Made by a program: the position numbers and the translations under genes | Notes under the pieces: generated by a model | Seen by the model: only the letters and a program-made list of their open reading frames with translations | The model's database searches: none | Told to the model about the DNA's origin: nothing | Shown: positions 1-63,064 of the stretch, piece by piece | How the letters are laid out: the number at the start of each line of letters is the position of its first letter | Numbering within the stretch: the first letter of the stretch is position 1 | NCBI GenBank assembly: GCA_017475555.1 | Contig: JAFVFL010000018.1 | Span: 1-63,064, forward strand | DNA: 63,064 bases | Direction of reading: 5' to 3' | From: Ruminococcus sp. | GTDB taxonomy: Bacteria; Bacillota; Clostridia; Oscillospirales; Ruminococcaceae

Positions 1-1231
1 GCACGGAAATCAATTTTCAAAATAACAAGCAGCAAAAGTCACATTTTCATTACAAAGTGAACAAATAGCTGGACAAAAAACACAATTCATGCGATAATAA
101 AGTCATGAATAATGGAATCACTGAGTATTTTGAAGATGTTGAACTTTACGAGGAATATGACGGCTATTTTTGCAGTGTGCCGGATGTTATAACAATAGCG
201 ATACTCGGAAGTATCTGTGGATTAAGAAATGTTCATCAGATACACCAGTGGGCGGCAAATGACAGAGTAAGCAAATTCTTGAAGGAGGAATTTGGAATCA
301 GCCATGTCCCCTGCTATTACTGGATATTGAGTCTGCTGAAATATGTCAATCCTGAATCTCTCAACCGCTGCTTTGCGGATTGGGTCTATTCGTTTATGCC
401 CGAAAATTCAAAGGGTATGACGGTCTCGCTTGATGGAAAAACTGTATGCTCAACACTGAAAATGGATAAGATCGAAAGTCCTTTGCACATAATCAGCGCA
501 CAGGTCTGTGAACTTGGACTGACCCTCGCTCAGCGTTGTACAGATGATAAAAGCAATGAAATACCTGCTGTGCAGGAGTTGTTGAAGAAATTAAAAATCA
601 AGGGACAAATTGTCGTTGCAGATGCGCTGAATTGTCAAAAAGAAACGGCAGAGATTATTATAAAACAGAAAGCAAATTATCTTCTTTGTGTAAAGGACAA
701 TCACCCGAATTTGAAGAAGGATATTGGGGATTATGTACAGGATAGCAGTTTGCGAAGCACTATGCATACGTTCACAAAAACCGAGAAAGGTCACGGCAGG
801 CTCGAAGTGCGAACGGCGTTCATAACAACGGACATCGATTGGTTGGAACAGAAAAAAGACTGGATGAATTTGAAGTGCATAGGAGCTATTCATTCCGAAA
901 TTACAACAAAAAGAGGCACATCAAGTGAGTGGCACTATTACCTTTCAAGTTGTGAATTGTCGGCTGAACAGCTTCTTCATCATGTAAGAATGGAGTGGTC
1001 GGTTGAATCCATGCACTGGTTGCTTGATGTACATTTTGAAGAGGATTGGTGCAGAATTGAAAGCAAAGACGTTCAGCAATGCCTGAATATGTTTAGAAAA
1101 GCTGCGATCAATCTCATCAAAGCCTTCAAAAAACGCAATTATTCTAAAACTGCTATCTCAAATATCATGTTTGAGTGCCTTATGGATCCACAGATGATTA
1201 TGAGCGTGATTGGCGAAAATTGATTTCCGTG
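1..1231 (+). mobile_element. ISAs1-family insertion sequence, left end at window edge
   Basis: A single transposase gene lies between inverted repeats. Bases 2-18 are the exact reverse complement of 1215-1231 (17 bp), and the transposase stop codon (1221-1223) lies inside the right repeat. The right end may extend to about 1242, since the sequence after the repeat reads GATTTTCAGTG; its partner would lie left of the window. A target duplication cannot be checked because the left flank is missing. The family call rests on the transposase. Confidence 0.85.
105..1223 (+). CDS. ISAs1-family DDE transposase
   Basis: This 372-residue protein catalyses cut-and-paste movement of the element. The length is normal for the family. 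An N-terminal helical region (about residues 1-95) precedes an RNase-H-like DDE domain. The first Asp is in VSLDGKTV (about residue 109), the second in IVVADAL (about 173), and the Glu is in EWSVESMHWLLDVHFEED (about 305), which matches the conserved family end block. The start ATG at 105 has no good ribosome-binding site, as is common for IS genes. The reading frame is complete, so the copy may be active. Its stop codon overlaps the right terminal repeat. Confidence 0.9.
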   Translation: MNNGITEYFEDVELYEEYDGYFCSVPDVITIAILGSICGLRNVHQIHQWAANDRVSKFLKEEFGISHVPCYYWILSLLKYVNPESLNRCFADWVYSFMPENSKGMTVSLDGKTVCSTLKMDKIESPLHIISAQVCELGLTLAQRCTDDKSNEIPAVQELLKKLKIKGQIVVADALNCQKETAEIIIKQKANYLLCVKDNHPNLKKDIGDYVQDSSLRSTMHTFTKTEKGHGRLEVRTAFITTDIDWLEQKKDWMNLKCIGAIHSEITTKRGTSSEWHYYLSSCELSAEQLLHHVRMEWSVESMHWLLDVHFEEDWCRIESKDVQQCLNMFRKAAINLIKAFKKRNYSKTAISNIMFECLMDPQMIMSVIGEN

Positions 1232-1249
1232 GATTTTCAGTGCCGTCAC

Positions 1250-1278
1250 TTGACAATTTTAGTAAAATGAGTTATAAT
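1250..1278 (+). promoter_or_regulatory. Consensus sigma-70 promoter for citrate synthase
   Basis: TTGACA at 1250-1255 and TATAAT at 1273-1278 are separated by 17 bp. The -35 box begins 19 bp after the IS terminal repeat. Transcription would start near 1285, so an ATG at 1277 lies within the -10 box and cannot be the start codon. Confidence 0.85.
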
Positions 1279-1324
1279 GGAAGTATCTACTATCACAAAT
1301 AAAAGAAAAGAAAGGGATGACGAT

Positions 1325-2692
1325 ATGGACTACAAGTTCTCAATTGTTACGCCGGAGATATCCCGGCTCGCTGAAAAATCTCTGGAGGGCTACCGGATAG
1401 ACCCGGAGCTGTATACCCAGTACGATGTAAAAAGAGGTCTGCGTGATATCAACGGCAACGGCGTTGTTGCAGGTCTTACCAACATCAGCACGATAAAGGT
1501 GCTCAACACCGGCGACGGAAATCCCAACCACGGAGACGGAAAGCTCTATTACAGAGGAATAGACGTAGAGGATATCGTCTCCGGCTTCATCAAGGAAAAG
1601 CGTTTCGGCTTCGAGGAGACTATCTACCTGCTCCTGTTCGGGACTATGCCCTCAGAGCATGAGCTTGCGGAATTCAAGAAGCTCCTCTCGGACTTCCGCT
1701 CGCTGCCGGCTACCTTTACCCGTGACGTTATAATGAAGGCTCCGAGCGATAATATGATGAACACCCTCGCAAAGAGCGTCCTTGCACTCTATTCCTACGA
1801 CAACAATGCAAATGATATAAGCATACCCAACGTGCTTCGCCAGTGCATAGAGCTGATAACGCTTTTCCCGGTGCTTGCGGTGTACGGCTACAATGCGTAT
1901 AAGTATTCCAGGGACGGCGGAAGTCTCTTTATCCACGACCCAAGACCCGACCTGTCTATCGCTGAGAATCTGCTTTATATGCTCCGCCCGGACAAGAGCT
2001 TCACCGAGCTTGAGGCACGTATCCTCGACCTCGCACTGGTGCTCCACGCTGAGCACGGTGGCGGAAATAACTCCACCTTTACGGTACACGTTGTTTCCTC
2101 GTCAGGTACTGATACCTATTCTGCGATCGCTGCGGCTCTCGGCTCACTCAAGGGGCCTAAGCACGGCGGTGCGAATATAAAGGTAGCCATGATGTTCGAC
2201 GATATGAAGCAGAACGTCCGTGACTGGACTAATGAGGACGAGGTGAGGGACTACCTCAGAAAGCTGCTGCACAAGAAGGCGTTCGACCGCTCAGGTCTTA
2301 TCTACGGCATGGGTCATGCGGTGTACTCACAGTCCGACCCCCGTGCAAAGGTGTTCAAGGGCTTTGTTGAGAAGCTCTCGACCGAAAAGGGAAGGCATGA
2401 GGAATTTGCTCTGTATTCTCTGGTGGAGCAGCTTGCTCCGGAGGTCATCGCAGAGGAGAGACGCATATACAAGGGCGTTTGTGCGAATGTCGATTTCTAC
2501 AGCGGCTTCGTTTATCGTATGCTCGGCATACCGGACGAGCTGTTCACGCCGATATTTGCGGTATCAAGAATCGCAGGCTGGTCGGCTCACAGGATAGAGG
2601 AGCTTATCAACTCCAACAAGATTATCCGCCCGGCATACAAGGCTATATCTCCCATGCGTGAGTATACCGATATGGAAAACCGCATAGACTGA
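1325..2692 (+). CDS. gltA: Citrate synthase
   Basis: Condenses acetyl-CoA and oxaloacetate to citrate in the cytosol, the entry to the oxidative or partial TCA branch that feeds glutamate synthesis. The 455-residue protein shows the family's blocks: LYYRGIDVEDI near the N terminus, AEHGGGNNSTF with a catalytic His, GPKHGGANIKV for CoA binding, and GMGHAVY with the second catalytic His (about residue 330). The frame stays open to an ATG at 1277, but that lies in the promoter -10 box. The ATG at 1325 follows an AGAAAGGGA site and is the better start. The LRR gene follows after 12 bp. A 2-methylcitrate synthase role cannot be excluded from sequence alone. Confidence 0.93.
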   Translation: MDYKFSIVTPEISRLAEKSLEGYRIDPELYTQYDVKRGLRDINGNGVVAGLTNISTIKVLNTGDGNPNHGDGKLYYRGIDVEDIVSGFIKEKRFGFEETIYLLLFGTMPSEHELAEFKKLLSDFRSLPATFTRDVIMKAPSDNMMNTLAKSVLALYSYDNNANDISIPNVLRQCIELITLFPVLAVYGYNAYKYSRDGGSLFIHDPRPDLSIAENLLYMLRPDKSFTELEARILDLALVLHAEHGGGNNSTFTVHVVSSSGTDTYSAIAAALGSLKGPKHGGANIKVAMMFDDMKQNVRDWTNEDEVRDYLRKLLHKKAFDRSGLIYGMGHAVYSQSDPRAKVFKGFVEKLSTEKGRHEEFALYSLVEQLAPEVIAEERRIYKGVCANVDFYSGFVYRMLGIPDELFTPIFAVSRIAGWSAHRIEELINSNKIIRPAYKAISPMREYTDMENRID

Positions 2693-2704
2693 CCGGAAAA
2701 GAAA

Positions 2705-4255
2705 ATGGGATTTATAATTGAGGACTCGATCGTAAAGCGTTATATCGAGGAGCCGGGAAAGAAGCTCGTCATCATACCGGAGGGAACAGCGGCGATAGGC
2801 AGGAGTGCCTTCCGGAAGTGCAGTCACATAACGCACGTTATTATCCCGAAAAGCGTGAGCTTTATAGGAAGAGGTGCTTTTTTCCGCTGTACATCGCTGG
2901 AATCCGTGTATATCCCGGACTCTGTGGGGCTTATCGAGGAAAGGACGTTCAGCGGCTGTGAGAGCCTGAGGCACGTTCATCTTCCGAAGGATATTCCGTT
3001 TATCCCAAGCTATATGTTCAAGAATTGCAAAAGCCTTGAAAGCATAGTGCTGCCGGACAAAAGGCTCAAGTTGATCGGAAGGGGTGCATTCATGAACTGC
3101 ACCTCGCTCATGGATATCAGCTTTCCTGACACTGTGGATAATATCGGCGGCGAAGCCTTTATGGGCTGCACCTCGCTGCGGTCGGTCACCTGTCCGGAGA
3201 GTGTCCGCTGGGTGAACTATGCCGTGTTCAGCGGCTGCACCGCACTTGAGAGCGTATATCTGCCGGACAGTGTGACAAGTATCGGCATTAAGGCGTTCTG
3301 TGATTGCAGCTCGCTTTCGGAATTTGATTTTCCGCAAAACCTGAAAACTCTGTGCCACTCGGCGTTCATGAACTGCACCTCTCTCACGGAGGTTATACTC
3401 CCGGATTCGCTGAAAACAATGGAGGATCAGGTATTCAACGGCTGCGAGATGCTGATAAACGTCGATATGCCGGACACTATAGACTTTATCGGAGATTTCG
3501 TGTTCGAGAGCACTATTTGGCTCTACAGCGGCTATGAATGGAAGATCTCAGGCGGCTATCTCATGAGGTACTGCGGCTCGGACGAGAGAGTGACAGTGCC
3601 GGACGGAGTGACCACGATATGCGGCGGTGCGTTTTCAGACTGTCTGTCTTCAATATCTATCGAGCTGCCGGACAGTGTCGTGACGATACGTGAAAGTGCC
3701 TTTTCATACTGCCGGGCATTGCGTGAAATAATTATCCCAAGAGGAGTCGTCAGTATCGGACAATGTGCGTTTGAGTGCTGTGAGGCACTTGAGGAGGTTG
3801 ACCTGCCGGACACTGTTAAGAAAATAGACTACCTTACGTTCTTCGGCTGCACCTCGCTTGAAAGGGTCAACAGACCGCCGCTGCCGCTTGAGGTGGCGTT
3901 CAACGCCTTCACAAATACAAAGCTTGAGGACGAATGTGAGGATTTTCTGATGATCGGCGATATGATCGTGCGTTACTGCGGCGACGAAAGGGAGATCGAG
4001 ATACCGGAGGGAGTGAGGGCTGTCGGCGAGGACGCATTTGCGGATAAGCCCATAGAATCGGTGTATCTCCCGGCAGGCATGGAGAAAATATACGACAGGG
4101 CATTCAGCGGCTGCACAGAGCTGGAATGGATAAATATTCCGGAGAGCGTAGACTACATAGGCGACTTCGCTTTCTCAGAGACGAGGATAACCCGGTCAAT
4201 GATGCCTAAGAATGTCGCATACATAAGCAGATATGCTTTTGTGAAGGATATATGA
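2705..4255 (+). CDS. Leucine-rich-repeat protein (BspA/LRR_5 type), cytosolic
   Basis: A 516-residue protein made almost entirely of about 23-residue LRR_5 repeats with the pattern 'IG..AF..C.SL..V.LPDSV', from residue 20 to the end. Such repeats form a solenoid for protein binding. BspA-like proteins are usually secreted, but this one has no signal peptide, no transmembrane segment and no sorting signal or dockerin, so it should stay in the cytoplasm. It lies 12 bp after citrate synthase and is probably co-transcribed. The ribosome-binding site is weak (GGAAAAGAAA just before ATG 2705). No enzymatic domain is visible and the partner is unknown. Confidence 0.85.
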   Translation: MGFIIEDSIVKRYIEEPGKKLVIIPEGTAAIGRSAFRKCSHITHVIIPKSVSFIGRGAFFRCTSLESVYIPDSVGLIEERTFSGCESLRHVHLPKDIPFIPSYMFKNCKSLESIVLPDKRLKLIGRGAFMNCTSLMDISFPDTVDNIGGEAFMGCTSLRSVTCPESVRWVNYAVFSGCTALESVYLPDSVTSIGIKAFCDCSSLSEFDFPQNLKTLCHSAFMNCTSLTEVILPDSLKTMEDQVFNGCEMLINVDMPDTIDFIGDFVFESTIWLYSGYEWKISGGYLMRYCGSDERVTVPDGVTTICGGAFSDCLSSISIELPDSVVTIRESAFSYCRALREIIIPRGVVSIGQCAFECCEALEEVDLPDTVKKIDYLTFFGCTSLERVNRPPLPLEVAFNAFTNTKLEDECEDFLMIGDMIVRYCGDEREIEIPEGVRAVGEDAFADKPIESVYLPAGMEKIYDRAFSGCTELEWINIPESVDYIGDFAFSETRITRSMMPKNVAYISRYAFVKDI

Positions 4256-4284
4256 GTACAAAATGGGCACAACGCCCTGATAAT

Positions 4285-4381
4285 GGTATCTTTAAAAACC
4301 GTCCGGTCAAAGAGGGAGCAGACAGGTGCAGCACAAGCTGTACACAGCCGGCTTTTATCAGAAACGGTTTTCAGAGATACC
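4285..4381 (+). other. Hairpin leader upstream of aldose epimerase
   Basis: The arms 4285-4302 and 4364-4381 pair almost fully: GGTATCT with AGATACC and AAAACCGT with ACGGTTTT, separated by three imperfect positions. Inside, GTGCAGC and GCTGTAC pair around an ACAA loop. It ends 27 bp before the epimerase start and resembles part of a leader at 61071-61097. The function is unknown. Confidence 0.5.
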
Positions 4382-4408
4382 CAGATTAACCCGAAAGGAA
4401 GATGTTCA

Positions 4409-5413
4409 ATGAATACGACCCAGCTTTTCAACTTCAACGGCACGACCTGCGTGAAAATGAATGCAGGCGGCTATGAGGCACTTGTCGCCTACGAGATAGG
4501 TGCCAACGTGATCCGCCTGAGAAACAACAAGGACGGCGTAGAGTTCTTCCGGTTCAGCCACAGCAATACCGCTGACGATATCCGCCAGTCGGCTGAGGTG
4601 TGGGGTCTGCCTACCCTCTACCTGCCAAACCGCTTCGCTGACGGACGGCTCCGCACCTCTGACGCTGTGTATCAGCTCCCGGTGAACGAGAAAGCACCCT
4701 ACAACAATCATATCCACGGATTTCTCCACAAAAGACCGCACGAGCTTGTCGAGCACAATGCCGACAGCAACTGTGCGTGGGTAAAGACACGCTATGTCTA
4801 TGACGAGCGTGACGAGTTCTTCAGATACCTCCCGGTGAGCTTCGTTGCAGAGTATACCTTCACCCTCTCCGAGCACGGACTGGAGCAGAATATCACCTTT
4901 ATCAACACCTCCGACAAGGTGCTGCCGATGAGCCTTGCCTCACATACGACCATTAATTCGCCGTTCGTGGACGGAGCTGACGAGGCGGATATAAGACTTA
5001 CTGTCCCGATAGGCATGAGATGTGTGCTGAACAGCCGCTGTCTGCCGACCGGTGCTGTTGACCAGCTTACCATGTACGACCTTGAGTACAGGAACGGCAC
5101 AAAATGCCCGGTATTACAGGTCTGCGACAACGATATGTACACCGCCGAGACAGGCGAGCTTGACGGACAGAGATTCTACGGCGTTACGGCTGAGGATACA
5201 AAGAGCGGAAAGAAGCTGTGCTATGAGGTATCTGAGGAGTACCGCTTCTGGATAATCTGGAACGACAGAGGCTTCAACCACTACTTCTGCCCGGAGCCGA
5301 TGACTGCTATGATAGACGCTCCGAACCTTGATATGCCGGCTGAGGCTACAGGCTACCGTGAGATAAAGCCCGGCGGAAAATTTGAGACTCATCAGAGGTT
5401 TTTCAGCAAATAA
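4409..5413 (+). CDS. galM: Aldose 1-epimerase family protein
   Basis: Interconverts alpha and beta anomers of aldoses in the cytosol, which supplies the correct anomer to sugar kinases and phosphorylases. The 334-residue protein has the galactose-mutarotase beta-sandwich pattern, with NNHIHGFLHKRPHE (about residues 100-115) and SHTTINSPF in the positions of the catalytic and binding His residues. The start at 4409 follows GAAAGGAAG; the longer open frame from 4283 runs through the leader hairpin and has no site. It lies between an LRR gene and an HNH gene, with cellobiose phosphorylase further on, which fits a role in disaccharide use. The exact sugar is not known, so the symbol is approximate. 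Confidence 0.8.
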   Translation: MNTTQLFNFNGTTCVKMNAGGYEALVAYEIGANVIRLRNNKDGVEFFRFSHSNTADDIRQSAEVWGLPTLYLPNRFADGRLRTSDAVYQLPVNEKAPYNNHIHGFLHKRPHELVEHNADSNCAWVKTRYVYDERDEFFRYLPVSFVAEYTFTLSEHGLEQNITFINTSDKVLPMSLASHTTINSPFVDGADEADIRLTVPIGMRCVLNSRCLPTGAVDQLTMYDLEYRNGTKCPVLQVCDNDMYTAETGELDGQRFYGVTAEDTKSGKKLCYEVSEEYRFWIIWNDRGFNHYFCPEPMTAMIDAPNLDMPAEATGYREIKPGGKFETHQRFFSK

Positions 5414-5425
5414 GAGCGGAAAAGC

Positions 5426-6442
5426 ATGGATATCACGGAGAAAAATATTTTTCTGTTCCGTATGCGGCTGCCGGACAGATTCTACGGCAGGCACGCCAAT
5501 GAGGGCTACAGGGATTCCTCCAGCTGCGGCATAGAGGTGGATAATTTCCGCCCGAACTATGCCCCTGACGGCTCGTGCAGGTACTACGGCTATGTCCAGA
5601 ACACCGAGGATTCGCTTCGCTGTATATCAGATGACGCACTCGTTGTATGGGTGTCCGAGGGCGAGGCGGGAGTGTGTGCATCGGGCATTGTGCTCGGCTG
5701 GTACCGCCATGCACGGCTCTTTGAAAAGGCTAAGACCGATATCCCGGAGGAATTTGCACGGCACAGGTACTACTACGGCTTTCCGGAGCTGAAATACAAC
5801 GTGTATTCCGGGGACGCTGTGATAGTCCCGTCATTCCCGGAGAACAAGCGGTGCCACCATATCCTGAAAAATACCTTTCATCATGTGTGCTACCGTCCCG
5901 ACGAGGCAGCAAAGGCGGATATTATCCGGTATATCCGGGAAAACGAGGACAGCTTCCGGGCTGAGAACAGCAGTCTTGAGCAGCAGCTTGAAGAGCAGAA
6001 GCAGCTGGCGGCGGCGGAATTCGGCACAGATATCCTCGGCTGGGAGACAGAGGTCATTGCACGGGCAAGGGTCAATCAGGACTATTTCCGGCAAAGGCTC
6101 CTCGAAAAATACGGGTGCAGGTGCAGCATGAAGGGCTGCGGCGTGAGCCGGGCGGAGCTGCTGAACGCCAGCCACATAAAGCCGTGGCGTGTAAGCGGCC
6201 CGGAGCAGAAGGCTGATGTGAACAACGGGCTGCTGCTCTGTCCCGACCATGACAGACTGTTCGACAGGGGCTTCATCTCATTCGACCAGCACGGCAGGCT
6301 CATGACCTCGCCGGAGCTGACCCCGGAGGAGCTTTCCGCCATGAATACCCGTGAGGGCATGGATATCGAGCTTTCCCCGGCTTCTCAGCGGTATATGGAC
6401 TACCACAGAAAACACGTTTTTGATAAATATTTCAGGAAATAG
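5426..6442 (+). CDS. HNH endonuclease with N-terminal sensor-like domain
   Basis: A 338-residue protein. The C-terminal third holds an HNH nuclease domain: CRCSMKGCGV, then LLNASHIKPW (His at about 250), then NNGLLLCPDHDRLFDRG, i.e. the metal-binding Cys pairs and the His-Asn-His core. The N-terminal 160 residues include VVWVSEG and IVLGWYRHARLF; I recall similar segments ahead of HNH domains in restriction-like nucleases, but cannot name the domain. A Glu/Gln-rich helix (about residues 165-195) joins the parts. The gene follows aldose epimerase by 12 bp and has no methyltransferase nearby, so it is not a classic restriction-modification pair. A modified-DNA-targeting defence nuclease is a guess. 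Confidence 0.75.
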   Translation: MDITEKNIFLFRMRLPDRFYGRHANEGYRDSSSCGIEVDNFRPNYAPDGSCRYYGYVQNTEDSLRCISDDALVVWVSEGEAGVCASGIVLGWYRHARLFEKAKTDIPEEFARHRYYYGFPELKYNVYSGDAVIVPSFPENKRCHHILKNTFHHVCYRPDEAAKADIIRYIRENEDSFRAENSSLEQQLEEQKQLAAAEFGTDILGWETEVIARARVNQDYFRQRLLEKYGCRCSMKGCGVSRAELLNASHIKPWRVSGPEQKADVNNGLLLCPDHDRLFDRGFISFDQHGRLMTSPELTPEELSAMNTREGMDIELSPASQRYMDYHRKHVFDKYFRK

Positions 6443-6600
6443 ACTTACCCGGAAACCAATGTGCGTCACATGGTAAAAGCTCCCGGCAGGGGCTATGCAC
6501 TTAGTTTCCAAGGAAGCCTGATAATTGTCAGCTGTGCGAATTGGTAAATATGCACAAATTTCAAGCCGAAATACCTACACTGTAATTTTTGTGCAATCTA
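6443..6600 (+). other. Intergenic region with folded element
   Basis: GGAAAC (about 6450) can pair with GTTTCC (about 6503), closing two local hairpins: ATGTG/CACAT, and AGCTCC/GGGGCT around a CGGCA loop. This gives a three-way junction of about 60 nt, upstream of the cellobiose phosphorylase promoter. I do not recognise it as a known riboswitch. Confidence 0.35.
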
Positions 6601-6629
6601 TTGTAATAATTTAAAATCTATGCTATAAT
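6601..6629 (+). promoter_or_regulatory. Promoter of cellobiose phosphorylase
   Basis: TTGTAA at 6601-6606 and TATAAT at 6624-6629 are spaced by 17 bp. The leader of about 65 nt contains a short GGGTCY/GGACCC hairpin (about 6643-6665) and a T-rich stretch before the AAAAGGAG site at 6685-6692. Confidence 0.75.
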
Positions 6630-6699
6630 AATTGTAAATGCGGAGGGTCTGCCCTTTTCAGGACCCACACGTTTTTAGTTTAACAAAAGGAGTATTATT

Positions 6700-9156
6700 A
6701 TGAAGTTCGGATTTTTTGATGACACCAGAAAGGAATATGTTATCAATTCCCCTAAGACCCCCTATCCGTGGATAAACTACCTCGGAACGCAGAGCTTCTT
6801 CTCGCTGATATCCAACACAGCAGGAGGCTACTGCTTCTACAAGGACGCGCGTCTCAGGAGAATAACCCGCTACCGCTACAACAACGTCCCGATAGATATG
6901 GGCGGACGCTATTTCTATATCAACGACAACGGCACGATATGGAATCCCGGCTGGTCGCCTGTAAAGACTGCTCTCGATTCATACGAGTGCCGTCACGGTA
7001 TGGGCTATACCATCATCACCGGCAAGAAGAACGATATCAAGGCTGAGGCGACCTTCTTCGTTCCGCAGAACTACGACGGAGAGGTACAGCAGCTCGTCCT
7101 CACCAACGAGGGCAGCCAGTCAAAGACTATCAAGCTCTTCTCGTTCGCTGAGTGGTGTCTGTGGGACGCACAGGACGACTGCACGAACTTCCAGAGAAAC
7201 TTCTCAACAGGCTGTGTTGAGATAGACGGCTCTACTATATACCACAAGACCGAGTACAGAGACAGAAGAAATCACTATGCCTTCTACTCCGTAAATACCG
7301 ATATCGACGGCTTTGATACCGACCGTGATTCCTTCATCGGTCTTTACAACGGCTTCGGCGACCCGCAGGCTGTAACAGAGGGCAAGGCTTCCAACTCCGT
7401 TGCTGACGGCTGGTCACCTATAGCTTCACACTACAAGGAGATCACCCTTGCAGCAGGCGAGTCCACTACTCTCGTGTTTATCCTCGGCTATGCTGAGAAT
7501 CCTGACGACAAGAAGTTCGAGGCTGACGGTCATACCATAAACAAGGAAAAGGCTGTCGCAATGATCGAGAAGTTCAATACTCCCGAAAAGGTCGCAGCTG
7601 GTCTTGAGGAGCTCAGAAATACATGGGACGAGCTTCTTGGCATACTCAACGTTTCCACACCTGATGACAAGGTAAACCGCATGGTCAACATCTGGAACCA
7701 GTATCAGTGCATGGTAACGTTCAACCTCTCACGCTCCGCTTCATACTTTGAGTCCGGTATCGGCCGTGGAATGGGCTTCAGAGACTCCAACCAGGATATC
7801 CTCGGCTTCGTTCACCAGATACCCGACAGAGCAAGAGAGCGTCTTATCGACCTCGCTTCTACCCAGCTCCCGGACGGCGGCTGCTACCACCAGTACCAGC
7901 CTCTCACAAAGAAGGGCAACTCCGACATCGGCGGCGACTTCTCAGACGACCCGCTGTGGATGATACTCTCTGTAGGCTCATACATCAAGGAGACCGGCGA
8001 CTGGTCGATACTTGACGAGCTTGTACCCTACGACAATGACGAGTCAAAGGCTAAGCCTATGCTTGACCACCTCGACGTTTCGTTCTATCATATCGTCAAT
8101 AACCTCGGCCCGCACGGACTTCCGCTCGCAATGCGTGCTGACTGGAACGACTGCATAAACCTCTCCTGCTTCTCGGACAAGCCGGGTGAGAGCTTCCAGA
8201 CCTATACCAACCCGAAGTTCGCAGCAGAGGGCGGCTATTCAAAGATAGCTGAGTCTGTAATGGTCGCTGCACTGTTCACCTATGCAGGCCCTGTATACGT
8301 CGGCATACTTGAGCACCTCGGCAAGACTGAGGAGGCTGCAAAGGCTCAGGCTGAGATAGACAAGATGAAGAAGAACGTTATGGAGTCCGCATTCGACGGC
8401 GACTGGTTCCTCAGAGCTTATGACGCTAACGGCGAGAAGATGGGCTCGAAGGAGTGCGAGGAGGGCAAGATATTCATTGAGCCTCAGGGCTTCGCAGTAA
8501 TGTCTGAGATAGGCAAGGACGAGGGTGCTGATATAAAGACTCTCAACTCTATCGACAAGTACCTCAACACAAAGTACGGACTTGTTCTCAACAACCCGGC
8601 GTTCACAAAGTATTATATCCAGTACGGCGAGATATCGACATATCCCGGCGGATACAAGGAGAATGCAGGTATCTTCACTCACAACAACGCTTGGATAATC
8701 TGTGCAGAGGCTTATGCCGGCAGAGGTGACAAGGCGTTTGAGTATTACTCGAAGATAGCTCCGGCATTCAATGAGGATATCTCCGACCTGCACAAGACTG
8801 AGCCGTATGTTTACGGACAGATGATAGCAGGTAAGGACGCAAGCCGCTTCGGTGAGGGCAAGAACTCATGGCTGACCGGTACTGCTGCATGGAACATGGT
8901 TGCGATCTCGCAGTATATCCTCGGTGTTAAGCCTGATTTCGACGGACTGAGCGTTGACCCGTCTATACCGCACGAGTGGGACGGCTTCACTGCTACACGT
9001 AAGTTCCGTGGCGCTACCTACAACATCACCGTAAAGAACCCTGACCACGTATGCAAGGGCGTAAAGTCCATGACAGTTGACGGAAAGGCTGTTGAGGGCA
9101 ATGTTATCCCGGCTGCTGAGGGCGGAGTTCACGAGGTCGAGATAGTTCTCGGCTGA
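6700..9156 (+). CDS. Cellobiose phosphorylase (GH94)
   Basis: Splits cellobiose with phosphate into alpha-glucose 1-phosphate and glucose inside the cell, saving one ATP per disaccharide. The 818-residue length matches characterised Ruminococcus cellobiose phosphorylases. The N-terminal beta-sandwich begins [15 protein letters not shown]; the (alpha/alpha)6 catalytic barrel contains [10 protein letters not shown] (about residues 353-362), [14 protein letters not shown] and RADWNDCIN. In GH94 the general acid is an Asp in this last block (here D481 or D484). There is no signal peptide. It has its own promoter and a strong terminator, so it is a single-gene unit. Cellodextrin or another beta-glucan phosphorylase is possible but less likely. 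Confidence 0.93.
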
Positions 9157-9174
9157 GCTGATAAATAAACACAC

Positions 9175-9202
9175 AAAAGGACGGGCTGCGGCTCGTCCTT
9201 TT
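9175..9202 (+). terminator. Rho-independent terminator after cellobiose phosphorylase
   Basis: AAAAGGACGGG pairs with CTCGTCCTTTT around CTGCGG. It ends in a T-run and starts 18 bp after the stop codon. Confidence 0.85.
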
Positions 9203-9300
9203 CTTGTTCAGGGGCAGAATCTGACGGTGGGGGACGGCAATATCCCCAAAAAAATAATGCAGACTGACCGCACCTTTTTTGAAAATATTCGCTCAGGCTA

Positions 9301-9329
9301 TTGCAAATCCCGTAAAAATATAGTATAAT
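9301..9329 (+). promoter_or_regulatory. Promoter of yfhO-like gene
   Basis: TTGCAA at 9301-9306, 17-bp spacer, TATAAT at 9324-9329. A second TATAAT lies at 9341-9346. Confidence 0.7.
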
Positions 9330-9416
9330 GTTATAGATAATATAATCGGGGAGTATGCGTAGTCTGTCGGAAAGCCGCCATACAGCTGCTCGCCGAAAAC
9401 AAAAGGAGGAAAAGCC

Positions 9417-12400
9417 TTGTCTAAGACAACAACCGCCGGGACAGCAAATTCTCTCCCGGCAGCGGCAGGGTACAGGGGCAGCTTCTGGAAAAACAGCTTT
9501 CCCTTCTATTTAGCCGCATTCCTTATCCCGGCTCTGCTGACGTTCATCGCCTACGCATTGTTCGGTGTATATCCGTTCAACGAACGCTCCGTGCTGACCC
9601 TCGACCTCAACGGTCAGTATGTCCAGTATTTCGAGGGTATCCGTGATGCCTTCTGGGGCGGAAGAAGTGCTCTCTACAGCTGGGAGAGAAACCTCTCCGG
9701 CGGATTCCAGGGAGTTATCGGCTACTACCTTGCAAGCCCGTTCACATTCATCGTCATTCTCATGCCGAGAAAGCTCATACTTGAGGCTCTGATGATAATG
9801 CAGATCTGCAAGATAGGCACCGCCGGCGTTACATTCTCGGTCTATGCACGGCGGTCAAAGAACATGAAGCCGCTCCATTCCGTCATTTTCGCCACTATGT
9901 ACGCCCTCATCGCATTCAGTGCGATACAGCTCATAGACCCGATGTGGGTGGACGGCCCTGTATTCCTGCCGCTCATTATCCTCGGCGTGGAGTACCTGAT
10001 AGATGACGGCAGAAAGATAAACTATATAATCCCCCTTGCGATAATGTTCATCGCCAACTTCTATATCGGCTACATGGTCGCTATCTTCGTTGCGATATAC
10101 TTCGTTTACTACCTGTTCTTCGGCACTCAGCGTAAGTTCAGGGGCGTTCAGGAGTATGCAAGGACATTCGGACTAATGGTCGGTGCGACTGCGGTCGTCC
10201 TCATGTGCAGCTATATCATGATCGGGCCCGTTTACAACGCTCTTGCACTCGGTAAGTTCGACTTCTCCGTGCCGGATTACAGCTTCCGCACGATGTTCAA
10301 CCCGATAGAGCTCGTTCCGTGTCTCCTGCCTGACCAGTATTACTCGGTAAACGTTGACGAGGGCACGAGAATGTACGGCAGACCGGAGATATACTGCGGC
10401 GTACTGACCGTAGTCCTCCTGCCGCTGTTCTACATGAACAAGGATATAAAGAGAAACAAGAAGATAGGCTATTCCATGCTGATTGCAATACTCTTCCTGA
10501 GTATGTGGATAAAGCCGATAAATATGATGTGGCACGGCGGTCAGGACCCGAACTGGCTCCCCTACCGCTATTCGTTCCTGATGTCATTCGTTCTCCTTTC
10601 AATGGCTGCTGAGGTGTTCCCGAGACTTGAGAGCACTAAGGTCAGCTTCAAGGCTTCTGCCGGAATTTTCGCCGGCATCGGTCTGTTAGTGTACCTGTTC
10701 AGCCTGCAAATGGAGAAGTTCAACTACAACGAGGACAAGTACCCCTACGTTGCAAAGCTCCCGCACAAGCTCTCTGATTCGCTCGGCGGAACAACAACTG
10801 AGCACCTGCTGCTCGGTACTATAGCATTCGGCGTTCTCCTTGCTGCACTCTACCTCATGTTCGTGTATATGTTCAGCAACGCCGGGAAGAAGCAGGCACG
10901 CACAGCTATAGTCATCTGCCTTGCCGTGCTTGTGGCATTTGAGGAGGGTGTGAACATTCGTGACACACTCTGGAAGATACACAAGGAGGTCTATTACTCC
11001 AACCATAACACCTACGACGAGATACAGAGCGAGCCGGCACTTGTGGACGAGCTTGCGGAGTATGACGGCGGACTGTACAGAGCTGAAAAGACGTTCTTCC
11101 GCAACGTAAACGACAATCAGGCGTGGGGACTGAAGGGTATATCCCATTCAAGCTCAGTCATGAACACGAGGATAATCAACTTTATCGAAACCCTCGGCTA
11201 CACCACAAAGAGCTACGAGACCCGCTACGACGGAAATACTCCCGTTGCGGATTCGCTCCTCGGTATAAAGTACGTGTTCGATGACCCGAAGAGAAACCAC
11301 GACAATACTGAGAACCTGCTCAGCCCGTACTACAACAAGATCTACAGCTCAAAATACATCAACAACAGCAGCAGGGAAGCGACGGTCAATGTTTATGAGA
11401 ACCCGGACGCTCTTGCTATAGGCTGCATGGCTGATGATGATATCCTCAAGCTCAGCTTCCTCGGAAACGACAATCCGTTCAACAGCATGAACAACTTCAT
11501 GAGCAGCCTTACCGGAAATACACCGGATTACACAAGCCTTGTCCCGAAGGCATACTTCAAGCGGCTTGATGAGCCTACTGTAGAGCTTAACGAGTGCTGG
11601 GAGTCGGATTACGGCGGACAGCACTGCTACAATGCGAATGCCGGTGCTGCTGACCCGACGGTAAAGATACATCTCACCGCAGAGGACAGCAATTATATCT
11701 ATATGTATCTCAAGTCCGACAACCCGAAGAAGTGCAATATGTGGCTCGGTGTCAAGGGTGAGGACGGCGTATACAGAGGAAGATACACCGGAAACGACTA
11801 CCTCGACAGCTACGGCTCATACTTCGAGGGCTATGACTACTCTATCGTGAACCTCGGTCAGTTCGAGCCGGGCGAGGAGATAGAGATACGCCTGACTATC
11901 ATTCAGGGCGACAAGACCGGCAACAACGAGTACATCATGGTCAAGGACTTCCAGTTCTACAGCCTTGATTACGATTCGTTCCATTCAGATATCCAGCAGC
12001 TCAAGCAGAACGAGTGGCAGATAGATATGGACAAGTCCTCAGACAGCTATCTCGTCGGTGAGATAGACGCTCCGGAGGGACAGATACTCTACACCTCGAT
12101 ACCGATAGAGCCGGGCTGGACGATAAAGGTCGATGGCAAGAAGATACCCGACCTCTACACAGACAGCGTGAACGACAGCGGTATGCACATCTACCAGAAC
12201 GACCTCTCCGCAGCGGATACAGGTACAGTTTCGATACTCAACGCACTTATCGGAGTAAAGCTCACTCCCGGACATCACACTATCTCAATGAAGTATTCAC
12301 CTCCCGGATTCAGGACGGGAATAGTTCTTCTGATACTGGGTATCGGGCTGCTTGTGGTATTCTATCTTTACGACAAGAAGAACAACAAGGTGCTGCTTGC

Positions 12401-12719
12401 AAGGGCAGAGGCAAAGGAGCGTATGCTCAAGGGACTTCCGCCGGTCGAGCCTGAGGCACCTGCTGCCGCAGCCGGACAGCGTAAGGTTGCGGATATAATC
12501 AAGTCGAAGGGAGCGGTCGCCGAAAAGGAGCTTGTGACAGCTGAGGAGGAGGCTGCAAAGGCAGCTGAGGCAGAGGCTGAAAAGGCTGAGAAGCTTGCGG
12601 CTGAGGTGACAGATACGCTTGAAAGTGACGCAGCTGAGACTGAGAAGAAGCTTTCGGAGGCTGCTCCGAAGCCTGCGAACAAGTCCGGCGGCAAAAAGAA
12701 GAAGAAAAAGAAGAAGTAA
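9417..12719 (+). CDS. YfhO-family polytopic membrane glycosyltransferase-like protein
   Basis: An 1100-residue membrane protein. YfhO proteins are large GT-C-like proteins; in Gram-positives they have been linked to glycosylation of teichoic acids or other envelope polymers, using lipid-linked sugars. A first helix (about residues 28-50) is followed by the family's acidic ERSVLTLDLNGQYVQYFE loop, then about ten more helices to residue ~500, a long extracytoplasmic region (to ~960), a helix at ~970-990 and a cytosolic tail. The tail is Ala/Glu-rich and ends in eight consecutive Lys. The start is TTG at 9417, placed by AAAAGGAGG 7-8 nt upstream. The donor and acceptor are unknown. Confidence 0.85.
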   Translation: MSKTTTAGTANSLPAAAGYRGSFWKNSFPFYLAAFLIPALLTFIAYALFGVYPFNERSVLTLDLNGQYVQYFEGIRDAFWGGRSALYSWERNLSGGFQGVIGYYLASPFTFIVILMPRKLILEALMIMQICKIGTAGVTFSVYARRSKNMKPLHSVIFATMYALIAFSAIQLIDPMWVDGPVFLPLIILGVEYLIDDGRKINYIIPLAIMFIANFYIGYMVAIFVAIYFVYYLFFGTQRKFRGVQEYARTFGLMVGATAVVLMCSYIMIGPVYNALALGKFDFSVPDYSFRTMFNPIELVPCLLPDQYYSVNVDEGTRMYGRPEIYCGVLTVVLLPLFYMNKDIKRNKKIGYSMLIAILFLSMWIKPINMMWHGGQDPNWLPYRYSFLMSFVLLSMAAEVFPRLESTKVSFKASAGIFAGIGLLVYLFSLQMEKFNYNEDKYPYVAKLPHKLSDSLGGTTTEHLLLGTIAFGVLLAALYLMFVYMFSNAGKKQARTAIVICLAVLVAFEEGVNIRDTLWKIHKEVYYSNHNTYDEIQSEPALVDELAEYDGGLYRAEKTFFRNVNDNQAWGLKGISHSSSVMNTRIINFIETLGYTTKSYETRYDGNTPVADSLLGIKYVFDDPKRNHDNTENLLSPYYNKIYSSKYINNSSREATVNVYENPDALAIGCMADDDILKLSFLGNDNPFNSMNNFMSSLTGNTPDYTSLVPKAYFKRLDEPTVELNECWESDYGGQHCYNANAGAADPTVKIHLTAEDSNYIYMYLKSDNPKKCNMWLGVKGEDGVYRGRYTGNDYLDSYGSYFEGYDYSIVNLGQFEPGEEIEIRLTIIQGDKTGNNEYIMVKDFQFYSLDYDSFHSDIQQLKQNEWQIDMDKSSDSYLVGEIDAPEGQILYTSIPIEPGWTIKVDGKKIPDLYTDSVNDSGMHIYQNDLSAADTGTVSILNALIGVKLTPGHHTISMKYSPPGFRTGIVLLILGIGLLVVFYLYDKKNNKVLLARAEAKERMLKGLPPVEPEAPAAAAGQRKVADIIKSKGAVAEKELVTAEEEAAKAAEAEAEKAEKLAAEVTDTLESDAAETEKKLSEAAPKPANKSGGKKKKKKKK

Positions 12720-12726
12720 TATCAAA

Positions 12727-12994
12727 ACCACCGGAACCGCATTCCAATGGTAAGAATGACAAAAGGTGCTTTGATTCAAAAGCTTGGGATCCCAAAGGGC
12801 GAATGTCCTTTGGCAGAGTCCAGGGGCAGCGCTCCTGGCAGGGTGTGGGGCAGCGCCCCACATAACAAAACGCTCCGCAAGGGGTGAATTTGCCGACAGT
12901 CCGGTGGACTGTTGGCAAAGAGGGGACGCCCTGCACGAGAGGGCGTCCCCTTATATATCGACAAGATGACCACCGGAATCGCATTCCGGTGGTC
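12727..12994. repeat. Multi-hairpin intergenic island flanked by direct repeats
   Basis: Between two convergent genes, hairpins follow one another: CCAAAGG/CCTTTGG (12792-12813), CCAGGGGC/GCTCCTGG with loop AGC (12820-12838), TGTGGGGC/GCCCCACA with loop AGC (12844-12862), a 13-bp stem with loop GGT (12890-12918), and a 10-bp GC-rich stem (12922-12950). The block lies between two near-identical 19-bp direct repeats (12727-12745 and 12969-12987, 18/19 identical), each belonging to a hairpin, the first one partly decayed. The layout suggests insertion of a non-coding repeat into a terminator, or duplication of that terminator. The short open frames here are not credible genes. Confidence 0.7.
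12921..12951. repeat. Dispersed GGGGACGCCC hairpin, copy 1
   Basis: A perfect stem of GGGGACGCCC with GGGCGTCCCC, extended by one A-T pair, around a TGCACGAGA loop. Two near-identical copies lie at 42088-42116 and 55583-55611. Confidence 0.8.
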
Positions 12995-12998
12995 TTTT
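12968..12998 (+). terminator. Terminator between convergent genes
   Basis: GACCACCGGAAT pairs with ATTCCGGTGGTC around CGC, followed by TTTT. A decayed copy of the same hairpin starts at 12727, just after the yfhO-like stop codon. Confidence 0.75.
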
Positions 12999-13000
12999 CA

Positions 13001-13228
13001 CTAATTCACTTCCTCCTCGTCCTCATAGTATTCAAGTATATCCCCCGGCTGACAGCTGAGTGCCCTGCATATCGCACTGAGCGTCGAAAACCTTATCGCA
13101 CTCACCTTCCCGGTCTTGAGCTTCGACAGATTCACATTGCTCACGCCTACCCTCTCACTCAGCTCGTTCAGACTCATCTTCCTGTCCGCCATTACCCGGT
13201 CAAGCCGCAGTATTATCGCCATATCCAT
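13001..13228 (-). CDS. Small XRE/Cro-type transcriptional regulator
   Basis: A 75-residue protein that is nearly all helix-turn-helix: LDRVMADRKMSLNELSERVG, then VSNVNLSKLKTGKVSAIRFSTL as recognition helix and following region, then LSAICRALSCQPGDILEYY. This is the YozG-like short Cro/C1 class. It begins 8 bp after the upstream DUF2975-like membrane gene on the same strand, and this pairing is common in Firmicutes. It probably represses its own operon. The target is not known. Confidence 0.85.
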   Translation of the reverse strand: MDMAIILRLDRVMADRKMSLNELSERVGVSNVNLSKLKTGKVSAIRFSTLSAICRALSCQPGDILEYYEDEEEVN

Positions 13229-13235
13229 TCACCCC

Positions 13236-13925
13236 TTAAAGCGTCTCGTCAGACTCCTGCTGGAGCTGTACGCCGTATGAGAATACGTTTATGAGAATGA
13301 TGAACGCAAGCACGAGAACTGCCATCATGAGAAGTGAGCCGTCTGCAACTCCGCCGAATACCGCAAGAGGTATGAGCGACCAGCCGAAATTCTTCAGCTT
13401 CTTTATTACGTCCTCGCTGAAAGGTGTCTCACACTTCTCGATCACCTTGGAAAGTGCCACGCCGAAGCCTGCTGCAACAGCTGCACAAATGCATATCAGA
13501 GCAGCCCCGAAGGTATTGAGTGTCCACTCTCTCTTCATGTCCCTGAAGCTGAGCTGTGAAAGATCCGCACCAGCAGTTATCACGCCGGTATTGCCGCTGA
13601 TCTCCTTAGCAGTGATGTCGAGTGTGAGCAGATCATCAATAACTATCTTGTCCTTGGTTATCTGCACTGCACCGTCGTCAACGGAAATAGAAGCGTCGCC
13701 GAAATTGGCTTCATTGTCCGCAAGGAACGTATCGCTCACATCTATTTCCATATGTGCGTCAACATCGCCGCTGAACTTCACCAGATCGTCCGGCATCGCC
13801 GCCATAATGCAGCCGCCGATAATTGCAACAACTGCACCGATAATACTCAGCACCATTGCTATCCTGCTGATTATCCTGCAAGCCTTGCCCATTTTGTTGA
13901 TCCTTGTGATATTTGTGTTTGCCAT
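13236..13925 (-). CDS. DUF2975-like membrane protein
   Basis: A 229-residue protein with a helix near the N terminus (about 20-45), an extracytoplasmic stretch of about 90 residues, then three helices (about 135-160, 185-200, 205-225). The block SKVIEKCETPFSEDVIKKLK before a helix is typical of DUF2975 proteins. Longer starts exist, but the GGAGG at the first of three nearby ATG codons fits the third (13925) with an 8-nt gap. The pairing with a small HTH gene supports the family call. The function is unknown; a membrane sensor working with the HTH protein is an inference. Confidence 0.7.
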   Translation of the reverse strand: MANTNITRINKMGKACRIISRIAMVLSIIGAVVAIIGGCIMAAMPDDLVKFSGDVDAHMEIDVSDTFLADNEANFGDASISVDDGAVQITKDKIVIDDLLTLDITAKEISGNTGVITAGADLSQLSFRDMKREWTLNTFGAALICICAAVAAGFGVALSKVIEKCETPFSEDVIKKLKNFGWSLIPLAVFGGVADGSLLMMAVLVLAFIILINVFSYGVQLQQESDETL

Positions 13926-13988
13926 AACCATGTCCTCCATAATGCTTTATTTCCGTGGGGCTTTGCTCTGTCCCCCTCCGGTGATTAT

Positions 13989-14017
13989 ATAATACCACAG
14001 CATTTTACGTTTGTCAA
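13989..14017 (-). promoter_or_regulatory. Promoter of the DUF2975-HTH operon
   Basis: On the reverse strand TTGACA (14012-14017), a 17-bp spacer and TATTAT (13989-13994), about 60 bp before the start codon. Confidence 0.75.
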
Positions 14018-14257
14018 TGGTTTTTTAATGATAAACGTTAATTTTTGTATGTTTGCATAATATTCCATATATTTACATCAGTCCGGCTTGTGCAAAACTG
14101 ACGATAAAAATTTAATGTTTGACGATAAATAATTAACGACAGCCGCTCCGCACGCAAAAACTTACCAAAAATCACCCGGCGAAAAGACAAAAAGTGTACG
14201 GGATATAAAAAATCACCCGTAAAGCCGGATATTTACCGAAAAACCGGGAATATCTTA

Positions 14258-14286
14258 TTGACTTTTGGAGCATTTGAGTGTAGAAT
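14258..14286 (+). promoter_or_regulatory. Promoter of the MBOAT operon
   Basis: TTGACT at 14258-14263, 17-bp spacer, TAGAAT at 14281-14286. The open frame begins inside the -35 box, which rules out that start. Confidence 0.75.
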
Positions 14287-14332
14287 ATTAATAGGTACAG
14301 AAACAAATCAGAAAGGTGCTTTTTTTCAAAAT

Positions 14333-15724
14333 ATGGTTTTCAGCAGTCTGAATTTTATATTCATCTTCCTCCCCGTATTCTTCCTTGCGTATGGTATCGC
14401 AGCTCCGAAATACAAAAATCTCGTGCTTTTCGCAGGAAGTATCATCTTCTACAGCATGGGCGTGCTCGACAAGCCGCTTTATATCCCGCTTTTCCTGCTC
14501 ACCGTGCTGGTCAATTTCCTCATCGGAGAGCTTATAGAGAATTTCCGGGGACTTTCAAAGCTGTGGCTCGTCCTCGGCATTGTCTACAACTTCTGGTGGC
14601 TGATATTCTTCAAGTACACCGGCTTCATCTTCACCAACCTCAACCACCTCGGTGCTTCACTGACTATCCCCGACATCGTCCTGCCAATAGGTATCAGCTT
14701 CTATACCTTCCAGAATGTGTCGTATATAATAGATGTCTACCGCAAGGACACCCCGGCGGAGAACAGTATCGTCCGCTACGGGGCGTATATAAGTATGTTC
14801 CCTCAGCTCATCGCAGGGCCTATAGTCAAGTACAAGGACGTTGCACAGCAGCTGAAAAATACCGGCAGGCACGCACCCTCCGCAGTTGAGGACGGACTGA
14901 AAACATTCACTATCGGTCTTGGGTACAAGGTGCTTATCGCCAATCAGATAGGCGGGCTCTGGAGCGATATCTCGGCTATCGGCTTTGATAGCATTTCCAC
15001 CGGGCTTGCATGGCTCGGCATATTTGCCTATTCGTTCCAGCTCTACTTCGATTTCTGCGGCTATTCCTACATGGCGATAGGGCTTGGGCGGATAATGGGC
15101 TTCAGTATCCCTGAGAATTTCCGCCACCCGTATATGTCCCTGACAGTCGGGGAGTTCTGGAGACGCTGGCACATCACCCTCGGAACGTGGTTTAAAGAGT
15201 ATATCTATATCCCCCTCGGCGGAAACCGGGGCGGCACACGCAAAACGATCCGGAATCTTTTCGTTGTATGGCTTTTCACCGGCATATGGCACGGGGCAAG
15301 CTGGAATTTCGTGCTGTGGGGACTTGTGCTGCTCGGATTTATCCTGCTTGAACGCTTCTATATCGGCGATTTTCTGAATAAACACCCGTCCGTGGGACAT
15401 CTTTATATTATCCTTGTGATACCTGTTACGTGGCTGCTGTTCGCTGTCACTGACCTTAAACAGATCGGAGTATACCTCGTCCGGCTGATACCGCTCATAC
15501 CTCACAGCGGCAACGTCAACCCGAACGACGTGGCGAAGCACTGGGGAGTGTACTGGAAATACTTCATCGCAGCCGGACTTCTGTCCACACCGCTGCCGGA
15601 GAAGCTGTACAAGAGATTCAAGGGGACTGTCGTGGTGGACATCGCCCTGCTCGCAGTGTTCTGGATGGCGGTATACTGCATGGTGAAGGGACTTGACGAC
15701 CCGTTCATGTATTTCAGGTTCTGA
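14333..15724 (+). CDS. MBOAT-family membrane O-acyltransferase (AlgI/DltB type)
   Basis: Transfers acyl groups, most often acetyl, across the membrane to an envelope polymer. The 463-residue protein has about ten helices. It carries the family blocks FSYSFQLYFDFCGYS-like (about residue 235), VGEFWRRWHITLGTWFKEYIYIPLGGN (about 270) and FTGIWHGASWNF with the invariant catalytic His (about 320). The start at 14333 (MVFSSLNFIF) is chosen because upstream codons overlap the promoter; GAAAGGTG lies a long 14 nt before. The next gene encodes a membrane-anchored SGNH protein, the usual partner for polysaccharide O-acetylation. Confidence 0.9.
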   Translation: MVFSSLNFIFIFLPVFFLAYGIAAPKYKNLVLFAGSIIFYSMGVLDKPLYIPLFLLTVLVNFLIGELIENFRGLSKLWLVLGIVYNFWWLIFFKYTGFIFTNLNHLGASLTIPDIVLPIGISFYTFQNVSYIIDVYRKDTPAENSIVRYGAYISMFPQLIAGPIVKYKDVAQQLKNTGRHAPSAVEDGLKTFTIGLGYKVLIANQIGGLWSDISAIGFDSISTGLAWLGIFAYSFQLYFDFCGYSYMAIGLGRIMGFSIPENFRHPYMSLTVGEFWRRWHITLGTWFKEYIYIPLGGNRGGTRKTIRNLFVVWLFTGIWHGASWNFVLWGLVLLGFILLERFYIGDFLNKHPSVGHLYIILVIPVTWLLFAVTDLKQIGVYLVRLIPLIPHSGNVNPNDVAKHWGVYWKYFIAAGLLSTPLPEKLYKRFKGTVVVDIALLAVFWMAVYCMVKGLDDPFMYFRF

Positions 15725-15754
15725 TTTCCAATAAAAAGGAGCATTATATAATAA

Positions 15755-16639
15755 ATGAGCAAGCTTAAAAGATCAGCATATACCCTCATGCTCGTTGTGA
15801 CCTGCTTTATTTGCAGTCCGTTCATTTTCGCACATATCTGGAAAACAAGTGCCCAGAAAAGCAAGCCTGCCGAGACTGTCTCCGAGGCTGAACCGGAAAC
15901 GGCTGACAGTGCTGAGGAAAATACCCCGCAGGACGAGGCTCCTGAGGATACCGCAGACAGCTCTGACGGTACTCAGAGTGAGCCTGACCCGGCTGCTGAG
16001 CCTGCACAGGAGCCTGTTACAGAGGCTGAGACAGCTCCTGAGCCGTATGACGGCTATGTGAACGCACCCGACGGCTACTTCAGCGACGCACTTTTCATCG
16101 GCGATTCACGTATGGTCGGTATCATGGAGTACGGCGTGATACAGGACGCAGCGTTCTTTTGCAGCGTCGGACTGTCCTCGGACAATATTGACGATGAGCC
16201 GATAAACGGCTATACCTTCGATGATGTCATAACCGGCGGAACGTTTGGCAAGGTGTACATCATGCTCGGCGTTAATGAAGCCGGAAATGACCTTGAGTAC
16301 ACAAAGACGCGCTACAGAGCGGTCGTTGAGCGTGTAAAGACCCACCAGCCCGACGCTGTGATATACCTCCTTGCAAATCTGAGGATAGCTGCGTCTGCTG
16401 AGAATGATATCATAAACAACAGCCGCATAAACGCACTCAATGACAGTATCGAACGGCTTGCGGACAATAAAAGGACATTCTATCTTGACGTAAATCCGCT
16501 GTTTGACGATGGTACGGGAAATCTCACTGAGGACGAGACATTCGACGGGATACACGTTCTTGCGAAATATTACGTTGACTGGACGGAATGGCTCAAAAAG
16601 AATACTGTACCGATAGACGCCGGGGAAGAGGACAGGTGA
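15755..16639 (+). CDS. Membrane-anchored SGNH/GDSL hydrolase-like protein
   Basis: A 294-residue protein with an uncleaved-looking anchor (about residues 8-28), a Glu/Pro/Ala-rich spacer (to ~85) and an SGNH domain: ALFIGDSRMVG (nucleophile Ser at about 118), IMLGVNEAG (block III Asn at about 173) and DGIHV near the end (catalytic Asp and His). SGNH partners of MBOAT proteins finish the transfer of acyl groups to extracellular polysaccharides. It is encoded 30 bp after the MBOAT gene, and the next gene starts 6 bp after its stop. The polymer is unknown. Confidence 0.82.
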   Translation: MSKLKRSAYTLMLVVTCFICSPFIFAHIWKTSAQKSKPAETVSEAEPETADSAEENTPQDEAPEDTADSSDGTQSEPDPAAEPAQEPVTEAETAPEPYDGYVNAPDGYFSDALFIGDSRMVGIMEYGVIQDAAFFCSVGLSSDNIDDEPINGYTFDDVITGGTFGKVYIMLGVNEAGNDLEYTKTRYRAVVERVKTHQPDAVIYLLANLRIAASAENDIINNSRINALNDSIERLADNKRTFYLDVNPLFDDGTGNLTEDETFDGIHVLAKYYVDWTEWLKKNTVPIDAGEEDR

Positions 16640-16645
16640 GCTGTA

Positions 16646-17734
16646 ATGGCGGATATTTTTGATTACCTCAGCTGGCGGGGCGACCTCAGCATTTCCGCTT
16701 CGCCGTTCTGCGACCTTGATGCACTTGTGCTTTCGGAGTTCAGCTACCTGCCCATGCAGAGCGTTTTCACGGGCGGTATGAACGAAAGGCTGACGATAGG
16801 TGAGATAGCGGAGAGATTCCGTGAGGAGGACGTCCCGGAGGAGATACGCTTCATGACCTTTGAGGAGGACGCAGAGCTGCTGCGGCGTATGTCCCGGACG
16901 GCAAGGTTCCGGGATATGCCTGTGAGCGGATATGCGGATATCATACGCCCGTCAAAGGATCTGCAATTCGCAGCCGTCACAGCAGATACCGGGGACGGCT
17001 GCCTGTTTGCGGCGTTCCGTGGGACTGACGGTACGGTTGCAGGCTGGAAGGAGGACTTCACCCTCAGCTATAAGGAGCATACCGGCGGTCAGCAGTGTGC
17101 GGAGAGCTATGTCAACACACTTTTTGCAGGCGGTACGAAGGGGCTGCGGCTCGGCGGTCACTCAAAGGGCGGAAATCTTGCGGTCTATGCGGCTGCATTC
17201 TGCGACCCGATGATACGTCAGAGGATATGCGGCGTGTGGGCATTTGACGCTCCCGGCTTTCATGAGGAGCTGACCGCTGCACCTGAGATCAGAGCCATTA
17301 CGCCGAGGATAAGGAGCTTTATCCCGGAATCGTCTGTGGTCGGTATGCTGCTTTCCGGGAGCGAGGCGGAGCACACTATCGTGAAGAGTACGTCCTCCGG
17401 CATAAGGCAGCATTTTATCTACAGCTGGGAGCTTATGGGGACGCATTTTGTCGAGGCTGAGAGCATATCAAAGTCCGGAGCACTGGTGAACAAAGCGATA
17501 TCCGGACTGCTTGAGGAGTTTGACGACGACGACCGGAAAAGCTTCACCGAGGCGATATTCGGAGTGCTTGAGGCTCCGGAAAAGGCTACGCTGAGGGAGA
17601 TACAGCGGGGACGGTTCAGCTCGTACTCCGTCATGCTCAGGGCTGTCCGGTCAATGCCCGAAAAGCAGCAGAATGCCCTCAGGGACGGACTGAAAAAGCT
17701 GCTGAAAAGTGCCGTGAAGGGGCAGAATAATTAG
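16646..17734 (+). CDS. DUF2974 (Mbeg1-like) alpha/beta hydrolase
   Basis: A 362-residue cytosolic protein. GGHSKGGNLAVYAA is a lipase-type nucleophile elbow with Ser173, preceded by FAAFRGTDGTVAGWKEDF, which is the oxyanion-side block of this family. FDAPGF lies at about 204 and an ITPRIRSFIPESSVVGML block follows. The pattern matches DUF2974 proteins common in gut Clostridia. The substrate is unknown; a lipase or esterase role is inferred. It is probably co-transcribed with the SGNH gene (6-bp gap). A 40-bp gap with AAAAGGAG precedes hydF. Confidence 0.8.
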   Translation: MADIFDYLSWRGDLSISASPFCDLDALVLSEFSYLPMQSVFTGGMNERLTIGEIAERFREEDVPEEIRFMTFEEDAELLRRMSRTARFRDMPVSGYADIIRPSKDLQFAAVTADTGDGCLFAAFRGTDGTVAGWKEDFTLSYKEHTGGQQCAESYVNTLFAGGTKGLRLGGHSKGGNLAVYAAAFCDPMIRQRICGVWAFDAPGFHEELTAAPEIRAITPRIRSFIPESSVVGMLLSGSEAEHTIVKSTSSGIRQHFIYSWELMGTHFVEAESISKSGALVNKAISGLLEEFDDDDRKSFTEAIFGVLEAPEKATLREIQRGRFSSYSVMLRAVRSMPEKQQNALRDGLKKLLKSAVKGQNN

Positions 17735-17774
17735 GGCAGCAGAGCTGTCTGTATATCATAAAAGGAGCACAGCC

Positions 17775-18992
17775 ATGTCACTGAACGATACTCCCTCCGG
17801 CGAGAGGGTACACATCGGCTTCTTCGGCAGAAGAAATGCCGGAAAATCAAGCCTTGTCAACGCCGTAACAGGTCAGGAGCTTTCGGTAGTCTCCGACGTT
17901 CTGGGCACTACCACCGACCCCGTGCGGAAGGCTATGGAGCTTTTGCCGCTCGGCCCGGTCGAGATGATCGACACTCCCGGCTTTGACGATACAGGAAGCC
18001 TCGGTGAGCTGAGAGTAAAGAAGACCCTACAGATACTTGCAAATACCGATATCGCCGTACTCGTGATACCTGCTGACGAGGATATAGCCGGGTGCGACAC
18101 CGAGCTTAAAGAGCTTTTCGTGCAGAAGGGCATACCCTATATCACCGTCCGCAGCCGTGCAGACCTTGCACCGGAGCTGGATACCGGCGAGCTTAAAGTA
18201 TCCGTCAGCGACAGCGGCAGCATTCATCAGCTGAAGGAGCGGCTTGCGGCTATGGCTAAGGATACCGGGAACAAACGGCGTATCATAGGCGATATTCTGT
18301 CACCCGGCGAGGTCGCCGTGCTCGTTACGCCGATAGATTCCTCCGCACCAAAGGGCAGAATGATACTCCCCCAGCAGCAGACCCTGCGGGATATCCTCGA
18401 TTCCGATGCAATTGCGGTAGTTACCAGGGAGCTTCAGCTTGAACAGTCCCTGAGCCGCCTTTCAGCACCTCCGGCAATGGTCATAACCGACAGTCAGGCG
18501 TTCAGAATGGTGAGCCGTATCGTCCCGGAGGACGTACCGCTGACATCATTCTCTATCCTCATGGCAAGGTACAAGGGCTTCCTCGAACCGGCTGTACGTG
18601 GTGCAGCGGCGATAAATACTCTCTCGGACGGCGATACAGTCCTTATATCCGAGGGCTGCACCCACCACAGGCAATGCGGCGATATAGGCAGCGTAAAGCT
18701 CCCGGCACTTCTTGCTAAGACTACCGGTAAACGCCTGAATATCGAGCTTTCCTCCGGCAGAGACTTCCCGGAGAGCCTTGACGGGATATCGCTTGTGATA
18801 CACTGCGGCGGCTGTATGCTCAATGAGCGTGAGGTGATGAGCCGCTGCCGCCGGGCACAGTCTCAGGGCGTTCCGTTCACCAACTACGGCATAGCCCTTG
18901 CCTCTATGAACGGCATTCTCCGGCGGAGCCTGTCGCTCTTTCCGGAGCTGCTTGCTCTTCTCCCGGAGGACAATGACAATACAGCCGGCTGA
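17775..18992 (+). CDS. hydF: [FeFe]-hydrogenase maturation GTPase HydF
   Basis: Scaffold that assembles the 2Fe subcluster of the H-cluster with HydE and HydG and delivers it to the hydrogenase. The 405-residue protein has an N-terminal GTPase domain: GRRNAGKSSLVNAV (P-loop, about residues 13-26), GTTTDPV (switch I), DTPGFDD (G3). A dimerisation domain follows, and then the cluster-binding domain with EGCTHHRQCGDIG and IHCGGCML, which give the Cys and His ligands. HydE, HydG and the hydrogenase are not in the window. The presence of hydF implies hydrogen production from ferredoxin. Confidence 0.95.
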   Translation: MSLNDTPSGERVHIGFFGRRNAGKSSLVNAVTGQELSVVSDVLGTTTDPVRKAMELLPLGPVEMIDTPGFDDTGSLGELRVKKTLQILANTDIAVLVIPADEDIAGCDTELKELFVQKGIPYITVRSRADLAPELDTGELKVSVSDSGSIHQLKERLAAMAKDTGNKRRIIGDILSPGEVAVLVTPIDSSAPKGRMILPQQQTLRDILDSDAIAVVTRELQLEQSLSRLSAPPAMVITDSQAFRMVSRIVPEDVPLTSFSILMARYKGFLEPAVRGAAAINTLSDGDTVLISEGCTHHRQCGDIGSVKLPALLAKTTGKRLNIELSSGRDFPESLDGISLVIHCGGCMLNEREVMSRCRRAQSQGVPFTNYGIALASMNGILRRSLSLFPELLALLPEDNDNTAG

Positions 18993-19024
18993 CGTAAAGC
19001 TAACGAAAGGTCACTTTTTCCCAC

Positions 19025-20848
19025 ATGAAGAATTTTTTTAAATCGGCAGGGGCATTCGTAAAGGCAATGCCGCACGTTTTCCTGTTCGAGCTGATGATGA
19101 GACTGCTCCTGCTTGCGGTCGGTGCTCCTGCGGTCATGCTCCTCATACAGCTGACGATGAAGGCGGCGGGGATAAAATACCTCTCCGATGAGCATATCCT
19201 TTCCTACCTTGCAAGTCCCGGAACTATCGCCGCTTTGCTGCTCCTGCTGCTCGTTATCGGCGTGTTCTCGTTCGTTGAGCTGACCGCTCTCGCCGGGTGC
19301 TTTGCGTGTGCGATGAATAAGGAAAGGCTCCACCTCGGCGGAATGCTCCGGACAGGCTTCCGGACGCTGAAAAAAGCCCTACGGGGCAGCGGTATCTTCA
19401 GCTTCCTGCTGTTCATGCTGTATATGCCCCTCGCCCAGTTCACCCTGTCCGCCGGTGTTTTCACAGCTCCCCTCATGCCCATGCTGCGGACTGTCTTTCG
19501 CTCGCTCAGTACAGTCTCGCTTGTAATAGTGTATTTCCTGCTGCAAATACTTTTCGTGACGATGATAGTCAGCCGCTGCTATTCGCTGCACTATCTTGTG
19601 CTGACGGAGCGGAGATTCCGGGACTGCTCGGCTCAGAGCAAGAAGCTTATCGGCGGAAATAAGCTGAAAACCGGGCTTTATCTGCTCCTGTGGCTTTTGT
19701 TCATGAGTGCGGCTGCTGCGGTCATAACGTTTGCCGTCAGCTTTATCGTGGTGCTGTGCATAAAGGGCTTTTCAAGTCCGGGCAGAGCGTTCAGGGCATC
19801 TCTCAAGGTCATGCGCTATGCGTGGCAGATATTCACCGTGGTCGCTTCATTTCTCTCCGCACCGACAATCATGTGCTGGCTGACCGGCAGCTTCTATGCG
19901 TCAGTACCCGCTGAGGAAAAGCTGACACTTCCCGACAGGGAGGGCAGCCGCATGAAAAAGCCGGTAAAGGCTGTCCTGATAACGTCTGTACTTGCGGCGG
20001 CGGTGCTGCTCAACCTCTCCTACATCAAGGCATTGTACAAGGGCAACACCAGCCTCAGCTCCATTATGATAACTCCGACCCAGATAACCGCACACAGGGG
20101 CTTCTCCAACGCCGCACCGGAAAATACCGCATATGCCTTTGAAGCGGCTCTCAGCAGCGGTGCGGACTATATCGAGCTTGACGTTCAGCTCACGGCTGAT
20201 GAACAGCTTGTGGTATTCCATGATGAAAAGCTTGACCGGACTACCGACGGCACGGGCAGGCTTGGCAGCTACACCTATGATGAGCTGCAAAAGCTCTCCG
20301 CCGGCAGCTGGTTCGGCGACGGCACGACCTTTGCGGACGCTAAGATAATGCTTCTCTCGGATGTTTTGGAGCTTGTCGGAGACGATATATTGCTGAATAT
20401 CGAGATAAAGGACATCGGCGACACGACACTGACGACTGATAAGACGGTCGCTCTGATAGAGGAGTACGACATCACGGATTCGTGCTACGTCACATCATTC
20501 TCATACCCGGCACTGCGGCGTGTGAAGTCGCTCAACAGCGATATAAAGACCGGGCTTATCACAAATACCGGTGCTATCGCAATATTCTCCCAGCTGAAAT
20601 ACATCGACGCACTGAGCATGAATTATCTTTTCGTCAACCAGTCCGTGATAAACAACGCTCACCAGAACGGCAAAAAGGTATTCGTCTGGACTGTTGACCG
20701 ACCGGCGTATATCCGCCAGATGATGACCCTCGGTGCAGACAATATCATCACCAACCGTCCCGATAAAGCTGCCGATATTATCTATTCGGACTCAATCAGC
20801 GATAAAGTCCTCTCCCTCCTCCGCCTTCTTTTCGGTAATCAGTACTGA
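19025..20848 (+). CDS. Membrane-fused glycerophosphodiester phosphodiesterase
   Basis: A 607-residue two-part protein. Residues 1-335 form a membrane domain of about eight helices, as found in GDPD proteins of Gram-positives. Residues about 355-600 form a GDPD TIM barrel with ITAHRGFSNAAPENT (catalytic His-Arg and Glu), YIELDVQLTAD (metal-binding Glu-Asp) and VVFHDEKLDRTTDG (second catalytic His). It hydrolyses glycerophosphodiesters to glycerol 3-phosphate and an alcohol, and here the active domain probably faces outside, where it may act on teichoic acid or lipid head groups. The start is ATG 19025 with GAAAGGTCAC 13 nt upstream, rather far. It is 32 bp after hydF. Confidence 0.88.
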   Translation: MKNFFKSAGAFVKAMPHVFLFELMMRLLLLAVGAPAVMLLIQLTMKAAGIKYLSDEHILSYLASPGTIAALLLLLLVIGVFSFVELTALAGCFACAMNKERLHLGGMLRTGFRTLKKALRGSGIFSFLLFMLYMPLAQFTLSAGVFTAPLMPMLRTVFRSLSTVSLVIVYFLLQILFVTMIVSRCYSLHYLVLTERRFRDCSAQSKKLIGGNKLKTGLYLLLWLLFMSAAAAVITFAVSFIVVLCIKGFSSPGRAFRASLKVMRYAWQIFTVVASFLSAPTIMCWLTGSFYASVPAEEKLTLPDREGSRMKKPVKAVLITSVLAAAVLLNLSYIKALYKGNTSLSSIMITPTQITAHRGFSNAAPENTAYAFEAALSSGADYIELDVQLTADEQLVVFHDEKLDRTTDGTGRLGSYTYDELQKLSAGSWFGDGTTFADAKIMLLSDVLELVGDDILLNIEIKDIGDTTLTTDKTVALIEEYDITDSCYVTSFSYPALRRVKSLNSDIKTGLITNTGAIAIFSQLKYIDALSMNYLFVNQSVINNAHQNGKKVFVWTVDRPAYIRQMMTLGADNIITNRPDKAADIIYSDSISDKVLSLLRLLFGNQY

Positions 20849-20898
20849 TAAGCTCCGCTTTCAGCCGGCTCAGGCTCAGGAGATCCATATGTATTAAC

Positions 20899-20930
20899 GG
20901 GGGCAGCCTTTCATCAGAAAGACTGCCCCC
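20899..20930. terminator. Terminator between convergent GDPD and ABC-F genes
   Basis: GGGGGCAG and CTGCCCCC pair, with a further CTTTC/GAAAG segment inside and an ATCA loop. It lies between convergent genes and could act on both strands. Confidence 0.7.
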
Positions 20931-20974
20931 GAACAGTATACATAGAAAAGAATACAGAGAAAGGGTATCATTTA

Positions 20975-22912
20975 TCACTCAGTATCCAGCTCGATCATTT
21001 TCTCAAGGCACTGGTCAATGAGACTGCGGAGCTGCTCCATTCTCTGACATTTCTCGTTCATCAGCTCATAGTTGGAGAATACCTCCTCGTGGGTTATCTC
21101 CTCAGCGAGGATATCGAGCTGCCTTTGCAGGTCGTCCGACTCATTTTCAAGGCGTTTCAGCTCATTCCGGCGGGCTGCGTCGGCACTTCTCTGCTGCTTG
21201 GTGCGGTAGACCTTTTCGGACTTTTCCTTAGCCGCAGCCGCAGCCCTCTGCTGCTTTTCAAGCTCCGCTGCGTGCCGCTGCTGAGACTGCTCCTCACGCA
21301 GCACGTCCATATATTTCCCGAAGCCGTATGGGTGCTCACGCATTCCGTCCGGGGTAAGCTCAATGAGCCTGTCAGCGATACGTGACAGCAGATATCTGTC
21401 GTGCGAGACGAATATCACAGTACCGGTGTACTCCGCCAAAGCCTCCTCTATCGCCTCCTTTGACATGAGGTCGAGGTGGTTCGTAGGCTCGTCCATGATG
21501 AGGACATTTCCGTGCTCCTGCATCATTATCGCAAAGCATAGCTTCGCCCTTTCGCCGCCGCTGATGACACCGACCTCCTTGAACACATTTTCGCCTGTTA
21601 TCCGTACCTGTGCGAGAAGGCTGCGGACTTCGAGGTCAGAAAGTGACGGATACCGGCTGTGAAGCTCCTCCATGACAGTAAGCTCTCTGTTGAGCCCGGC
21701 ACTTTCCTGGTCGAAATACGATATCCTGATATTGCTGTTCCAGCGGACAACGCCCTTATGCGGCAGCTTTTCCTGGATTATTTTCAGCAGCGTGGACTTT
21801 CCGATACCGTTGTCGCCGATAATGCCGACCTTTTCGCCCCGGCGTACCTCAAAGCTCAGCCCGTCCATGAGGGTCTTATGCTGCACTCCGCTGCCTACGG
21901 ACAGGTCGATATTCTTTACCTTGAGCACCTCCTCCGGCGGCTCGACAGCATAGGTGAAATGTATTTTTGAAGCCCTTGTGTCGTGTACCGGTCTTTCGAT
22001 ACGCTCTATCTTTTCAAGCTGCTTTCTGCGGCTCTGAGCCATTTTCGTAGTTGAAGCACGGACGAGATTTTTTGCTACGTACTCCTCCATTTTCGCTATC
22101 TGCTTCTGCTGCTGCTCGTATTCCTTTTCCTGCCGGATATCGTTTTCCTCTCTCTGGCGGACGAAGTCGGTATAGCTTCCCCTGTACCGGCGGAGAGTGC
22201 CACGCTCTATCTCGCATATTGATGTACAGAGCCGGTCGAGGAAGTATCTGTCGTGTGATACGATGAGGACGGCTCCCCGGTAGCTGCGGAGGTAATCCTC
22301 AAGCCACATTACTGTCCGGAAGTCAAGGTGGTTCGTCGGCTCGTCGAGTATGAGCAGATTCGGCTCTTCGAGGAGCAGCTTAGAGATACACAGACGGGTC
22401 TTTTCGCCGCCGCTGAACCCGGAGACCGTGCGGTAAAGCTCGTCACCGGAAAAGCCCATGCCGCTGAGGACAGTGCGTATCTTAACGTCGGTATTGTAGC
22501 CGTCGTTGGCTTCGACCCATGAGGAGAGCTGCTGGTACTCATCAGCTGCACTTGTATCGCCGAGCTCTATTTCAAGCTCTATCTCACGCAGCCGTCCGAT
22601 TGCGTTGTGGAGCGGAGCAAAGACGCTGTTCATTTCCTCCATGACAGTCTTTTCGGAGTCAAGCCCCCCCATTTGTTCGAGGTAGCCGATAGTGGTCTTT
22701 GAGGAGAGGGAAACAACGCCGTCTCTGCCCTCCTGTCCGGTAAGGCGGTCAGGCTCGATGACACCTGTGAGGATCTTCAGCAGGGTAGATTTTCCGCAGC
22801 CGTTGTTGCCGACAAGACCTATCCGGTCGTTGTCCTCAATGGTCAGACAGACGTTTTTCAGCACCTGGACGCCGTTGTAATATTTATTTATATTTGTCAG
22901 GCTTGCAAGCAT
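20975..22912 (-). CDS. ABC-F family ATPase
   Basis: A 645-residue protein with two ABC domains and no membrane part; such proteins bind the ribosome E site. Domain 1 has GNNGCGKST (about residues 36-44), SGGEKTRL and LLILDEPTNHLD; domain 2 has GDNGIGKST, ISGGERAKL and VLIMDEPTNHLD. The linker between the domains (about 240-310) is rich in charged helix, and a C-terminal coiled coil (about 545-640) follows, as in Uup/YdiF/YfmR-type members. It is more likely a housekeeping translation factor than an antibiotic-protection protein, but the sequence does not settle this. ATG 22912 is the only sensible start; the following codons ASLTNINKYY match the family. Confidence 0.9.
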   Translation of the reverse strand: MLASLTNINKYYNGVQVLKNVCLTIEDNDRIGLVGNNGCGKSTLLKILTGVIEPDRLTGQEGRDGVVSLSSKTTIGYLEQMGGLDSEKTVMEEMNSVFAPLHNAIGRLREIELEIELGDTSAADEYQQLSSWVEANDGYNTDVKIRTVLSGMGFSGDELYRTVSGFSGGEKTRLCISKLLLEEPNLLILDEPTNHLDFRTVMWLEDYLRSYRGAVLIVSHDRYFLDRLCTSICEIERGTLRRYRGSYTDFVRQREENDIRQEKEYEQQQKQIAKMEEYVAKNLVRASTTKMAQSRRKQLEKIERIERPVHDTRASKIHFTYAVEPPEEVLKVKNIDLSVGSGVQHKTLMDGLSFEVRRGEKVGIIGDNGIGKSTLLKIIQEKLPHKGVVRWNSNIRISYFDQESAGLNRELTVMEELHSRYPSLSDLEVRSLLAQVRITGENVFKEVGVISGGERAKLCFAIMMQEHGNVLIMDEPTNHLDLMSKEAIEEALAEYTGTVIFVSHDRYLLSRIADRLIELTPDGMREHPYGFGKYMDVLREEQSQQRHAAELEKQQRAAAAAKEKSEKVYRTKQQRSADAARRNELKRLENESDDLQRQLDILAEEITHEEVFSNYELMNEKCQRMEQLRSLIDQCLEKMIELDTE

Positions 22913-22941
22913 AATATCTTCCTTTATAGTTTGATAAAACT

Positions 22942-22971
22942 ATAATAGCACATTTTTATCCGTGTAGTCAA
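22942..22971 (-). promoter_or_regulatory. Promoter of ABC-F gene
   Basis: On the reverse strand TTGACT (22966-22971), an 18-bp spacer and TATTAT (22942-22947), about 30 bp before the start codon. Confidence 0.65.
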
Positions 22972-23021
22972 GAGAAACAGCAAAATCGGCGTGCAAATCA
23001 ATTTTTGAAGGGGTGCTGTCC

Positions 23022-23050
23022 TTGACAATATCACGATAATGCTATATAAT
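23022..23050 (+). promoter_or_regulatory. Consensus promoter of a membrane protein gene
   Basis: TTGACA at 23022-23027 and TATAAT at 23045-23050 with an exact 17-bp spacer. Confidence 0.85.
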
Positions 23051-23083
23051 TGAATCAAAGCTGGATCGGAGGTGAGGAAGATC

Positions 23084-24034
23084 ATGACAGAAATACCGGC
23101 GTGGCTGAAGTTTATCCGTACTGTCACCATTGTTATCTTTGTTTTTATCCTTACAGGGCTGGGGCTGATCCTGTTCTGGGGCTTGGGCGGCCCGGTAAAT
23201 TCAGGCAGCGAATTATTTGATGAATTATTCGGTATCGTGCTTGCTATGGGTGTGGTAATATTCGTCGGAGATGTGCTCACAAGCCCGGTGTTCCTTGCCT
23301 TTGTGGGCTTTTTTCTGCTTTCCAACGTCCTGTATCTGTACCTGAAAAGCAGCATAAAAAAGCATGGCTCGGCTGATATGACGCCGAAAAAGGCGGGCGT
23401 GATAATAGGGGCAGGTACAATAATATTCCTCGCTATCGGCATAATTTCCAGCTGGGGCAGTTTACTGGCTATGCCGGGTACATTCCGGGGGAAAAGGCTT
23501 ATCCGTCAGGCTGATGAGATACATTCCCTCAGCGAATCTCACCGCAGCTGGGGCGGCATATACGATATGGAAGATGTGGTGTTCCCGTCAGTCCTTATCG
23601 ACTACGACAGCCACCGTGTATCGTTTGTATACAGCGACCACGACGAGAACTACAACTGGAGCGACCATTACTGGAGCGTTAAGCTGAAAAGGACTGGTGC
23701 TGATGATGAGCTTTACCGCCATATCACGGAGGATTATTACATAGAAGCCGTGGTTGAGCTTGTATCGCCGGGAAAGCGGCTTGTGAGCTGCTATGATGAC
23801 AGTGAGCACAGGTTCTCGCAGGCAATGCTCCTTGAAATGGCTGACGGCACGTTTTACTGCCTTGACAGAGTACCCGAAGCGGCAAAGGGGGATTATTCTC
23901 AGGAATATTCGCTTTTCTGGTCGGATTACCGGTATCAGGAGGCGGAGCAGGCTGTGTGGGACGCTTATATCGAGAAGCAGATGGAGGAATATTATGAAGA
24001 GGCTGGTGAGGAGGCGTACCGCCCGGATATCTGA
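23084..24034 (+). CDS. Hypothetical membrane protein
   Basis: A 316-residue protein that I do not recognise. Three to four hydrophobic helices lie in the first 130 residues (about 8-32, 43-62, 65-84 and 104-124). The remaining 190 residues are polar, Tyr- and Asp-rich and probably soluble. The start at 23084 is placed by GGAGGTG 9 nt upstream; the GTG at 23072 lies within that site. It is a single gene behind a consensus promoter, so it is probably constitutive. The next promoter (for prfB) begins 34 bp after its stop codon. No catalytic motif is visible. Confidence 0.75.
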   Translation: MTEIPAWLKFIRTVTIVIFVFILTGLGLILFWGLGGPVNSGSELFDELFGIVLAMGVVIFVGDVLTSPVFLAFVGFFLLSNVLYLYLKSSIKKHGSADMTPKKAGVIIGAGTIIFLAIGIISSWGSLLAMPGTFRGKRLIRQADEIHSLSESHRSWGGIYDMEDVVFPSVLIDYDSHRVSFVYSDHDENYNWSDHYWSVKLKRTGADDELYRHITEDYYIEAVVELVSPGKRLVSCYDDSEHRFSQAMLLEMADGTFYCLDRVPEAAKGDYSQEYSLFWSDYRYQEAEQAVWDAYIEKQMEEYYEEAGEEAYRPDI

Positions 24035-24067
24035 GCGGTTTTTTGTGAAAATTCTTCCTCATGTGTG

Positions 24068-24096
24068 TTGATTTATTCAAAATAATGTGCTATAAT
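24068..24096 (+). promoter_or_regulatory. Promoter of prfB
   Basis: TTGATT at 24068-24073 and TATAAT at 24091-24096, 17 bp apart. The transcript would carry a leader of about 175 nt. Confidence 0.7.
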
Positions 24097-24161
24097 AATG
24101 ATGTATATAATAGTTGCCTCGCACATACGCACACTAAAGCTTGCTCCGTGCGGATCGGCAA

Positions 24162-24195
24162 ATAGCAAACGCCAAAAGATTTTGCCGTTTGCTAT
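24162..24195 (+). other. Long hairpin in the prfB leader
   Basis: ATAGCAAACG (24162-24171) pairs with CGTTTGCTAT (24186-24195). One mismatch further in, CAAA pairs with TTTG around AGAT. No T-run follows, so it is not a plain terminator. Confidence 0.6.
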
Positions 24196-24215
24196 AGCTT
24201 GAAAGGAATGATATA

Positions 24216-24227
24216 ATGGGTATCTGA
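24216..24227 (+). other. Possible three-codon leader ORF ending in UGA
   Basis: ATG GGT ATC TGA follows GAAAGGA (24201-24207) by 8 nt. A second mini-frame, ATG CTG TGA, lies at 24230-24238. Both stops are UGA followed by C. The same bases TATAAT (24212-24217) could instead be a -10 box with TTGCTA 17 bp upstream. Confidence 0.35.
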
Positions 24228-24277
24228 CAATGCTGTGACATGAGGAAAAACACAGCTTACAGAAAGGAAATAATAAC

Positions 24278-25399
24278 ATGATAATACTCGATGAACTCAG
24301 AGTTGAAATGACCGGCTACCGCAAGGAGATAGATGAGCTTGCGGACGTGCTGAATATAAAGGGAGCAAAGGAGCGTATCGCTCAGCTCAACGAGGAGACT
24401 GCCAGGGACGGCTTCTGGGACGACCTCGAAAATTCGCAGAAGGTGCTCCAGGAGACAAAGAGCCTTGAAAAGAAGATCGACGGCTTTAATAAGCTCAGCA
24501 GCAGCCTTGAGGACATAATCACCCTTATAGAGCTGTCTATCGAGGAGGACGATGAAAGCTCGATAGATGAGATAACCAGTGAGGCAGAGGCGTTCAAGAC
24601 AAAGCTTGAGGAGGAGAAGCTCTCCACACTCATGAACGGCGAGTATGACGGCTCGAATGCTATCCTCACGTTCCACGCAGGTGCGGGCGGTACTGAGGCA
24701 CAGGACTGGGCTGAAATGCTGTATCGTATGTACAACCGCTGGGCTGAGAGACATGATTACAAGGTCGAGCTGCTCGACTATCTTGACGGCGATGATGCCG
24801 GGCTTAAATCTGCTTCGATACTCATTCAGGGCGACAACGCATACGGCTATATGAAGTCGGAATCCGGTGTTCACAGGCTCGTCAGAGTTTCTCCGTTCGA
24901 TGCTTCCGGCAGGCGGCATACGTCCTTTGCGGCGATAGAGGTAATGCCGGAGATAGATGATTCTATCGAGGTGGATATCCGTCCGGAGGATATCGAAATG
25001 GAGGTATACCGTGCAAGCGGTGCAGGCGGACAGAAGGTCAACAAGACAAGCTCTGCGGTACGCCTTATCCATAAGCCGACCGGTATCGTTGTATCGTGTC
25101 AGACGCAGAGAAGCCAGTATCAGAACAAGGATTATGCAATGAAGATGCTCCGCTCGAAGCTCGTTGAGATAAAGGAGAGGGAGAACCTGGAAAAGATAGA
25201 GGATATCAAGGGGATACAGCGTGAGATAGCGTGGGGCTCGCAGATACGCTCGTATGTTTTCATGCCGTATACTCTTGTAAAGGATCATCGCACCTCGTTC
25301 GAGAACGGCAATATACAGGCGGTCATGGACGGCGATATAGATGGCTTTATCAACGCCTATCTGAAATCCCTTTCGCACGGAACGCTGGAGAATAAGTAA
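24278..25399 (+). CDS. prfB: Peptide chain release factor 2
   Basis: Ends translation at UGA and UAA codons. The 373-residue protein has the N-terminal helical domain, the stop-codon-reading SPFD tripeptide region typical of RF2 (SPF at about residue 208, in [12 protein letters not shown]), and the universal [17 protein letters not shown] block whose GGQ triggers peptide release (about 249-251). The whole gene is one frame: there is no internal UGA near codon 25, so the autoregulatory +1 frameshift found in many bacteria is absent. The start is preceded by GAAAGGAAATAATAAC. It stands alone, with its own promoter and terminator. Confidence 0.95.
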
Positions 25400-25407
25400 T
25401 AGCAAAG

Positions 25408-25437
25408 CCGGGAGAAGTGAAGTTCTCCCGGTTTTTT
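25408..25437 (+). terminator. Terminator of prfB
   Basis: CCGGGAGAA pairs with TTCTCCCGG around GTGAAG and is followed by six T. Confidence 0.92.
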
Positions 25438-25471
25438 CATGGCTGGTATTTCCTGCACCAAAAAAGCAAAA

Positions 25472-25494
25472 AGCTATGCTTATTCAGCATAGCT
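25472..25494. other. Short hairpin between prfB and rpsT
   Basis: AGCTATGC pairs with GCATAGCT around TTATTCA. There is no T-run on either side and the function is unknown. The rest of 25440-25596 is AT-rich without a gene. Confidence 0.45.
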
Positions 25495-25596
25495 AAGAAA
25501 AATGAAATAAATATAGAAGGGGAATTGGGGGATTTCTTAATCCTCTTACATTATATCCAGCCTTCCTTAAAATAATCTTAAAGAAAAGAAAAATTT

Positions 25597-25639
25597 CAAA
25601 AAAATAAATCTCCTGCGGTGTCGTGAGTTCCGCAGGAGA
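25597..25639 (-). terminator. Terminator of rpsT
   Basis: On the reverse strand TCTCCTGCGG pairs with CCGCAGGAGA, followed by a T-rich run (25597-25608). It starts about 20 bp after the rpsT stop. Confidence 0.88.
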
Positions 25640-25657
25640 TAAAAGATCATCAGATCA

Positions 25658-25918
25658 TCAGTCAGCAGCATTGAGCTTCTTAGCGAGCTGAGACTTCTTT
25701 CTTGCAGCCTTATTCTTGTGCATAAGACCCTTTGAGCAAGCCTGGTCAACTCTCTTTATAGCAGCTCTGATAGCCTGCTCCTTGTCAGAAGCACCATTTT
25801 CAACAGCTGCATTAGCCTTCTTGAGAACAGTCTTGAGCTCTGATCTTCTTGCCTTGTTTGCAGCAGCCTTGGTAGCATTGACCTTGACTCTCTTCTTTGC
25901 GGATTTGATATTCGGCAT
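25658..25918 (-). CDS. rpsT: 30S ribosomal protein S20
   Basis: An 86-residue, Lys/Ala-rich helical protein that binds 16S rRNA early in 30S assembly. MPNIKSAKKRVKVN at the start and LMHKNKAARKKSQL near the end are the family's conserved blocks, and the length is normal. AGGAGG lies 10 nt before the ATG. The leader, from a promoter at 26052-26080, is about 125 nt and contains a GCTGTGC/GCACAGC hairpin (26005-26031), which could serve the translational feedback known for S20 in other bacteria. It is divergent from gpr. Confidence 0.96.
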   Translation of the reverse strand: MPNIKSAKKRVKVNATKAAANKARRSELKTVLKKANAAVENGASDKEQAIRAAIKRVDQACSKGLMHKNKAARKKSQLAKKLNAAD

Positions 25919-26051
25919 TTTCTTGCACCTCCTGAATACTGCGGGTCACGCCTGATATTCTGAATACCCGGCGATATTTTGCAGATAATAATAAGCACAG
26001 TGACGCTGTGCCGGAAGCTGCAACGCACAGCTCCCTACTGAGACAATCATA

Positions 26052-26080
26052 ATTATACCATTTTCCGCAGGATTTTGCAA
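26052..26080 (-). promoter_or_regulatory. Promoter of rpsT
   Basis: On the reverse strand TTGCAA (26075-26080), 17-bp spacer, TATAAT (26052-26057). Confidence 0.75.
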
Positions 26081-26148
26081 TAGGCAATTTAAAAGTAATC
26101 TGCCGGAATTTTGAGGTTGAAATAGAGCAAAATGCACAAGGAGGAAAT

Positions 26149-27015
26149 ATGAACAGCAACGGGATAAGGACTGACCTGGCACTCGAATGCTTTCCGGAGG
26201 ACGAGGGATATGAGCTGCCGGAGGGCGTGACGATGAGCCGCCGTGGAGAGGCTTTCCGCATAACGGAGATAGATATTGCGGACGACAGCTGCATGGAGAC
26301 GCTCGGCAAGGGAAAGGGGAGATATATCACGCTTGAGGGCGGGGAGCTGAGCCGTTTTTCGCCTGAATACAGCGATATGGCACAGGAGCTTGCCGGAGAG
26401 CTGGGGCAGCTTGTGCCGGAGGGGGATATCCTCGTCGCCGGGATAGGCAACAGCGACATAACCCCGGACGCAGTAGGGCCGCAGACTGCCGCACGGGTGC
26501 TTGCGACACGGCATTTGCAGAGCGAGCTTGCCGGTGAGGACATGGAGATATTCCGCTCGCTCCGAAGAGTATCGGTGCTTGCGGCAGGCGTGCTCGGACA
26601 GACCGGTATTGAGACTGCGGAGCTGCTGAGGACTGTTTGCGGAGAGCTCAGACCGGCGGCAGTGATTGCTGTGGACGCGCTTGCCTGCTCGGATATAAGC
26701 CGCTTAGGGACTGTGATACAGCTCTCGGATTCCGGTATATCGCCCGGCAGCGGAGTTGCGAACTCACGCCGGGAGCTTTCGGAGCGTACCCTCGGCGTGC
26801 CTGTCATAGCGGCAGGAGTTCCGACGGTTGCAGACCTGAGAACGATAGTACGCAGCTTCACCGGGCAGAGCGTAAGCTCAGAGGGGGCGGATATGATAGT
26901 TACTCCGAGGGATATCGACAGGCTTACGGAGAGGGCGTCGCAGCTTCTTGCGTTCGGGATAAACCTTGCCCTGCACCCGGCACTGAGCTTTGAGGACGTA
27001 AGAGGATTGTTCTGA
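26149..27015 (+). CDS. gpr: Spore germination protease GPR
   Basis: Aspartic-type protease (family M63/A25) that degrades small acid-soluble spore proteins when spores germinate. The 288-residue protein starts with RTDLALE, the self-cleavage region of the zymogen. It continues with the conserved blocks VAGIGNSDITPDAVGP (about residues 98-113), VLGQTGIE (about 148), VIAVDALACSDISRLG (about 170) and GVANSRRELS. AAGGAGG lies 5 nt before ATG 26149. A promoter for a sporulation sigma factor is expected, but none could be placed. A GerA-type operon follows after 93 bp, so both encode spore-germination functions. Confidence 0.95.
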   Translation: MNSNGIRTDLALECFPEDEGYELPEGVTMSRRGEAFRITEIDIADDSCMETLGKGKGRYITLEGGELSRFSPEYSDMAQELAGELGQLVPEGDILVAGIGNSDITPDAVGPQTAARVLATRHLQSELAGEDMEIFRSLRRVSVLAAGVLGQTGIETAELLRTVCGELRPAAVIAVDALACSDISRLGTVIQLSDSGISPGSGVANSRRELSERTLGVPVIAAGVPTVADLRTIVRSFTGQSVSSEGADMIVTPRDIDRLTERASQLLAFGINLALHPALSFEDVRGLF

Positions 27016-27042
27016 GCTGTGACCGGCGAACAGGCTTACAGC

Positions 27043-27071
27043 TGAATAATCCACGGATATCCGGCAATACT
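27043..27071 (+). promoter_or_regulatory. Candidate sigma-G-like promoter of the ger operon
   Basis: TGAATA (27043-27048), 16-bp spacer, CAATACT (27065-27071). This resembles forespore sigma factor sites but departs from them in the -10 element. It is 37 bp before the gerA-like start. Confidence 0.3.
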
Positions 27072-27108
27072 GAGCTAAGATAAAAATAAGAAAAAACGGA
27101 GGTGCGGT

Positions 27109-28548
27109 ATGGACAGTCTGCTGCCTGGGCTGAAAAGCTCTATCGAAGCGGTAAAGAAAATGACCGGAGGCTCGTCCGATATACTGATAAATGAATTTTC
27201 CACAGGCGGCATAAGCTGTGCCCTTCTCTGCTGCGAGGGCATGACCTCGGCACAGACTCTTGCGGAGCTTGTCCTCATGCCGGTAACGGGACTACCGCCG
27301 CAGGGAAGTCCACGGGAGCTTTTTGGCTATATCCGGCGTGAGCTTCTGCTCTCCACCGACAGACCGGTGATATCGGACTATGATACCCTTTTGCGGCTGC
27401 TGTATTCCGGATTTGCCGTGCTTATGGCTGACGGGAGCGATACTGCTCTCGGCTTCGGGGTACAGGGTGCTCAGTCAAGGGGTATACAGGAGCCGTCCGG
27501 CGAGGGCAATATCATGGGCAGCCACGAGGGGTTCACGGAGACAGTCCGCACGAATATGTCCATGCTCCGCCGCAGGCTGAAATCCCCGGAGCTTGTGATG
27601 GAGCTTTTCACAAAGGGCGAACGCTCGAATACGGATATCTGCCTTTGCTACATGAAGGACAGGGTGCCGCAGGAGCTTATCGACGGTATCCGCAGCTCTC
27701 TTGATGAGCTTGAAGCCGAAAGCATACTCTCGACCGGGTATATCCGCCCGTTTCTGGAAAAGAAAAGCTTCGGGCTGTTCTCCTCTACCGGTACTACCGA
27801 AAGACCTGACGTTCTCTGCTCCCGGCTGACAGAGGGCAGGGCTGCACTTCTGATAGACGGGGTACCCTTTGCTGTTACTGTTCCGAAGCTGCTGTGCGAG
27901 AGCTTCCAGAGCCTTGACGATTATGCGTTCAAGCCGGTCTATGCCGCACTGATACGCACTATGCGGTATGGAATGTTCCTTGTTGCAGTCCTTCTTCCGG
28001 CGGTATATGCGGCAATAGTCATGTATCACAAGGAGCTTCTCAACAGCACGCTGTTCATGCTTCTGGTAGAGGCTGAGAAGAATGCACCGCTGTCGGTAAT
28101 GACGGAATCGCTCATTGCACTGCTGATGTATGAAGCCCTCAGAGAAGCCGGGGTCAGGATGCCTAAGCCTGCCGGGGGAGCGGTGAGCATAATCAGTGGA
28201 CTTATAATCGGTGACGCAGCGGTGCAGTCCGGGCTGGTGAGCACTCCGCTGCTCACGGTTTCAGCCCTGTCGGTGCTTGGCGGACTTGTTGTCCCGGAGC
28301 TTGACAGCGAGGTGACAGTCCTGCGGCTCGCATTCCTGATCTCAGGCGGTATCGCCGGGCTTTTCGGGATAAGTGTGCTTGCGTGCATAGTCCTTGTCAA
28401 CATCTGCTCAGAGGAGACTTATGGCTTTCCGCTGACCGCACCGCTTTCGCCGTTCAGACTGTCCGGCATGGGCGATACCATAGTACGGGTCGGAATGAGA
28501 AGGCTTCTGCACAGGGGGTTCACAGTTGAGGAATACCATGAGGACTGA
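27109..28548 (+). CDS. GerA-family spore germinant receptor subunit A
   Basis: Subunit A of inner-membrane germinant receptors. The 479-residue protein begins with a cytosolic domain (about residues 1-285) that includes DILINEFSTGGISCALLCCEGM and the FTETVRTNMSMLRRRLKSPEL block conserved in GerAA/GerKA. Four to five helices follow (about 288-460), with the family's ALREAGVRMPKPAGGAVSII and GDAAVQSGLVS loops. GGAGGTGCGGT precedes the ATG. The next gene overlaps by 11 bp, which suggests translational coupling. SpoVAF is a related alternative, but the B- and C-type genes downstream favour a receptor. Confidence 0.88.
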   Translation: MDSLLPGLKSSIEAVKKMTGGSSDILINEFSTGGISCALLCCEGMTSAQTLAELVLMPVTGLPPQGSPRELFGYIRRELLLSTDRPVISDYDTLLRLLYSGFAVLMADGSDTALGFGVQGAQSRGIQEPSGEGNIMGSHEGFTETVRTNMSMLRRRLKSPELVMELFTKGERSNTDICLCYMKDRVPQELIDGIRSSLDELEAESILSTGYIRPFLEKKSFGLFSSTGTTERPDVLCSRLTEGRAALLIDGVPFAVTVPKLLCESFQSLDDYAFKPVYAALIRTMRYGMFLVAVLLPAVYAAIVMYHKELLNSTLFMLLVEAEKNAPLSVMTESLIALLMYEALREAGVRMPKPAGGAVSIISGLIIGDAAVQSGLVSTPLLTVSALSVLGGLVVPELDSEVTVLRLAFLISGGIAGLFGISVLACIVLVNICSEETYGFPLTAPLSPFRLSGMGDTIVRVGMRRLLHRGFTVEEYHED

Positions 28549-29401
28549 GATGACAAAAAAGCCGGAAATAAGCGGGTATCAGCTTGCGGCAATGCTCCTT
28601 GTCGCTGACGGCTTTTCGATATTCTGCCTGCGTGGAGGGATATCTCTGCTGACTATCGCTGCACTTGCTGCCGGGGGAGCTGTGCAGCTTGCGGCGGCGG
28701 CGGTATTGGTTACACTCAGAAGCCGTGGAGTGAGGCTGACGGCACTGCTCACTCTGCTGCCGGTGCTGCACATGACCGCTGTGCTGATACTGACCATGCA
28801 GACGGCTGAGGCTGTTTCGATACCGCACTCAGGCTCAATAGCCGGGCGGGTCATCATTGCTCTGTCGGTATGCCTTACCGGGGGATATGCAGCTTCTTCG
28901 GGGATAAAGCCGCTTGCACGCTCTGCTGTCATAGCCGGAGCTCTCGGTGCGGTGTGCGTGGTACTGTTTTCCGTATCGGCGGCGGCGGTCAGCATAATGC
29001 ACGGGACGGGTATCCCGGCTGTACATTCGCCGCACAGCTTTTTTCGGGAGCTGCTGTACGGTGCGTTTTCCGGGTCTGGTGCAGCTGCGGCGGCAGTGCT
29101 GTCCGAGGGTGCGGGGAGTACCCCGAAGCGGCAGATACGGCTTCTTTCCGGGTGCTTTGCGGCAAGGCTCGTTCTGACTGCTGCTGCGGTGATATCAGCT
29201 GTACTTGCAGCCGGGGGGATAATGGAGATAGCGGAGTTCCCGGTGATAATGGCAGCCCACCTGACTCAGCCGCTCCCGTCGCAGAGGATAGATCCGCTTT
29301 TTATGATAGTATTCTCGGTTTCGGCGGTATTTTCGGTGAGCGTGCAGGCGGCTGCTCTGATCAGCTGTGATAATGGAGCACAAAAAAGGAGGAATACATG
29401 A
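28538..29401 (+). CDS. Short GerB-like membrane protein
   Basis: A 287-residue protein with about nine hydrophobic helices, starting KPEISGYQLAAMLLVADGFSI, which matches the beginning of GerAB-type transporter-like subunits. Those are usually 350-370 residues, so this copy is shorter by at least 60. The start ATG 28538 follows GAGG by 6 nt and lies inside the end of the A-subunit gene; the TTG at 28526 is less likely. The identification rests on the weak N-terminal similarity and on position in the operon. Ala and Ser are unusually abundant in the helices. Confidence 0.6.
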   Translation: MRTEMTKKPEISGYQLAAMLLVADGFSIFCLRGGISLLTIAALAAGGAVQLAAAAVLVTLRSRGVRLTALLTLLPVLHMTAVLILTMQTAEAVSIPHSGSIAGRVIIALSVCLTGGYAASSGIKPLARSAVIAGALGAVCVVLFSVSAAAVSIMHGTGIPAVHSPHSFFRELLYGAFSGSGAAAAAVLSEGAGSTPKRQIRLLSGCFAARLVLTAAAVISAVLAAGGIMEIAEFPVIMAAHLTQPLPSQRIDPLFMIVFSVSAVFSVSVQAAALISCDNGAQKRRNT

Positions 29402-29889
29402 AAAAGCTGTTATTTTCAATAATTCTGCTTCTCCCCCTGACCGGGTGCAGCTCTGACGGGCTTGTGCATGACAAGGCGTATCTCCGGGCGGCAGCTGTGG
29501 ACGGGAATACCTATGTGATGAGCTTTTTTGCCGGAGAGGATATCGTCACGGCACAGGCAGATTCCCCGGAGGCAGCAGTCTCTGCGGCGGAGGAGCTTAT
29601 CGGCAGGGAGATATTCACGGGCTTCACGGAGCTTATCATACTGGACGACTGCCCGGACGGCGCGGAGGTGCTTGCGGATATGCTGAAAAAATGGAGGGTA
29701 TCGCCGTCATGTATTGCCGTCAGCGGTGACAGCGGACTGCTTTATGACACTGACCCGGAGGTGCTTGAGGGGCAGGTGCGGCAGGCACAGCGGCACGGTA
29801 CAGCTCCGGAGTGCGGCATAGTTTACGTACTTTCTCAGCTTCTGGACGAAAAAAACTCCGCCCTGCTGCCGGAGCTGAAGGGCGGATAA
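29398..29889 (+). CDS. Short GerC-like lipoprotein
   Basis: A 163-residue lipoprotein: the signal MKKLLFSIILLLPLTGC has a lipobox with Cys17 for lipidation by Lgt. The mature part includes RAAAVDGNTYVMSFFAGED and later FTGFTELIILDDC. This arrangement is like the first domain of GerAC proteins, which are normally about 370 residues. It overlaps the B-like gene by 4 bp (ATGA) and is the third gene of the operon. It may be a degenerate or minimal C subunit; another spore lipoprotein is possible. Confidence 0.6.
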   Translation: MKKLLFSIILLLPLTGCSSDGLVHDKAYLRAAAVDGNTYVMSFFAGEDIVTAQADSPEAAVSAAEELIGREIFTGFTELIILDDCPDGAEVLADMLKKWRVSPSCIAVSGDSGLLYDTDPEVLEGQVRQAQRHGTAPECGIVYVLSQLLDEKNSALLPELKGG

Positions 29890-29900
29890 TGCTCTTTCTG

Positions 29901-30077
29901 TTAATTCTGATGTCTGACCACGCCGTATTCATCGTCGAGCCGGAAATACGGGCAGCTGTAGTTCGTGCCGCTCAGAAACCGGTACATCTCGTCCTCGTCA
30001 AGATCGACAAGACAGACGTAGCATTCCAGCTCGTCGTCATAAACATAATTTGCACAGCTCTCACAGCCTGTACTCAT
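29901..30077 (-). CDS. Small Cys-rich protein (DUF6472-like)
   Basis: A 58-residue protein beginning MSTGCESCANYVYDDELECYV and ending CPYFRLDDEYGVVRHQN (the two parts are joined by LDEDEMYRFLSG). The Cys pattern CxxC...C...C and the 'DEDEMYRFLSG' block match small proteins common in Clostridia that I know as DUF6472. The four or five Cys suggest a metal-binding knuckle, which is an inference. GAGGTGA lies 7 nt before the ATG. It starts 12 bp after tsaD on the same strand and is likely the last gene of that operon. Confidence 0.75.
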   Translation of the reverse strand: MSTGCESCANYVYDDELECYVCLVDLDEDEMYRFLSGTNYSCPYFRLDDEYGVVRHQN

Positions 30078-30089
30078 TTTATCACCTCG

Positions 30090-31100
30090 CTAAATGCTGT
30101 CTATCGGCAGGGTAGCGGCGGCATTGAGCGTTTCGTCCGCAGTTATCCCGGCGAGGAAATTGTAGCTGCCCTGACACGCTATCATAGCGCCGTTGTCACC
30201 GCACAGGCTCTTATCCGGCATGAAAAACTCAAAGCCATGCCTCCTGCACGCCTCTGACAGCGTACTGCGTACCCCGGAATTTGCCGAAACACCGCCTGCA
30301 AGTGCGATTTTTTCATATCCGAGAGCCTGTGCCGCACTTATTGTTTTTTCGGTCAGTATCTCTGCAATTGTGTGCTGTATCGAGGCGGAAAGGTCATTTT
30401 TGTTCAGCACAATGCCCTTCTGCTCTGAATTATGTATGAGATTGATGACATTTGTTTTCAGCCCGGAAAATGAGAAGTCGAACTCGCTCCCGGCAACGAC
30501 GGGACGGGGCAGCCTGAATGCTGTCGGGTCGCCGGACTGAGCGGCATTGTCAACGTGAACGCCGCCGGGGTAGGGAAAGCCCATAGCCCTTGCACACTTA
30601 TCAAAGCACTCCCCTGCCGCATCGTCACGGGTACGCCCGACGATGCGGAATTTCGTATAAGACAGCACCTCAATGATATGGCTGTGACCTCCGCTTGCGA
30701 CAATGCACAGGTACGGCGGCTCAAGCTCAGGGTGTGTGATGTAGTTTGAAGCGATATGCCCGGCGATGTGGTGTACCGGGACGAGGGGCTTGCCGCTGCT
30801 GAGGGCAAGTGCCTTTGCGAAGCTCACCCCGACAAGCAGTGCACCTATCAGTCCGGGTGCGCAGGTCACGGCTACTGCGTCAAGGTCGGCTAAGCTCACA
30901 GCTGCGTCGTCAAGTGCCTTTCTCACAACTCCGAGTATGTTCTCACAGTGGCGGCGTGAGGCTATTTCCGGCACAACTCCGCCGTATTTCTTATGCTCCT
31001 CTATCTGCGTTGAGATCACCGATGAACAGATCGTCCGGCAGTCCTTTACAACGCTTGCGGCAGTCTCGTCGCAGGAGCTTTCTATTCCAAGTACAAGCAT
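30090..31100 (-). CDS. tsaD: tRNA N6-threonylcarbamoyladenosine transferase TsaD
   Basis: Transfers the threonylcarbamoyl group to A37 of ANN-decoding tRNAs, forming t6A, with TsaB and TsaE as partners (not in the window). The 336-residue protein has LVLGIESSCDETAASVV at the start, the metal-binding HHIAGHIASN (His111 and His115 region), the VASGGHSHII nucleotide-binding block (about 134) and LAGGVSANSGVR (about 265). The length is normal. It is 2 bp after rimI, a common pairing in Firmicutes, and DUF6472 follows. Confidence 0.95.
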   Translation of the reverse strand: MLVLGIESSCDETAASVVKDCRTICSSVISTQIEEHKKYGGVVPEIASRRHCENILGVVRKALDDAAVSLADLDAVAVTCAPGLIGALLVGVSFAKALALSSGKPLVPVHHIAGHIASNYITHPELEPPYLCIVASGGHSHIIEVLSYTKFRIVGRTRDDAAGECFDKCARAMGFPYPGGVHVDNAAQSGDPTAFRLPRPVVAGSEFDFSFSGLKTNVINLIHNSEQKGIVLNKNDLSASIQHTIAEILTEKTISAAQALGYEKIALAGGVSANSGVRSTLSEACRRHGFEFFMPDKSLCGDNGAMIACQGSYNFLAGITADETLNAAATLPIDSI

Positions 31101-31102
31101 GG

Positions 31103-31567
31103 TTACTTTACTATTTCCTTTCTCATCAGGTATGCGTCCTCGACCGGGTCGGAGTAGAAGCGCTTTCTGACGGATATCCTTTCAAAGCCGCAGCGGACAT
31201 ACAGCTCCTGAGCGGGGGCGTTGTGTACCCTGACCTCAAGCAGTATGCACTCCGTATCCGGCGGCAGGAGCTGTTCAAATCCGTCCATAAGCTGCATTGC
31301 AAGCCCTCTCCGCCGGTATTCAGGAGCACAGGCTACGCAGTAAATATCGGCTGTATCATATGAAGCACTGCCGGCAATGACTGCTGCGATATTGTCTCCG
31401 TCCACAATGCACAGGACTGTTCCGCCGGGCTTTTCGCATTCCGAGCGGAAGCTCTCCGCAGACCAGCCCTCACTTCCGAGACATTGCCTGCAAAGCTGCG
31501 AGAGCTTGTCAAACATCTCCGGCGGCGAGTCTGCACTGACCCGTATCAGCTGCATATCACCGCTCAC
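31103..31567 (-). CDS. rimI: Ribosomal-protein-S18-alanine N-acetyltransferase-like GNAT
   Basis: A 154-residue GNAT acetyltransferase. The acetyl-CoA-binding loop is CAPEYRRRGLAMQLM (about residues 82-96), followed by LLEVRVHNAPAQELYVRCGF, the RimI signature. RimI acetylates the N terminus of protein S18; in Firmicutes the target is less certain. The start is GTG at 31567, overlapping the stop of the upstream regulator gene; GGAGG lies 9 nt before it within that gene. tsaD follows directly, as in many Firmicutes. Confidence 0.88.
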   Translation of the reverse strand: MSGDMQLIRVSADSPPEMFDKLSQLCRQCLGSEGWSAESFRSECEKPGGTVLCIVDGDNIAAVIAGSASYDTADIYCVACAPEYRRRGLAMQLMDGFEQLLPPDTECILLEVRVHNAPAQELYVRCGFERISVRKRFYSDPVEDAYLMRKEIVK

Positions 31568-33825
31568 TGCTCCTCACCTCCGCTGCCCTTTTCCGGACAG
31601 CCAGCCCGGTATTCCGAGGGTGAGACGCCCTCCGACGATTTGAACTGCCGCACGAAGTAGTTGTACGACGAATAGCCGCATTCCTTTGATATCTCCGTCA
31701 CCGTCATATCCGTATTCGCAAGAAGCTCCTTTGCCTTATCAATGCGGAACTGTATCATTTCCTCGATTATGCTCTTTCCGAAATAGGTCTTGTATATCTT
31801 TTGCAGGTAGCTCTTGCTGAGATACAGATTTTCCGCAATTTCGCTGATATTCCACGGCTTTTCGGGATTTTTCATTATCCTGCTGCGGAGCATACACAGC
31901 TTGCTGAACTGCGGGTTCTCGTTCTGCTCCGACAGGGTGTATGTGAACATACGGTCAACTACCGCTCTGTGCATTGCAGCGGAAAGGCTCATCGCACTGC
32001 CGTTTTTCCCGGAGCTGCCGCCTGCCTCCTCTATAACGCAGGAGCCGAGGGTGAAGTCTATATTGCAGCTGTCCCCGTCAGCACCGCTTTCCCGTATACG
32101 CTCGCAAAGCTCCGGATAAATGGCTTCTGCCCTGCCCTGACGAAGCGTTATCACGCCTATGGAATTGTTCGACCACCTGCCGCATACCTCGTCATCATAC
32201 AGACACGAGCGTACAGCTGCGGCAAAGGCTGTTATCATTCTGTCGCACTTCTCCTCACCGCTCTGATAATAGGTCTTTGAGATACCCGTGAGGTGGAATC
32301 TCAGGCAGTCCACCATGACGTTTTCCTCCGCCTCAGACAGCAGCACCGCAAGCTCATGCTCCATGCCGCTGCGGTTGAGAAGACCGGTGTACGAATCGTA
32401 GAGCAGAGCGTGGTTCGTCTCGGTGATAGTGCGGCTCATGAACGTCTTTATCCGAAGCTGCTCAAGGGCGATATTTATATAGTTTATCCATTGCAGATAA
32501 AGCGAGGTGAACGACATAGGCTCCTTGCCGAATGATACTGCGGCATAGCCGAAGAGATTGCTGTTGTAGTGCAGCGGGGAAATATAGTACGCAGAGGGAA
32601 ACGGACGCTCCTCGCTGAAAACGGGGATAAGGCTTTCTGAGCTGAAATACTCCGTGCCTGATTCCCGCCGCTTTATTGAGGACTTTGATAGTATCATCTT
32701 CACCTCATCGCCGCATTCAAAGGTAAGCCTGCTGCCGAAACTGCCGCCGGGGGATTCAATATATTTCCTCGTTATGAAGAGCCCGACGTGGGACATTTTG
32801 TGTATAAAGAAGGTATACCTGTCAACGGTATCGGCAAATTCAGAAAGGTCAGCAGTGTTTGTCACATCAAAAAGCATATCGCCGTAGAGCAGATAGCCCT
32901 CAAATTTGCTTGTGACGGCGTTTCTTCTTCTCATTTTGGCACTGAGCCTCGGCACGCCCATGCAGCCGCAGCTTTTGCCTATGCACAGTCCGCCGTTCCT
33001 GTCGGGTATCTTGTTGCATATCCTGCCGGTCATTATGCGGTACAGCCGTCTGAATGCCTCCGCACCCATCTGGAAATTCGGGCGGATATAGCTCGTCAGC
33101 GGCGGCTCGAACGACATACCGTGTATCGTAGCGTCGTAGCCCGTCACGGCGATATCCTCCGGTACTCTGATACCGCCCTTTGAAAGTGCGGCTATAAGCT
33201 CCTCTGCGGACACATCATTTCCGCATACCACAGCCTCAGGCATACTGACGTTGCCGTTTATGATATCCCTTGCAAGCTGGTGGGCGGAATCCTTCCAGAA
33301 GTCTCCGTAGCGGATATGGCTCTTGTCGCACCTGAGTCCGTGCTTTTTCATGGAATTTTTGTAGCCCTTGAGCCGTTCCTCTGCGGCAAATGTGCCCTTA
33401 GGCCCTGTAAGGCAGAGGATATCCCTCATTCCGTGTACATTTATAAGGTGGTCGGTTATTGCCTCGAACGCCTCGCCGTCATCTATAGAGGTAGACTCAA
33501 AGCTCCTGTGGCCGCCGGAGTCGAGCAGCATTACAGGCTTGCCGGAGCGGACGAGGAGGTCATCGACATATTTCTGCACGCTGTCGTCGTGGAAGGTGAG
33601 CTTATCGTAGAGAAAGCCGTCAAATCTGTCTGAGAGGATAAGGCTGAATATGCTTTTTTCCATATCCCGGTGAGCGGAGTGGAGGTAGAAGTTGTGGAAT
33701 GGTGCGAGCACAGCTATGTCGCACTGGCTTTTGAATGCCTGCGAGATGATACCACGGAGTATCTCCTCCTGAAAATCCACATGGCAGTCCGTGATCAGGA
33801 CGCCGACAAGCTTTCTCTTTTTCAT
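31564..33825 (-). CDS. LacI-type sugar sensor fused to degenerate GGDEF and AraC DNA-binding domain
   Basis: A 753-residue regulator. Residues 1-290 form a LacI/RbsB-type ligand-binding fold with no DNA-binding domain in front: KLVGVLITDCHVDFQEEILRG at the start, and AVVCGNDVSAEELIAAL, VTGYDATIHG later. After SCGC (about 292) comes a middle region (about 300-480) and then a GGDEF-like domain, starting at YDSYTGLLNRSGME. Its signature is replaced: residues 552-556 read SNNSI after VCGRW. The C-terminal 100 residues are a double AraC HTH (WNISEIAENLYLSKSYLQKIY and MTVTEISKECGYSSYNYFVRQF). It is divergent from the pectin lyase gene and probably controls it. A paralogue lies at 37856-39814. Confidence 0.85.
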   Translation of the reverse strand: MKKRKLVGVLITDCHVDFQEEILRGIISQAFKSQCDIAVLAPFHNFYLHSAHRDMEKSIFSLILSDRFDGFLYDKLTFHDDSVQKYVDDLLVRSGKPVMLLDSGGHRSFESTSIDDGEAFEAITDHLINVHGMRDILCLTGPKGTFAAEERLKGYKNSMKKHGLRCDKSHIRYGDFWKDSAHQLARDIINGNVSMPEAVVCGNDVSAEELIAALSKGGIRVPEDIAVTGYDATIHGMSFEPPLTSYIRPNFQMGAEAFRRLYRIMTGRICNKIPDRNGGLCIGKSCGCMGVPRLSAKMRRRNAVTSKFEGYLLYGDMLFDVTNTADLSEFADTVDRYTFFIHKMSHVGLFITRKYIESPGGSFGSRLTFECGDEVKMILSKSSIKRRESGTEYFSSESLIPVFSEERPFPSAYYISPLHYNSNLFGYAAVSFGKEPMSFTSLYLQWINYINIALEQLRIKTFMSRTITETNHALLYDSYTGLLNRSGMEHELAVLLSEAEENVMVDCLRFHLTGISKTYYQSGEEKCDRMITAFAAAVRSCLYDDEVCGRWSNNSIGVITLRQGRAEAIYPELCERIRESGADGDSCNIDFTLGSCVIEEAGGSSGKNGSAMSLSAAMHRAVVDRMFTYTLSEQNENPQFSKLCMLRSRIMKNPEKPWNISEIAENLYLSKSYLQKIYKTYFGKSIIEEMIQFRIDKAKELLANTDMTVTEISKECGYSSYNYFVRQFKSSEGVSPSEYRAGCPEKGSGGEEQ

Positions 33826-33890
33826 CTGTTCTCATCTCCGGAATGTTTAATATCGGGTGCGTTTTTAGGATAGTGAAGTCTATATGTATT

Positions 33891-33919
33891 ATTCTATCAT
33901 ATAACAGTATAAATTGCAA
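33891..33919 (-). promoter_or_regulatory. Promoter of LacI/AraC-type regulator
   Basis: On the reverse strand TTGCAA (33914-33919), 17-bp spacer, TAGAAT (33891-33896). The leader is about 60 nt. Confidence 0.65.
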
Positions 33920-33982
33920 GACTATTTTGAATATTTACACCTTAAAATCAAAAAAATCTTCTAAACATGATAGTATTGTTCA

Positions 33983-34010
33983 TTGAAAAATCCGAAAAAT
34001 AATGTATAAT
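33983..34010 (+). promoter_or_regulatory. Promoter of pectin lyase gene
   Basis: TTGAAA (33983-33988), 16-bp spacer, TATAAT (34005-34010). The motif ATAGTATTG (33970-33978) just upstream also occurs at 39941-39949, before the second regulator gene. Confidence 0.6.
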
Positions 34011-34120
34011 ATATTTGTAGATAAATTGTGAATGCGTAACATAAAATTAATTATTCAAAGAAAATGGGATAGTCAATCTATCAAGTCTGTCCCAAAGGGG
34101 AATCACAGGAGGAAATTCTT

Positions 34121-37100
34121 ATGGGTAAACTATTCAGGAGATTCGCTGCGGCTGCTGCTTCTGCGGCTGTGTGTGCCTCGACAGCTCTCAGCGTCGTCCC
34201 GGCTTCACAGCTGACCGCCTCGGCGATAGTCAACAAGCAGAGCGATAATGTTCTGGAATACCTCGACAGAGGTATCTGTGCCATAAATACCGGCAGCGGA
34301 ATGCTCGTCAGCTGGAGATGGCTCGGAAATGACAGCGATTCTGCGACCTTCAAGCTCTACCGTGACGGAAATCTCATCTATACCAGCGAGGGCACAGGCT
34401 CGACCTGCTACCTCGATACAGCAGGAAACTCAAGCTCAAAGTACAGAGTAGACACCTACTCCGGCAGCACGCTCACAGGCTCTGAGAACTGCACACTCAT
34501 TTCAAACAACGCTTATTTCGATATCCCTACATCAGCTCCCGGCTCCGGCTACACCCCGAACGATATGTCAGTCGGCGATATCGACGGCGACGGACAGTAC
34601 GAGCTGTTCCTCAAGTGGGATCCCTCGAACTCAAAGGATAACTCACAGAAGGGCAAGACAGACCCGGTCTACATCGACTGCATACGCCTTGACGGAACAA
34701 GAGTATGGCGTATAAACCTCGGAATAAATATCCGTGCGGGTGCTCACTATACTCAGTTTTTTGTAGCTGACTTCGACCTCGACGGAAAGGCTGAGATGTG
34801 CTGTAAGACTGCCGACGGAACAGTTGACGGAAAGGGCAATGTGATAGGTGATTCCTCAAAGGATTACCGTAACTCAAACGGCTATGTACTCTCAGGCCCT
34901 GAGTATTACACCCTCTTCGACGGTGCTACCGGTGCTGCACTCGACACTATCGACTACAAGCCCGGAAGAGGCACTGTAAAGAACTGGGGCGACTCCTACG
35001 GCGGACGCTGTGACCGCTTCTGGGGCTCGGTCGCATATGTTGACGGCGTTCACCCGTGTGTTATCACCGGACGAGGCTACTACACAAGAATGACTGCAAC
35101 GGCATATAAGGTAGAGAACAAGAAGCTGGTGGAGATGTGGGCGTTCGATACCGGAAATTCCTCATCTGCCGCAGGCTACGGCGACGGAAACCACAACAGT
35201 ATGCCGGCTGATGTCGACGGCGACGGAAAGCAGGAGATCTGTACAGGTGCTGCTATAATCGACGACAACGGCCAGCTTTTCTACACCACAGGTCAGGGTC
35301 ACGGTGACGCTCTCCATGTTGCAGATCTCGACCCGACAAACCCCGGTATTGAGGTATGGATATGCCACGAGGAGAAGAAGTCCGGCTACGGAGTTACTCT
35401 CTATGATGCAGACCAGAAGAAGATACTTTATCATCAGAATGGTGCAGGAGATACCGGACGCTGTGCAGCTGATAACGTATGGGCACAGAATCCCGGTGCT
35501 GAGTGCTGGGGCAATAAGCTTTCCGACAACTCAATGCCTGTAGTTGACACAAAGGGCAACGTCCTCTCATGCCGCAGACCGGCGATAAACTTCTTCATCT
35601 ACTGGGACGGCGACCTCGAAAGAGAGATACTTGACGGATATACCGATTCTCCGGCAACTATCACAAGCATGAACGAAAAGGGAACGCTCGACACTATCCT
35701 TACTACGACAGGCTACTACACCTGCAACACAACAAAGGGTACTCCGTGTCTCTCCGCTGATATCTTCGGCGACTGGAGAGAGGAGCTTATCGTAAGAGCA
35801 GCAGATTCCAAGTCAGTACGTATTTTCTGCACTCCCTATGATACAGATTACAGAATAACAACCCTCATGCATGACGCTCAGTACCGTATGCAGGTATCAG
35901 CTGAGCAGACTGCATACAACCAGCCTCCTCATCCGAGCTTCTTCATCGGAACAGGCTACGACCTCCCGCAGAGGTGCGACTACAACGTTCTCGGTGCAAC
36001 AAGCATAAAGGGCAAGCCCGGTGCAGTTATAGATGAGGCACACAAGTACAAGATAAAGAATGTCAACAGCGGTCTTTACCTTGAGGCAGCAGACGGCGTT
36101 GCAGCAAACGGCACAAACGTACAGCAGGGCAATACCGAGTCAGCTGATATCTGGCAGGTAGAGTCCGCAGGCAGCGGCTACTACTACATCTACTACTATG
36201 ACGAGAGCGGCAGCAAGACCTACTGCCTTGATCTTAGCTACGGCGAGACTGATAACGGCACAAATATCGGTATATGGGGCAATGACAACTCCGATGCGAG
36301 AATGTTCAAGTTCGTTGACAACGGCGACGGCACATACACCATATGCACAAAGTCCACGGGAGACGAGAGCTGTATCGGCGTTACGGGAGCTTCAAAGGAC
36401 TCCGGTGCGAATGTAGTGCAGTGGGCGTGCAACGACAGCAATGACCAGAAGTGGGTGCTTGAGGTAAAGGTACTCCCGATAGACGGAGCTCTCTTCAAGC
36501 AGCTTCTCGTTAAGGACACTGATAATTACATTGACTGGAAGATCGAGCCGTCAGTAGGTATCGGCGGTGAGGTATTCGGCGACAGGACATTCACCTACAC
36601 AGAGCTTCCGGCAGAATTTGCAGGCTGTGAGTCGATACAGACAGCGTGTGATTCAAAGAATGCTTCGGGCGATCTTGCTGAGTTCACAGCAGGTGCAGAT
36701 ATGTACGCATATGTTCTCCTCGATCAGAGAAATACCGGAAACCCGGCATGGCTCTCCTCATGGACTGCTACAGGACAGACAGCTAAGTCAGACAATGATG
36801 TGACATACGTCGTTTACAGGAAGCAGCTTGCGGCAGGCGAGAGCGTTACCCTCGGAAACAACGGCATGACCGGCACCGTAGTGAACTACACTGTATTCGG
36901 CAAGGTGCTTCCGTCAAGCGGAAAATATGTGCTCTCACTCGACGTTGAGGACAACGCAAACAGCTCTAAATGGAGCATAAGGGACAGCGTTTCAGTCGGC
37001 GGACTGGTATTCGGCGACAGAGATGTTGTATACACAGCTCTCCCGGACGCAGTTTCCGGAGCTGAGTACATTGAGACAGCGTGCGATTCAAAGTTCGCAG

Positions 37101-37693
37101 ACAGCGAGCTTGCACAGTTCACAGCCGGAGCAGACGTTACAGTATATGTTGCCGTAGACAACAGAGTAACAGCTTCACCGGAGTGGCTCTCAGGCTACAC
37201 AAAGACCGATCTCACAGCTGTTTCGAGCAATGAAGTTACATTCGTTCTCTACAGCAAGGAATACAAGCAGGGCGAGACGGTAGTTCTCGGCACAAACGGA
37301 CAGTCTGCCGGAGCAGTAGGCTACACGGTATTCGTACAGTCAGATGAGACAGTTGATCCTGTAACAACAGCACCGGTCACAACGACTGCACCTGTTGAGA
37401 CAACTACTACAGCAGCTACGACAGCTGCGGCTACGACAGCACCTGAGGAGACTACAACAACATCGGGAACGGTGGTCTATGGCGACGCAAACGAGGACGG
37501 CAAGGTAAATATGGCGGACGCAGTAGCAGTTCTCCAGTATCTTGCAAACAGCGGCAAATACCCTCTCACTCCGCAGGGGCTTGACAATGCGGACGTATAC
37601 AACAGAGGTGACAGTGTCACCGGTCTGGACGCAATTTCCATACAGAAGAAGGACGCAGGAGCTATCGACGCACTTCCTGAGTCATGGCTCTGA
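34121..37693 (+). CDS. Dockerin-bearing rhamnogalacturonan lyase (PL11), modular
   Basis: A 1190-residue secreted enzyme that cleaves the rhamnogalacturonan I backbone of pectin by beta-elimination. Signal peptide: about residues 1-36, cut near ASA. PL11 domain: about 37-635, a beta-propeller with Ca-binding DGDGQYE, DLDGKAE and DVDGDGKQE motifs, as in YesW/YesX. Ricin-type beta-trefoil: about 641-785, with repeated QxW-like motifs (DIWQV, DQKWVL). Two similar modules follow (about 786-928 and 929-1072), each with VGG.VFGDR, a TACDSK block and a closing YTVF; these are likely uncharacterised carbohydrate-binding modules. A Thr-rich linker (1073-1115) leads to a type I dockerin (about 1119-1180) with GDANEDGKVNMAD and a second, weaker loop. 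AGGAGG precedes ATG 34121. Confidence 0.9.
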   Translation: MGKLFRRFAAAAASAAVCASTALSVVPASQLTASAIVNKQSDNVLEYLDRGICAINTGSGMLVSWRWLGNDSDSATFKLYRDGNLIYTSEGTGSTCYLDTAGNSSSKYRVDTYSGSTLTGSENCTLISNNAYFDIPTSAPGSGYTPNDMSVGDIDGDGQYELFLKWDPSNSKDNSQKGKTDPVYIDCIRLDGTRVWRINLGINIRAGAHYTQFFVADFDLDGKAEMCCKTADGTVDGKGNVIGDSSKDYRNSNGYVLSGPEYYTLFDGATGAALDTIDYKPGRGTVKNWGDSYGGRCDRFWGSVAYVDGVHPCVITGRGYYTRMTATAYKVENKKLVEMWAFDTGNSSSAAGYGDGNHNSMPADVDGDGKQEICTGAAIIDDNGQLFYTTGQGHGDALHVADLDPTNPGIEVWICHEEKKSGYGVTLYDADQKKILYHQNGAGDTGRCAADNVWAQNPGAECWGNKLSDNSMPVVDTKGNVLSCRRPAINFFIYWDGDLEREILDGYTDSPATITSMNEKGTLDTILTTTGYYTCNTTKGTPCLSADIFGDWREELIVRAADSKSVRIFCTPYDTDYRITTLMHDAQYRMQVSAEQTAYNQPPHPSFFIGTGYDLPQRCDYNVLGATSIKGKPGAVIDEAHKYKIKNVNSGLYLEAADGVAANGTNVQQGNTESADIWQVESAGSGYYYIYYYDESGSKTYCLDLSYGETDNGTNIGIWGNDNSDARMFKFVDNGDGTYTICTKSTGDESCIGVTGASKDSGANVVQWACNDSNDQKWVLEVKVLPIDGALFKQLLVKDTDNYIDWKIEPSVGIGGEVFGDRTFTYTELPAEFAGCESIQTACDSKNASGDLAEFTAGADMYAYVLLDQRNTGNPAWLSSWTATGQTAKSDNDVTYVVYRKQLAAGESVTLGNNGMTGTVVNYTVFGKVLPSSGKYVLSLDVEDNANSSKWSIRDSVSVGGLVFGDRDVVYTALPDAVSGAEYIETACDSKFADSELAQFTAGADVTVYVAVDNRVTASPEWLSGYTKTDLTAVSSNEVTFVLYSKEYKQGETVVLGTNGQSAGAVGYTVFVQSDETVDPVTTAPVTTTAPVETTTTAATTAAATTAPEETTTTSGTVVYGDANEDGKVNMADAVAVLQYLANSGKYPLTPQGLDNADVYNRGDSVTGLDAISIQKKDAGAIDALPESWL

Positions 37694-37726
37694 TCCTTCT
37701 CTGAACCCTCTTATATTACCCTCCCG

Positions 37727-37758
37727 GAAAGGCTCTCCAATAGGCAGGAGAGCCTTTC
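37727..37758 (+). terminator. Terminator of pectin lyase gene
   Basis: GAAAGGCTCTCC pairs with GGAGAGCCTTTC, followed by TTTT within a few bases. Confidence 0.85.
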
Positions 37759-37806
37759 TTTTGCTGTACTGAAACATTTTGCAGACCGGCTGCTGCTCCG
37801 GAAAGC

Positions 37807-37837
37807 AAAAAGGGGACGCCTGAGCGTCCCCCTTTTT
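37807..37837. terminator. Bidirectional terminator
   Basis: GGGGACGC pairs with GCGTCCCC around CTGA, flanked by AAAAA and TTTTT. Its arms share GGGGACGC with the dispersed hairpin family, but the loop differs. Confidence 0.88.
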
Positions 37838-37855
37838 CATCGTTTATTCAGATAC

Positions 37856-39814
37856 TCATGCCTTGCGAAGATAGCGTGAGGTGCGTTTTTTCTTCTTCTG
37901 CTCGTACATTATCTCGTCAGCTCTCGTGATGAGCGTGAACAGCTTTACGTCCGGGTCTATCTCCGTAACGATAGTGCCTATGCTCGCAGCGACCTCATAC
38001 GGCTTGTGGATTATCTGGTTTATAGCGTTTATCCTGTTCATGAAGCTCCTCTCAAGCGGCTCGATATCGTCCTCAGAAGCGTTTGCCCCGAAGATTATAA
38101 ATTCATCGCCGCCGAACCTTGCACAGATACGTCCGTCCGTGCAGCAATCGCTGATGACCGCCGCAAGCCGCTGGAGTGCAAAATCGCCCTCCTTATGCCC
38201 GTAGCTGTCGTTTATGAGCTTCAGCCCGTCCATATCAATGAAGGATATGAGTATCTTCTCTCCCCTGTCGGCACACTGCTTGAACATCTTGTCAGCCGTG
38301 CGTATAAAGCCGTTGCGGTTGAAGATATTGCACAGCTGATCGGTGACATAAAGCCGCTCAAGGTCGGTGTTTGCACTTTCGAGGCGGACGAGCTTGCGGA
38401 TATTCTCGATAGAGTTGCTTATGTTCATCATAAGGGTGTGGCACAGCATACTCTTCAGCGGAAAATCGCTGTTCGTGATGATGTAGTATCCAAGGCATCT
38501 CTCACGGAAGTGCAGCGGCAGGAAATAGCTCACATTGCCGCCGGTCGTGAGCGTCACAGGGTACATATCCGAGCTCTGGAAGCCAGCGACCTCCGATATC
38601 TCGCCGTTTTTCCACACCAGCGGAGCGGACATGGTACGTGTATAGCCGTAGATCTGGTAATCGTCCTGAGCACCTGCCCAGCTGCCGGGATATGCACTGT
38701 CCCACTCGGAGCACAGGCATATGCAGCACATCTCACAGTGCAGCTCCTTGACGAATCTGCCGATTATCTCAAGCTCCTCGCCGGCAGTCTCAGCCTCGGC
38801 GAGCTCTGTTGTTATGTGGTTGAGGAACGATATATCGTCCCGGCAGCTGTTGATGATATTGTACATATCCTTTCTGAAGCTGCGTGCGTCCTCGTCTGAA
38901 TGGCTGTTGCAGCCGCAGCTCTCGGTAAACACCGGTGCAGCACTGAGGACAGTCTCCACAGGCTCAGACGAACCACGGATACGGCTGAGTACAGCCTTGC
39001 AGGCGTCATATCCGGCTTCATTCAGAGGGCGTGACACCGTGGTGAGAGCCGGGCTGTGGTGGCGGGCGTTGTTTATGTTGTCAAAGCCGGTGACTATTAT
39101 ATCTCCCGGCACGGAAAATCCGCTCCTTTGCAGCTCATCAGCAGCAGCAAGAGCCATTGCGTCATTTGCACAGATAACTGCGTCCGGCTTGGGCATACCT
39201 GAGTCAAGGAACGCTCTTACGCCCTTTCTGCCGTCTACCGCACGGAATTCACCGAAGTAGATACGCCGTGCGTCCGGGGTTATGCCGCACTCGTCCATGA
39301 CCGAGAGGAAGGCATTATATCTGTCCTCAGCCTCCGGATTGGCAAGCGGGCCGGATATGTAGTTTATCAGCCTTGCACTATGCTCGTTCACGACATGGCG
39401 TATAACCTCCTTCATGGGGGTGATGTTGTCGATGCTTATGTTAATAAATTCCGGATAGTCGTCGCAGTCGAGCACCGCAGCGGGCAGCCCGGATTCTATC
39501 GCATTGCGGATTATCCGGTTTTTCTCAGCCGGGTCGCTGATGGTATTGGTCATGAGTATCAGCCCGTCGAAGAAGCTGTAGTTTATCAGGCTGTAGATGT
39601 TGTATTCGCCGACGTCGAAGCCCTTGTTGGAGATAACGCCGCCGAATGCAGAAAACACCGATATATTGACGCTTTCCTCTCTTGCACACGAAATTATCCC
39701 CTCGATCACGCCGTTCTGGTATTCCTCGTCGATACCTGCAACTATGACGGCGATATTGATCATTCCGCCGCCGGGAGTATTTTTTCGGGTCTTAAAGTTA
39801 TCCTGTCCGTTCAT
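37856..39814 (-). CDS. LacI-type sugar sensor fused to intact GGDEF diguanylate cyclase domain
   Basis: A 652-residue soluble protein with no membrane segment. Residues about 18-305 form a LacI/RbsB-like binding fold (INIAVIVAGIDEEYQNGVIEG; DAVICANDAMALAAADEL; IVTGFDNINNARHHSP). SCGC (about 303) ends it. A GAF-like region (about 320-480) follows, then a GGDEF domain (about 490-645) with GGDEF at residues 568-572. The usual RxxD product-inhibition site before it is missing. It should make cyclic di-GMP in response to an intracellular sugar. It is convergent with the lyase gene and paralogous to the AraC-type regulator at 31564-33825. ATG 39814 follows GTGAGGCGA. Confidence 0.85.
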   Translation of the reverse strand: MNGQDNFKTRKNTPGGGMINIAVIVAGIDEEYQNGVIEGIISCAREESVNISVFSAFGGVISNKGFDVGEYNIYSLINYSFFDGLILMTNTISDPAEKNRIIRNAIESGLPAAVLDCDDYPEFINISIDNITPMKEVIRHVVNEHSARLINYISGPLANPEAEDRYNAFLSVMDECGITPDARRIYFGEFRAVDGRKGVRAFLDSGMPKPDAVICANDAMALAAADELQRSGFSVPGDIIVTGFDNINNARHHSPALTTVSRPLNEAGYDACKAVLSRIRGSSEPVETVLSAAPVFTESCGCNSHSDEDARSFRKDMYNIINSCRDDISFLNHITTELAEAETAGEELEIIGRFVKELHCEMCCICLCSEWDSAYPGSWAGAQDDYQIYGYTRTMSAPLVWKNGEISEVAGFQSSDMYPVTLTTGGNVSYFLPLHFRERCLGYYIITNSDFPLKSMLCHTLMMNISNSIENIRKLVRLESANTDLERLYVTDQLCNIFNRNGFIRTADKMFKQCADRGEKILISFIDMDGLKLINDSYGHKEGDFALQRLAAVISDCCTDGRICARFGGDEFIIFGANASEDDIEPLERSFMNRINAINQIIHKPYEVAASIGTIVTEIDPDVKLFTLITRADEIMYEQKKKKRTSRYLRKA

Positions 39815-39869
39815 ATTCTTTATCGCCTCACATGAAACAAATAAACTGAGATAAAAAAACTGTTTGAGG

Positions 39870-39901
39870 CAGTCCGCAGCACGATAGTGCTATACAGACT
39901 G
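39870..39901 (-). other. Hairpin at the 5' end of the LacI-GGDEF transcript
   Basis: CAGTC pairs with GACTG and AGCAC with GTGCT, with internal loops. The predicted transcript start is near 39900, so the hairpin is the first element of the leader. On the transcript it is followed after about ten bases by a run of seven U (39853-39859). Confidence 0.45.
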
Positions 39902-39906
39902 TTCCA

Positions 39907-39935
39907 TTTATAATTATATCATATTTTTTCGTCAA
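39907..39935 (-). promoter_or_regulatory. Promoter of LacI-GGDEF gene
   Basis: On the reverse strand TTGACG (39930-39935), 17-bp spacer, TATAAA (39907-39912). Confidence 0.65.
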
Positions 39936-40052
39936 AGTGAATAGTATTGGAAAATTTTCCGTAGAATTTCAGCTGTTTTTCACATTGGTTTTTATGCAAT
40001 TCCGACAAACTGCACTAAAATACCACTATTCCACAGAAAATTTATATGATTC

Positions 40053-40081
40053 TTGACATCGTGCTTTATCTGTGCTATACT
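40053..40081 (+). promoter_or_regulatory. Promoter of hpt-permease operon
   Basis: TTGACA (40053-40058), 17-bp spacer, TATACT (40076-40081). Confidence 0.8.
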
Positions 40082-40145
40082 ATAATTACACGATTTACAC
40101 GTAAATTACACATATTTATCACATATCACAAGGGAGGACGGTAAT

Positions 40146-40727
40146 ATGCAGCTTGATACGGAGCAGTACCGGAATGGTATCAGGAGAGTCCTGATAAACC
40201 CGGAGCAGATAAGGGAAAAAATAATTCAGGCAGGCAAGTACATCGACGGGCTTTATGACGGGACGCCGATACTTCTGGTGAGTATCCTCAAGGGGTCGTT
40301 CGTGTTCCTTGCCGACCTGTGCCGTGCGGTGACCGTGCCGTGTGAGGTCGGCTTCATGGCGGCAAAGAGCTACTACGAGGACACTCAGTCGGCGGGTATC
40401 GTCAGTATAACTATGGATCTCCAGCAGGAGATAAAGGACTATAACGTCGTTATCGTCGAGGATATCATCGACACAGGGCGGACACTGAACGACGTGCTGA
40501 AGCTGCTGCGTGCGAGGGAGCCGCATTCGCTCCATGTAGTCACTCTTCTGGACAAGCCGAGCAGGCGTATCGTTGAGCTGAGGGCAGACCTCTCACTTTT
40601 TGAGATAGAGGACTATTTTGTTATAGGATATGGTCTGGATTACGGCGAATACTACCGGAATCTGCCGTATATCGCAGAGTGTGACCCGAAAAAAATAAAA
40701 TCAACAGGAGCTGAGAAAAATGCTTGA
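40146..40727 (+). CDS. hpt: Hypoxanthine phosphoribosyltransferase
   Basis: Salvages hypoxanthine and guanine to IMP and GMP using PRPP. The 193-residue protein shows LLVSILKGSFVFLADL, the VVIVEDIIDTGRTL PRPP-binding motif (about residues 99-112) and LLDKPSRR. Its length is slightly above the usual 175-185. AGGGAGGACGGTAAT precedes the ATG. The gene overlaps the purine permease gene by 8 bp, so import and salvage are coupled. Confidence 0.94.
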   Translation: MQLDTEQYRNGIRRVLINPEQIREKIIQAGKYIDGLYDGTPILLVSILKGSFVFLADLCRAVTVPCEVGFMAAKSYYEDTQSAGIVSITMDLQQEIKDYNVVIVEDIIDTGRTLNDVLKLLRAREPHSLHVVTLLDKPSRRIVELRADLSLFEIEDYFVIGYGLDYGEYYRNLPYIAECDPKKIKSTGAEKNA

Positions 40728-42081
40728 AAAGATGTTTAAGCTGAAGGAAAACAAGACTACGGTGAAGACGGAGCTTGCTGCCGGTCTGACGACGTTCATG
40801 ACTATGGCGTACATACTTGCCGTCAATCCGAGTGTACTATCCGCTGCCGGAATGGACTCTACAGCGGTACTGCTTGCAACGTGCCTTGCCTCGTTCATAG
40901 GTACTGCGTGCATGGCGTTCATGGCGAATCTGCCGTTCGCACTCTCTGCCGGAATGGGGCTGAATGCCTACATGGCGTACACGGTCTGCGGTGTTATGGG
41001 ATATCCGTGGCAGGTCGCACTTCTTGCGGTGTTCATTGAGGGTATTATTTTTATCGTCCTCTCGCTCACCAATGTCCGTGAGGCGATATTCAATTCAATA
41101 CCGCTTTCGCTCAAGAGAGCCGTTTCTGTCGGTATCGGTCTGTTCATCGCCTTCATAGGTCTGCAAAACGCCGGACTTGCCGTAGATTCGGCAACTCTTG
41201 TGTCGCTCGTGAGCTTCCGTGAGAGCTTTTCGACCTCCGGTATATGTGCTCTGCTTGCGGTCATCGGAGTGCTGCTGACTGCGGTGCTGTACATAAAGAA
41301 GGTGCCCGGCTCAATACTCATCGGCATAATCGCAACGTGGCTTCTCGGCATACTCTGCCAGCTTGCCGGGATATACCAGCTCGACCCGGATAACGGCTAT
41401 TATTCGCTGATACCGGGCTTCAGAATGACAGACTTCTCAAGGCTCGGTGATACCTTTGGTCAGTGCTTCAAGGTGGATTTCAGCAATGTCGGCGTGTTCA
41501 ATTTCATAGTCGTCATATTCTCGTTCCTGTTCGTTGACCTGTTTGATACGCTCGGAACTCTCATCGGAGTTGCGACAAAGGCGGATATGCTCGACAAGGA
41601 CGGCAGACTCCCCAGAATAAAGCCCGCACTTCTTGCGGACGCAGTTGCTACCTCAGCCGGAGCAGTCCTCGGAACATCTACCACCACAACGTTCGTTGAG
41701 TCCTCCGCAGGAGTTGCAGCCGGAGGAAGAACAGGACTTACCTCACTCACAACGGCAGTGCTTTTCCTGCTTTCAATGCTTTTCGCACCGATATTCACAG
41801 CTATCCCGTCGTTTGCTACGGCTCCTGCGCTTATCATAGTCGGATTCCTGATGTTCAGCACGATCACGGAGATAAAGTTCAGTGACGGAAACTACACCTC
41901 AGCGATACCGGCGTACCTGTGCATTATCGCAATGCCGCTGTTCTACAGCATATCTGAGGGTATCTCGCTCGGCGTTATATCATATGTCGTGATAAATCTC
42001 GTATGCGGAAAGAGGAGCAAGATAAACCCGATAATGTATGTTCTTGCGGTACTTTTTGTACTGAAATATATTTTCCTCTGA
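40720..42081 (+). CDS. NCS2/AzgA-type purine base permease
   Basis: A 453-residue proton-linked permease for hypoxanthine, guanine or adenine, with 12-13 helices. AGLTTFMTMAYILAVNPSVLSAAG and LPFALSAGMGLNAYMAYTV are family hallmarks of the AzgA (PbuG/PbuO) branch; FLFVDLFDTLGTLIGVA and TTTFVESSAGVAAGGRTGLTSL follow. GGAG precedes ATG 40720 within the end of hpt. The genomic link with hpt supports hypoxanthine/guanine as substrate. It ends 6 bp before the dispersed hairpin. Confidence 0.92.
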   Translation: MLEKMFKLKENKTTVKTELAAGLTTFMTMAYILAVNPSVLSAAGMDSTAVLLATCLASFIGTACMAFMANLPFALSAGMGLNAYMAYTVCGVMGYPWQVALLAVFIEGIIFIVLSLTNVREAIFNSIPLSLKRAVSVGIGLFIAFIGLQNAGLAVDSATLVSLVSFRESFSTSGICALLAVIGVLLTAVLYIKKVPGSILIGIIATWLLGILCQLAGIYQLDPDNGYYSLIPGFRMTDFSRLGDTFGQCFKVDFSNVGVFNFIVVIFSFLFVDLFDTLGTLIGVATKADMLDKDGRLPRIKPALLADAVATSAGAVLGTSTTTTFVESSAGVAAGGRTGLTSLTTAVLFLLSMLFAPIFTAIPSFATAPALIIVGFLMFSTITEIKFSDGNYTSAIPAYLCIIAMPLFYSISEGISLGVISYVVINLVCGKRSKINPIMYVLAVLFVLKYIFL

Positions 42082-42087
42082 TTTTTT

Positions 42088-42116
42088 GGGGACACCCTGC
42101 ACGAAAGGGTGTCCCC
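42088..42116. repeat. Dispersed GGGGACRCCC hairpin, copy 2
   Basis: GGGGACACCC pairs with GGGTGTCCCC around TGCACGAAA. Compared with the other two copies the seventh pair is A-T instead of G-C, changed in both arms, so pairing is kept. Confidence 0.8.
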
Positions 42117-42141
42117 TTGTGTTTTATGATGAATGAAAAAA

Positions 42142-42170
42142 GCTCCGGATCGCACGACCCGGAGCCTTTT
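42142..42170. terminator. Bidirectional terminator between permease and PEPCK genes
   Basis: GCTCCGG (42142-42148) pairs with CCGGAGC (42159-42165), with an A-run before and CTTTT after. Confidence 0.8.
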
Positions 42171-42193
42171 GCAGTTATTGGTTATCTATGCCT

Positions 42194-44011
42194 TTACTTA
42201 TTGAGATTTGCCTCGATCTTGTCGAGCTGAGCGTAAAGTGCAGCCGGAACGTTGCCGCCCTTAGCAGCGATGTCCTCGTCATAGTACCTTCTCATCTCAG
42301 CGATCTCCTTAGTCCACTCGTCCTTGTTTACACTGAGGAGAGTGTCAAGAGCTGCGTCGGAAACCTCGTCCTCGATGCCCTCTATGTTGATATCCTCCTT
42401 CTTCGGGAGATATCCGATAGCTGTCTCAACAGCGTCTACCTCGCCGGAAACTCTCTTGAGTATCCAGTCAAGCACACGCATATTGTCGCCGAATCCGGGC
42501 CAGAGGAAGTTGCCCTCATCGTCAGTCCTGAACCAGTTTACATTGAATATCTTCGGAGCCTTGTCGCCGAGGATATCGCCCATCTCAAGCCAGTGTGCCC
42601 AGTAGTCGCCGACGTTGTAGCCTATGAACGGCTTCATAGCCATCGGGTCGTGACGGAGAACGCCTACAGCACCTGTTGCAGCAGCGGTTGTCTCAGAGGA
42701 AACAGCTGAGCCGAGGTAAGTACCGTGTGTCCAGTCGAACGACTGATATACCAGCGGAGCAGTTGTAGCTCTTCTTCCGCCGAAGATTATAGCTGATATC
42801 GGAACGCCCTCAGGGTTGTTGAACTCAGGAGAGATGCACGGGCAGTTCTGAGCAGGAGCGGTGAAGCGTGAGTTGGGGTGAGCGAGGTTCTTGCCCTCAG
42901 CCTTCCATGCCTCTCCGTCAACCTTCTGACCTGTCCACTCAGTAGCGTCCTTAGGCGGGTTCTTTGTGAGCTTCTCCCACCACGGAGTATTGTCAGAGTT
43001 GTCAAGAGCAACGTTGGTGAATATAGCACCCTGCTTTGTACAAGCAAGAGCGTTGTAGTTGGACTTCTCGTTAGTACCGGGAGCAACGCCAAAGAAGCCG
43101 TTCTCAGGGTTGATAGCGTAGAGTCTGCCGTCCTTGCCGGGCTTCATCCATGCGATATCATCACCTACAGTAAATACCTCATAGCCGTTCTTCTTGTAGC
43201 CCTCCGGAGGAATGAGCATAGCAAGGTTGGTCTTTCCGCAGGCTGACGGGAAAGCAGCTGTAACGTACTTGACATCGCCCTTGGGAGTCTTTACGCCGAG
43301 GATAAGCATATGCTCAGCCATCCAGCCCTCGTTTCTGCCCTGTACGGAAGCGATACGCAGAGCGAAGCACTTCTTGCCGAGCAGTACGTTTCCGCCGTAA
43401 GCGGAGTTGATAGACCAGATCGTATTCTCCTCAGGGAACTGAACGATATATCTCTTCTCAGGGTCAACATCAGCCTTTGAGTGCAGACCTCTTACGAAAT
43501 CGTCTGAGGTATCGCCGAGGTTCTCGAAAGCCTGAACGCCCATTCTTGTCATGATGTTCATGTTGAGAACGACGTAGATAGAGTCGGTCACCTCAACGCC
43601 TACCTTAGCGAGAGGAGAGCCTATCGGGCCCATAGAATAGGGGATAACGTACATTGTTCTGCCCTTCATTACTCCGTCGTACATAGGAGTAAGGAGAGCC
43701 TTCATCTCAGCCGGAGCCATCCAGTTGTTGGTCGGGCCGGCGTCCTTCTTATCAACGGAGCAGATGAATGTTCTGTCCTCAACACGGGCAACGTCGTTAG
43801 CGCGTGTGCGGTGGTAGAGGCAGTTGGGGTACTTCTCAGGGTTGAGCTTGTACATTTTGTCCCAGCTGTCGTCAGGGAGAGAAGTTACCTCCTCAGTAAG
43901 AGCGTCGAGCTGCTCCTTTGAGCCGTCTATCCAGACAACATTATCAGGCTTGCAAAGAGCGATCATCTCATCGACCCACTTGTTTACGTTCGGGTTCTTA
44001 GTCAGTGACAT
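42194..44011 (-). CDS. pckG: Phosphoenolpyruvate carboxykinase (GTP)
   Basis: Interconverts oxaloacetate + GTP and PEP + CO2 + GDP. In anaerobic fibre degraders it often runs toward oxaloacetate, fixing CO2 for succinate or amino acids. The 605-residue protein has the GTP-type blocks: AFPSACGKTNLAML (P-loop with the reactive Cys, about residue 270), VGDDIAWMK (metal-binding), GRRATTAPLVYQSFDW (about 417). The open frame extends 24 codons further, but AGGAGG 9 nt before 44011 and the MSLTKNPNVNKWVDEM start fit the family. It has its own promoter and stands alone. Confidence 0.95.
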   Translation of the reverse strand: MSLTKNPNVNKWVDEMIALCKPDNVVWIDGSKEQLDALTEEVTSLPDDSWDKMYKLNPEKYPNCLYHRTRANDVARVEDRTFICSVDKKDAGPTNNWMAPAEMKALLTPMYDGVMKGRTMYVIPYSMGPIGSPLAKVGVEVTDSIYVVLNMNIMTRMGVQAFENLGDTSDDFVRGLHSKADVDPEKRYIVQFPEENTIWSINSAYGGNVLLGKKCFALRIASVQGRNEGWMAEHMLILGVKTPKGDVKYVTAAFPSACGKTNLAMLIPPEGYKKNGYEVFTVGDDIAWMKPGKDGRLYAINPENGFFGVAPGTNEKSNYNALACTKQGAIFTNVALDNSDNTPWWEKLTKNPPKDATEWTGQKVDGEAWKAEGKNLAHPNSRFTAPAQNCPCISPEFNNPEGVPISAIIFGGRRATTAPLVYQSFDWTHGTYLGSAVSSETTAAATGAVGVLRHDPMAMKPFIGYNVGDYWAHWLEMGDILGDKAPKIFNVNWFRTDDEGNFLWPGFGDNMRVLDWILKRVSGEVDAVETAIGYLPKKEDINIEGIEDEVSDAALDTLLSVNKDEWTKEIAEMRRYYDEDIAAKGGNVPAALYAQLDKIEANLNK

Positions 44012-44134
44012 GGTGGTGTACCTCCTGTAAAAAATTTCACTTTCCGGAACAGAATGCCGGCATACAGCACAGCGGCAGAGCATTCCGGAGCGATGTCAGA
44101 AAAATACGGGAATAACGAACTTTCCTCACATATT

Positions 44135-44163
44135 ATTATATACAATTTTTGTCAAGCTGTCAA
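44135..44163 (-). promoter_or_regulatory. Consensus promoter of pckG
   Basis: On the reverse strand TTGACA (44158-44163), 17-bp spacer, TATAAT (44135-44140). The leader is about 115 nt. Confidence 0.82.
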
Positions 44164-44433
44164 TAGTGAAAATGATATTTTTTTGACATAGGGCTATGCA
44201 AAAATGAACGCCGGTCATTTTTACTTGCTCTGCCTTGTTTTTATTTTGTTAATGATCTGATAATAAATATTTAAAGCTTTGTTGTCAAATCATACAATTC
44301 GGGGCTGTAAAGATTGTTGAAATAGCAGAAAATCGGCGGTGAGGATAATTTTATTGAAGATTCTGCTTGAAATCTGTGCAAATTGTGGTATAATAAAATG
44401 TAAGAAAAGGTATATACAAAGGGGGAATCACCA
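44164..44433. other. Rest of the pckG / cytidylate-kinase-like intergenic region
   Basis: AT-rich and without a gene. The only element seen is the forward promoter at 44367-44394 (TTGAAA, 16-bp spacer, TATAAT), about 30 bp before the GGGGG ribosome-binding site of the next gene. Confidence 0.6.
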
Positions 44434-45066
44434 GTGGGCAGACCAAAGAAGCCTATCATCACGATAGAGCGTCAGTACGGCAGCGGCGGAAGCATAATCG
44501 GAAAGCTTACGGCTGAAAAGCTTGGCATTAATTATTACAATCGTCAGATACTTGAAATGACTGCGGAAAGATGCGGCATATCGGCTGAGCACCTTGAATC
44601 TGCCGAGGAGAGCGTTCCTACGAGCTTTCTTTATTCGCTTCTTCTCTCGTCCAATCCGGCACGGTCGCTGGAGGATAATCTTCCTCTGTCCGATAAGGTA
44701 TTTCTCATGGAGAGCAATATCATAACCGAGATAGCTGAGAGGGAGAAGAGCTTCGTGCTTGTCGGCAGGTGCGGAAGCTATATCCTTGAGGATAAGGGCT
44801 GCTTCAGCGTGTATATCTACGCTCCTAAGGAGGAAAGGGTACGCCGGGCTGTGGAGCAGTACGGCATATCCGAAAGCAAGGCGGACAGTATCATGCGTAA
44901 GGCAGACAAGCGGCGTGAGACGTTTTTCAATGTCAATACAGGAAGAACGTGGCAGGACAAGGATCAGTATACGCTGTGCATAAACAGTGCCGATCTGAGC
45001 GACGAGGTATGTGCGGAGCTGATAGTGCGTGCGTACAAGGAGTACAATGCCGTCGCTGACGAGTAA
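44434..45066 (+). CDS. Cytidylate-kinase-like family protein
   Basis: A 210-residue P-loop protein of the group annotated as cytidylate kinase-like (Cytidylate_kin2). ITIERQYGSGGSIIGKLTAEKLG (the glycine-rich part is a P-loop variant) is followed by NYYNRQILEM, and VLVGRCGSYIL (about residue 109) and YIYAPKEERVRRAV follow in order. It is distinct from the true Cmk; the biological substrate is not established. The start is GTG 44434, after GGGGGAATCACCA. It is a single gene with two terminators behind it. Confidence 0.85.
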   Translation: MGRPKKPIITIERQYGSGGSIIGKLTAEKLGINYYNRQILEMTAERCGISAEHLESAEESVPTSFLYSLLLSSNPARSLEDNLPLSDKVFLMESNIITEIAEREKSFVLVGRCGSYILEDKGCFSVYIYAPKEERVRRAVEQYGISESKADSIMRKADKRRETFFNVNTGRTWQDKDQYTLCINSADLSDEVCAELIVRAYKEYNAVADE

Positions 45067-45121
45067 CAGTGATAACAGGCGGTGCGGGGGTGCCGGGCAT
45101 TCCCGCAGCCGTGCGGAGCAC

Positions 45122-45162
45122 CTGAAAAGCCCCGTTTTATCAGATTTTCCGGGGCTTTTCAG
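45122..45162 (+). terminator. Hairpin after the cytidylate-kinase-like gene
   Basis: CTGAAAAGCCCCG pairs with CGGGGCTTTTCAG over 13 bp. The T-run forms part of the stem. Confidence 0.7.
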
Positions 45163-45195
45163 ATGTTCTGAAAATATATCTCTCTTCTTTAAGGT

Positions 45196-45233
45196 TTCCC
45201 CCTGAGCGGCAGCGTTCAGGGGGAAGCTTTTTT
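45196..45233 (+). terminator. Second terminator before spoIVA
   Basis: TTCCCCCTGA pairs with TCAGGGGGAA, followed by GCTTTTTT. It lies between convergent genes. Confidence 0.85.
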
Positions 45234-45275
45234 ATCATATCGTTCATGCTCTGAGAAAGGGGATATCCCCGTCTG

Positions 45276-46751
45276 TCACAGTATAAAGCAGATAAGCCCG
45301 GAGCAGCCGTCGTTTATCACTCTTTCAAGAGTCTCCTGGAGCTTCATTCTCGCCTCTGCCGGCATTTTGCACAGCTTGCTGTGAAGCCCCTCGTTGACCA
45401 GCTCATGCAGCGACTTCCCGAAGATATTGCTCTCCCATATCCTCTCAGGGTCGTCATCAAAGCCGTCAAGGAGGTACATGACAAGCTCCTCTGACTGCCG
45501 CTCAGTGCCGACAATAGGCGAGATCGTCGTGTTTATATTCGCCTTCATAAGATGTATCGACGGGGCAGACGCTCTCAGCCTTACGCCGTACTTTCCGCCC
45601 TGCTTGATTATCTTAGGCTCTTCGAGCGAAAGCTCCTCCATTTCCGGCATAACTATGCCGTAGCCCGTTGCCTCGACCTCCTCAAGTGCCGGGGCTATCC
45701 GTGCGTATTTTCTCTTTATTTCATTCAGCTCGATGAGCAGCGGCATAAGGTCGCTCTCGCTGTGAAGCTCTATACCGGCAGTCTCACCAAGTATCTGGTA
45801 GAACAGGCTGCTGTCAAGCTCCGCAGTTATCGTAACTGTGCCGGTGCCGAGGTCTATAGACGATACCGAAGCATTGACTATATGCGGACACTCTGCTATT
45901 GCGTCAGCCGCCGCCGCAGCCTCCCTGACGAGCCTTACGTCCTTTGCGGAGGAGCGTATGCAGCCGAGTATCTCGCTCCTGAGCCAGTGACCCTTTTCAA
46001 GCGTATTTATCCACCTTGCCGTGCGGATATTTATTTCTCTGACCGGGAACGAGTACAGAAGCTCCCTCATTATCCCCTGGATATCCTCCTCCTCAAGCGT
46101 AAGGCAGTTGACCGGTATCACCTTTGCCCCGTACTTGTCGGTAAGCTCTGCCGCAAGCCTTTTTGCCTCAGCTGAGGTCGGGTTCACGGTATTCAGCACA
46201 ACGACGAACGGCTTTCCAAGCTCCGAAAGCTCCCGGATAACACGCTCCTCGCACTCCTCATACTCCTCCCGTGGTATATCCGTAACAGTGCCGTCAGTCG
46301 TTATCACAAGCCCGATAGTCGAATGGTCAGTTATGACCTTCTGAGTGCCTATCTCAGCCGCCATGTTGAACGGTATCTCCTCATCGAACCACGAGGTCAT
46401 CACCATTCTCGGCTGGTCGTTTTCGATATAGCCTATCGCACTCGGAACGATGTACCCGACGCAGTCTATCAGTCTTACGGAAAGCGAAGTCCCGCCGCCG
46501 AGGCTTATTGCCACAGCCTCCTCCGGAATGAACTTAGGCTCAGTCGTCATTATCGTTCTCCCGGCTGCGGACTGCGGCAGCTCGTCGAGTGCTCTCCCCT
46601 TCATGAAGCTGCTGTGTATGTTCGGTATCACAAGAGTCTCCATGAACCGCTTGATGAATGTCGATTTTCCTGTCCGGACGGGCCCGGCAACGCCTATGTA
46701 GATATTGCCGTCCGTCCTTTCGGCAATACTTGTATATATATCCTTTGTCAT
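45276..46751 (-). CDS. spoIVA: Stage IV sporulation protein A
   Basis: ATPase that polymerises on the forespore surface to form the basement layer of the spore coat. The 491-residue protein has the N-terminal ATPase domain with IYIGVAGPVRTGKSTFIKRF (Walker A, about residues 17-36), GRTIMTTEPKFIPEEAV and SFRLIDCVGY-like switch (ADKLIDCVGY region reads VRLIDCVGYIV), plus the conserved C-terminal part to LICFIL. The length matches family members. It begins 11 bp after sipL on the same strand, which agrees with the known SpoIVA-SipL partnership in Clostridia. Confidence 0.95.
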   Translation of the reverse strand: MTKDIYTSIAERTDGNIYIGVAGPVRTGKSTFIKRFMETLVIPNIHSSFMKGRALDELPQSAAGRTIMTTEPKFIPEEAVAISLGGGTSLSVRLIDCVGYIVPSAIGYIENDQPRMVMTSWFDEEIPFNMAAEIGTQKVITDHSTIGLVITTDGTVTDIPREEYEECEERVIRELSELGKPFVVVLNTVNPTSAEAKRLAAELTDKYGAKVIPVNCLTLEEEDIQGIMRELLYSFPVREINIRTARWINTLEKGHWLRSEILGCIRSSAKDVRLVREAAAAADAIAECPHIVNASVSSIDLGTGTVTITAELDSSLFYQILGETAGIELHSESDLMPLLIELNEIKRKYARIAPALEEVEATGYGIVMPEMEELSLEEPKIIKQGGKYGVRLRASAPSIHLMKANINTTISPIVGTERQSEELVMYLLDGFDDDPERIWESNIFGKSLHELVNEGLHSKLCKMPAEARMKLQETLERVINDGCSGLICFIL

Positions 46752-46762
46752 ACGCTCTCCTT

Positions 46763-48316
46763 TCAGTCTGTCATGGGTATCAGGATCATGCCGCCCTTTT
46801 CGAGCCTATCTCCTGTGATATCGTTTTCCTCTGCAACAGCTGCGGCTGAGGTGCTGAATCTCTTTGCGATGTCCCAGACCGATTCGTCCTCAGCCCCGAA
46901 ATAGAGCTTCACGGCATAGTCTCCGTCACGCTGTTTCTTTACGCTGCTGTCCACATCTATATCGGATACTGCCCGTACCTTGCCGCTGCCGCCGCTTGTG
47001 ACCCTCGCTGATATGTCAGCGTCCGCTGTGAGGACACCCTCTGGTGATATGCTGTACGAAACACCGGATACAGCTATCTTTGCAGCCACCGGGCTGCCCT
47101 GCGGTATCCCTGACACCGGGATACTGTTCTCGAACGTTTCAGTCCTGTCCGGCATGGTCATGCTTCCTGAGCTGTCTCTTGCCGCAGCTGAGAATGTCAG
47201 CATACCGGATATCACCGCTGAGCTGCCGTCGTCTGAGAGCCTTGCACTGACGTTTCCGGGGCTGCACCATACTGAGAACACCTTCTCCGGAAGCTCCTCT
47301 CCCTGACACAGCTTTACGGAGTGCCTGAATGAGCCTGTGTGTACCGCCGGGAGCTGCTCCGCCGTTATCTCCGATACTGTCACCTCGCATGGATATGAGG
47401 TGGAGAAAGCGTCCTGTGCAGCCATAACAGAGGCAGTCTTGACAGCCCTGCACCGCAGCCGCAGCTCCATATCACATTTAAGCAGCCGCTCCTGTCCTGA
47501 CCTGTCCGCTGAGGGCGATATCTCACAGCTTACAGTCTCCGCTGAAACTGAGCATTCATATGTATCATCTACCCCGTCAAGCTCGATTATCTGACTGTAC
47601 GGCACACGGAACGTCATTTCCTCTATATCGCCGCTTTCCGTATCAGCCGAGTAGAGCAGCCATATCTCAGCCTCGCCCTTTGCGAGCAGCTTTCCGGATA
47701 TGAGCTTCAGCTCGCAGTCTCCGGGGCTGCACCTGCTCAGAAGCACCGCCCTTACGTCCGGCTGTGCCTGAGAAAGCTCCGCATCGCCGGATATCTGTAT
47801 CATCTTATCGGTGTGCAGGCGTGAGGAGGTGAAGCATATCGGCACTTTTTTCAGCTGTATGTTCATGCCGAATGCGTCGCTCACTACCTCCTGTGTACGC
47901 TCACACTGAACGCATATCTTAACGGATATCGCAGCTCTTATGTCGAGCCGTCGCTTGTTTACAGCCCTGAAGCTGACCCTGCCGGCTCTTGTGCTTATAT
48001 TCACGTCCGCCTGCTGCATAGTGCATTCACGGCACAGCTCTGCGGATTTTGTGAAGCTCTGCTGCTGAGTTACGCACTGTATCGCACCGTCCTCGCCGCA
48101 GTAGAGGATACGTATATCGCACCTGAGACTGTAGGTAAGTCTGTTCCCGTTTATCTCCCAGTCGGTGACAGACGGCACAGCCTCGCACCTTACAAGGCGG
48201 AAGATATCGGGGTAATAATCCGGGAGAATATAGTCCAGCTCTGCACCCTGCTCCTGAACTCCGTCAAATATGCTCTCCGCCGCCGGGACAGTCTCTCTGT
48301 TTATCTTTAGTTCCAT
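46763..48316 (-). CDS. sipL: SipL-like spore coat protein (DUF3794 repeats plus LysM)
   Basis: In Clostridioides difficile SipL binds SpoIVA and is needed to attach the coat. This 517-residue protein has DUF3794/SPOCS-type segments (the first covering about residues 25-150, others to ~440; the block ELDYILPDYYPDIFRLVRCEA opens the first) and ends with a LysM domain (about 470-517: ESVWDIAKRFSTSAAAVAEEN). The start is set at 48316 by AGGAGG 6 nt upstream; the longer frame begins in non-coding sequence. It is directly upstream of spoIVA. Its promoter may be read by the mother-cell sigma factor E. Confidence 0.88.
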   Translation of the reverse strand: MELKINRETVPAAESIFDGVQEQGAELDYILPDYYPDIFRLVRCEAVPSVTDWEINGNRLTYSLRCDIRILYCGEDGAIQCVTQQQSFTKSAELCRECTMQQADVNISTRAGRVSFRAVNKRRLDIRAAISVKICVQCERTQEVVSDAFGMNIQLKKVPICFTSSRLHTDKMIQISGDAELSQAQPDVRAVLLSRCSPGDCELKLISGKLLAKGEAEIWLLYSADTESGDIEEMTFRVPYSQIIELDGVDDTYECSVSAETVSCEISPSADRSGQERLLKCDMELRLRCRAVKTASVMAAQDAFSTSYPCEVTVSEITAEQLPAVHTGSFRHSVKLCQGEELPEKVFSVWCSPGNVSARLSDDGSSAVISGMLTFSAAARDSSGSMTMPDRTETFENSIPVSGIPQGSPVAAKIAVSGVSYSISPEGVLTADADISARVTSGGSGKVRAVSDIDVDSSVKKQRDGDYAVKLYFGAEDESVWDIAKRFSTSAAAVAEENDITGDRLEKGGMILIPMTD

Positions 48317-48345
48317 AGCATACCTCCTGAAATCGCTTTTACAAA

Positions 48346-48375
48346 AGCATATGCAGAGGAAGGCGGATATATGAC
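48346..48375 (-). promoter_or_regulatory. Candidate sigma-E-like promoter of sipL-spoIVA
   Basis: On the reverse strand GTCATATAT (48367-48375), a spacer of 13 bp, and CATATGCT (48346-48353). It partly matches the CATACAAT-type -10 of mother-cell sporulation promoters. Confidence 0.3.
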
Positions 48376-48513
48376 GGCGGGAGTGAACAGAAGTCTGCTG
48401 CGTCCCTGAACGCCCGTCTCTACGCAATCATTCTATGAAGGAGAAAAACAGAACGAAAAAAACTGAACAGGTATATCCCATACCGGAGCAAAAAAGCAAA
48501 CCAGAGAAAAAAG

Positions 48514-48644
48514 ATAAAGCCGCCGGGTTAGGGGTGAGGAGTAAGGATGGGGGATCCAAAGGGGGAAACCTAAGAGGAGGGGGAAGGGTGGCGGCTTTGT
48601 GGGTTTTGTTTCCTTCCCCATAGCCTCTTTGGTTTCCCCCTTTG
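48514..48644 (+). ncRNA. Candidate structured RNA with pseudoknot potential
   Basis: A long interrupted stem forms from CAAAGGGGGAAACC (48557-48570), AAGAGG (48572-48577) and GGGGAAGG (48580-48587), pairing with CCTTCCCC (48612-48619), CCTCTT (48624-48629) and GGTTTCCCCCTTTG (48631-48644): 28 bp in total. The 24-nt loop holds GGCGGCTTT (48590-48598), exactly complementary to AAAGCCGCC (48516-48524) upstream of the stem, which gives a pseudoknot. The strand is unknown. The region lies between the divergent sipL and P-loop ATPase genes. No known RNA family was recognised, and the short open frames over it are implausible. Confidence 0.5.
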
Positions 48645-48786
48645 ACTTAGCGTAGGGATAAACCGCATAGAAAATAATTTATGACCGGCGGTATCTGATG
48701 TAGCCGAAAAATAAAACCAGACGGGGTGCGTCGATTCCGCAGAAAAAATTCGTTAGTATATACAAATATTGTTAATTATTTTCTGC

Positions 48787-48815
48787 TTGCATTGAAACGG
48801 AAAAGATGATATAAT
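48787..48815 (+). promoter_or_regulatory. Promoter of the ATPase / oxidoreductase operon
   Basis: TTGCAT (48787-48792), 17-bp spacer, TATAAT (48810-48815). Confidence 0.7.
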
Positions 48816-48868
48816 ATAAGTTGAAGTTCTATGAGAAGAAAGACAAAAGCTGTGCTAAGGATAAATAT

Positions 48869-49531
48869 ATGAAGAAAATAACGATAATCACCGGGCATTA
48901 CGGCACCGGGAAAACTAATTTTTCGGTAAATCTTGCGGTAAAAGCAGCCAGAGAGGGCAGACGCACCGCAATTATCGACCTCGACCTTGTGAACCCGTAT
49001 TTCCGGACGTCCGATTTTCAGACCCTTTTCGAGGAAAAGGGCATTCAGATGATAGCCCCGGATTTCGCCGGGAGCAACCTTGATATGCCGTCAGTGCAGT
49101 TCGATATCGAGCAGCTTGCAGGCAGCCTCGACTGCGTTATGATCGACGTGGGCGGCGATGATGCAGGTGCTGTGGCACTCGGCAGATTCGCTGAGGGACT
49201 TTCTGTGTTCAGGGACGATATGGATATGCTGTACGTCGTGAACCAGCGGCGCTACCTTACGTCAAGTGCTGACGAGGCGGTGAAGCTTCTCTATGAGATA
49301 GAGACTGCTGCACGCATGAAGCATACAGGGATAGTCAACAATACCAACCTCGGCAGCGAAACTACTGCCGATATCATAAGGCAGTCAGCCGGATTTGCTC
49401 AGGAGATATCTGCAAAGACCGGACTTCCGCTGCTGTATACCACCTGCCCGGAGGAAATAAGCACGGATATCAGAGATGTCCCGGATCTGTTCCCGGTGAG
49501 GGTATATGTAAAGCCGGTATGGGAGCTGTGA
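48869..49531 (+). CDS. P-loop ATPase of the MinD/ParA/CooC class
   Basis: A 220-residue ATPase. KITIITGHYGTGKTNFSVNLA is the P-loop region (about residues 3-23), DLDLVNPYFRTSD a deviant switch, CVMIDVGGDD the Walker B (about 90). It lies 46 bp ahead of the genes for a ferredoxin-dependent 2-oxoacid oxidoreductase and seems to share their promoter. A role in cofactor or iron-sulfur cluster insertion into that enzyme is plausible because related CooC/NifH-like ATPases do this, but this is an inference. The start 48869 (ATGAAGAAAATAACG) follows CTAAGGA by 7 nt; the longer frame begins at the transcript start. Confidence 0.75.
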   Translation: MKKITIITGHYGTGKTNFSVNLAVKAAREGRRTAIIDLDLVNPYFRTSDFQTLFEEKGIQMIAPDFAGSNLDMPSVQFDIEQLAGSLDCVMIDVGGDDAGAVALGRFAEGLSVFRDDMDMLYVVNQRRYLTSSADEAVKLLYEIETAARMKHTGIVNNTNLGSETTADIIRQSAGFAQEISAKTGLPLLYTTCPEEISTDIRDVPDLFPVRVYVKPVWEL

Positions 49532-49577
49532 GCGATCGCCGCAGGGTATCCCGTCCATAGAAAGGAGTGAAAAGAGC

Positions 49578-49784
49578 ATGGCAAAGATGACAGTCATAAC
49601 AGAACGCTGCAAGGGCTGCGCTCTGTGTACAACAGCCTGTCCTAAGAAGATCGTGGAGCTTCAGAAGGAGCACCGCAACAAAAAGGGCTATTTCTATGCA
49701 GTCTGCATCGACCAGGAAAAGTGCATAGGCTGTGCTATGTGTGCGATAATGTGCCCGGACTGTGCCATAACAGTCGAGAAGTAA
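49578..49784 (+). CDS. 2-oxoacid:ferredoxin oxidoreductase, ferredoxin (delta) subunit
   Basis: A 68-residue 2[4Fe-4S] ferredoxin: CKGCALCTTACPKK (cluster I) and CIGCAMCAIMCPDC (cluster II). It carries electrons from the catalytic subunits to free ferredoxin. It is the first of four adjacent genes in the order delta-alpha-beta-gamma. AAAGGAG precedes ATG 49578. Confidence 0.92.
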   Translation: MAKMTVITERCKGCALCTTACPKKIVELQKEHRNKKGYFYAVCIDQEKCIGCAMCAIMCPDCAITVEK

Positions 49785-49827
49785 GAGCTTGTGCTCATAA
49801 CTATACTAATTAAGGAGCTGTTTTACT

Positions 49828-50886
49828 TTGGAAAGAAATCTTATGAAGGGTAACGAGGCTCTGGCAGAGGCTGCAATAAGAGCAGGCTGCAAGTGCTTTT
49901 TCGGCTACCCGATAACACCGCAGACAGAGCTTGCCGCATATATGGCAAAGCGTATGCACAAGGCAGGCGGAGTATTTTTGCAGGCAGAGTCTGAGATCGC
50001 CGCTGTAAATATGGTGCTCGGAGCTGCTTCAACAGGCGTAAGGGCTATGACCTCATCGTCCTCACCCGGAGTATCGCTCAAGAGCGAGGGCGTGTCCTAT
50101 ATCGCCGGCTCGGATCTTCCGGCTGTAATAATCAACGTACAGAGAGGCGGCCCCGGACTTGGCGGTATACAGCCATCTCAGGCGGATTACTGGCAGGCTA
50201 CGAAGGCACTCGGCCACGGCGACTTCCAGCTTATCGTATATGCACCGGCTTCTGTACAGGAAATGGTGGACTTTGTGGTAAAGGCGTTCGACAGAGCGGA
50301 CAAGTACCGTATGCCGGCAATGATACTCGCTGACGGACTTCTCGGTCAGATGATGGAGCCGGTATCGTTCCCGGAGATAAATGCTGACGCTTACGACAAG
50401 AGCAGCTGGGCGGCAGACGGACATAAGTTCAAGAGAGAGCATCACATCATAAATTCTCTCTATCTCAAGCCGGACGAGCTTGAAAATTCCATAGTTGAGA
50501 GATACAAGAGATACGACATCATCAAGGAGACGGAGACTGATGCAGAGCTGTATCTTACGGAGGACTGCGATATACTGCTTTGTGCATTCGGTGCGACTGC
50601 AAGAGTGGTGAAGTCTGCCGTAAACGATGCAAGAGCACTCGGCATAAAGGCAGGACTTTTCCGCCCGAAGACACTCTGGCCGTTCCCGGTAAAGGAGATA
50701 AACGAGGCTGCAAAGACCGCAAAAACTCTCCTGAGCGTAGAAATGTCAATGGGTCAGATGGTGGACGATATCAGACTTGCAATAAACTGCTCACGCCCTG
50801 TAGAGTTCTACGGACGCACCGGCGGCGTTATACCTACGCCTGCTGAGGTGCTTGAGCAGATAAAGAGGATCGGAGGTACACTGTAA
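49828..50886 (+). CDS. vorB: 2-oxoacid:ferredoxin oxidoreductase, alpha subunit
   Basis: A 352-residue subunit with the pyrimidine-binding domain of the thiamine diphosphate enzyme. MKGNEALAEAAIRAG and FGYPITPQTELAAYMA match the alpha-subunit N terminus, and TSSSSPGVSLKSEGVSYIAGSD the following block. The start is TTG 49828, placed by AAGGAG 10 nt upstream. The enzyme oxidises a branched-chain 2-oxoacid (VorB) or 2-oxoglutarate (KorA) to the acyl-CoA with ferredoxin reduction; the sequence does not separate the two. The last base of its stop codon is shared with the next ATG. Confidence 0.88.
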   Translation: MERNLMKGNEALAEAAIRAGCKCFFGYPITPQTELAAYMAKRMHKAGGVFLQAESEIAAVNMVLGAASTGVRAMTSSSSPGVSLKSEGVSYIAGSDLPAVIINVQRGGPGLGGIQPSQADYWQATKALGHGDFQLIVYAPASVQEMVDFVVKAFDRADKYRMPAMILADGLLGQMMEPVSFPEINADAYDKSSWAADGHKFKREHHIINSLYLKPDELENSIVERYKRYDIIKETETDAELYLTEDCDILLCAFGATARVVKSAVNDARALGIKAGLFRPKTLWPFPVKEINEAAKTAKTLLSVEMSMGQMVDDIRLAINCSRPVEFYGRTGGVIPTPAEVLEQIKRIGGTL

Positions 50887-51668
50887 TGGCTGTTGTATTT
50901 GAAAGACCTAAGTCGCTGATAGATATACCTACCCACTACTGCCCCGGCTGTACCCACGGCATAGTACACAGGATACTCTGCGAGGTAATAGATGAAATGG
51001 GCATAGAGGGCGATACTATAGGCGTATGTCCTGTAGGCTGCTCCGTTATGGCGTATGACTACTTCAACTGCGATATGATAGAGGCTGCCCACGGGCGTGC
51101 TCCGGCTGTTGCGACAGGTGTAAAGAGAACGAACCCGGACAAGTTCGTATTTACATATCAGGGCGACGGCGACCTTGCGGCTATAGGTACGGCTGAGACT
51201 GTACACGTTGCAGCAAGAGGCGAAAATATAGTAGTAATATTCATCAATAACACGATATACGGTATGACAGGCGGTCAGATGGCTCCTACTACCCTCCCCG
51301 GTCAGGTAACTCAGACTACTCCGTTCGGACGTGACCCTGAGCTTGCCGGCTACCCGGTAAGAGTTTCGGAAATGGTATCGACCCTCAGCGGCTGTGCTCT
51401 TGCTCAGCGTGTCGCAGTCGATTCTGTACCGCATATCCGTGAGGCAAAGAAGGCTATACGCAAGGCGTTCGAGAATCAGAAGGCTGGCAAGGGTCTCTCG
51501 CTTGTTGAGGTGCTCTCCACCTGCCCGACTAACTGGGGACTTACGCCGATAGAGGCGATAAAGCGTCTCCAGGACGAGATGATACCCTATTATCCGCTCG
51601 GCGTATACAAGGACGTTGACGAGGGAGTATTCCCGAAGCACAGCGATTCAGAGGGAGGCGAAAAGTAA
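50886..51668 (+). CDS. 2-oxoacid:ferredoxin oxidoreductase, beta subunit
   Basis: A 260-residue thiamine-diphosphate-binding subunit: THYCPGCTHGIVHRIL near the N terminus, CPVGCSVMAYDYFNCD, HGRAPAVATGVKRTNPD and the GDGDLAAIGTAETVHVAARG cofactor motif (about residues 96-115), then IFINNTIYGMTGGQ. The gene overlaps the alpha subunit by one base and the gamma subunit by one base (TAATG), so the three are translated together. Confidence 0.93.
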   Translation: MAVVFERPKSLIDIPTHYCPGCTHGIVHRILCEVIDEMGIEGDTIGVCPVGCSVMAYDYFNCDMIEAAHGRAPAVATGVKRTNPDKFVFTYQGDGDLAAIGTAETVHVAARGENIVVIFINNTIYGMTGGQMAPTTLPGQVTQTTPFGRDPELAGYPVRVSEMVSTLSGCALAQRVAVDSVPHIREAKKAIRKAFENQKAGKGLSLVEVLSTCPTNWGLTPIEAIKRLQDEMIPYYPLGVYKDVDEGVFPKHSDSEGGEK

Positions 51669-52201
51669 TGGCAACGACAGAGATACTTCTCGCAGGCTTC
51701 GGCGGTCAGGGCATACTCTTCGCCGGAAAGATACTTGCATACTGCGGACTTACAGACGGCAAGGAGCTTTCGTGGCTCCCGTCCTACGGCCCTGAGATGC
51801 GCGGCGGTACGTGCAACTGCTCAGTCTGCATTTCCGACAAGCCGATAGGCTCACCGCTCGTACTCACTCCGGATATACTCATAGCTATGAACCAGCCGTC
51901 GTTCGACAAGTTCGTAAAGGAGGTACGCCCCGGCGGAAAGGTGTTCTACGACAGCACACTTATCGAGGCTGACTGCGACCGCACGGATATAGAGCTTTTC
52001 GGTATACCCTCACAGCAGCTTGCGGACGATAACGCTCTCAGGGGCGGCTCAAACATAATCCTGCTCGGCAAGCTCATCAAGGAGACTGAGCTGTTCTCAG
52101 TCGAGACGATGAAGAAGGGCATAGAGAAGGTAGTTCCGCCGTCAAAGGCAGCACTTATCCCGAACAATTTCAAGGCTATAGAGATAGGCATGAGCAACTG
52201 A
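51668..52201 (+). CDS. 2-oxoacid:ferredoxin oxidoreductase, gamma subunit
   Basis: A 177-residue gamma (CoA-related) subunit: ILLAGFGGQGILFAGKIL at the start, SWLPSYGPEMRGGTCNCSVCIS and NIILLGKLIKETELF follow. The length is normal. It ends the operon; a strong terminator lies 6 bp after the stop. Confidence 0.93.
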   Translation: MATTEILLAGFGGQGILFAGKILAYCGLTDGKELSWLPSYGPEMRGGTCNCSVCISDKPIGSPLVLTPDILIAMNQPSFDKFVKEVRPGGKVFYDSTLIEADCDRTDIELFGIPSQQLADDNALRGGSNIILLGKLIKETELFSVETMKKGIEKVVPPSKAALIPNNFKAIEIGMSN

Positions 52202-52206
52202 TGAAA

Positions 52207-52236
52207 AAATCCTTCCGGATAATTCCGGAAGGATTT
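52207..52236. terminator. Terminator after the oxidoreductase operon
   Basis: AAATCCTTCCGGA pairs with TCCGGAAGGATTT around TAAT. It lies between convergent genes and may act on both. Confidence 0.85.
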
Positions 52237-52257
52237 GTTATCTTGTTACGGATACGG

Positions 52258-52989
52258 TCAATATCCCCGCTTGCTTCCCTCAGAGCCGTGGTATTTTCCT
52301 CTGGTGCGGGCAATGCTCTCCTCGCTCCGCTTGATAAGATTCAGCAGCGACGATGAATACTGGGCATAGTCCTTTTGCAGCGTTGCAGTGGTGACGTATA
52401 GCGTATCGAAATTGTCAACACAGTCCTGACCGTCAAGAGGGATACCGCTCGAAGCCGCCTTTATATCCGCCTCGCTCATCGAGATTATCGCATTTGCACT
52501 GTCATTTGCGATGACCTTGGGTATGCGGAAAAGCTTCTGGTCGTTATGGGGATTGGCGTTGTAGATTATGCGGAACAGCTTGTACACCGTCAGCATAAGA
52601 TAGGTCGATACCTCTTTTATCAGCGTAATGCTGCCTGCCTTCTGAGCAAGGCTGAACAGCAGGCTAATGGAATTGTTTATGATACGGCGGTTGAAGTTGA
52701 TTATCTCCGGCGACGGCATTTTCAGGGTGTTGTTCCCGTCGTCATCGGGGATATCCTCAATGGATATGGTCTTGCCCTCCGGTTCAGGCGTTCTGCCGAG
52801 GAGGTAATCGCAGGAGACGTTATAGTAATCAGCGATCTTTACGAGGAAATTCAGACCGCACTCACGGATACCCTTTTCGTAGTGTGAGAGCAGAGCCTGG
52901 GATATTCCGAGGTCTGCGGCAGCCTGCTTCTGGCTGATATGGCGTTCCTTTCTCTGGAGTGTTATAATTCGAGCAAAATCTGAGTTCAT
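52258..52989 (-). CDS. XRE-family transcriptional regulator
   Basis: A 243-residue regulator. The N-terminal HTH (about residues 8-62) reads ITLQRKERHISQKQAAADLG and SQALLSHYEKGIRECGLNFL, followed by DYYNVSCDYLLGRTPEP, the usual end of this HTH class. The rest (about 75-243) is helical and not recognised; it may bind a ligand or oligomerise. The start is at 52989, where AGGAGG is 8 nt upstream; the open frame goes 43 codons further but through AT-rich promoter sequence. The neighbour upstream is divergent (histidine phosphatase). Confidence 0.82.
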   Translation of the reverse strand: MNSDFARIITLQRKERHISQKQAAADLGISQALLSHYEKGIRECGLNFLVKIADYYNVSCDYLLGRTPEPEGKTISIEDIPDDDGNNTLKMPSPEIINFNRRIINNSISLLFSLAQKAGSITLIKEVSTYLMLTVYKLFRIIYNANPHNDQKLFRIPKVIANDSANAIISMSEADIKAASSGIPLDGQDCVDNFDTLYVTTATLQKDYAQYSSSLLNLIKRSEESIARTRGKYHGSEGSKRGY

Positions 52990-53189
52990 TGGAAAATCCT
53001 CCTGTGCCGCTGGGCAGTTCATTAATATAATATTATTATAATACAGATTGTATAATATGTAAATACCATGAAATATGAAACTTTTTTGATTTTTTTGGCG
53101 TATTTTTGTAGGAATCACTAACGTGTAAAAAATCGAGCCGGATATTTGTGCATAATGCCGGACAGTTTTACGTATCGAAAGGAGTATCT

Positions 53190-53840
53190 ATGAAGGGCTA
53201 CAGGATAAGTGTGCTGCGGCACGGTATCACAGAGGCGAACGAACAGGGACTTTATATCGGCAGGACTGACCTTCCGCTGACCGCAAAGGGTGCGGCGGAG
53301 CTTGCAGGAAAAATGGACGAATTTGACTACCCGACAGTGCAGAGGGTCTATTCCTCACCGCTGCTGAGGTGTACAGAGACGGCAGAGATACTCTTTCCGG
53401 AGACGGAGCTTGTCCCGGTGGAGGAAATGCGTGAGCTTGACCTCGGTAAGTTCGAGAACAAGAGATATGACGAGCTTATCGGGCGTGATGAGTACCGGGA
53501 ATGGATGAGCGGCGGCAGGGATTCACGACCGCCGGGGGGCGAGAGCCTCAACGAGATGACCGCACGTATCTACACGGGGATACACAAAATAATCATCGAC
53601 ATGATGGAAAGCGGCATAACGAGGGCTGCACTTGTGACGCACGGCGGCATAATCACGAATCTGCTGACGGGCTTCGGCATACCTAAGTACGACCCGAAAT
53701 ACCTCAATGCAAAGCCGGGCGAGGGGTTCGATATCATGGTGACGGCACAGATGTGGCTAAGCTCACAGGCGTTCGAGATAATGGGATACTGCCCGTATGA
53801 CAGGATAGACGACCCGGACGATGACGGCTGGGCTGTATAA
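53190..53840 (+). CDS. Histidine phosphatase family protein
   Basis: A 216-residue phosphatase/phosphoglycerate-mutase fold: ISVLRHGITEANEQGLYIG with the RHG motif (catalytic His at about 10), YSSPLLRCTETAE, and LVTHGGI (second His, about 150). It is similar to the group with alpha-ribazole phosphatase and dPGM-like enzymes; the substrate cannot be told. AAAGGAG lies 5 nt before ATG 53190; the longer frame from 53148 has no site. Confidence 0.88.
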   Translation: MKGYRISVLRHGITEANEQGLYIGRTDLPLTAKGAAELAGKMDEFDYPTVQRVYSSPLLRCTETAEILFPETELVPVEEMRELDLGKFENKRYDELIGRDEYREWMSGGRDSRPPGGESLNEMTARIYTGIHKIIIDMMESGITRAALVTHGGIITNLLTGFGIPKYDPKYLNAKPGEGFDIMVTAQMWLSSQAFEIMGYCPYDRIDDPDDDGWAV

Positions 53841-53913
53841 TCTTCCATTGTTTACATATAATAACTCCGGAATCATGTGAATATCTGATGATCACTTGTT
53901 CGGGGGAATTATT

Positions 53914-54747
53914 ATGCCATTCGGAGAACTCGTCCGGTTTTCAAAGGGACTACTCAAAGACCGGCGGTCTGAGCTGACGCTGATATGCCTGCTGCCGGTG
54001 TGTGCGTCATTGAGCTGCCGTGCAGCTGAGACGGCTGCGTGCTGCCTGCTGCTGTATTTCTTTCAGCCGGAAAACGGAGCATTGAGCCTGTTTTCCGGGG
54101 ATATCCTGCTGCAAACGCTGTTTACTGCGGCACTTTCGCTGCTGCGGCTCATCATCGTTTCTCCGCTGTATTTTGCGGCAGCCGAAAGGCTGTGGTCAGT
54201 CTGCTGCGAGGGACAGTCAGTACCGCTCACGCAGCTTCTGTCCGATAAGGGCTTCATTCTCCGCAGCATACTTGTCCAGCTTCTGCGGAGGCTCATAAGT
54301 GCGGCGGCACTCGCTCCGGCACTTCTGACCGGATATCAGGTGTACCGGATATTGTCGGGCGGCGGCGGTACGGACGAGCTTTTCCTCGCCCTGCACCTCT
54401 CCGTCCTTACGCTGATACTGCTCTCAGGGTGGATATGGGTGATAACAGGCACCAGTGCAGCACCTTTTCTCGCCGCAGAATACCACGAAAGCCCGCTCAG
54501 GACAGTTTTTCGCTCGTTCAGGCTGCTCCGGGGGCGAAAAAAGGTGATACTGCGGATCTTTATAAGATATTTTATACCTGCTGCGGCGATAGCTCCCCTT
54601 CCGGAGCTTGGACTGTGTACGGGACTTTGCACGGCGATATTTCTCCGTGAGGACGAATACCGCCGGAATACAGCCATAAACGGGGCGGAGGTGAAGCAAT
54701 GCCGGAAATTATTTTTACATCGGAGAGCGGGGAGCCTGAGACCTTAG
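53914..54747 (+). CDS. Hypothetical membrane protein
   Basis: A 277-residue protein with about five hydrophobic helices (roughly residues 20-45, 60-85, 110-135, 150-175 and 200-220), not recognised. The segment SPLRTVFRSFRLLRGRKKVILRIF resembles the amphipathic linkers of DUF975-type membrane proteins, a weak hint. The start ATG 53914 has CGGGGGA 6 nt upstream. It overlaps the following pseudouridine-synthase gene by 49 bp. Confidence 0.65.
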   Translation: MPFGELVRFSKGLLKDRRSELTLICLLPVCASLSCRAAETAACCLLLYFFQPENGALSLFSGDILLQTLFTAALSLLRLIIVSPLYFAAAERLWSVCCEGQSVPLTQLLSDKGFILRSILVQLLRRLISAAALAPALLTGYQVYRILSGGGGTDELFLALHLSVLTLILLSGWIWVITGTSAAPFLAAEYHESPLRTVFRSFRLLRGRKKVILRIFIRYFIPAAAIAPLPELGLCTGLCTAIFLREDEYRRNTAINGAEVKQCRKLFLHRRAGSLRP

Positions 54748-55558
54748 AGCATTTTCTGAGGGTGAAAAAAGGTGTCTCAAGGCGGCTGCTGACGCTTTTA
54801 AAGCGTACTCCGGGCGGTATCACCTGCTGCGGCAGGACGATACGCACTGTAGATATGGTGAAAAAAGGTGACGTTATAGTTCTGAGAATACCGGAGGGCG
54901 AGCCGCTTGAGCCGAATCCGGGGCTTGATATCCCCACTGCATACCTTTCGGACAGCGTTATCGTGTTCGACAAGCCGCCGGGAGTTCCGGTACACCCCTC
55001 TCATCTGCACCATAATGACACCCTCGGCAACTATTTCTCATATCTATATCCGGAGAGCACATTTCGCCCAGTGAGCCGCCTTGACCGCAACACATCGGGA
55101 CTTTGCCTTTGTGCATTGACGCAGCACGCCGCCGGGAACTACAGGGTATCTGCAAGAAGAAATACTACGCCGCAGTATGCGGAGAAGCTCCTGCTTCGGG
55201 TACGATAAACGCCCCCATTGCAAGGGAGCGTGAGAGCGTTATAGTGCGGTGCGTGAGGGAGGACGGGAAGCCGGCGGTCACGCATTTCCGGAGGATAATG
55301 TACAGCGGCGGCTATTCGCTGCTGGAGCTTATCCCGGAGACAGGGCGTACTCACCAGATAAGGGTACACTGTGCGTACATAGGCTATCCGCTTGCCGGGG
55401 ACGATCTTTACGGCGGCAGTACGGAGCATATAAAGCGGCACGCACTGCACTGCGGGGAGCTGACATTCACGGAGCCGCTGACAGGAGAACCGGTCACACT
55501 TGTGTCCGGGATACCGGAGGATATGAGAAAGCTTTTTCCGGCGATCCGTGGTATTTGA
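54699..55558 (+). pseudogene. RluA-family pseudouridine synthase, frameshifted
   Basis: Isomerises uridine to pseudouridine in RNA when intact. The first frame (54699-55208) gives residues 1-146 with an S4-like start and RLDRNTSGLCLCAL, which holds the catalytic Asp. The rest of the enzyme (KKKYYAAVCGE, ETGRTHQIRVHCAYIGYPLAGDDLYG) is in another frame and ends at 55558. The frames would join if one G were added to GGG at 55134-55136, giving AAGELQG, which fits the family. So it is either a recent inactivating deletion or a sequence error. GGAGGTGAAGCA precedes the ATG. Confidence 0.85.
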
Positions 55559-55582
55559 TCCGTAAACTTTTTCCGAAAAAAA

Positions 55583-55611
55583 GGGGACGCCCTGTACGAG
55601 AGGGCGTCCCC
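55583..55611. repeat. Dispersed GGGGACGCCC hairpin, copy 3
   Basis: GGGGACGCCC pairs with GGGCGTCCCC around TGTACGAGA. On the reverse strand it is followed by a T-run (55575-55582), so it can end the DUF-type gene at 55626-56264. Confidence 0.85.
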
Positions 55612-55625
55612 TAAGCAGTTTTTGA

Positions 55626-56264
55626 TTATTCCTCTTCCTCTTTCACCGGGCTGATATCCGCCATATCACCGGACGAATTCTTCTGCCACTGCCTTTTCTG
55701 CTGCTCGAACTTGTCCATTATGCCGCGCTGATATTTGTCCTCCTTCTGCTGCTCAAACCTGAGATTGAACTGCGGAAAGCCCTGCTGCTGCTCAAGCCAG
55801 TGATAGGTCATATTCGTTCTCATGTTGACTGCCGCCGCCGCAATACATATGACCGAGCCCACGGCAAATACATAGAATGCTATCGGTATCACCTCGAAGA
55901 ATTTCCGGGCTTTGAGTATGCACATGAACACTAAATTAGCCGTTTCGAGAGCGAATGCGAGCATGGCACAAAGGTCGTGCTGCTTCAGAGTACCCCGGTA
56001 TGCAAGGTAGAACGCAAGCGGGGCGGTTATCACTGAATCGGCTATCAGGGCGAATGCTATCGGTGACAGCGGGTCGATCTCAAGCTCCACGAACAGCCAG
56101 TCCCAGCTTGAACCGCTGAGGCTGGTGATAGAATAGCCCATCAGTATTATCCCGACACCAAGAAAGATGCAGAAAATAATGTTGTATATCCTCCGGCATT
56201 TTTTCAGCTTAACGTAATTGTCCGCAAGCTCCTCCGCAAGCACCTTATCATTCATTATGTCCAT
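55626..56264 (-). CDS. Hypothetical four-helix membrane protein
   Basis: A 212-residue protein with four hydrophobic helices (about 25-45, 65-90, 98-115 and 122-145) and a cytosolic tail rich in Gln, Lys and Glu (about 160-212) that probably forms a helix. It is not recognised. GGAGG lies 9 nt before ATG 56264. It is the last gene of a reverse-strand run that starts with M16 peptidases and includes lgt and folD; a 37-bp gap separates it from folD. Confidence 0.7.
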   Translation of the reverse strand: MDIMNDKVLAEELADNYVKLKKCRRIYNIIFCIFLGVGIILMGYSITSLSGSSWDWLFVELEIDPLSPIAFALIADSVITAPLAFYLAYRGTLKQHDLCAMLAFALETANLVFMCILKARKFFEVIPIAFYVFAVGSVICIAAAAVNMRTNMTYHWLEQQQGFPQFNLRFEQQKEDKYQRGIMDKFEQQKRQWQKNSSGDMADISPVKEEEE

Positions 56265-56301
56265 AGCTTATGTCCTCCGTCAGAATACGCAGCCGGGCAG
56301 C

Positions 56302-57159
56302 TTACTCTATGCCTGCCTGCTGCTTTGCCGCTGTAAGTGTGTTCTGCATGAGCATAGCTATCGTCATAGGCCCAACACCGCCGGGAACGGGGGTGATGTA
56401 GCCTGCCTTTTTCTCAGCGGATTCAAAATCAACGTCTCCGCAGAGCTTTCCGTTCTCGTCCCTGTCCATACCTACGTCGATAACGACCGCACCCTCCTTT
56501 ATGTAGCTGCCGTCGATGAACTTTGCTCTGCCGATAGCAACAACGAGTATATCCGCCGTCAGGCAAAGCTCTTTAAGGTTCTGCGTCCTTGAATGGCATA
56601 TCGTCACAGTACCGTTTTTCTGGAGAAGGAGCATAGCCATTGGCTTGCCGACGATATTGCTTCTTCCGATAACAACGCACTGCTTTCCGGTGATGTCAAC
56701 TCCGGTGCTTGCGATGAGCCGCATAACTCCGGCAGGTGTACACGGCAAAAAGCTGTACTCGCCTATCATTATCCTTCCCACGTTCTCCGGGTGGAATGCG
56801 TCAACGTCCTTTTCGGGCGAAATGGCGTTGATTATAGCCTTTTCGTCGATATGTCCCGGCAGCGGGAGCTGAACGAGTATCCCGTTCACTCTGTCGTCAC
56901 GGTTGAGGACATTTACAAGGTCAAGCAGCTGCTCCTGAGTGGTATCCTCGTCCATAGCGTACTCATACGACTGGAATCCGACAGCCTCGCACGCCTTTTT
57001 CTTGTTGTTCACATAGACCCTTGAAGCTTGATCATTGCCGACAATAACGACCGCAAGCCCTATTTTCAGACCTCTTTCCTCACGGAGACGGGCAGCCTCG
57101 GCTGCGACCTCGTCCTTTACGGCAGCGGAAACTGCCTTTCCGTCTATTATCTGTGCCAT
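56302..57159 (-). CDS. folD: Bifunctional methylenetetrahydrofolate dehydrogenase / cyclohydrolase
   Basis: Interconverts 5,10-methylene-, methenyl- and 10-formyl-tetrahydrofolate for purine and formyl-Met synthesis. The 285-residue protein has [13 protein letters not shown] with the catalytic Lys (about residue 53), [18 protein letters not shown], the NADP site [17 protein letters not shown] (about 161) and the closing [28 protein letters not shown] precedes ATG. It is 17 bp after lgt. Confidence 0.96.
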
Positions 57160-57176
57160 ATGGTTTCCCTCCTGTA

Positions 57177-58331
57177 TTATTCCTCTGTATCTCCGGTGCT
57201 TTCCGGCTCCTCTGCCGCATTTTTCTCAGCAGGCTCCTCTGCGGCTTCAGGCTTTTCCTCAGCCTCCGGCTGAACCTTGCTGTCCGGAGCACTCTCCTCG
57301 CCGTCCTCCGGCTCGTCCGGGAGAATGCCTATCTCGTCGTCACTGTCTGCACCGCCGTCATCGTTCATGCCGTTGTGCTTGAGCCTGCTCTCCTCAAGGA
57401 GCTGCCGTGCCTCAGCTGTATTCGCATACAGCACATAGCTCTCCGGGTCACGCTTTCTGCGTGAGAGCATCACTATCTGCATAATTACCGACACTATCAC
57501 AAGTATAGCAGAAAGCAGCTGTGATACTCTTATACTACCGAGCATGAGACTGTCAGTCCTCAGACCCTCAACGAAGAATCTTTCCGCACCGTACCATGTC
57601 ATATACATAAGGAACAGCTGTCCGTCGTATTTTCTTCTCTTTGACCAGAAAGCAAGCAGTACAAATCCGAGCAGACACCATGCTGATTCGTACAGAAAGC
57701 ACGGGTGTACCGGATAATTTTCGGATATCTCTATCCCTTTGAGGTACATCTCCCCGTCAAGGTATGCAGAGCTGTTGATTATCGTCTGCTGTATCCTGCC
57801 GCCGGTCATGCCGAAGATATTACCGGTATTTGTGCCGAACGCCTCCTGATTCACGAAATTGCCCCAGCGTCCGATGCCCTGACCGATAAGGAAGCCGATA
57901 ACGGCTATATCAAGCATGGGGAGCATCTTCACCATGCGTATCTTGCATATCAGCAGCCCGACGAGCACTGCACCGATAAGACCGCCGTATATGGCAAGTC
58001 CGCCGTTTCTTGTGTTGAATATCTCCTTGATGTTTCCGCTGTACTCGTCCCATTTCCATATGACATAGTATACCCTCGCACCGACGATACCGCCGATAAC
58101 TCCGCCGATCACTACGTCTATCGCCCTGTCCGGGTCAAGTCCGAAGCGTTTCATTCTCGGCACGCAGTACACCACCGCAAGCAGAAGTCCTAAGGTTATT
58201 ATGATACCGTACCACTGTATTGCGAAGCCCCCTATGGTGAAGGCTGTCGGGTCGATATTGAAGTGGAAGCCGAGCCGTGGGAAGACTATCTCATTAAGGT
58301 CGCTTATCCTTTCAACCTCCGTCACGCTCAC
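57177..58331 (-). CDS. lgt: Prolipoprotein diacylglyceryl transferase with acidic tail
   Basis: Attaches diacylglycerol to the lipobox Cys of prelipoproteins. The 384-residue protein has about seven helices, the [14 protein letters not shown] block, the signature [13 protein letters not shown] (about residues 153-165), [15 protein letters not shown], and [17 protein letters not shown]. After the last helix (ending near 288) a tail of about 95 residues is very rich in Glu, Asp, Ala and Pro and has no counterpart in the core enzyme. It overlaps the upstream M16 gene by 4 bp. A candidate client is the GerC-like lipoprotein in this window. Confidence 0.93.
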
Positions 58332-59635
58332 TCCACCCCGCTTTCAAAGGCATTGCCGCCGGGGACGTCGATAACTGACAGAACTGACTTGTCCGGTATC
58401 AGAGAATCACGGATAAACTGAACAACATCGCTGCTTTTCAGCTCTGAGAGGATCTTTATCTCATCATACGGGCCTACTCCCTGCATTGCAAGGTTGAGAG
58501 CCGACATTGCCACAGCCTCAACGCTGTTGGTCATGCGTATCATCGAGCCGTAGGTGGAGCGGCGTATGCGTTCAAACACCTTCTCGTCAATGCCCTCTCT
58601 GCCGATACGCTCTATTTCAGCGAAAAGCTCCTCACGCAGCTTTTTGGGCTTTTTGGACTCTCCCTCGAATATCACTGAGAAGTACCCGTCGCCGCAGAAT
58701 ACCTGACCGTCGAGACTGTCGTTTATGGTCTCCTCGGTCAGCAGCTTCTTGTAGAAATCCGAAGCGTCGTCGGTCAGCACGGAAATGGCGATAGATCCCG
58801 TGACTTCCTTTACCAGCCGCTCTGTTCCGTAACAGTCATCGCACTTGTATCCGAGGTTGAACATAGGTGTTCCGACAGGAAGCTGCTCATATACCTCGTT
58901 CTTTACCACAGTTTCCGGCTCGTCCGGGAACACAGTCTCCAGACCCTTGTCCTCGCACGGCTTCAGGCACTCGTCGCATATCGCCAGTACCTCCTCAGCC
59001 TTTACGTTGCCGGCAACAGAAAGCACCATATTATTCAGGTTGTAGAACGTGTAGTAGCACTTGTACAGCAGGTCAGCGTCTATCTTTGCGATACTCTCCT
59101 TGGTTCCTGCTATGTCTATCTTTACCGGGTGGTCATGGTACATAGCGCCGAGCATATTGAACAGCACTCTCCAGTCCGGCTCGTCATTGGTCATCTGTAT
59201 CTCCTGTCCGATTATGCCCTGCTCCTTGTCAACAGTTTCCTGCGTGAAATACGGAGCCTGAACGAAATCGAGCAGTATTTTCAGCGAAGCCTGATAGTTC
59301 TTTGTACAGCTGAACAGATATGCCGTCTTGTCGAACGAGGTGAACGCATTTCCGTTCGCACCGGTCTTTGCGTAAAGTGCGAACACATCGCAGTCCTCAT
59401 TCTCAAAGAGCTTATGCTCCAGAAAATGAGCGATACCCTCCGGCACTACGGTGTATTCCTCATCATCTCTCTGCTTGAACATTGTGTTTATCGAGCCGTA
59501 CTTAGTGCCGAAAAGAGCCTCAACGCTGCTGAATCCGGGCATTTCGCTGATATATATCTCAAGTCCGCTCTCATGCTTCACATGGATACAGCTGTCGCCT
59601 GTCTGCGGACTGGTTATCCTCTCCATTTCTGCCAT
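58328..59635 (-). CDS. M16 family metallopeptidase, active subunit (YfmH-like)
   Basis: A 435-residue zinc peptidase with HFLEHKLFE (inverted HxxEH zinc motif at about residues 67-71) and a distal Glu in the NIGQEIQMTNDEP-type region. M16 proteins usually act as pairs of active and inactive subunits. The gene next upstream encodes the inactive partner and is 1 bp away, as for the YfmF/YfmH pair of Firmicutes, which is linked to EF-P modification in Bacillus. The lgt gene follows with a 4-bp overlap. Confidence 0.9.
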   Translation of the reverse strand: MAEMERITSPQTGDSCIHVKHESGLEIYISEMPGFSSVEALFGTKYGSINTMFKQRDDEEYTVVPEGIAHFLEHKLFENEDCDVFALYAKTGANGNAFTSFDKTAYLFSCTKNYQASLKILLDFVQAPYFTQETVDKEQGIIGQEIQMTNDEPDWRVLFNMLGAMYHDHPVKIDIAGTKESIAKIDADLLYKCYYTFYNLNNMVLSVAGNVKAEEVLAICDECLKPCEDKGLETVFPDEPETVVKNEVYEQLPVGTPMFNLGYKCDDCYGTERLVKEVTGSIAISVLTDDASDFYKKLLTEETINDSLDGQVFCGDGYFSVIFEGESKKPKKLREELFAEIERIGREGIDEKVFERIRRSTYGSMIRMTNSVEAVAMSALNLAMQGVGPYDEIKILSELKSSDVVQFIRDSLIPDKSVLSVIDVPGGNAFESGVE

Positions 59636-59636
59636 G

Positions 59637-60920
59637 TCAATCAGCCTCCTTATTCTCTGTGCTGTCCGGAGTGAGCATGATGTACTCGCTGTCCGGTCTG
59701 AGGGCGTTTGCCGCCTGAACTATCCTTGCCTTCGTGATGTTTTTGTAGTCCTTCAGTCTGTCCTCCGGGGCGAATATCTTCCCCTCAAGGAGCCTGTCAA
59801 GGTACCAGTAGACGTATGAGGTCGGATCATCGCCGATACCGGTGAGGTCGTTCTCTATTGAGAGCATAGCGTCCTCAAGCTCACCGTCGGAGATATTTCC
59901 CCGGCGTATCTCGTCGAGCTGGTGCTCTATCTCGTCCCTTGCCTTGTCGATATTTTCCTTTTCAACACCGCTGTCAACGCTGAGGATATTCTTTATCCAC
60001 GAGAATCTTGCCGCACAGTAATAGCACAGGCTCATTTTCTCTCTGACGTTCAGGAACAGCTTTGAAACGGGAGTTCCGCCGAATATCCTGCCGAGCATGA
60101 TATTAGCGATCTCATCATCAGAATCGGTCTTCCATGTCCTGACCATTTTGCACTGGAGAACGTCAAGAGTCTCTGTGAGAGTCTCAAACTCGTCCTTTAC
60201 CGGACTTTTTGTCCTGTAGCTGTCAGCTGCTTTATAGCTTCTGCTGATAGTCCTGAAGCGTTCAGCGATAAGTCTTTCCGCCTCCGGGTCACGCTCCGGA
60301 GAGATGTAGAATATCTCAGTACGGGCGGTCTCAAGGACTTTTCTGTATGCGGAGTATGCCTGAGCCGCAGTCACAGCCTCTGTATCCTCACGGGTACCGA
60401 ACTGCGGTATCTCAGCCGGCTCGCCCTTGCACGCAAGCTGTTGAGCCTTTTTGAGAGCGTAGCTTCTTTTTTCGTTCATCTCGTTGTCTATCCTTGAGAG
60501 CTGCTCCTTTTTCACGATATTGAAATACTCCTCAGCGAAGGCACCGCCGGAAGCATTCGGCGAGAAGAGGCAGTCGAGGAAAACGCCGAGCATACCGCCG
60601 GTGATATCCTCTCCGTCGATCGCATAGCGGTTGTCTATCCATGAGGCGTTGAGGGTGAGGAGCTGGAAATCGCCTCTTTTGCCGGAGTAGCCGCTGAGAG
60701 AGCCGCCGTAAAGCGAGGAAAGCCTCTCGTTGAGCTTCTTCATGGTATCAAGGCTGCTGTTCGAGTAGGTGAGAATGCCGAAGCCAAGAGCATTGGCGGC
60801 GGCAGTTTCCCGGCTTATCGGAAGAATGAAGCGGACTGAGATGGAGCTTGTCTTGAATTTGCTGTCGGTAATTGCATTCAGACCGACGCCTTCGCAAAGC
60901 TCTTTGCGGTCATAGGTCAT
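59637..60920 (-). CDS. M16 family protein, inactive partner (YfmF-like)
   Basis: A 427-residue M16-fold protein without an HxxEH motif in the N-terminal half (the matching stretch reads GFGILTYSNSSLD), so it is the non-catalytic subunit. ELCEGVGLNAITDSKFKTSSISVRF is the typical beginning. The start 60920 follows GGAGTGTTACCT; the frame from 60944 lacks a site. It heads the operon that continues with YfmH-like, lgt and folD. Confidence 0.88.
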   Translation of the reverse strand: MTYDRKELCEGVGLNAITDSKFKTSSISVRFILPISRETAAANALGFGILTYSNSSLDTMKKLNERLSSLYGGSLSGYSGKRGDFQLLTLNASWIDNRYAIDGEDITGGMLGVFLDCLFSPNASGGAFAEEYFNIVKKEQLSRIDNEMNEKRSYALKKAQQLACKGEPAEIPQFGTREDTEAVTAAQAYSAYRKVLETARTEIFYISPERDPEAERLIAERFRTISRSYKAADSYRTKSPVKDEFETLTETLDVLQCKMVRTWKTDSDDEIANIMLGRIFGGTPVSKLFLNVREKMSLCYYCAARFSWIKNILSVDSGVEKENIDKARDEIEHQLDEIRRGNISDGELEDAMLSIENDLTGIGDDPTSYVYWYLDRLLEGKIFAPEDRLKDYKNITKARIVQAANALRPDSEYIMLTPDSTENKEAD

Positions 60921-61299
60921 AGGTAACACTCCTTTATTTAGCAATGGTATTGATTAGTATTGAACAATTGCATTGAAAATGCTGCATAGGGCTCTGAGAT
61001 CACCTCCGGGAAGAAACGGCTGTGTGGTATGCAGGGGCATTCCTTGCAGCTGCCGGACATAACCGGTATTCCTTGACCAGACGGTTTTTCAGATACCTAT
61101 ATAACGTAATACTAACATTATAGCACACACAGAAAGAAATTACCATAGAAAGAGGATAAAATTCAGATTTTTAACATAAACGCTGCCGCTCAGGTATACC
61201 CTTGGAGGCGAAACTTAGTTAAAATATAAATTTTTCTCACCGGGTATTGACAGAAATGCACCTCTGTGATATAATATATCTGTTGCAGTAAGAATATTT
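60921..61299. other. Leader of M16 operon and tRNA upstream region
   Basis: 379 bp. A likely reverse promoter (weak TGGTAA at 61140-61145, TATAAT at 61117-61122) gives a leader of about 190 nt. The leader begins with a segment (61071-61097) similar to the epimerase leader at 4285. The tRNA promoter is at 61247-61275. No gene was seen. Confidence 0.5.
61247..61275 (+). promoter_or_regulatory. Consensus promoter of tRNA-Trp
   Basis: TTGACA (61247-61252), exact 17-bp spacer, TATAAT (61270-61275). Confidence 0.9.
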
Positions 61300-61375
61300 A
61301 GGGGTATAGCTCAGTTGGTAGAGCAGCGGTCTCCAAAACCGCGTGCCGAGGGTTCAAGTCCTTCTGCCCCTGCCA
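61300..61375 (+). tRNA. trnW: tRNA-Trp (anticodon CCA)
   Basis: 76 nt. The acceptor AGGGGTA pairs with TGCCCCT (one wobble). The D arm GCTC/GAGC, anticodon stem GCGGT/ACCGC and loop CTCCAAA with anticodon CCA follow, then the variable loop GTGCC, T arm and loop TTCAAGT. The discriminator is G, as expected for Trp, and the CCA end is encoded. Confidence 0.97.
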
Positions 61376-61398
61376 GCACGGTGTCCGTGCAGTCAGTT

Positions 61399-61429
61399 TT
61401 GCGGTTCAGTTTTCTGAACCGCAATTTTT
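61399..61429 (+). terminator. Terminator of tRNA-Trp
   Basis: TTGCGGTTCAG pairs with CTGAACCGCAA around TTTT, followed by five T. Confidence 0.92.
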
Positions 61430-61806
61430 ATTCCGCACACCAAGCTTGTATGTATTTAGACTTGTCACATACCGCCGTAAACTCGCCGTTTACGGCGTTT
61501 GTCATTTATGAATGCCGATTTTTTCTAACACTTTAATAAGCTGGCACAGGTGTGAGGCAGGTCGTGGTAACGTATGCGGCGGAATCTGTTGTCCTCAGAA
61601 TTAAGATTTCAGACACATTTGCGGGAGCAAAAAAACAAGCCGGAAAGTTTTTAGCTTTCCGGCTATTACTGTAAATCAGAATTAATTGCTTTGTGAGCTT
61701 GATAATTTCTTATCCAAAATAATTTATTCCATCGTCCTTATACCTTTTTAGGATCCACTTATTAAATTTCCATGTATTCTCGGCTTTCTTTTCATAATTA
61801 GCTGTA
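61430..61806. other. Non-coding region after tRNA-Trp
   Basis: 377 bp without a supported gene. It contains a 10-bp hairpin at 61473-61497 (arms CGCCGTAAAC and GTTTACGGCG) and a reverse terminator at 61629-61664. On the reverse strand about 61706-61805 reads as an uninterrupted stretch of about 33 codons without a start, possibly a gene remnant. Confidence 0.45.
61629..61664 (-). terminator. Terminator of the flavin-reductase operon
   Basis: On the reverse strand AGCCGGAAAG pairs with CTTTCCGGCT around CTAAAAA, followed by TGTTTTTTT. Confidence 0.85.
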
Positions 61807-62379
61807 TTATTTCTTCATCAGTCCAGCCCCTGCATTCCAAGCCTGACCGACCTTTTCACCAACAGCAAAGTAACCGCTGCGATACTGGTCGAAGATCAGT
61901 GCATTGACCTTTTCGGGGAGTATCTTATCCTTGTCACCGACAACGCTTTCCTCAGCACTCACATTGACGATCTTTCCAACGATAGCGTGCATATTCTCGG
62001 TGTTTATCTCCTCGGCAAGCTCACACTCGATCGTTACAGGATATTCCGTGATGATAGGTGCATTGACAAACTCGCTCTTGACAGCGTGACAGCCGCTTCT
62101 CTCAAACTTGTCGGGCATTTTGTTGCCTGTTGCAATGCCGAAGAAATCCGCAGTTTCCATGTTCGGCACATCTGCAATGCTCACCGTGAACGCCTTTGTC
62201 TCCATGATGTTGTTTGTGGTCTTGTGATCAGCGTCAATGAACAGTGCGATCTTGTCCATGTCGCATATCTGTGCCCAGGCTGCATTCATCGCACAGATAT
62301 TGCCGTCTGCTCCGTATGCCGCCACGATAACAACAGGCATCGGGAAAAGTGCCGGCTGTACACCTAAATTCTTTCTCAT
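61807..62379 (-). CDS. Flavin reductase-like / FMN-binding protein
   Basis: A 190-residue protein of the flavin reductase-like split-barrel family: PMPVVIVAAYGADGNICAMNAAWAQICDMDKIAL at the start (shown here in overlapping parts: PMPVVIVAAYG, NAAWAQICD), DHKTTNNIMETKAFTVSIAD, and SGCHAVKSEFVNAPIITEYP. These bind FMN and often reduce it with NAD(P)H, or act as flavoprotein modules. The start at 62379 has GGAGG 9 nt upstream; the longer frame overlaps the SDR gene. It is 16 bp after the SDR gene. Confidence 0.85.
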   Translation of the reverse strand: MRKNLGVQPALFPMPVVIVAAYGADGNICAMNAAWAQICDMDKIALFIDADHKTTNNIMETKAFTVSIADVPNMETADFFGIATGNKMPDKFERSGCHAVKSEFVNAPIITEYPVTIECELAEEINTENMHAIVGKIVNVSAEESVVGDKDKILPEKVNALIFDQYRSGYFAVGEKVGQAWNAGAGLMKK

Positions 62380-62395
62380 TGTGATTACCTCCGTA

Positions 62396-63031
62396 TTAAA
62401 TATTATCAATTGCAGAGCTGATAGGCGTATCGCCGCTCCGCATTTTGATGACCTTTTTGAATGTGTTTTCTTTTTCAAGAACAGAAACAAGCACCTCAGC
62501 CACATCGGGGATAGGGTTTGAGCCGTCATGCTCGGGGTTCAGCTCTATCATTCCCGTGCCGTCCTCTTCTTTCAGAACGCTGGGCTGGACAATGGTATAG
62601 TCGAGGTCGGTGCAGCTCACAAGGTAGTTATCCGCAAAGAATTTTGCAATGTTGTAGTTTGTAATGTTCTGCAAAGACTTCTCCTGCACCCATTTTTCGG
62701 GTTCAAGGGCGAATATTGAGCTGAGCATGATAAAACGCTTTATACCTACAATTTCACAAGCCTGCATAAGCTTCACAGCACCGAAAGCGTCCGTCTGCAA
62801 AAGGTCTTTGCCCCGTGAGCCTGCAAGGAAATACACGGCATCAAAGCTCTTGATCGCTTCGGCTATCTCATCCTTTTCAGCGTGAAGATCAAACCGCACA
62901 GTCTTGCAGTTCGACCATTCAGGAATACTGTCAGGGTGACGGGAGCCGCACACAATAGTATGTCCCTTTGCGGTCAGTTTATCTATCACGCATTTTGCAA
63001 CTCTGCCTGTTCCGGCAACAAATATTTTCAT
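62396..63031 (-). CDS. NAD(P)-binding SDR / NmrA-like protein
   Basis: A 211-residue Rossmann-fold protein: MKIFVAGTGRVAKCVIDKL (dinucleotide-binding Gly motif GxGxxA), then VYFLAGSRGKDLLQTDAFGAV, RFIMLSSIFALEPEKW and ITNYNIAKFFADNYL, in which a Tyr-x3-Lys pair lies at about 130. It belongs to the atypical SDR/NAD(P)H-binding class used in redox sensing or epimerisation. GGAGG precedes ATG 63031. The next gene is the flavin-reductase-like gene, which suggests a shared redox role. Confidence 0.85.
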   Translation of the reverse strand: MKIFVAGTGRVAKCVIDKLTAKGHTIVCGSRHPDSIPEWSNCKTVRFDLHAEKDEIAEAIKSFDAVYFLAGSRGKDLLQTDAFGAVKLMQACEIVGIKRFIMLSSIFALEPEKWVQEKSLQNITNYNIAKFFADNYLVSCTDLDYTIVQPSVLKEEDGTGMIELNPEHDGSNPIPDVAEVLVSVLEKENTFKKVIKMRSGDTPISSAIDNI

Positions 63032-63064
63032 GAAACACCTCCGTGGGTTGACTTTTTCATAAGC

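Follow-up and report, generated by a model that had tools for sequence, protein, structure and literature searches.

A gene for a PL11 rhamnogalacturonan lyase is flanked by two related sensor proteins in the DNA analyzed here, and the locus raises the question of what these proteins do for the gene between them and whether they do it together. The stretch analyzed (the window) is 63,064 nucleotides long and comes from a Ruminococcus-type bacterium, which likely degrades plant fiber. A first-pass annotation had read the two proteins as products of a duplication in which one copy signals through cyclic di-GMP (c-di-GMP) and the other binds DNA, so that a cytosolic sugar could set both second-messenger level and pectinase transcription. 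We refer to the DNA-binding protein as RegA and to the other as RegG. The open reading frames of the locus are as follows.

31564..33825, minus strand: RegA, 753 aa; LacI-type ligand domain (residues ~1-290), SCGC (285-288), middle domain (~300-440), long helix (441-475), degenerate GGDEF domain (475-630, with SNNSI at 552-556), AraC helix-turn-helix (HTH; 663-741).
34121..37693, plus strand: PL11 rhamnogalacturonan lyase, 1190 aa; RicinB lectin, type I dockerin, signal-like N terminus; the predicted target.
37856..39814, minus strand: RegG, 652 aa; RegA-like sensor part and intact GGDEF motif (568-572); predicted diguanylate cyclase.

We compared the domain architecture of the two proteins. 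In RegA, Pfam places a Peripla_BP_3 domain at residues 125-274 (E 4e-22) and an HTH_18 domain at 663-741 (E 1e-19), and between them a GGDEF domain at 475-577 (E 5.7e-8; 33.1 bits against a cut-off of 23.8). RegG has Peripla_BP_3 at 147-293 and GGDEF at 491-645 (E 9e-30), and the lyase gene matches RGL11_C, RicinB lectin, and Dockerin_1. The two sensors align over 552 aa with 21% identity (E 8e-34), and the alignment of their family profiles spans 602 columns (probability 100, E 2.5e-51) and reaches the last part of the GGDEF domain at RegG residue 632. An SCGC motif, at 285 in RegA and 299 in RegG, does not vary in either family alignment (33 and 29 rows). The LacI-family matches of RegA start past the LacI HTH, at LacI-family residues 54-60 (residue 59 for PurR, 1jft); RegA has no N-terminal LacI HTH and thus falls outside the LacI repressor family. 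Its DNA-binding domain is instead at the other end: in alignment A1, RegA included, the AraC HTH is at the C terminus in 33 of 33 members, and 29 of the 33 have a GGDEF domain at E 0.01. The most hydrophobic 19-residue stretches average 0.94 in RegA and 1.24 in RegG, which is low for a membrane helix.

AlphaFold2 models of both full-length proteins have a long helix leading into the GGDEF-type domain, and in RegA residues 477-630 the helices and strands succeed one another as they do in the RegG GGDEF domain. RegA thus contains a GGDEF-type domain as judged by a Pfam score above cut-off, the profile alignment, and the alpha/beta order at 477-630. A fold search of RegA, which covered just the LacI part, returned only LacI-type chains among the matches listed. 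The active-site residues separate the two proteins. RegG has GGDEF at 568-572 together with the metal-binding Asp residues, while RegA reads SNNSI at 552-556, preceded by VCGRW, and has a residue other than Asp at the position of Asp527 (RegG numbering). The layout and motifs described in the first-pass annotation, including the added AraC HTH, were therefore borne out by the reading frames, Pfam, and the alignment, and the prediction of a GGDEF-like element order in RegA leaves its reading of a degenerate GGDEF domain standing. RegG is probably an active diguanylate cyclase with a sensor of RegA's type and a role of its own.

This split between a live and a dead cyclase domain extends through the family. 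Seven Peripla_BP_3 proteins are encoded in the genome: one ordinary LacI regulator, three with GGDEF (RegG and those at L047 and L049), two with a degenerate GGDEF and an AraC HTH (RegA and that at L048), and one with an AraC HTH and no GGDEF domain (L046). Live-motif, dead-domain, and domain-deleted forms coexist in one genome. For a wider sample we collected 151 proteins longer than 450 aa, window included, and aligned 150, comprising 96 of the 97 that bear an HTH and the 54 that have none. RegA and RegG served as queries for these sets, and we selected the places to be fetched, so the counts are not a census: GG[DE]E[FYM] occurs in 0 of the 96 aligned HTH-bearing members versus 54 of 54 without HTH, and the combination of Asp527 and Asp/Glu570 (RegG numbering) is likewise distributed 0/96 versus 54/54. 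The nearest approach to the live motif among HTH-bearing members is GSEEF, in two, and nine of the 54 HTH-less members read R-I/T-GGDEY/F. A second sample gave the motif in 0 of 120 RegA relatives (best 120 of 429) versus 120 of 120 RegG relatives (best 120 of 903). At the level of sequence, then, an AraC head and a live cyclase motif are mutually exclusive, with no exception in 150 aligned members. In twelve relatives, 11 from other genomes and one from this genome (L046), the GGDEF domain is absent altogether.

We placed the two proteins in an 82-row tree of the sensor part, built by a quick method with SH-aLRT support only, in which 21 of 79 inner branches remain open. Two changes between HTH and GGDEF states are needed. 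RegA falls in a group of AraC-headed proteins that has the GGDEF-deleted form as its sister (support 99); the GGDEF clade that contains RegG is distant from it. We considered a recent local duplication of RegA and RegG and rejected it on this placement. Of the proposed duplication into a cyclase copy and a DNA-binding copy, the part that stands is the division between motif kept and motif lost, which holds in 150 of 150; a recent or conserved pair does not.

The neighbors of these genes point to what they may control. RegA orthologues, defined as 45% identity or more with fragments included, occur at 43 places in 42 of 60 genus genomes, with many paralogues besides, and PL11 is present in 56 of the 60. 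In 117 sampled genomes of the order, three match at 1e-40: that of the window and two belonging to a single sister genus. To count dockerin genes beside family members, we used an HMM made from 29 of this genome's dockerins; the genome has 70 dockerin matches in all. The next upstream gene was scored on either strand, with genes at offsets 3-5 as the control and offsets 1 and 2 other than the tested one excluded. Dockerin genes are next upstream of AraC-headed paralogues in 16 of 38 cases (14 divergent) versus 6/132 in the control (p 6e-8), and they also occupy the next downstream position in 9/39. For the RegA set, with a broken orthologue (L149) and a 33% relative (L150) among its members, the count is 10/38 (7 divergent) versus 8/107 (p 0.007), and a dockerin gene is second upstream in 12/32. 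GGDEF-deleted forms of other genomes have a dockerin gene immediately divergent in 9 of 11 cases, and a tenth has it at the second gene. In this genome, each of the three AraC forms is divergent from a dockerin gene: RegA from PL11, the L048 form from a gene with GH30C, CBM_4_9, dockerin, and esterase, and the L046 form from a dockerin protein, with a sugar ABC transporter and a Glyco_hydro_88 protein on its other side. The suggested conserved link of the AraC-headed members with polysaccharide degradation is thus found in related genomes.

The link of RegA to PL11 itself is narrower. An upstream gene is present in 74 of 80 RegA loci; the divergent neighbor holds the PL11 catalytic part in 25 of these 74 (two same-strand PL11-labeled rows without the catalytic part were left out) and is an ABC-F ATPase in 24. 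In the cultured strains R. flavefaciens 007c and ATCC 19208, too, the gene opposite the RegA orthologue is ABC-F. The PL11 linkage is thus lineage-limited, since an ABC-F ATPase faces RegA about as often, and the association is frequent but far from universal.

These neighborhoods also bear on whether RegA and RegG form a pair. They have a common architecture up to the GGDEF domain and flank the PL11 gene on both sides, as would be expected if they were duplicated, coupled sensors of one sugar, one setting c-di-GMP and the other pectinase transcription. However, a RegG orthologue (over 45% identity) occurs in 0 of 80 RegA loci (of which 12 are shorter than 9 kb) and in 0 of the 40 RegA loci of the genome sample, two counts that we did not sum because the sets overlap. 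Their 21% identity and distant clades also argue against such a pair. RegG relatives have mixed neighbors, with a family of ~790-aa proteins divergent in 9 of 40, and no significant dockerin excess at RegG-type genes (6/40 versus 12/157, p 0.21). The expectation that related genomes would carry the same pair next to dockerin genes thus failed in these loci, and none of our results favors a single sugar governing both the c-di-GMP level and pectinase transcription. We consider coupling of the two very improbable. As far as gene order tells, RegG is a neighbor of RegA and PL11 rather than a conserved partner.

Other observations concern RegG alone. One of the ~790-aa proteins beside its relatives has a weak solute-binding domain. 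PurR and CytR are among the good-scoring matches of the RegG ligand domain, and the genes opposite RegG in the window resemble hpt and an NCS2-type permease (40146-42081; names assigned by eye). RegG as a purine sensor was considered and rejected, as these two neighbors are matched in 0 of 40 relatives among the genes shown around RegG (up to three downstream and four upstream).

We then turned to the region between RegA and PL11 (33826-34120), which the first-pass annotation had proposed as a footprint target. It contains two divergent promoter-like sites and a conserved operator-like element.

33891..33919, minus strand: predicted RegA promoter; -35 TTGCAA, spacing 17, -10 TAGAAT; kept across 77 RegA upstream regions.
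33951..33985, minus strand: operator-like element of 35 bp, CAATGAACAATACTATCATGTTTAGAAGATTTTTT, with the blocks TATC and AGAAGATT; 33983-33985 overlap the PL11 -35 box.
33983..34010, plus strand: predicted PL11 promoter; -35 TTGAAA, spacing 16, -10 TATAAT; 11 of 12 consensus bases.

Four promoter-like sites were found in this region versus 2.2 expected in shuffles. In the alignment of the 77 RegA upstream regions, conservation covers the -10 region of each promoter, the -35 of RegA, and a block lying between the two promoters. Searched as a pattern with up to 2 mismatches, this block has two sites in its own genome and none in the reversed control. The second site is the -35 region (TTGTCA-17-TATAAT) of a pectate lyase gene on a different contig (L334:5652-8624), which encodes Pectate_lyase_4 (E 1e-13), RicinB, and Dockerin_1. 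We take Pectate_lyase_4 to correspond to CAZy family PL1. The last three bases of the element are the TTG of the -35 box in the PL11 and pectate lyase promoters alike.

Across the genus, 35 of 60 genomes contain the 35-bp form with up to 3 mismatches, for a total of 37 sites (0 in the reversed control), of which 36 sit 90-257 bp before a RegA orthologue and one precedes the pectate lyase gene of this genome; in 34 of the 35 element-bearing genomes, the element is before RegA alone. At 3 mismatches, the element is absent from 7 of the 43 RegA orthologue places, and a shorter form at 2 mismatches is unmatched in 20 of 76 RegA upstream regions of the 80-locus set. A position matrix built from 61 sites of RegA orthologues scores at least 15 bits in 33 of 39 RegA orthologues, a circular result because the matrix derives from them. 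Within 400 bp upstream, it reaches 15 bits at none of the 44 AraC paralogues, the 54 GGDEF forms, or the 13 short AraC forms, of which 12 are GGDEF-deleted and one is a fragment of the broken L149 gene. The pectate lyase site, seen in a single genome, reaches 44.7 bits on this matrix. Two further PL11 genes of this genome (L335, L336) have no element even at 8 mismatches.

Two weaker features were noted. The element has a 5-mismatch match at L046:10142, close to where the GGDEF-deleted relative starts. An inverted repeat (33884-33900 and 33967-33983; 17 nt, 76%) has an operator-like half that falls on the -10 region of RegA, which may hint at autorepression.

The distribution of the element bears on whether RegA serves pectin lyase genes at all. 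If RegA were mainly an autoregulator of a conserved locus, an ABC-F/release-factor region, with PL11 beside it by an accident of lineage, the element would be expected to track RegA rather than PL11, as it does at 36 of 37 sites. The frequent ABC-F neighbor, and the occurrence of RegA orthologues in fewer genus genomes than PL11, also fit this reading. Nevertheless, we consider it unlikely, given the pectate lyase site, which is on a different contig and also falls at a -35 box, the dockerin linkage of AraC-headed paralogues, and the 25 loci in which PL11 is divergent from RegA.

A further alternative gives the degenerate GGDEF domain a ligand. RegA would be a c-di-GMP effector whose dead domain binds c-di-GMP from RegG or other cyclases and tunes the AraC head, integrating this signal with sugar at the PL11 promoter. 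In favor of this reading, the genome has matches to 17 GGDEF and 6 EAL domains. It has 0 PilZ matches, and none of the 6 EAL matches is on the window's contig (C31), in agreement with the earlier observation that the window encodes no PilZ or EAL protein. The degenerate domain retains conserved residues in RegA orthologues as well as the GGDEF-like element order. There are also precedents: PopA, like RegA a GGDEF protein with a dead A-site, is a known receptor (PMC12564702), and VfmE, an AraC-type c-di-GMP effector, controls a pectate lyase (PMC9045272).

PopA keeps the I-site RxxD (PMC12564702, as excerpted), which is found in 0 of 83 RegA-type proteins and also in 0 of 54 live-motif forms; the dead GGDEF is thus unlikely to be an I-site receptor of the PopA type. 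VfmE and CuxR, AraC-type like RegA, bind c-di-GMP through a PilZ-like RxxxR motif, and the available portion of the source mentions no GGDEF or LacI-type domain for them (PMC9045272). The sister group of RegA has dropped the GGDEF domain yet remains divergent from dockerin genes, which suggests that the dead domain is dispensable for the dockerin-gene link. A search for c-di-GMP riboswitches near the genes (window, L334, L046, L048, and L049) found none, with only two tRNAs at gathering score. We judge a c-di-GMP effector role for RegA to be quite unlikely.

We favor instead, as probable, that RegA is a cytosolic, one-component, XylR-like activator of cellulosomal pectin lyase genes that responds to a pectin-derived sugar and uses its dead GGDEF domain as a structural relay. 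A pectin product would bind the LacI-type domain inside the cell, and the resulting change would pass through the long helix and dead GGDEF domain, acting as a dimer and relay module rather than an enzyme or c-di-GMP receptor. The AraC heads would then bind beside the -35 box and recruit polymerase at PL11, the pectate lyase-RicinB-dockerin gene, and regA itself. We infer that RegA binds the 35-bp element and that a pectin sugar is its ligand. AraC-type class II activators have sites that abut the -35 box; RegA would likewise be an activator because its element abuts the -35. Autoregulation would follow from the 36 of 37 elements that precede a RegA orthologue, and the element before regA suggests feedback.

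More tentatively, as a possibility that reaches beyond this locus, Ruminococcus may have genus-wide regulators converted from sugar-sensing cyclases, in which the dead GGDEF domain was kept as a dimerizing relay or deleted. These would form a local cellulosome switchboard, with many members divergent from their own dockerin gene, and RegA would serve as the branch for pectin and have an operator of its own; its regulon would comprise PL11, the PL1-type pectate lyase, and RegA itself. The family is a case of an enzyme domain retained inside a transcription factor after loss of active-site residues, and the predicted operator and two-enzyme regulon make substrate switching directly testable.

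Regulators that combine a LacI-type domain with an AraC head are known: E. coli XylR joins a LacI-type xylose domain to an AraC head with no domain between. RegA resembles XylR (PDB 4fe4/4fe7) in the order of its end domains, a LacI-type fold without the LacI HTH and a C-terminal AraC HTH, and in its predicted one-component sugar sensing. It differs in the inserted middle domain, long helix, and dead GGDEF domain, and in length (753 aa versus 392-412 aa for the PDB chains); the sequence match of XylR to RegA covers the HTH part only. Some RegG relatives, among the matches listed, carry the NCBI/UniRef label "substrate-binding and GGDEF domain-containing protein," for which no paper was found in open-licence PubMed Central. 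The same literature yielded no match for the combination of LacI-type, dead GGDEF, and AraC domains, the exclusion rule, the dockerin-side expansion, or the operator, and, in the texts as excerpted, no account of substrate switching of Ruminococcus cellulosome genes.

Closest in function are PecR, PecR2, and HemR of Caldicellulosiruptor, local pectin regulators (PMC8579813). Like RegA they are AraC-family proteins, with predicted control of neighboring pectate lyase or pectin-oligosaccharide transporter genes; unlike RegA, and compared by description, they have no LacI-type or GGDEF domain mentioned in the excerpted text (PMC8579813). By these partial accounts, AraC-type pectin regulators (PMC8579813), dead GGDEF effectors (PMC12564702), and AraC-type c-di-GMP effectors (PMC9045272) are already known. 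For cellulosomes, the sensing route described in the excerpted part of a review is that of sigma and anti-sigma factors (PMC12484212). Sigma-I/RsgI of clostridial cellulosomes would share with RegA a polysaccharide-responsive control of cellulosomal genes, but RsgI is an anti-sigma factor with an extracellular CBM (PMC12484212), whereas for RegA we predict one-component regulation in the cytosol.

The predicted regulator RegA, which joins a LacI-type ligand domain and a degenerate GGDEF domain to an AraC HTH, faces a gene for an ABC-F ATPase in the following stretches from relatives.

L121, L124, L125, L127, L128, L129, L130, L131, L132: RegA facing ABC-F ATPase

The ATPase gene that faces RegA is followed by genes for a dockerin protein of 310 to 320 aa, a protein of 455 aa, and a small AraC-like protein; the one 455-aa protein tested, from L113, is of the radical SAM-SPASM kind. 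These genomes retain the RegA element, the predicted operator-like site, despite the rhamnogalacturonan lyase gene PL11 not adjoining RegA.

The window's own genome carries a RegA relative from which the GGDEF domain is deleted, in the following surroundings.

L046:3166-7338 and 8334-12770: surroundings of the GGDEF-deleted RegA relative

Its neighbors are a dockerin protein, a Glyco_hydro_88 protein, and an ABC transporter for sugar, which suggests that it is a second pectin-related regulator. A weak match to the element, with 5 mismatches, lies at its start. Elsewhere in this genome, the pectate-lyase gene has, some 4 kb away, a gene for a secreted protein that resembles a beta-helix lyase by eye (L334:1-1629, minus strand).

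Between RegA and PL11, an imperfect inverted repeat was seen that pairs the RegA -10 region with the core of the element, and it is possibly a second operator half.

33884-33900 / 33967-33983 of the window: inverted repeat, 17 nt, 76%

Two loci of relatives contain genes split between reading frames.

L149:8620-10838: PL11-adjoining RegA orthologue in two frames (219 and 533 aa)
L126:6413-8444: PL11 gene in two frames, beside a RegA orthologue

The split RegA orthologue is either a broken gene or a sequencing error. At L126, the element between the RegA orthologue and the split PL11 gene is retained with 1 mismatch.

RegG, the related window protein with an intact GGDEF, has two genes divergent from it, one hpt-like and one for an NCS2-type permease, both named by eye.

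40146-42081 of the window: hpt-like gene and NCS2-type permease

Neither was found among the displayed genes adjoining RegG in 40 relatives. A family of secreted-looking proteins of about 790 aa is divergent from RegG in 9 of the 40 loci.

L173, L176, L177, L178, L179, L180, L182, L184, L186: ~790-aa protein beside RegG orthologues

One tested member has a weak solute-binding domain (PF13416), and the family may be a partner of the RegG sensor.

In both proteins, an SCGC motif closes the ligand domain (residues 285-288 in RegA, window 31564-33825; 299-302 in RegG, 37856-39814), and it is invariant in both family alignments. The published account of R. flavefaciens 007 fractions (PMC3672088) includes, among the proteins identified, one labeled an AraC transcriptional regulator.
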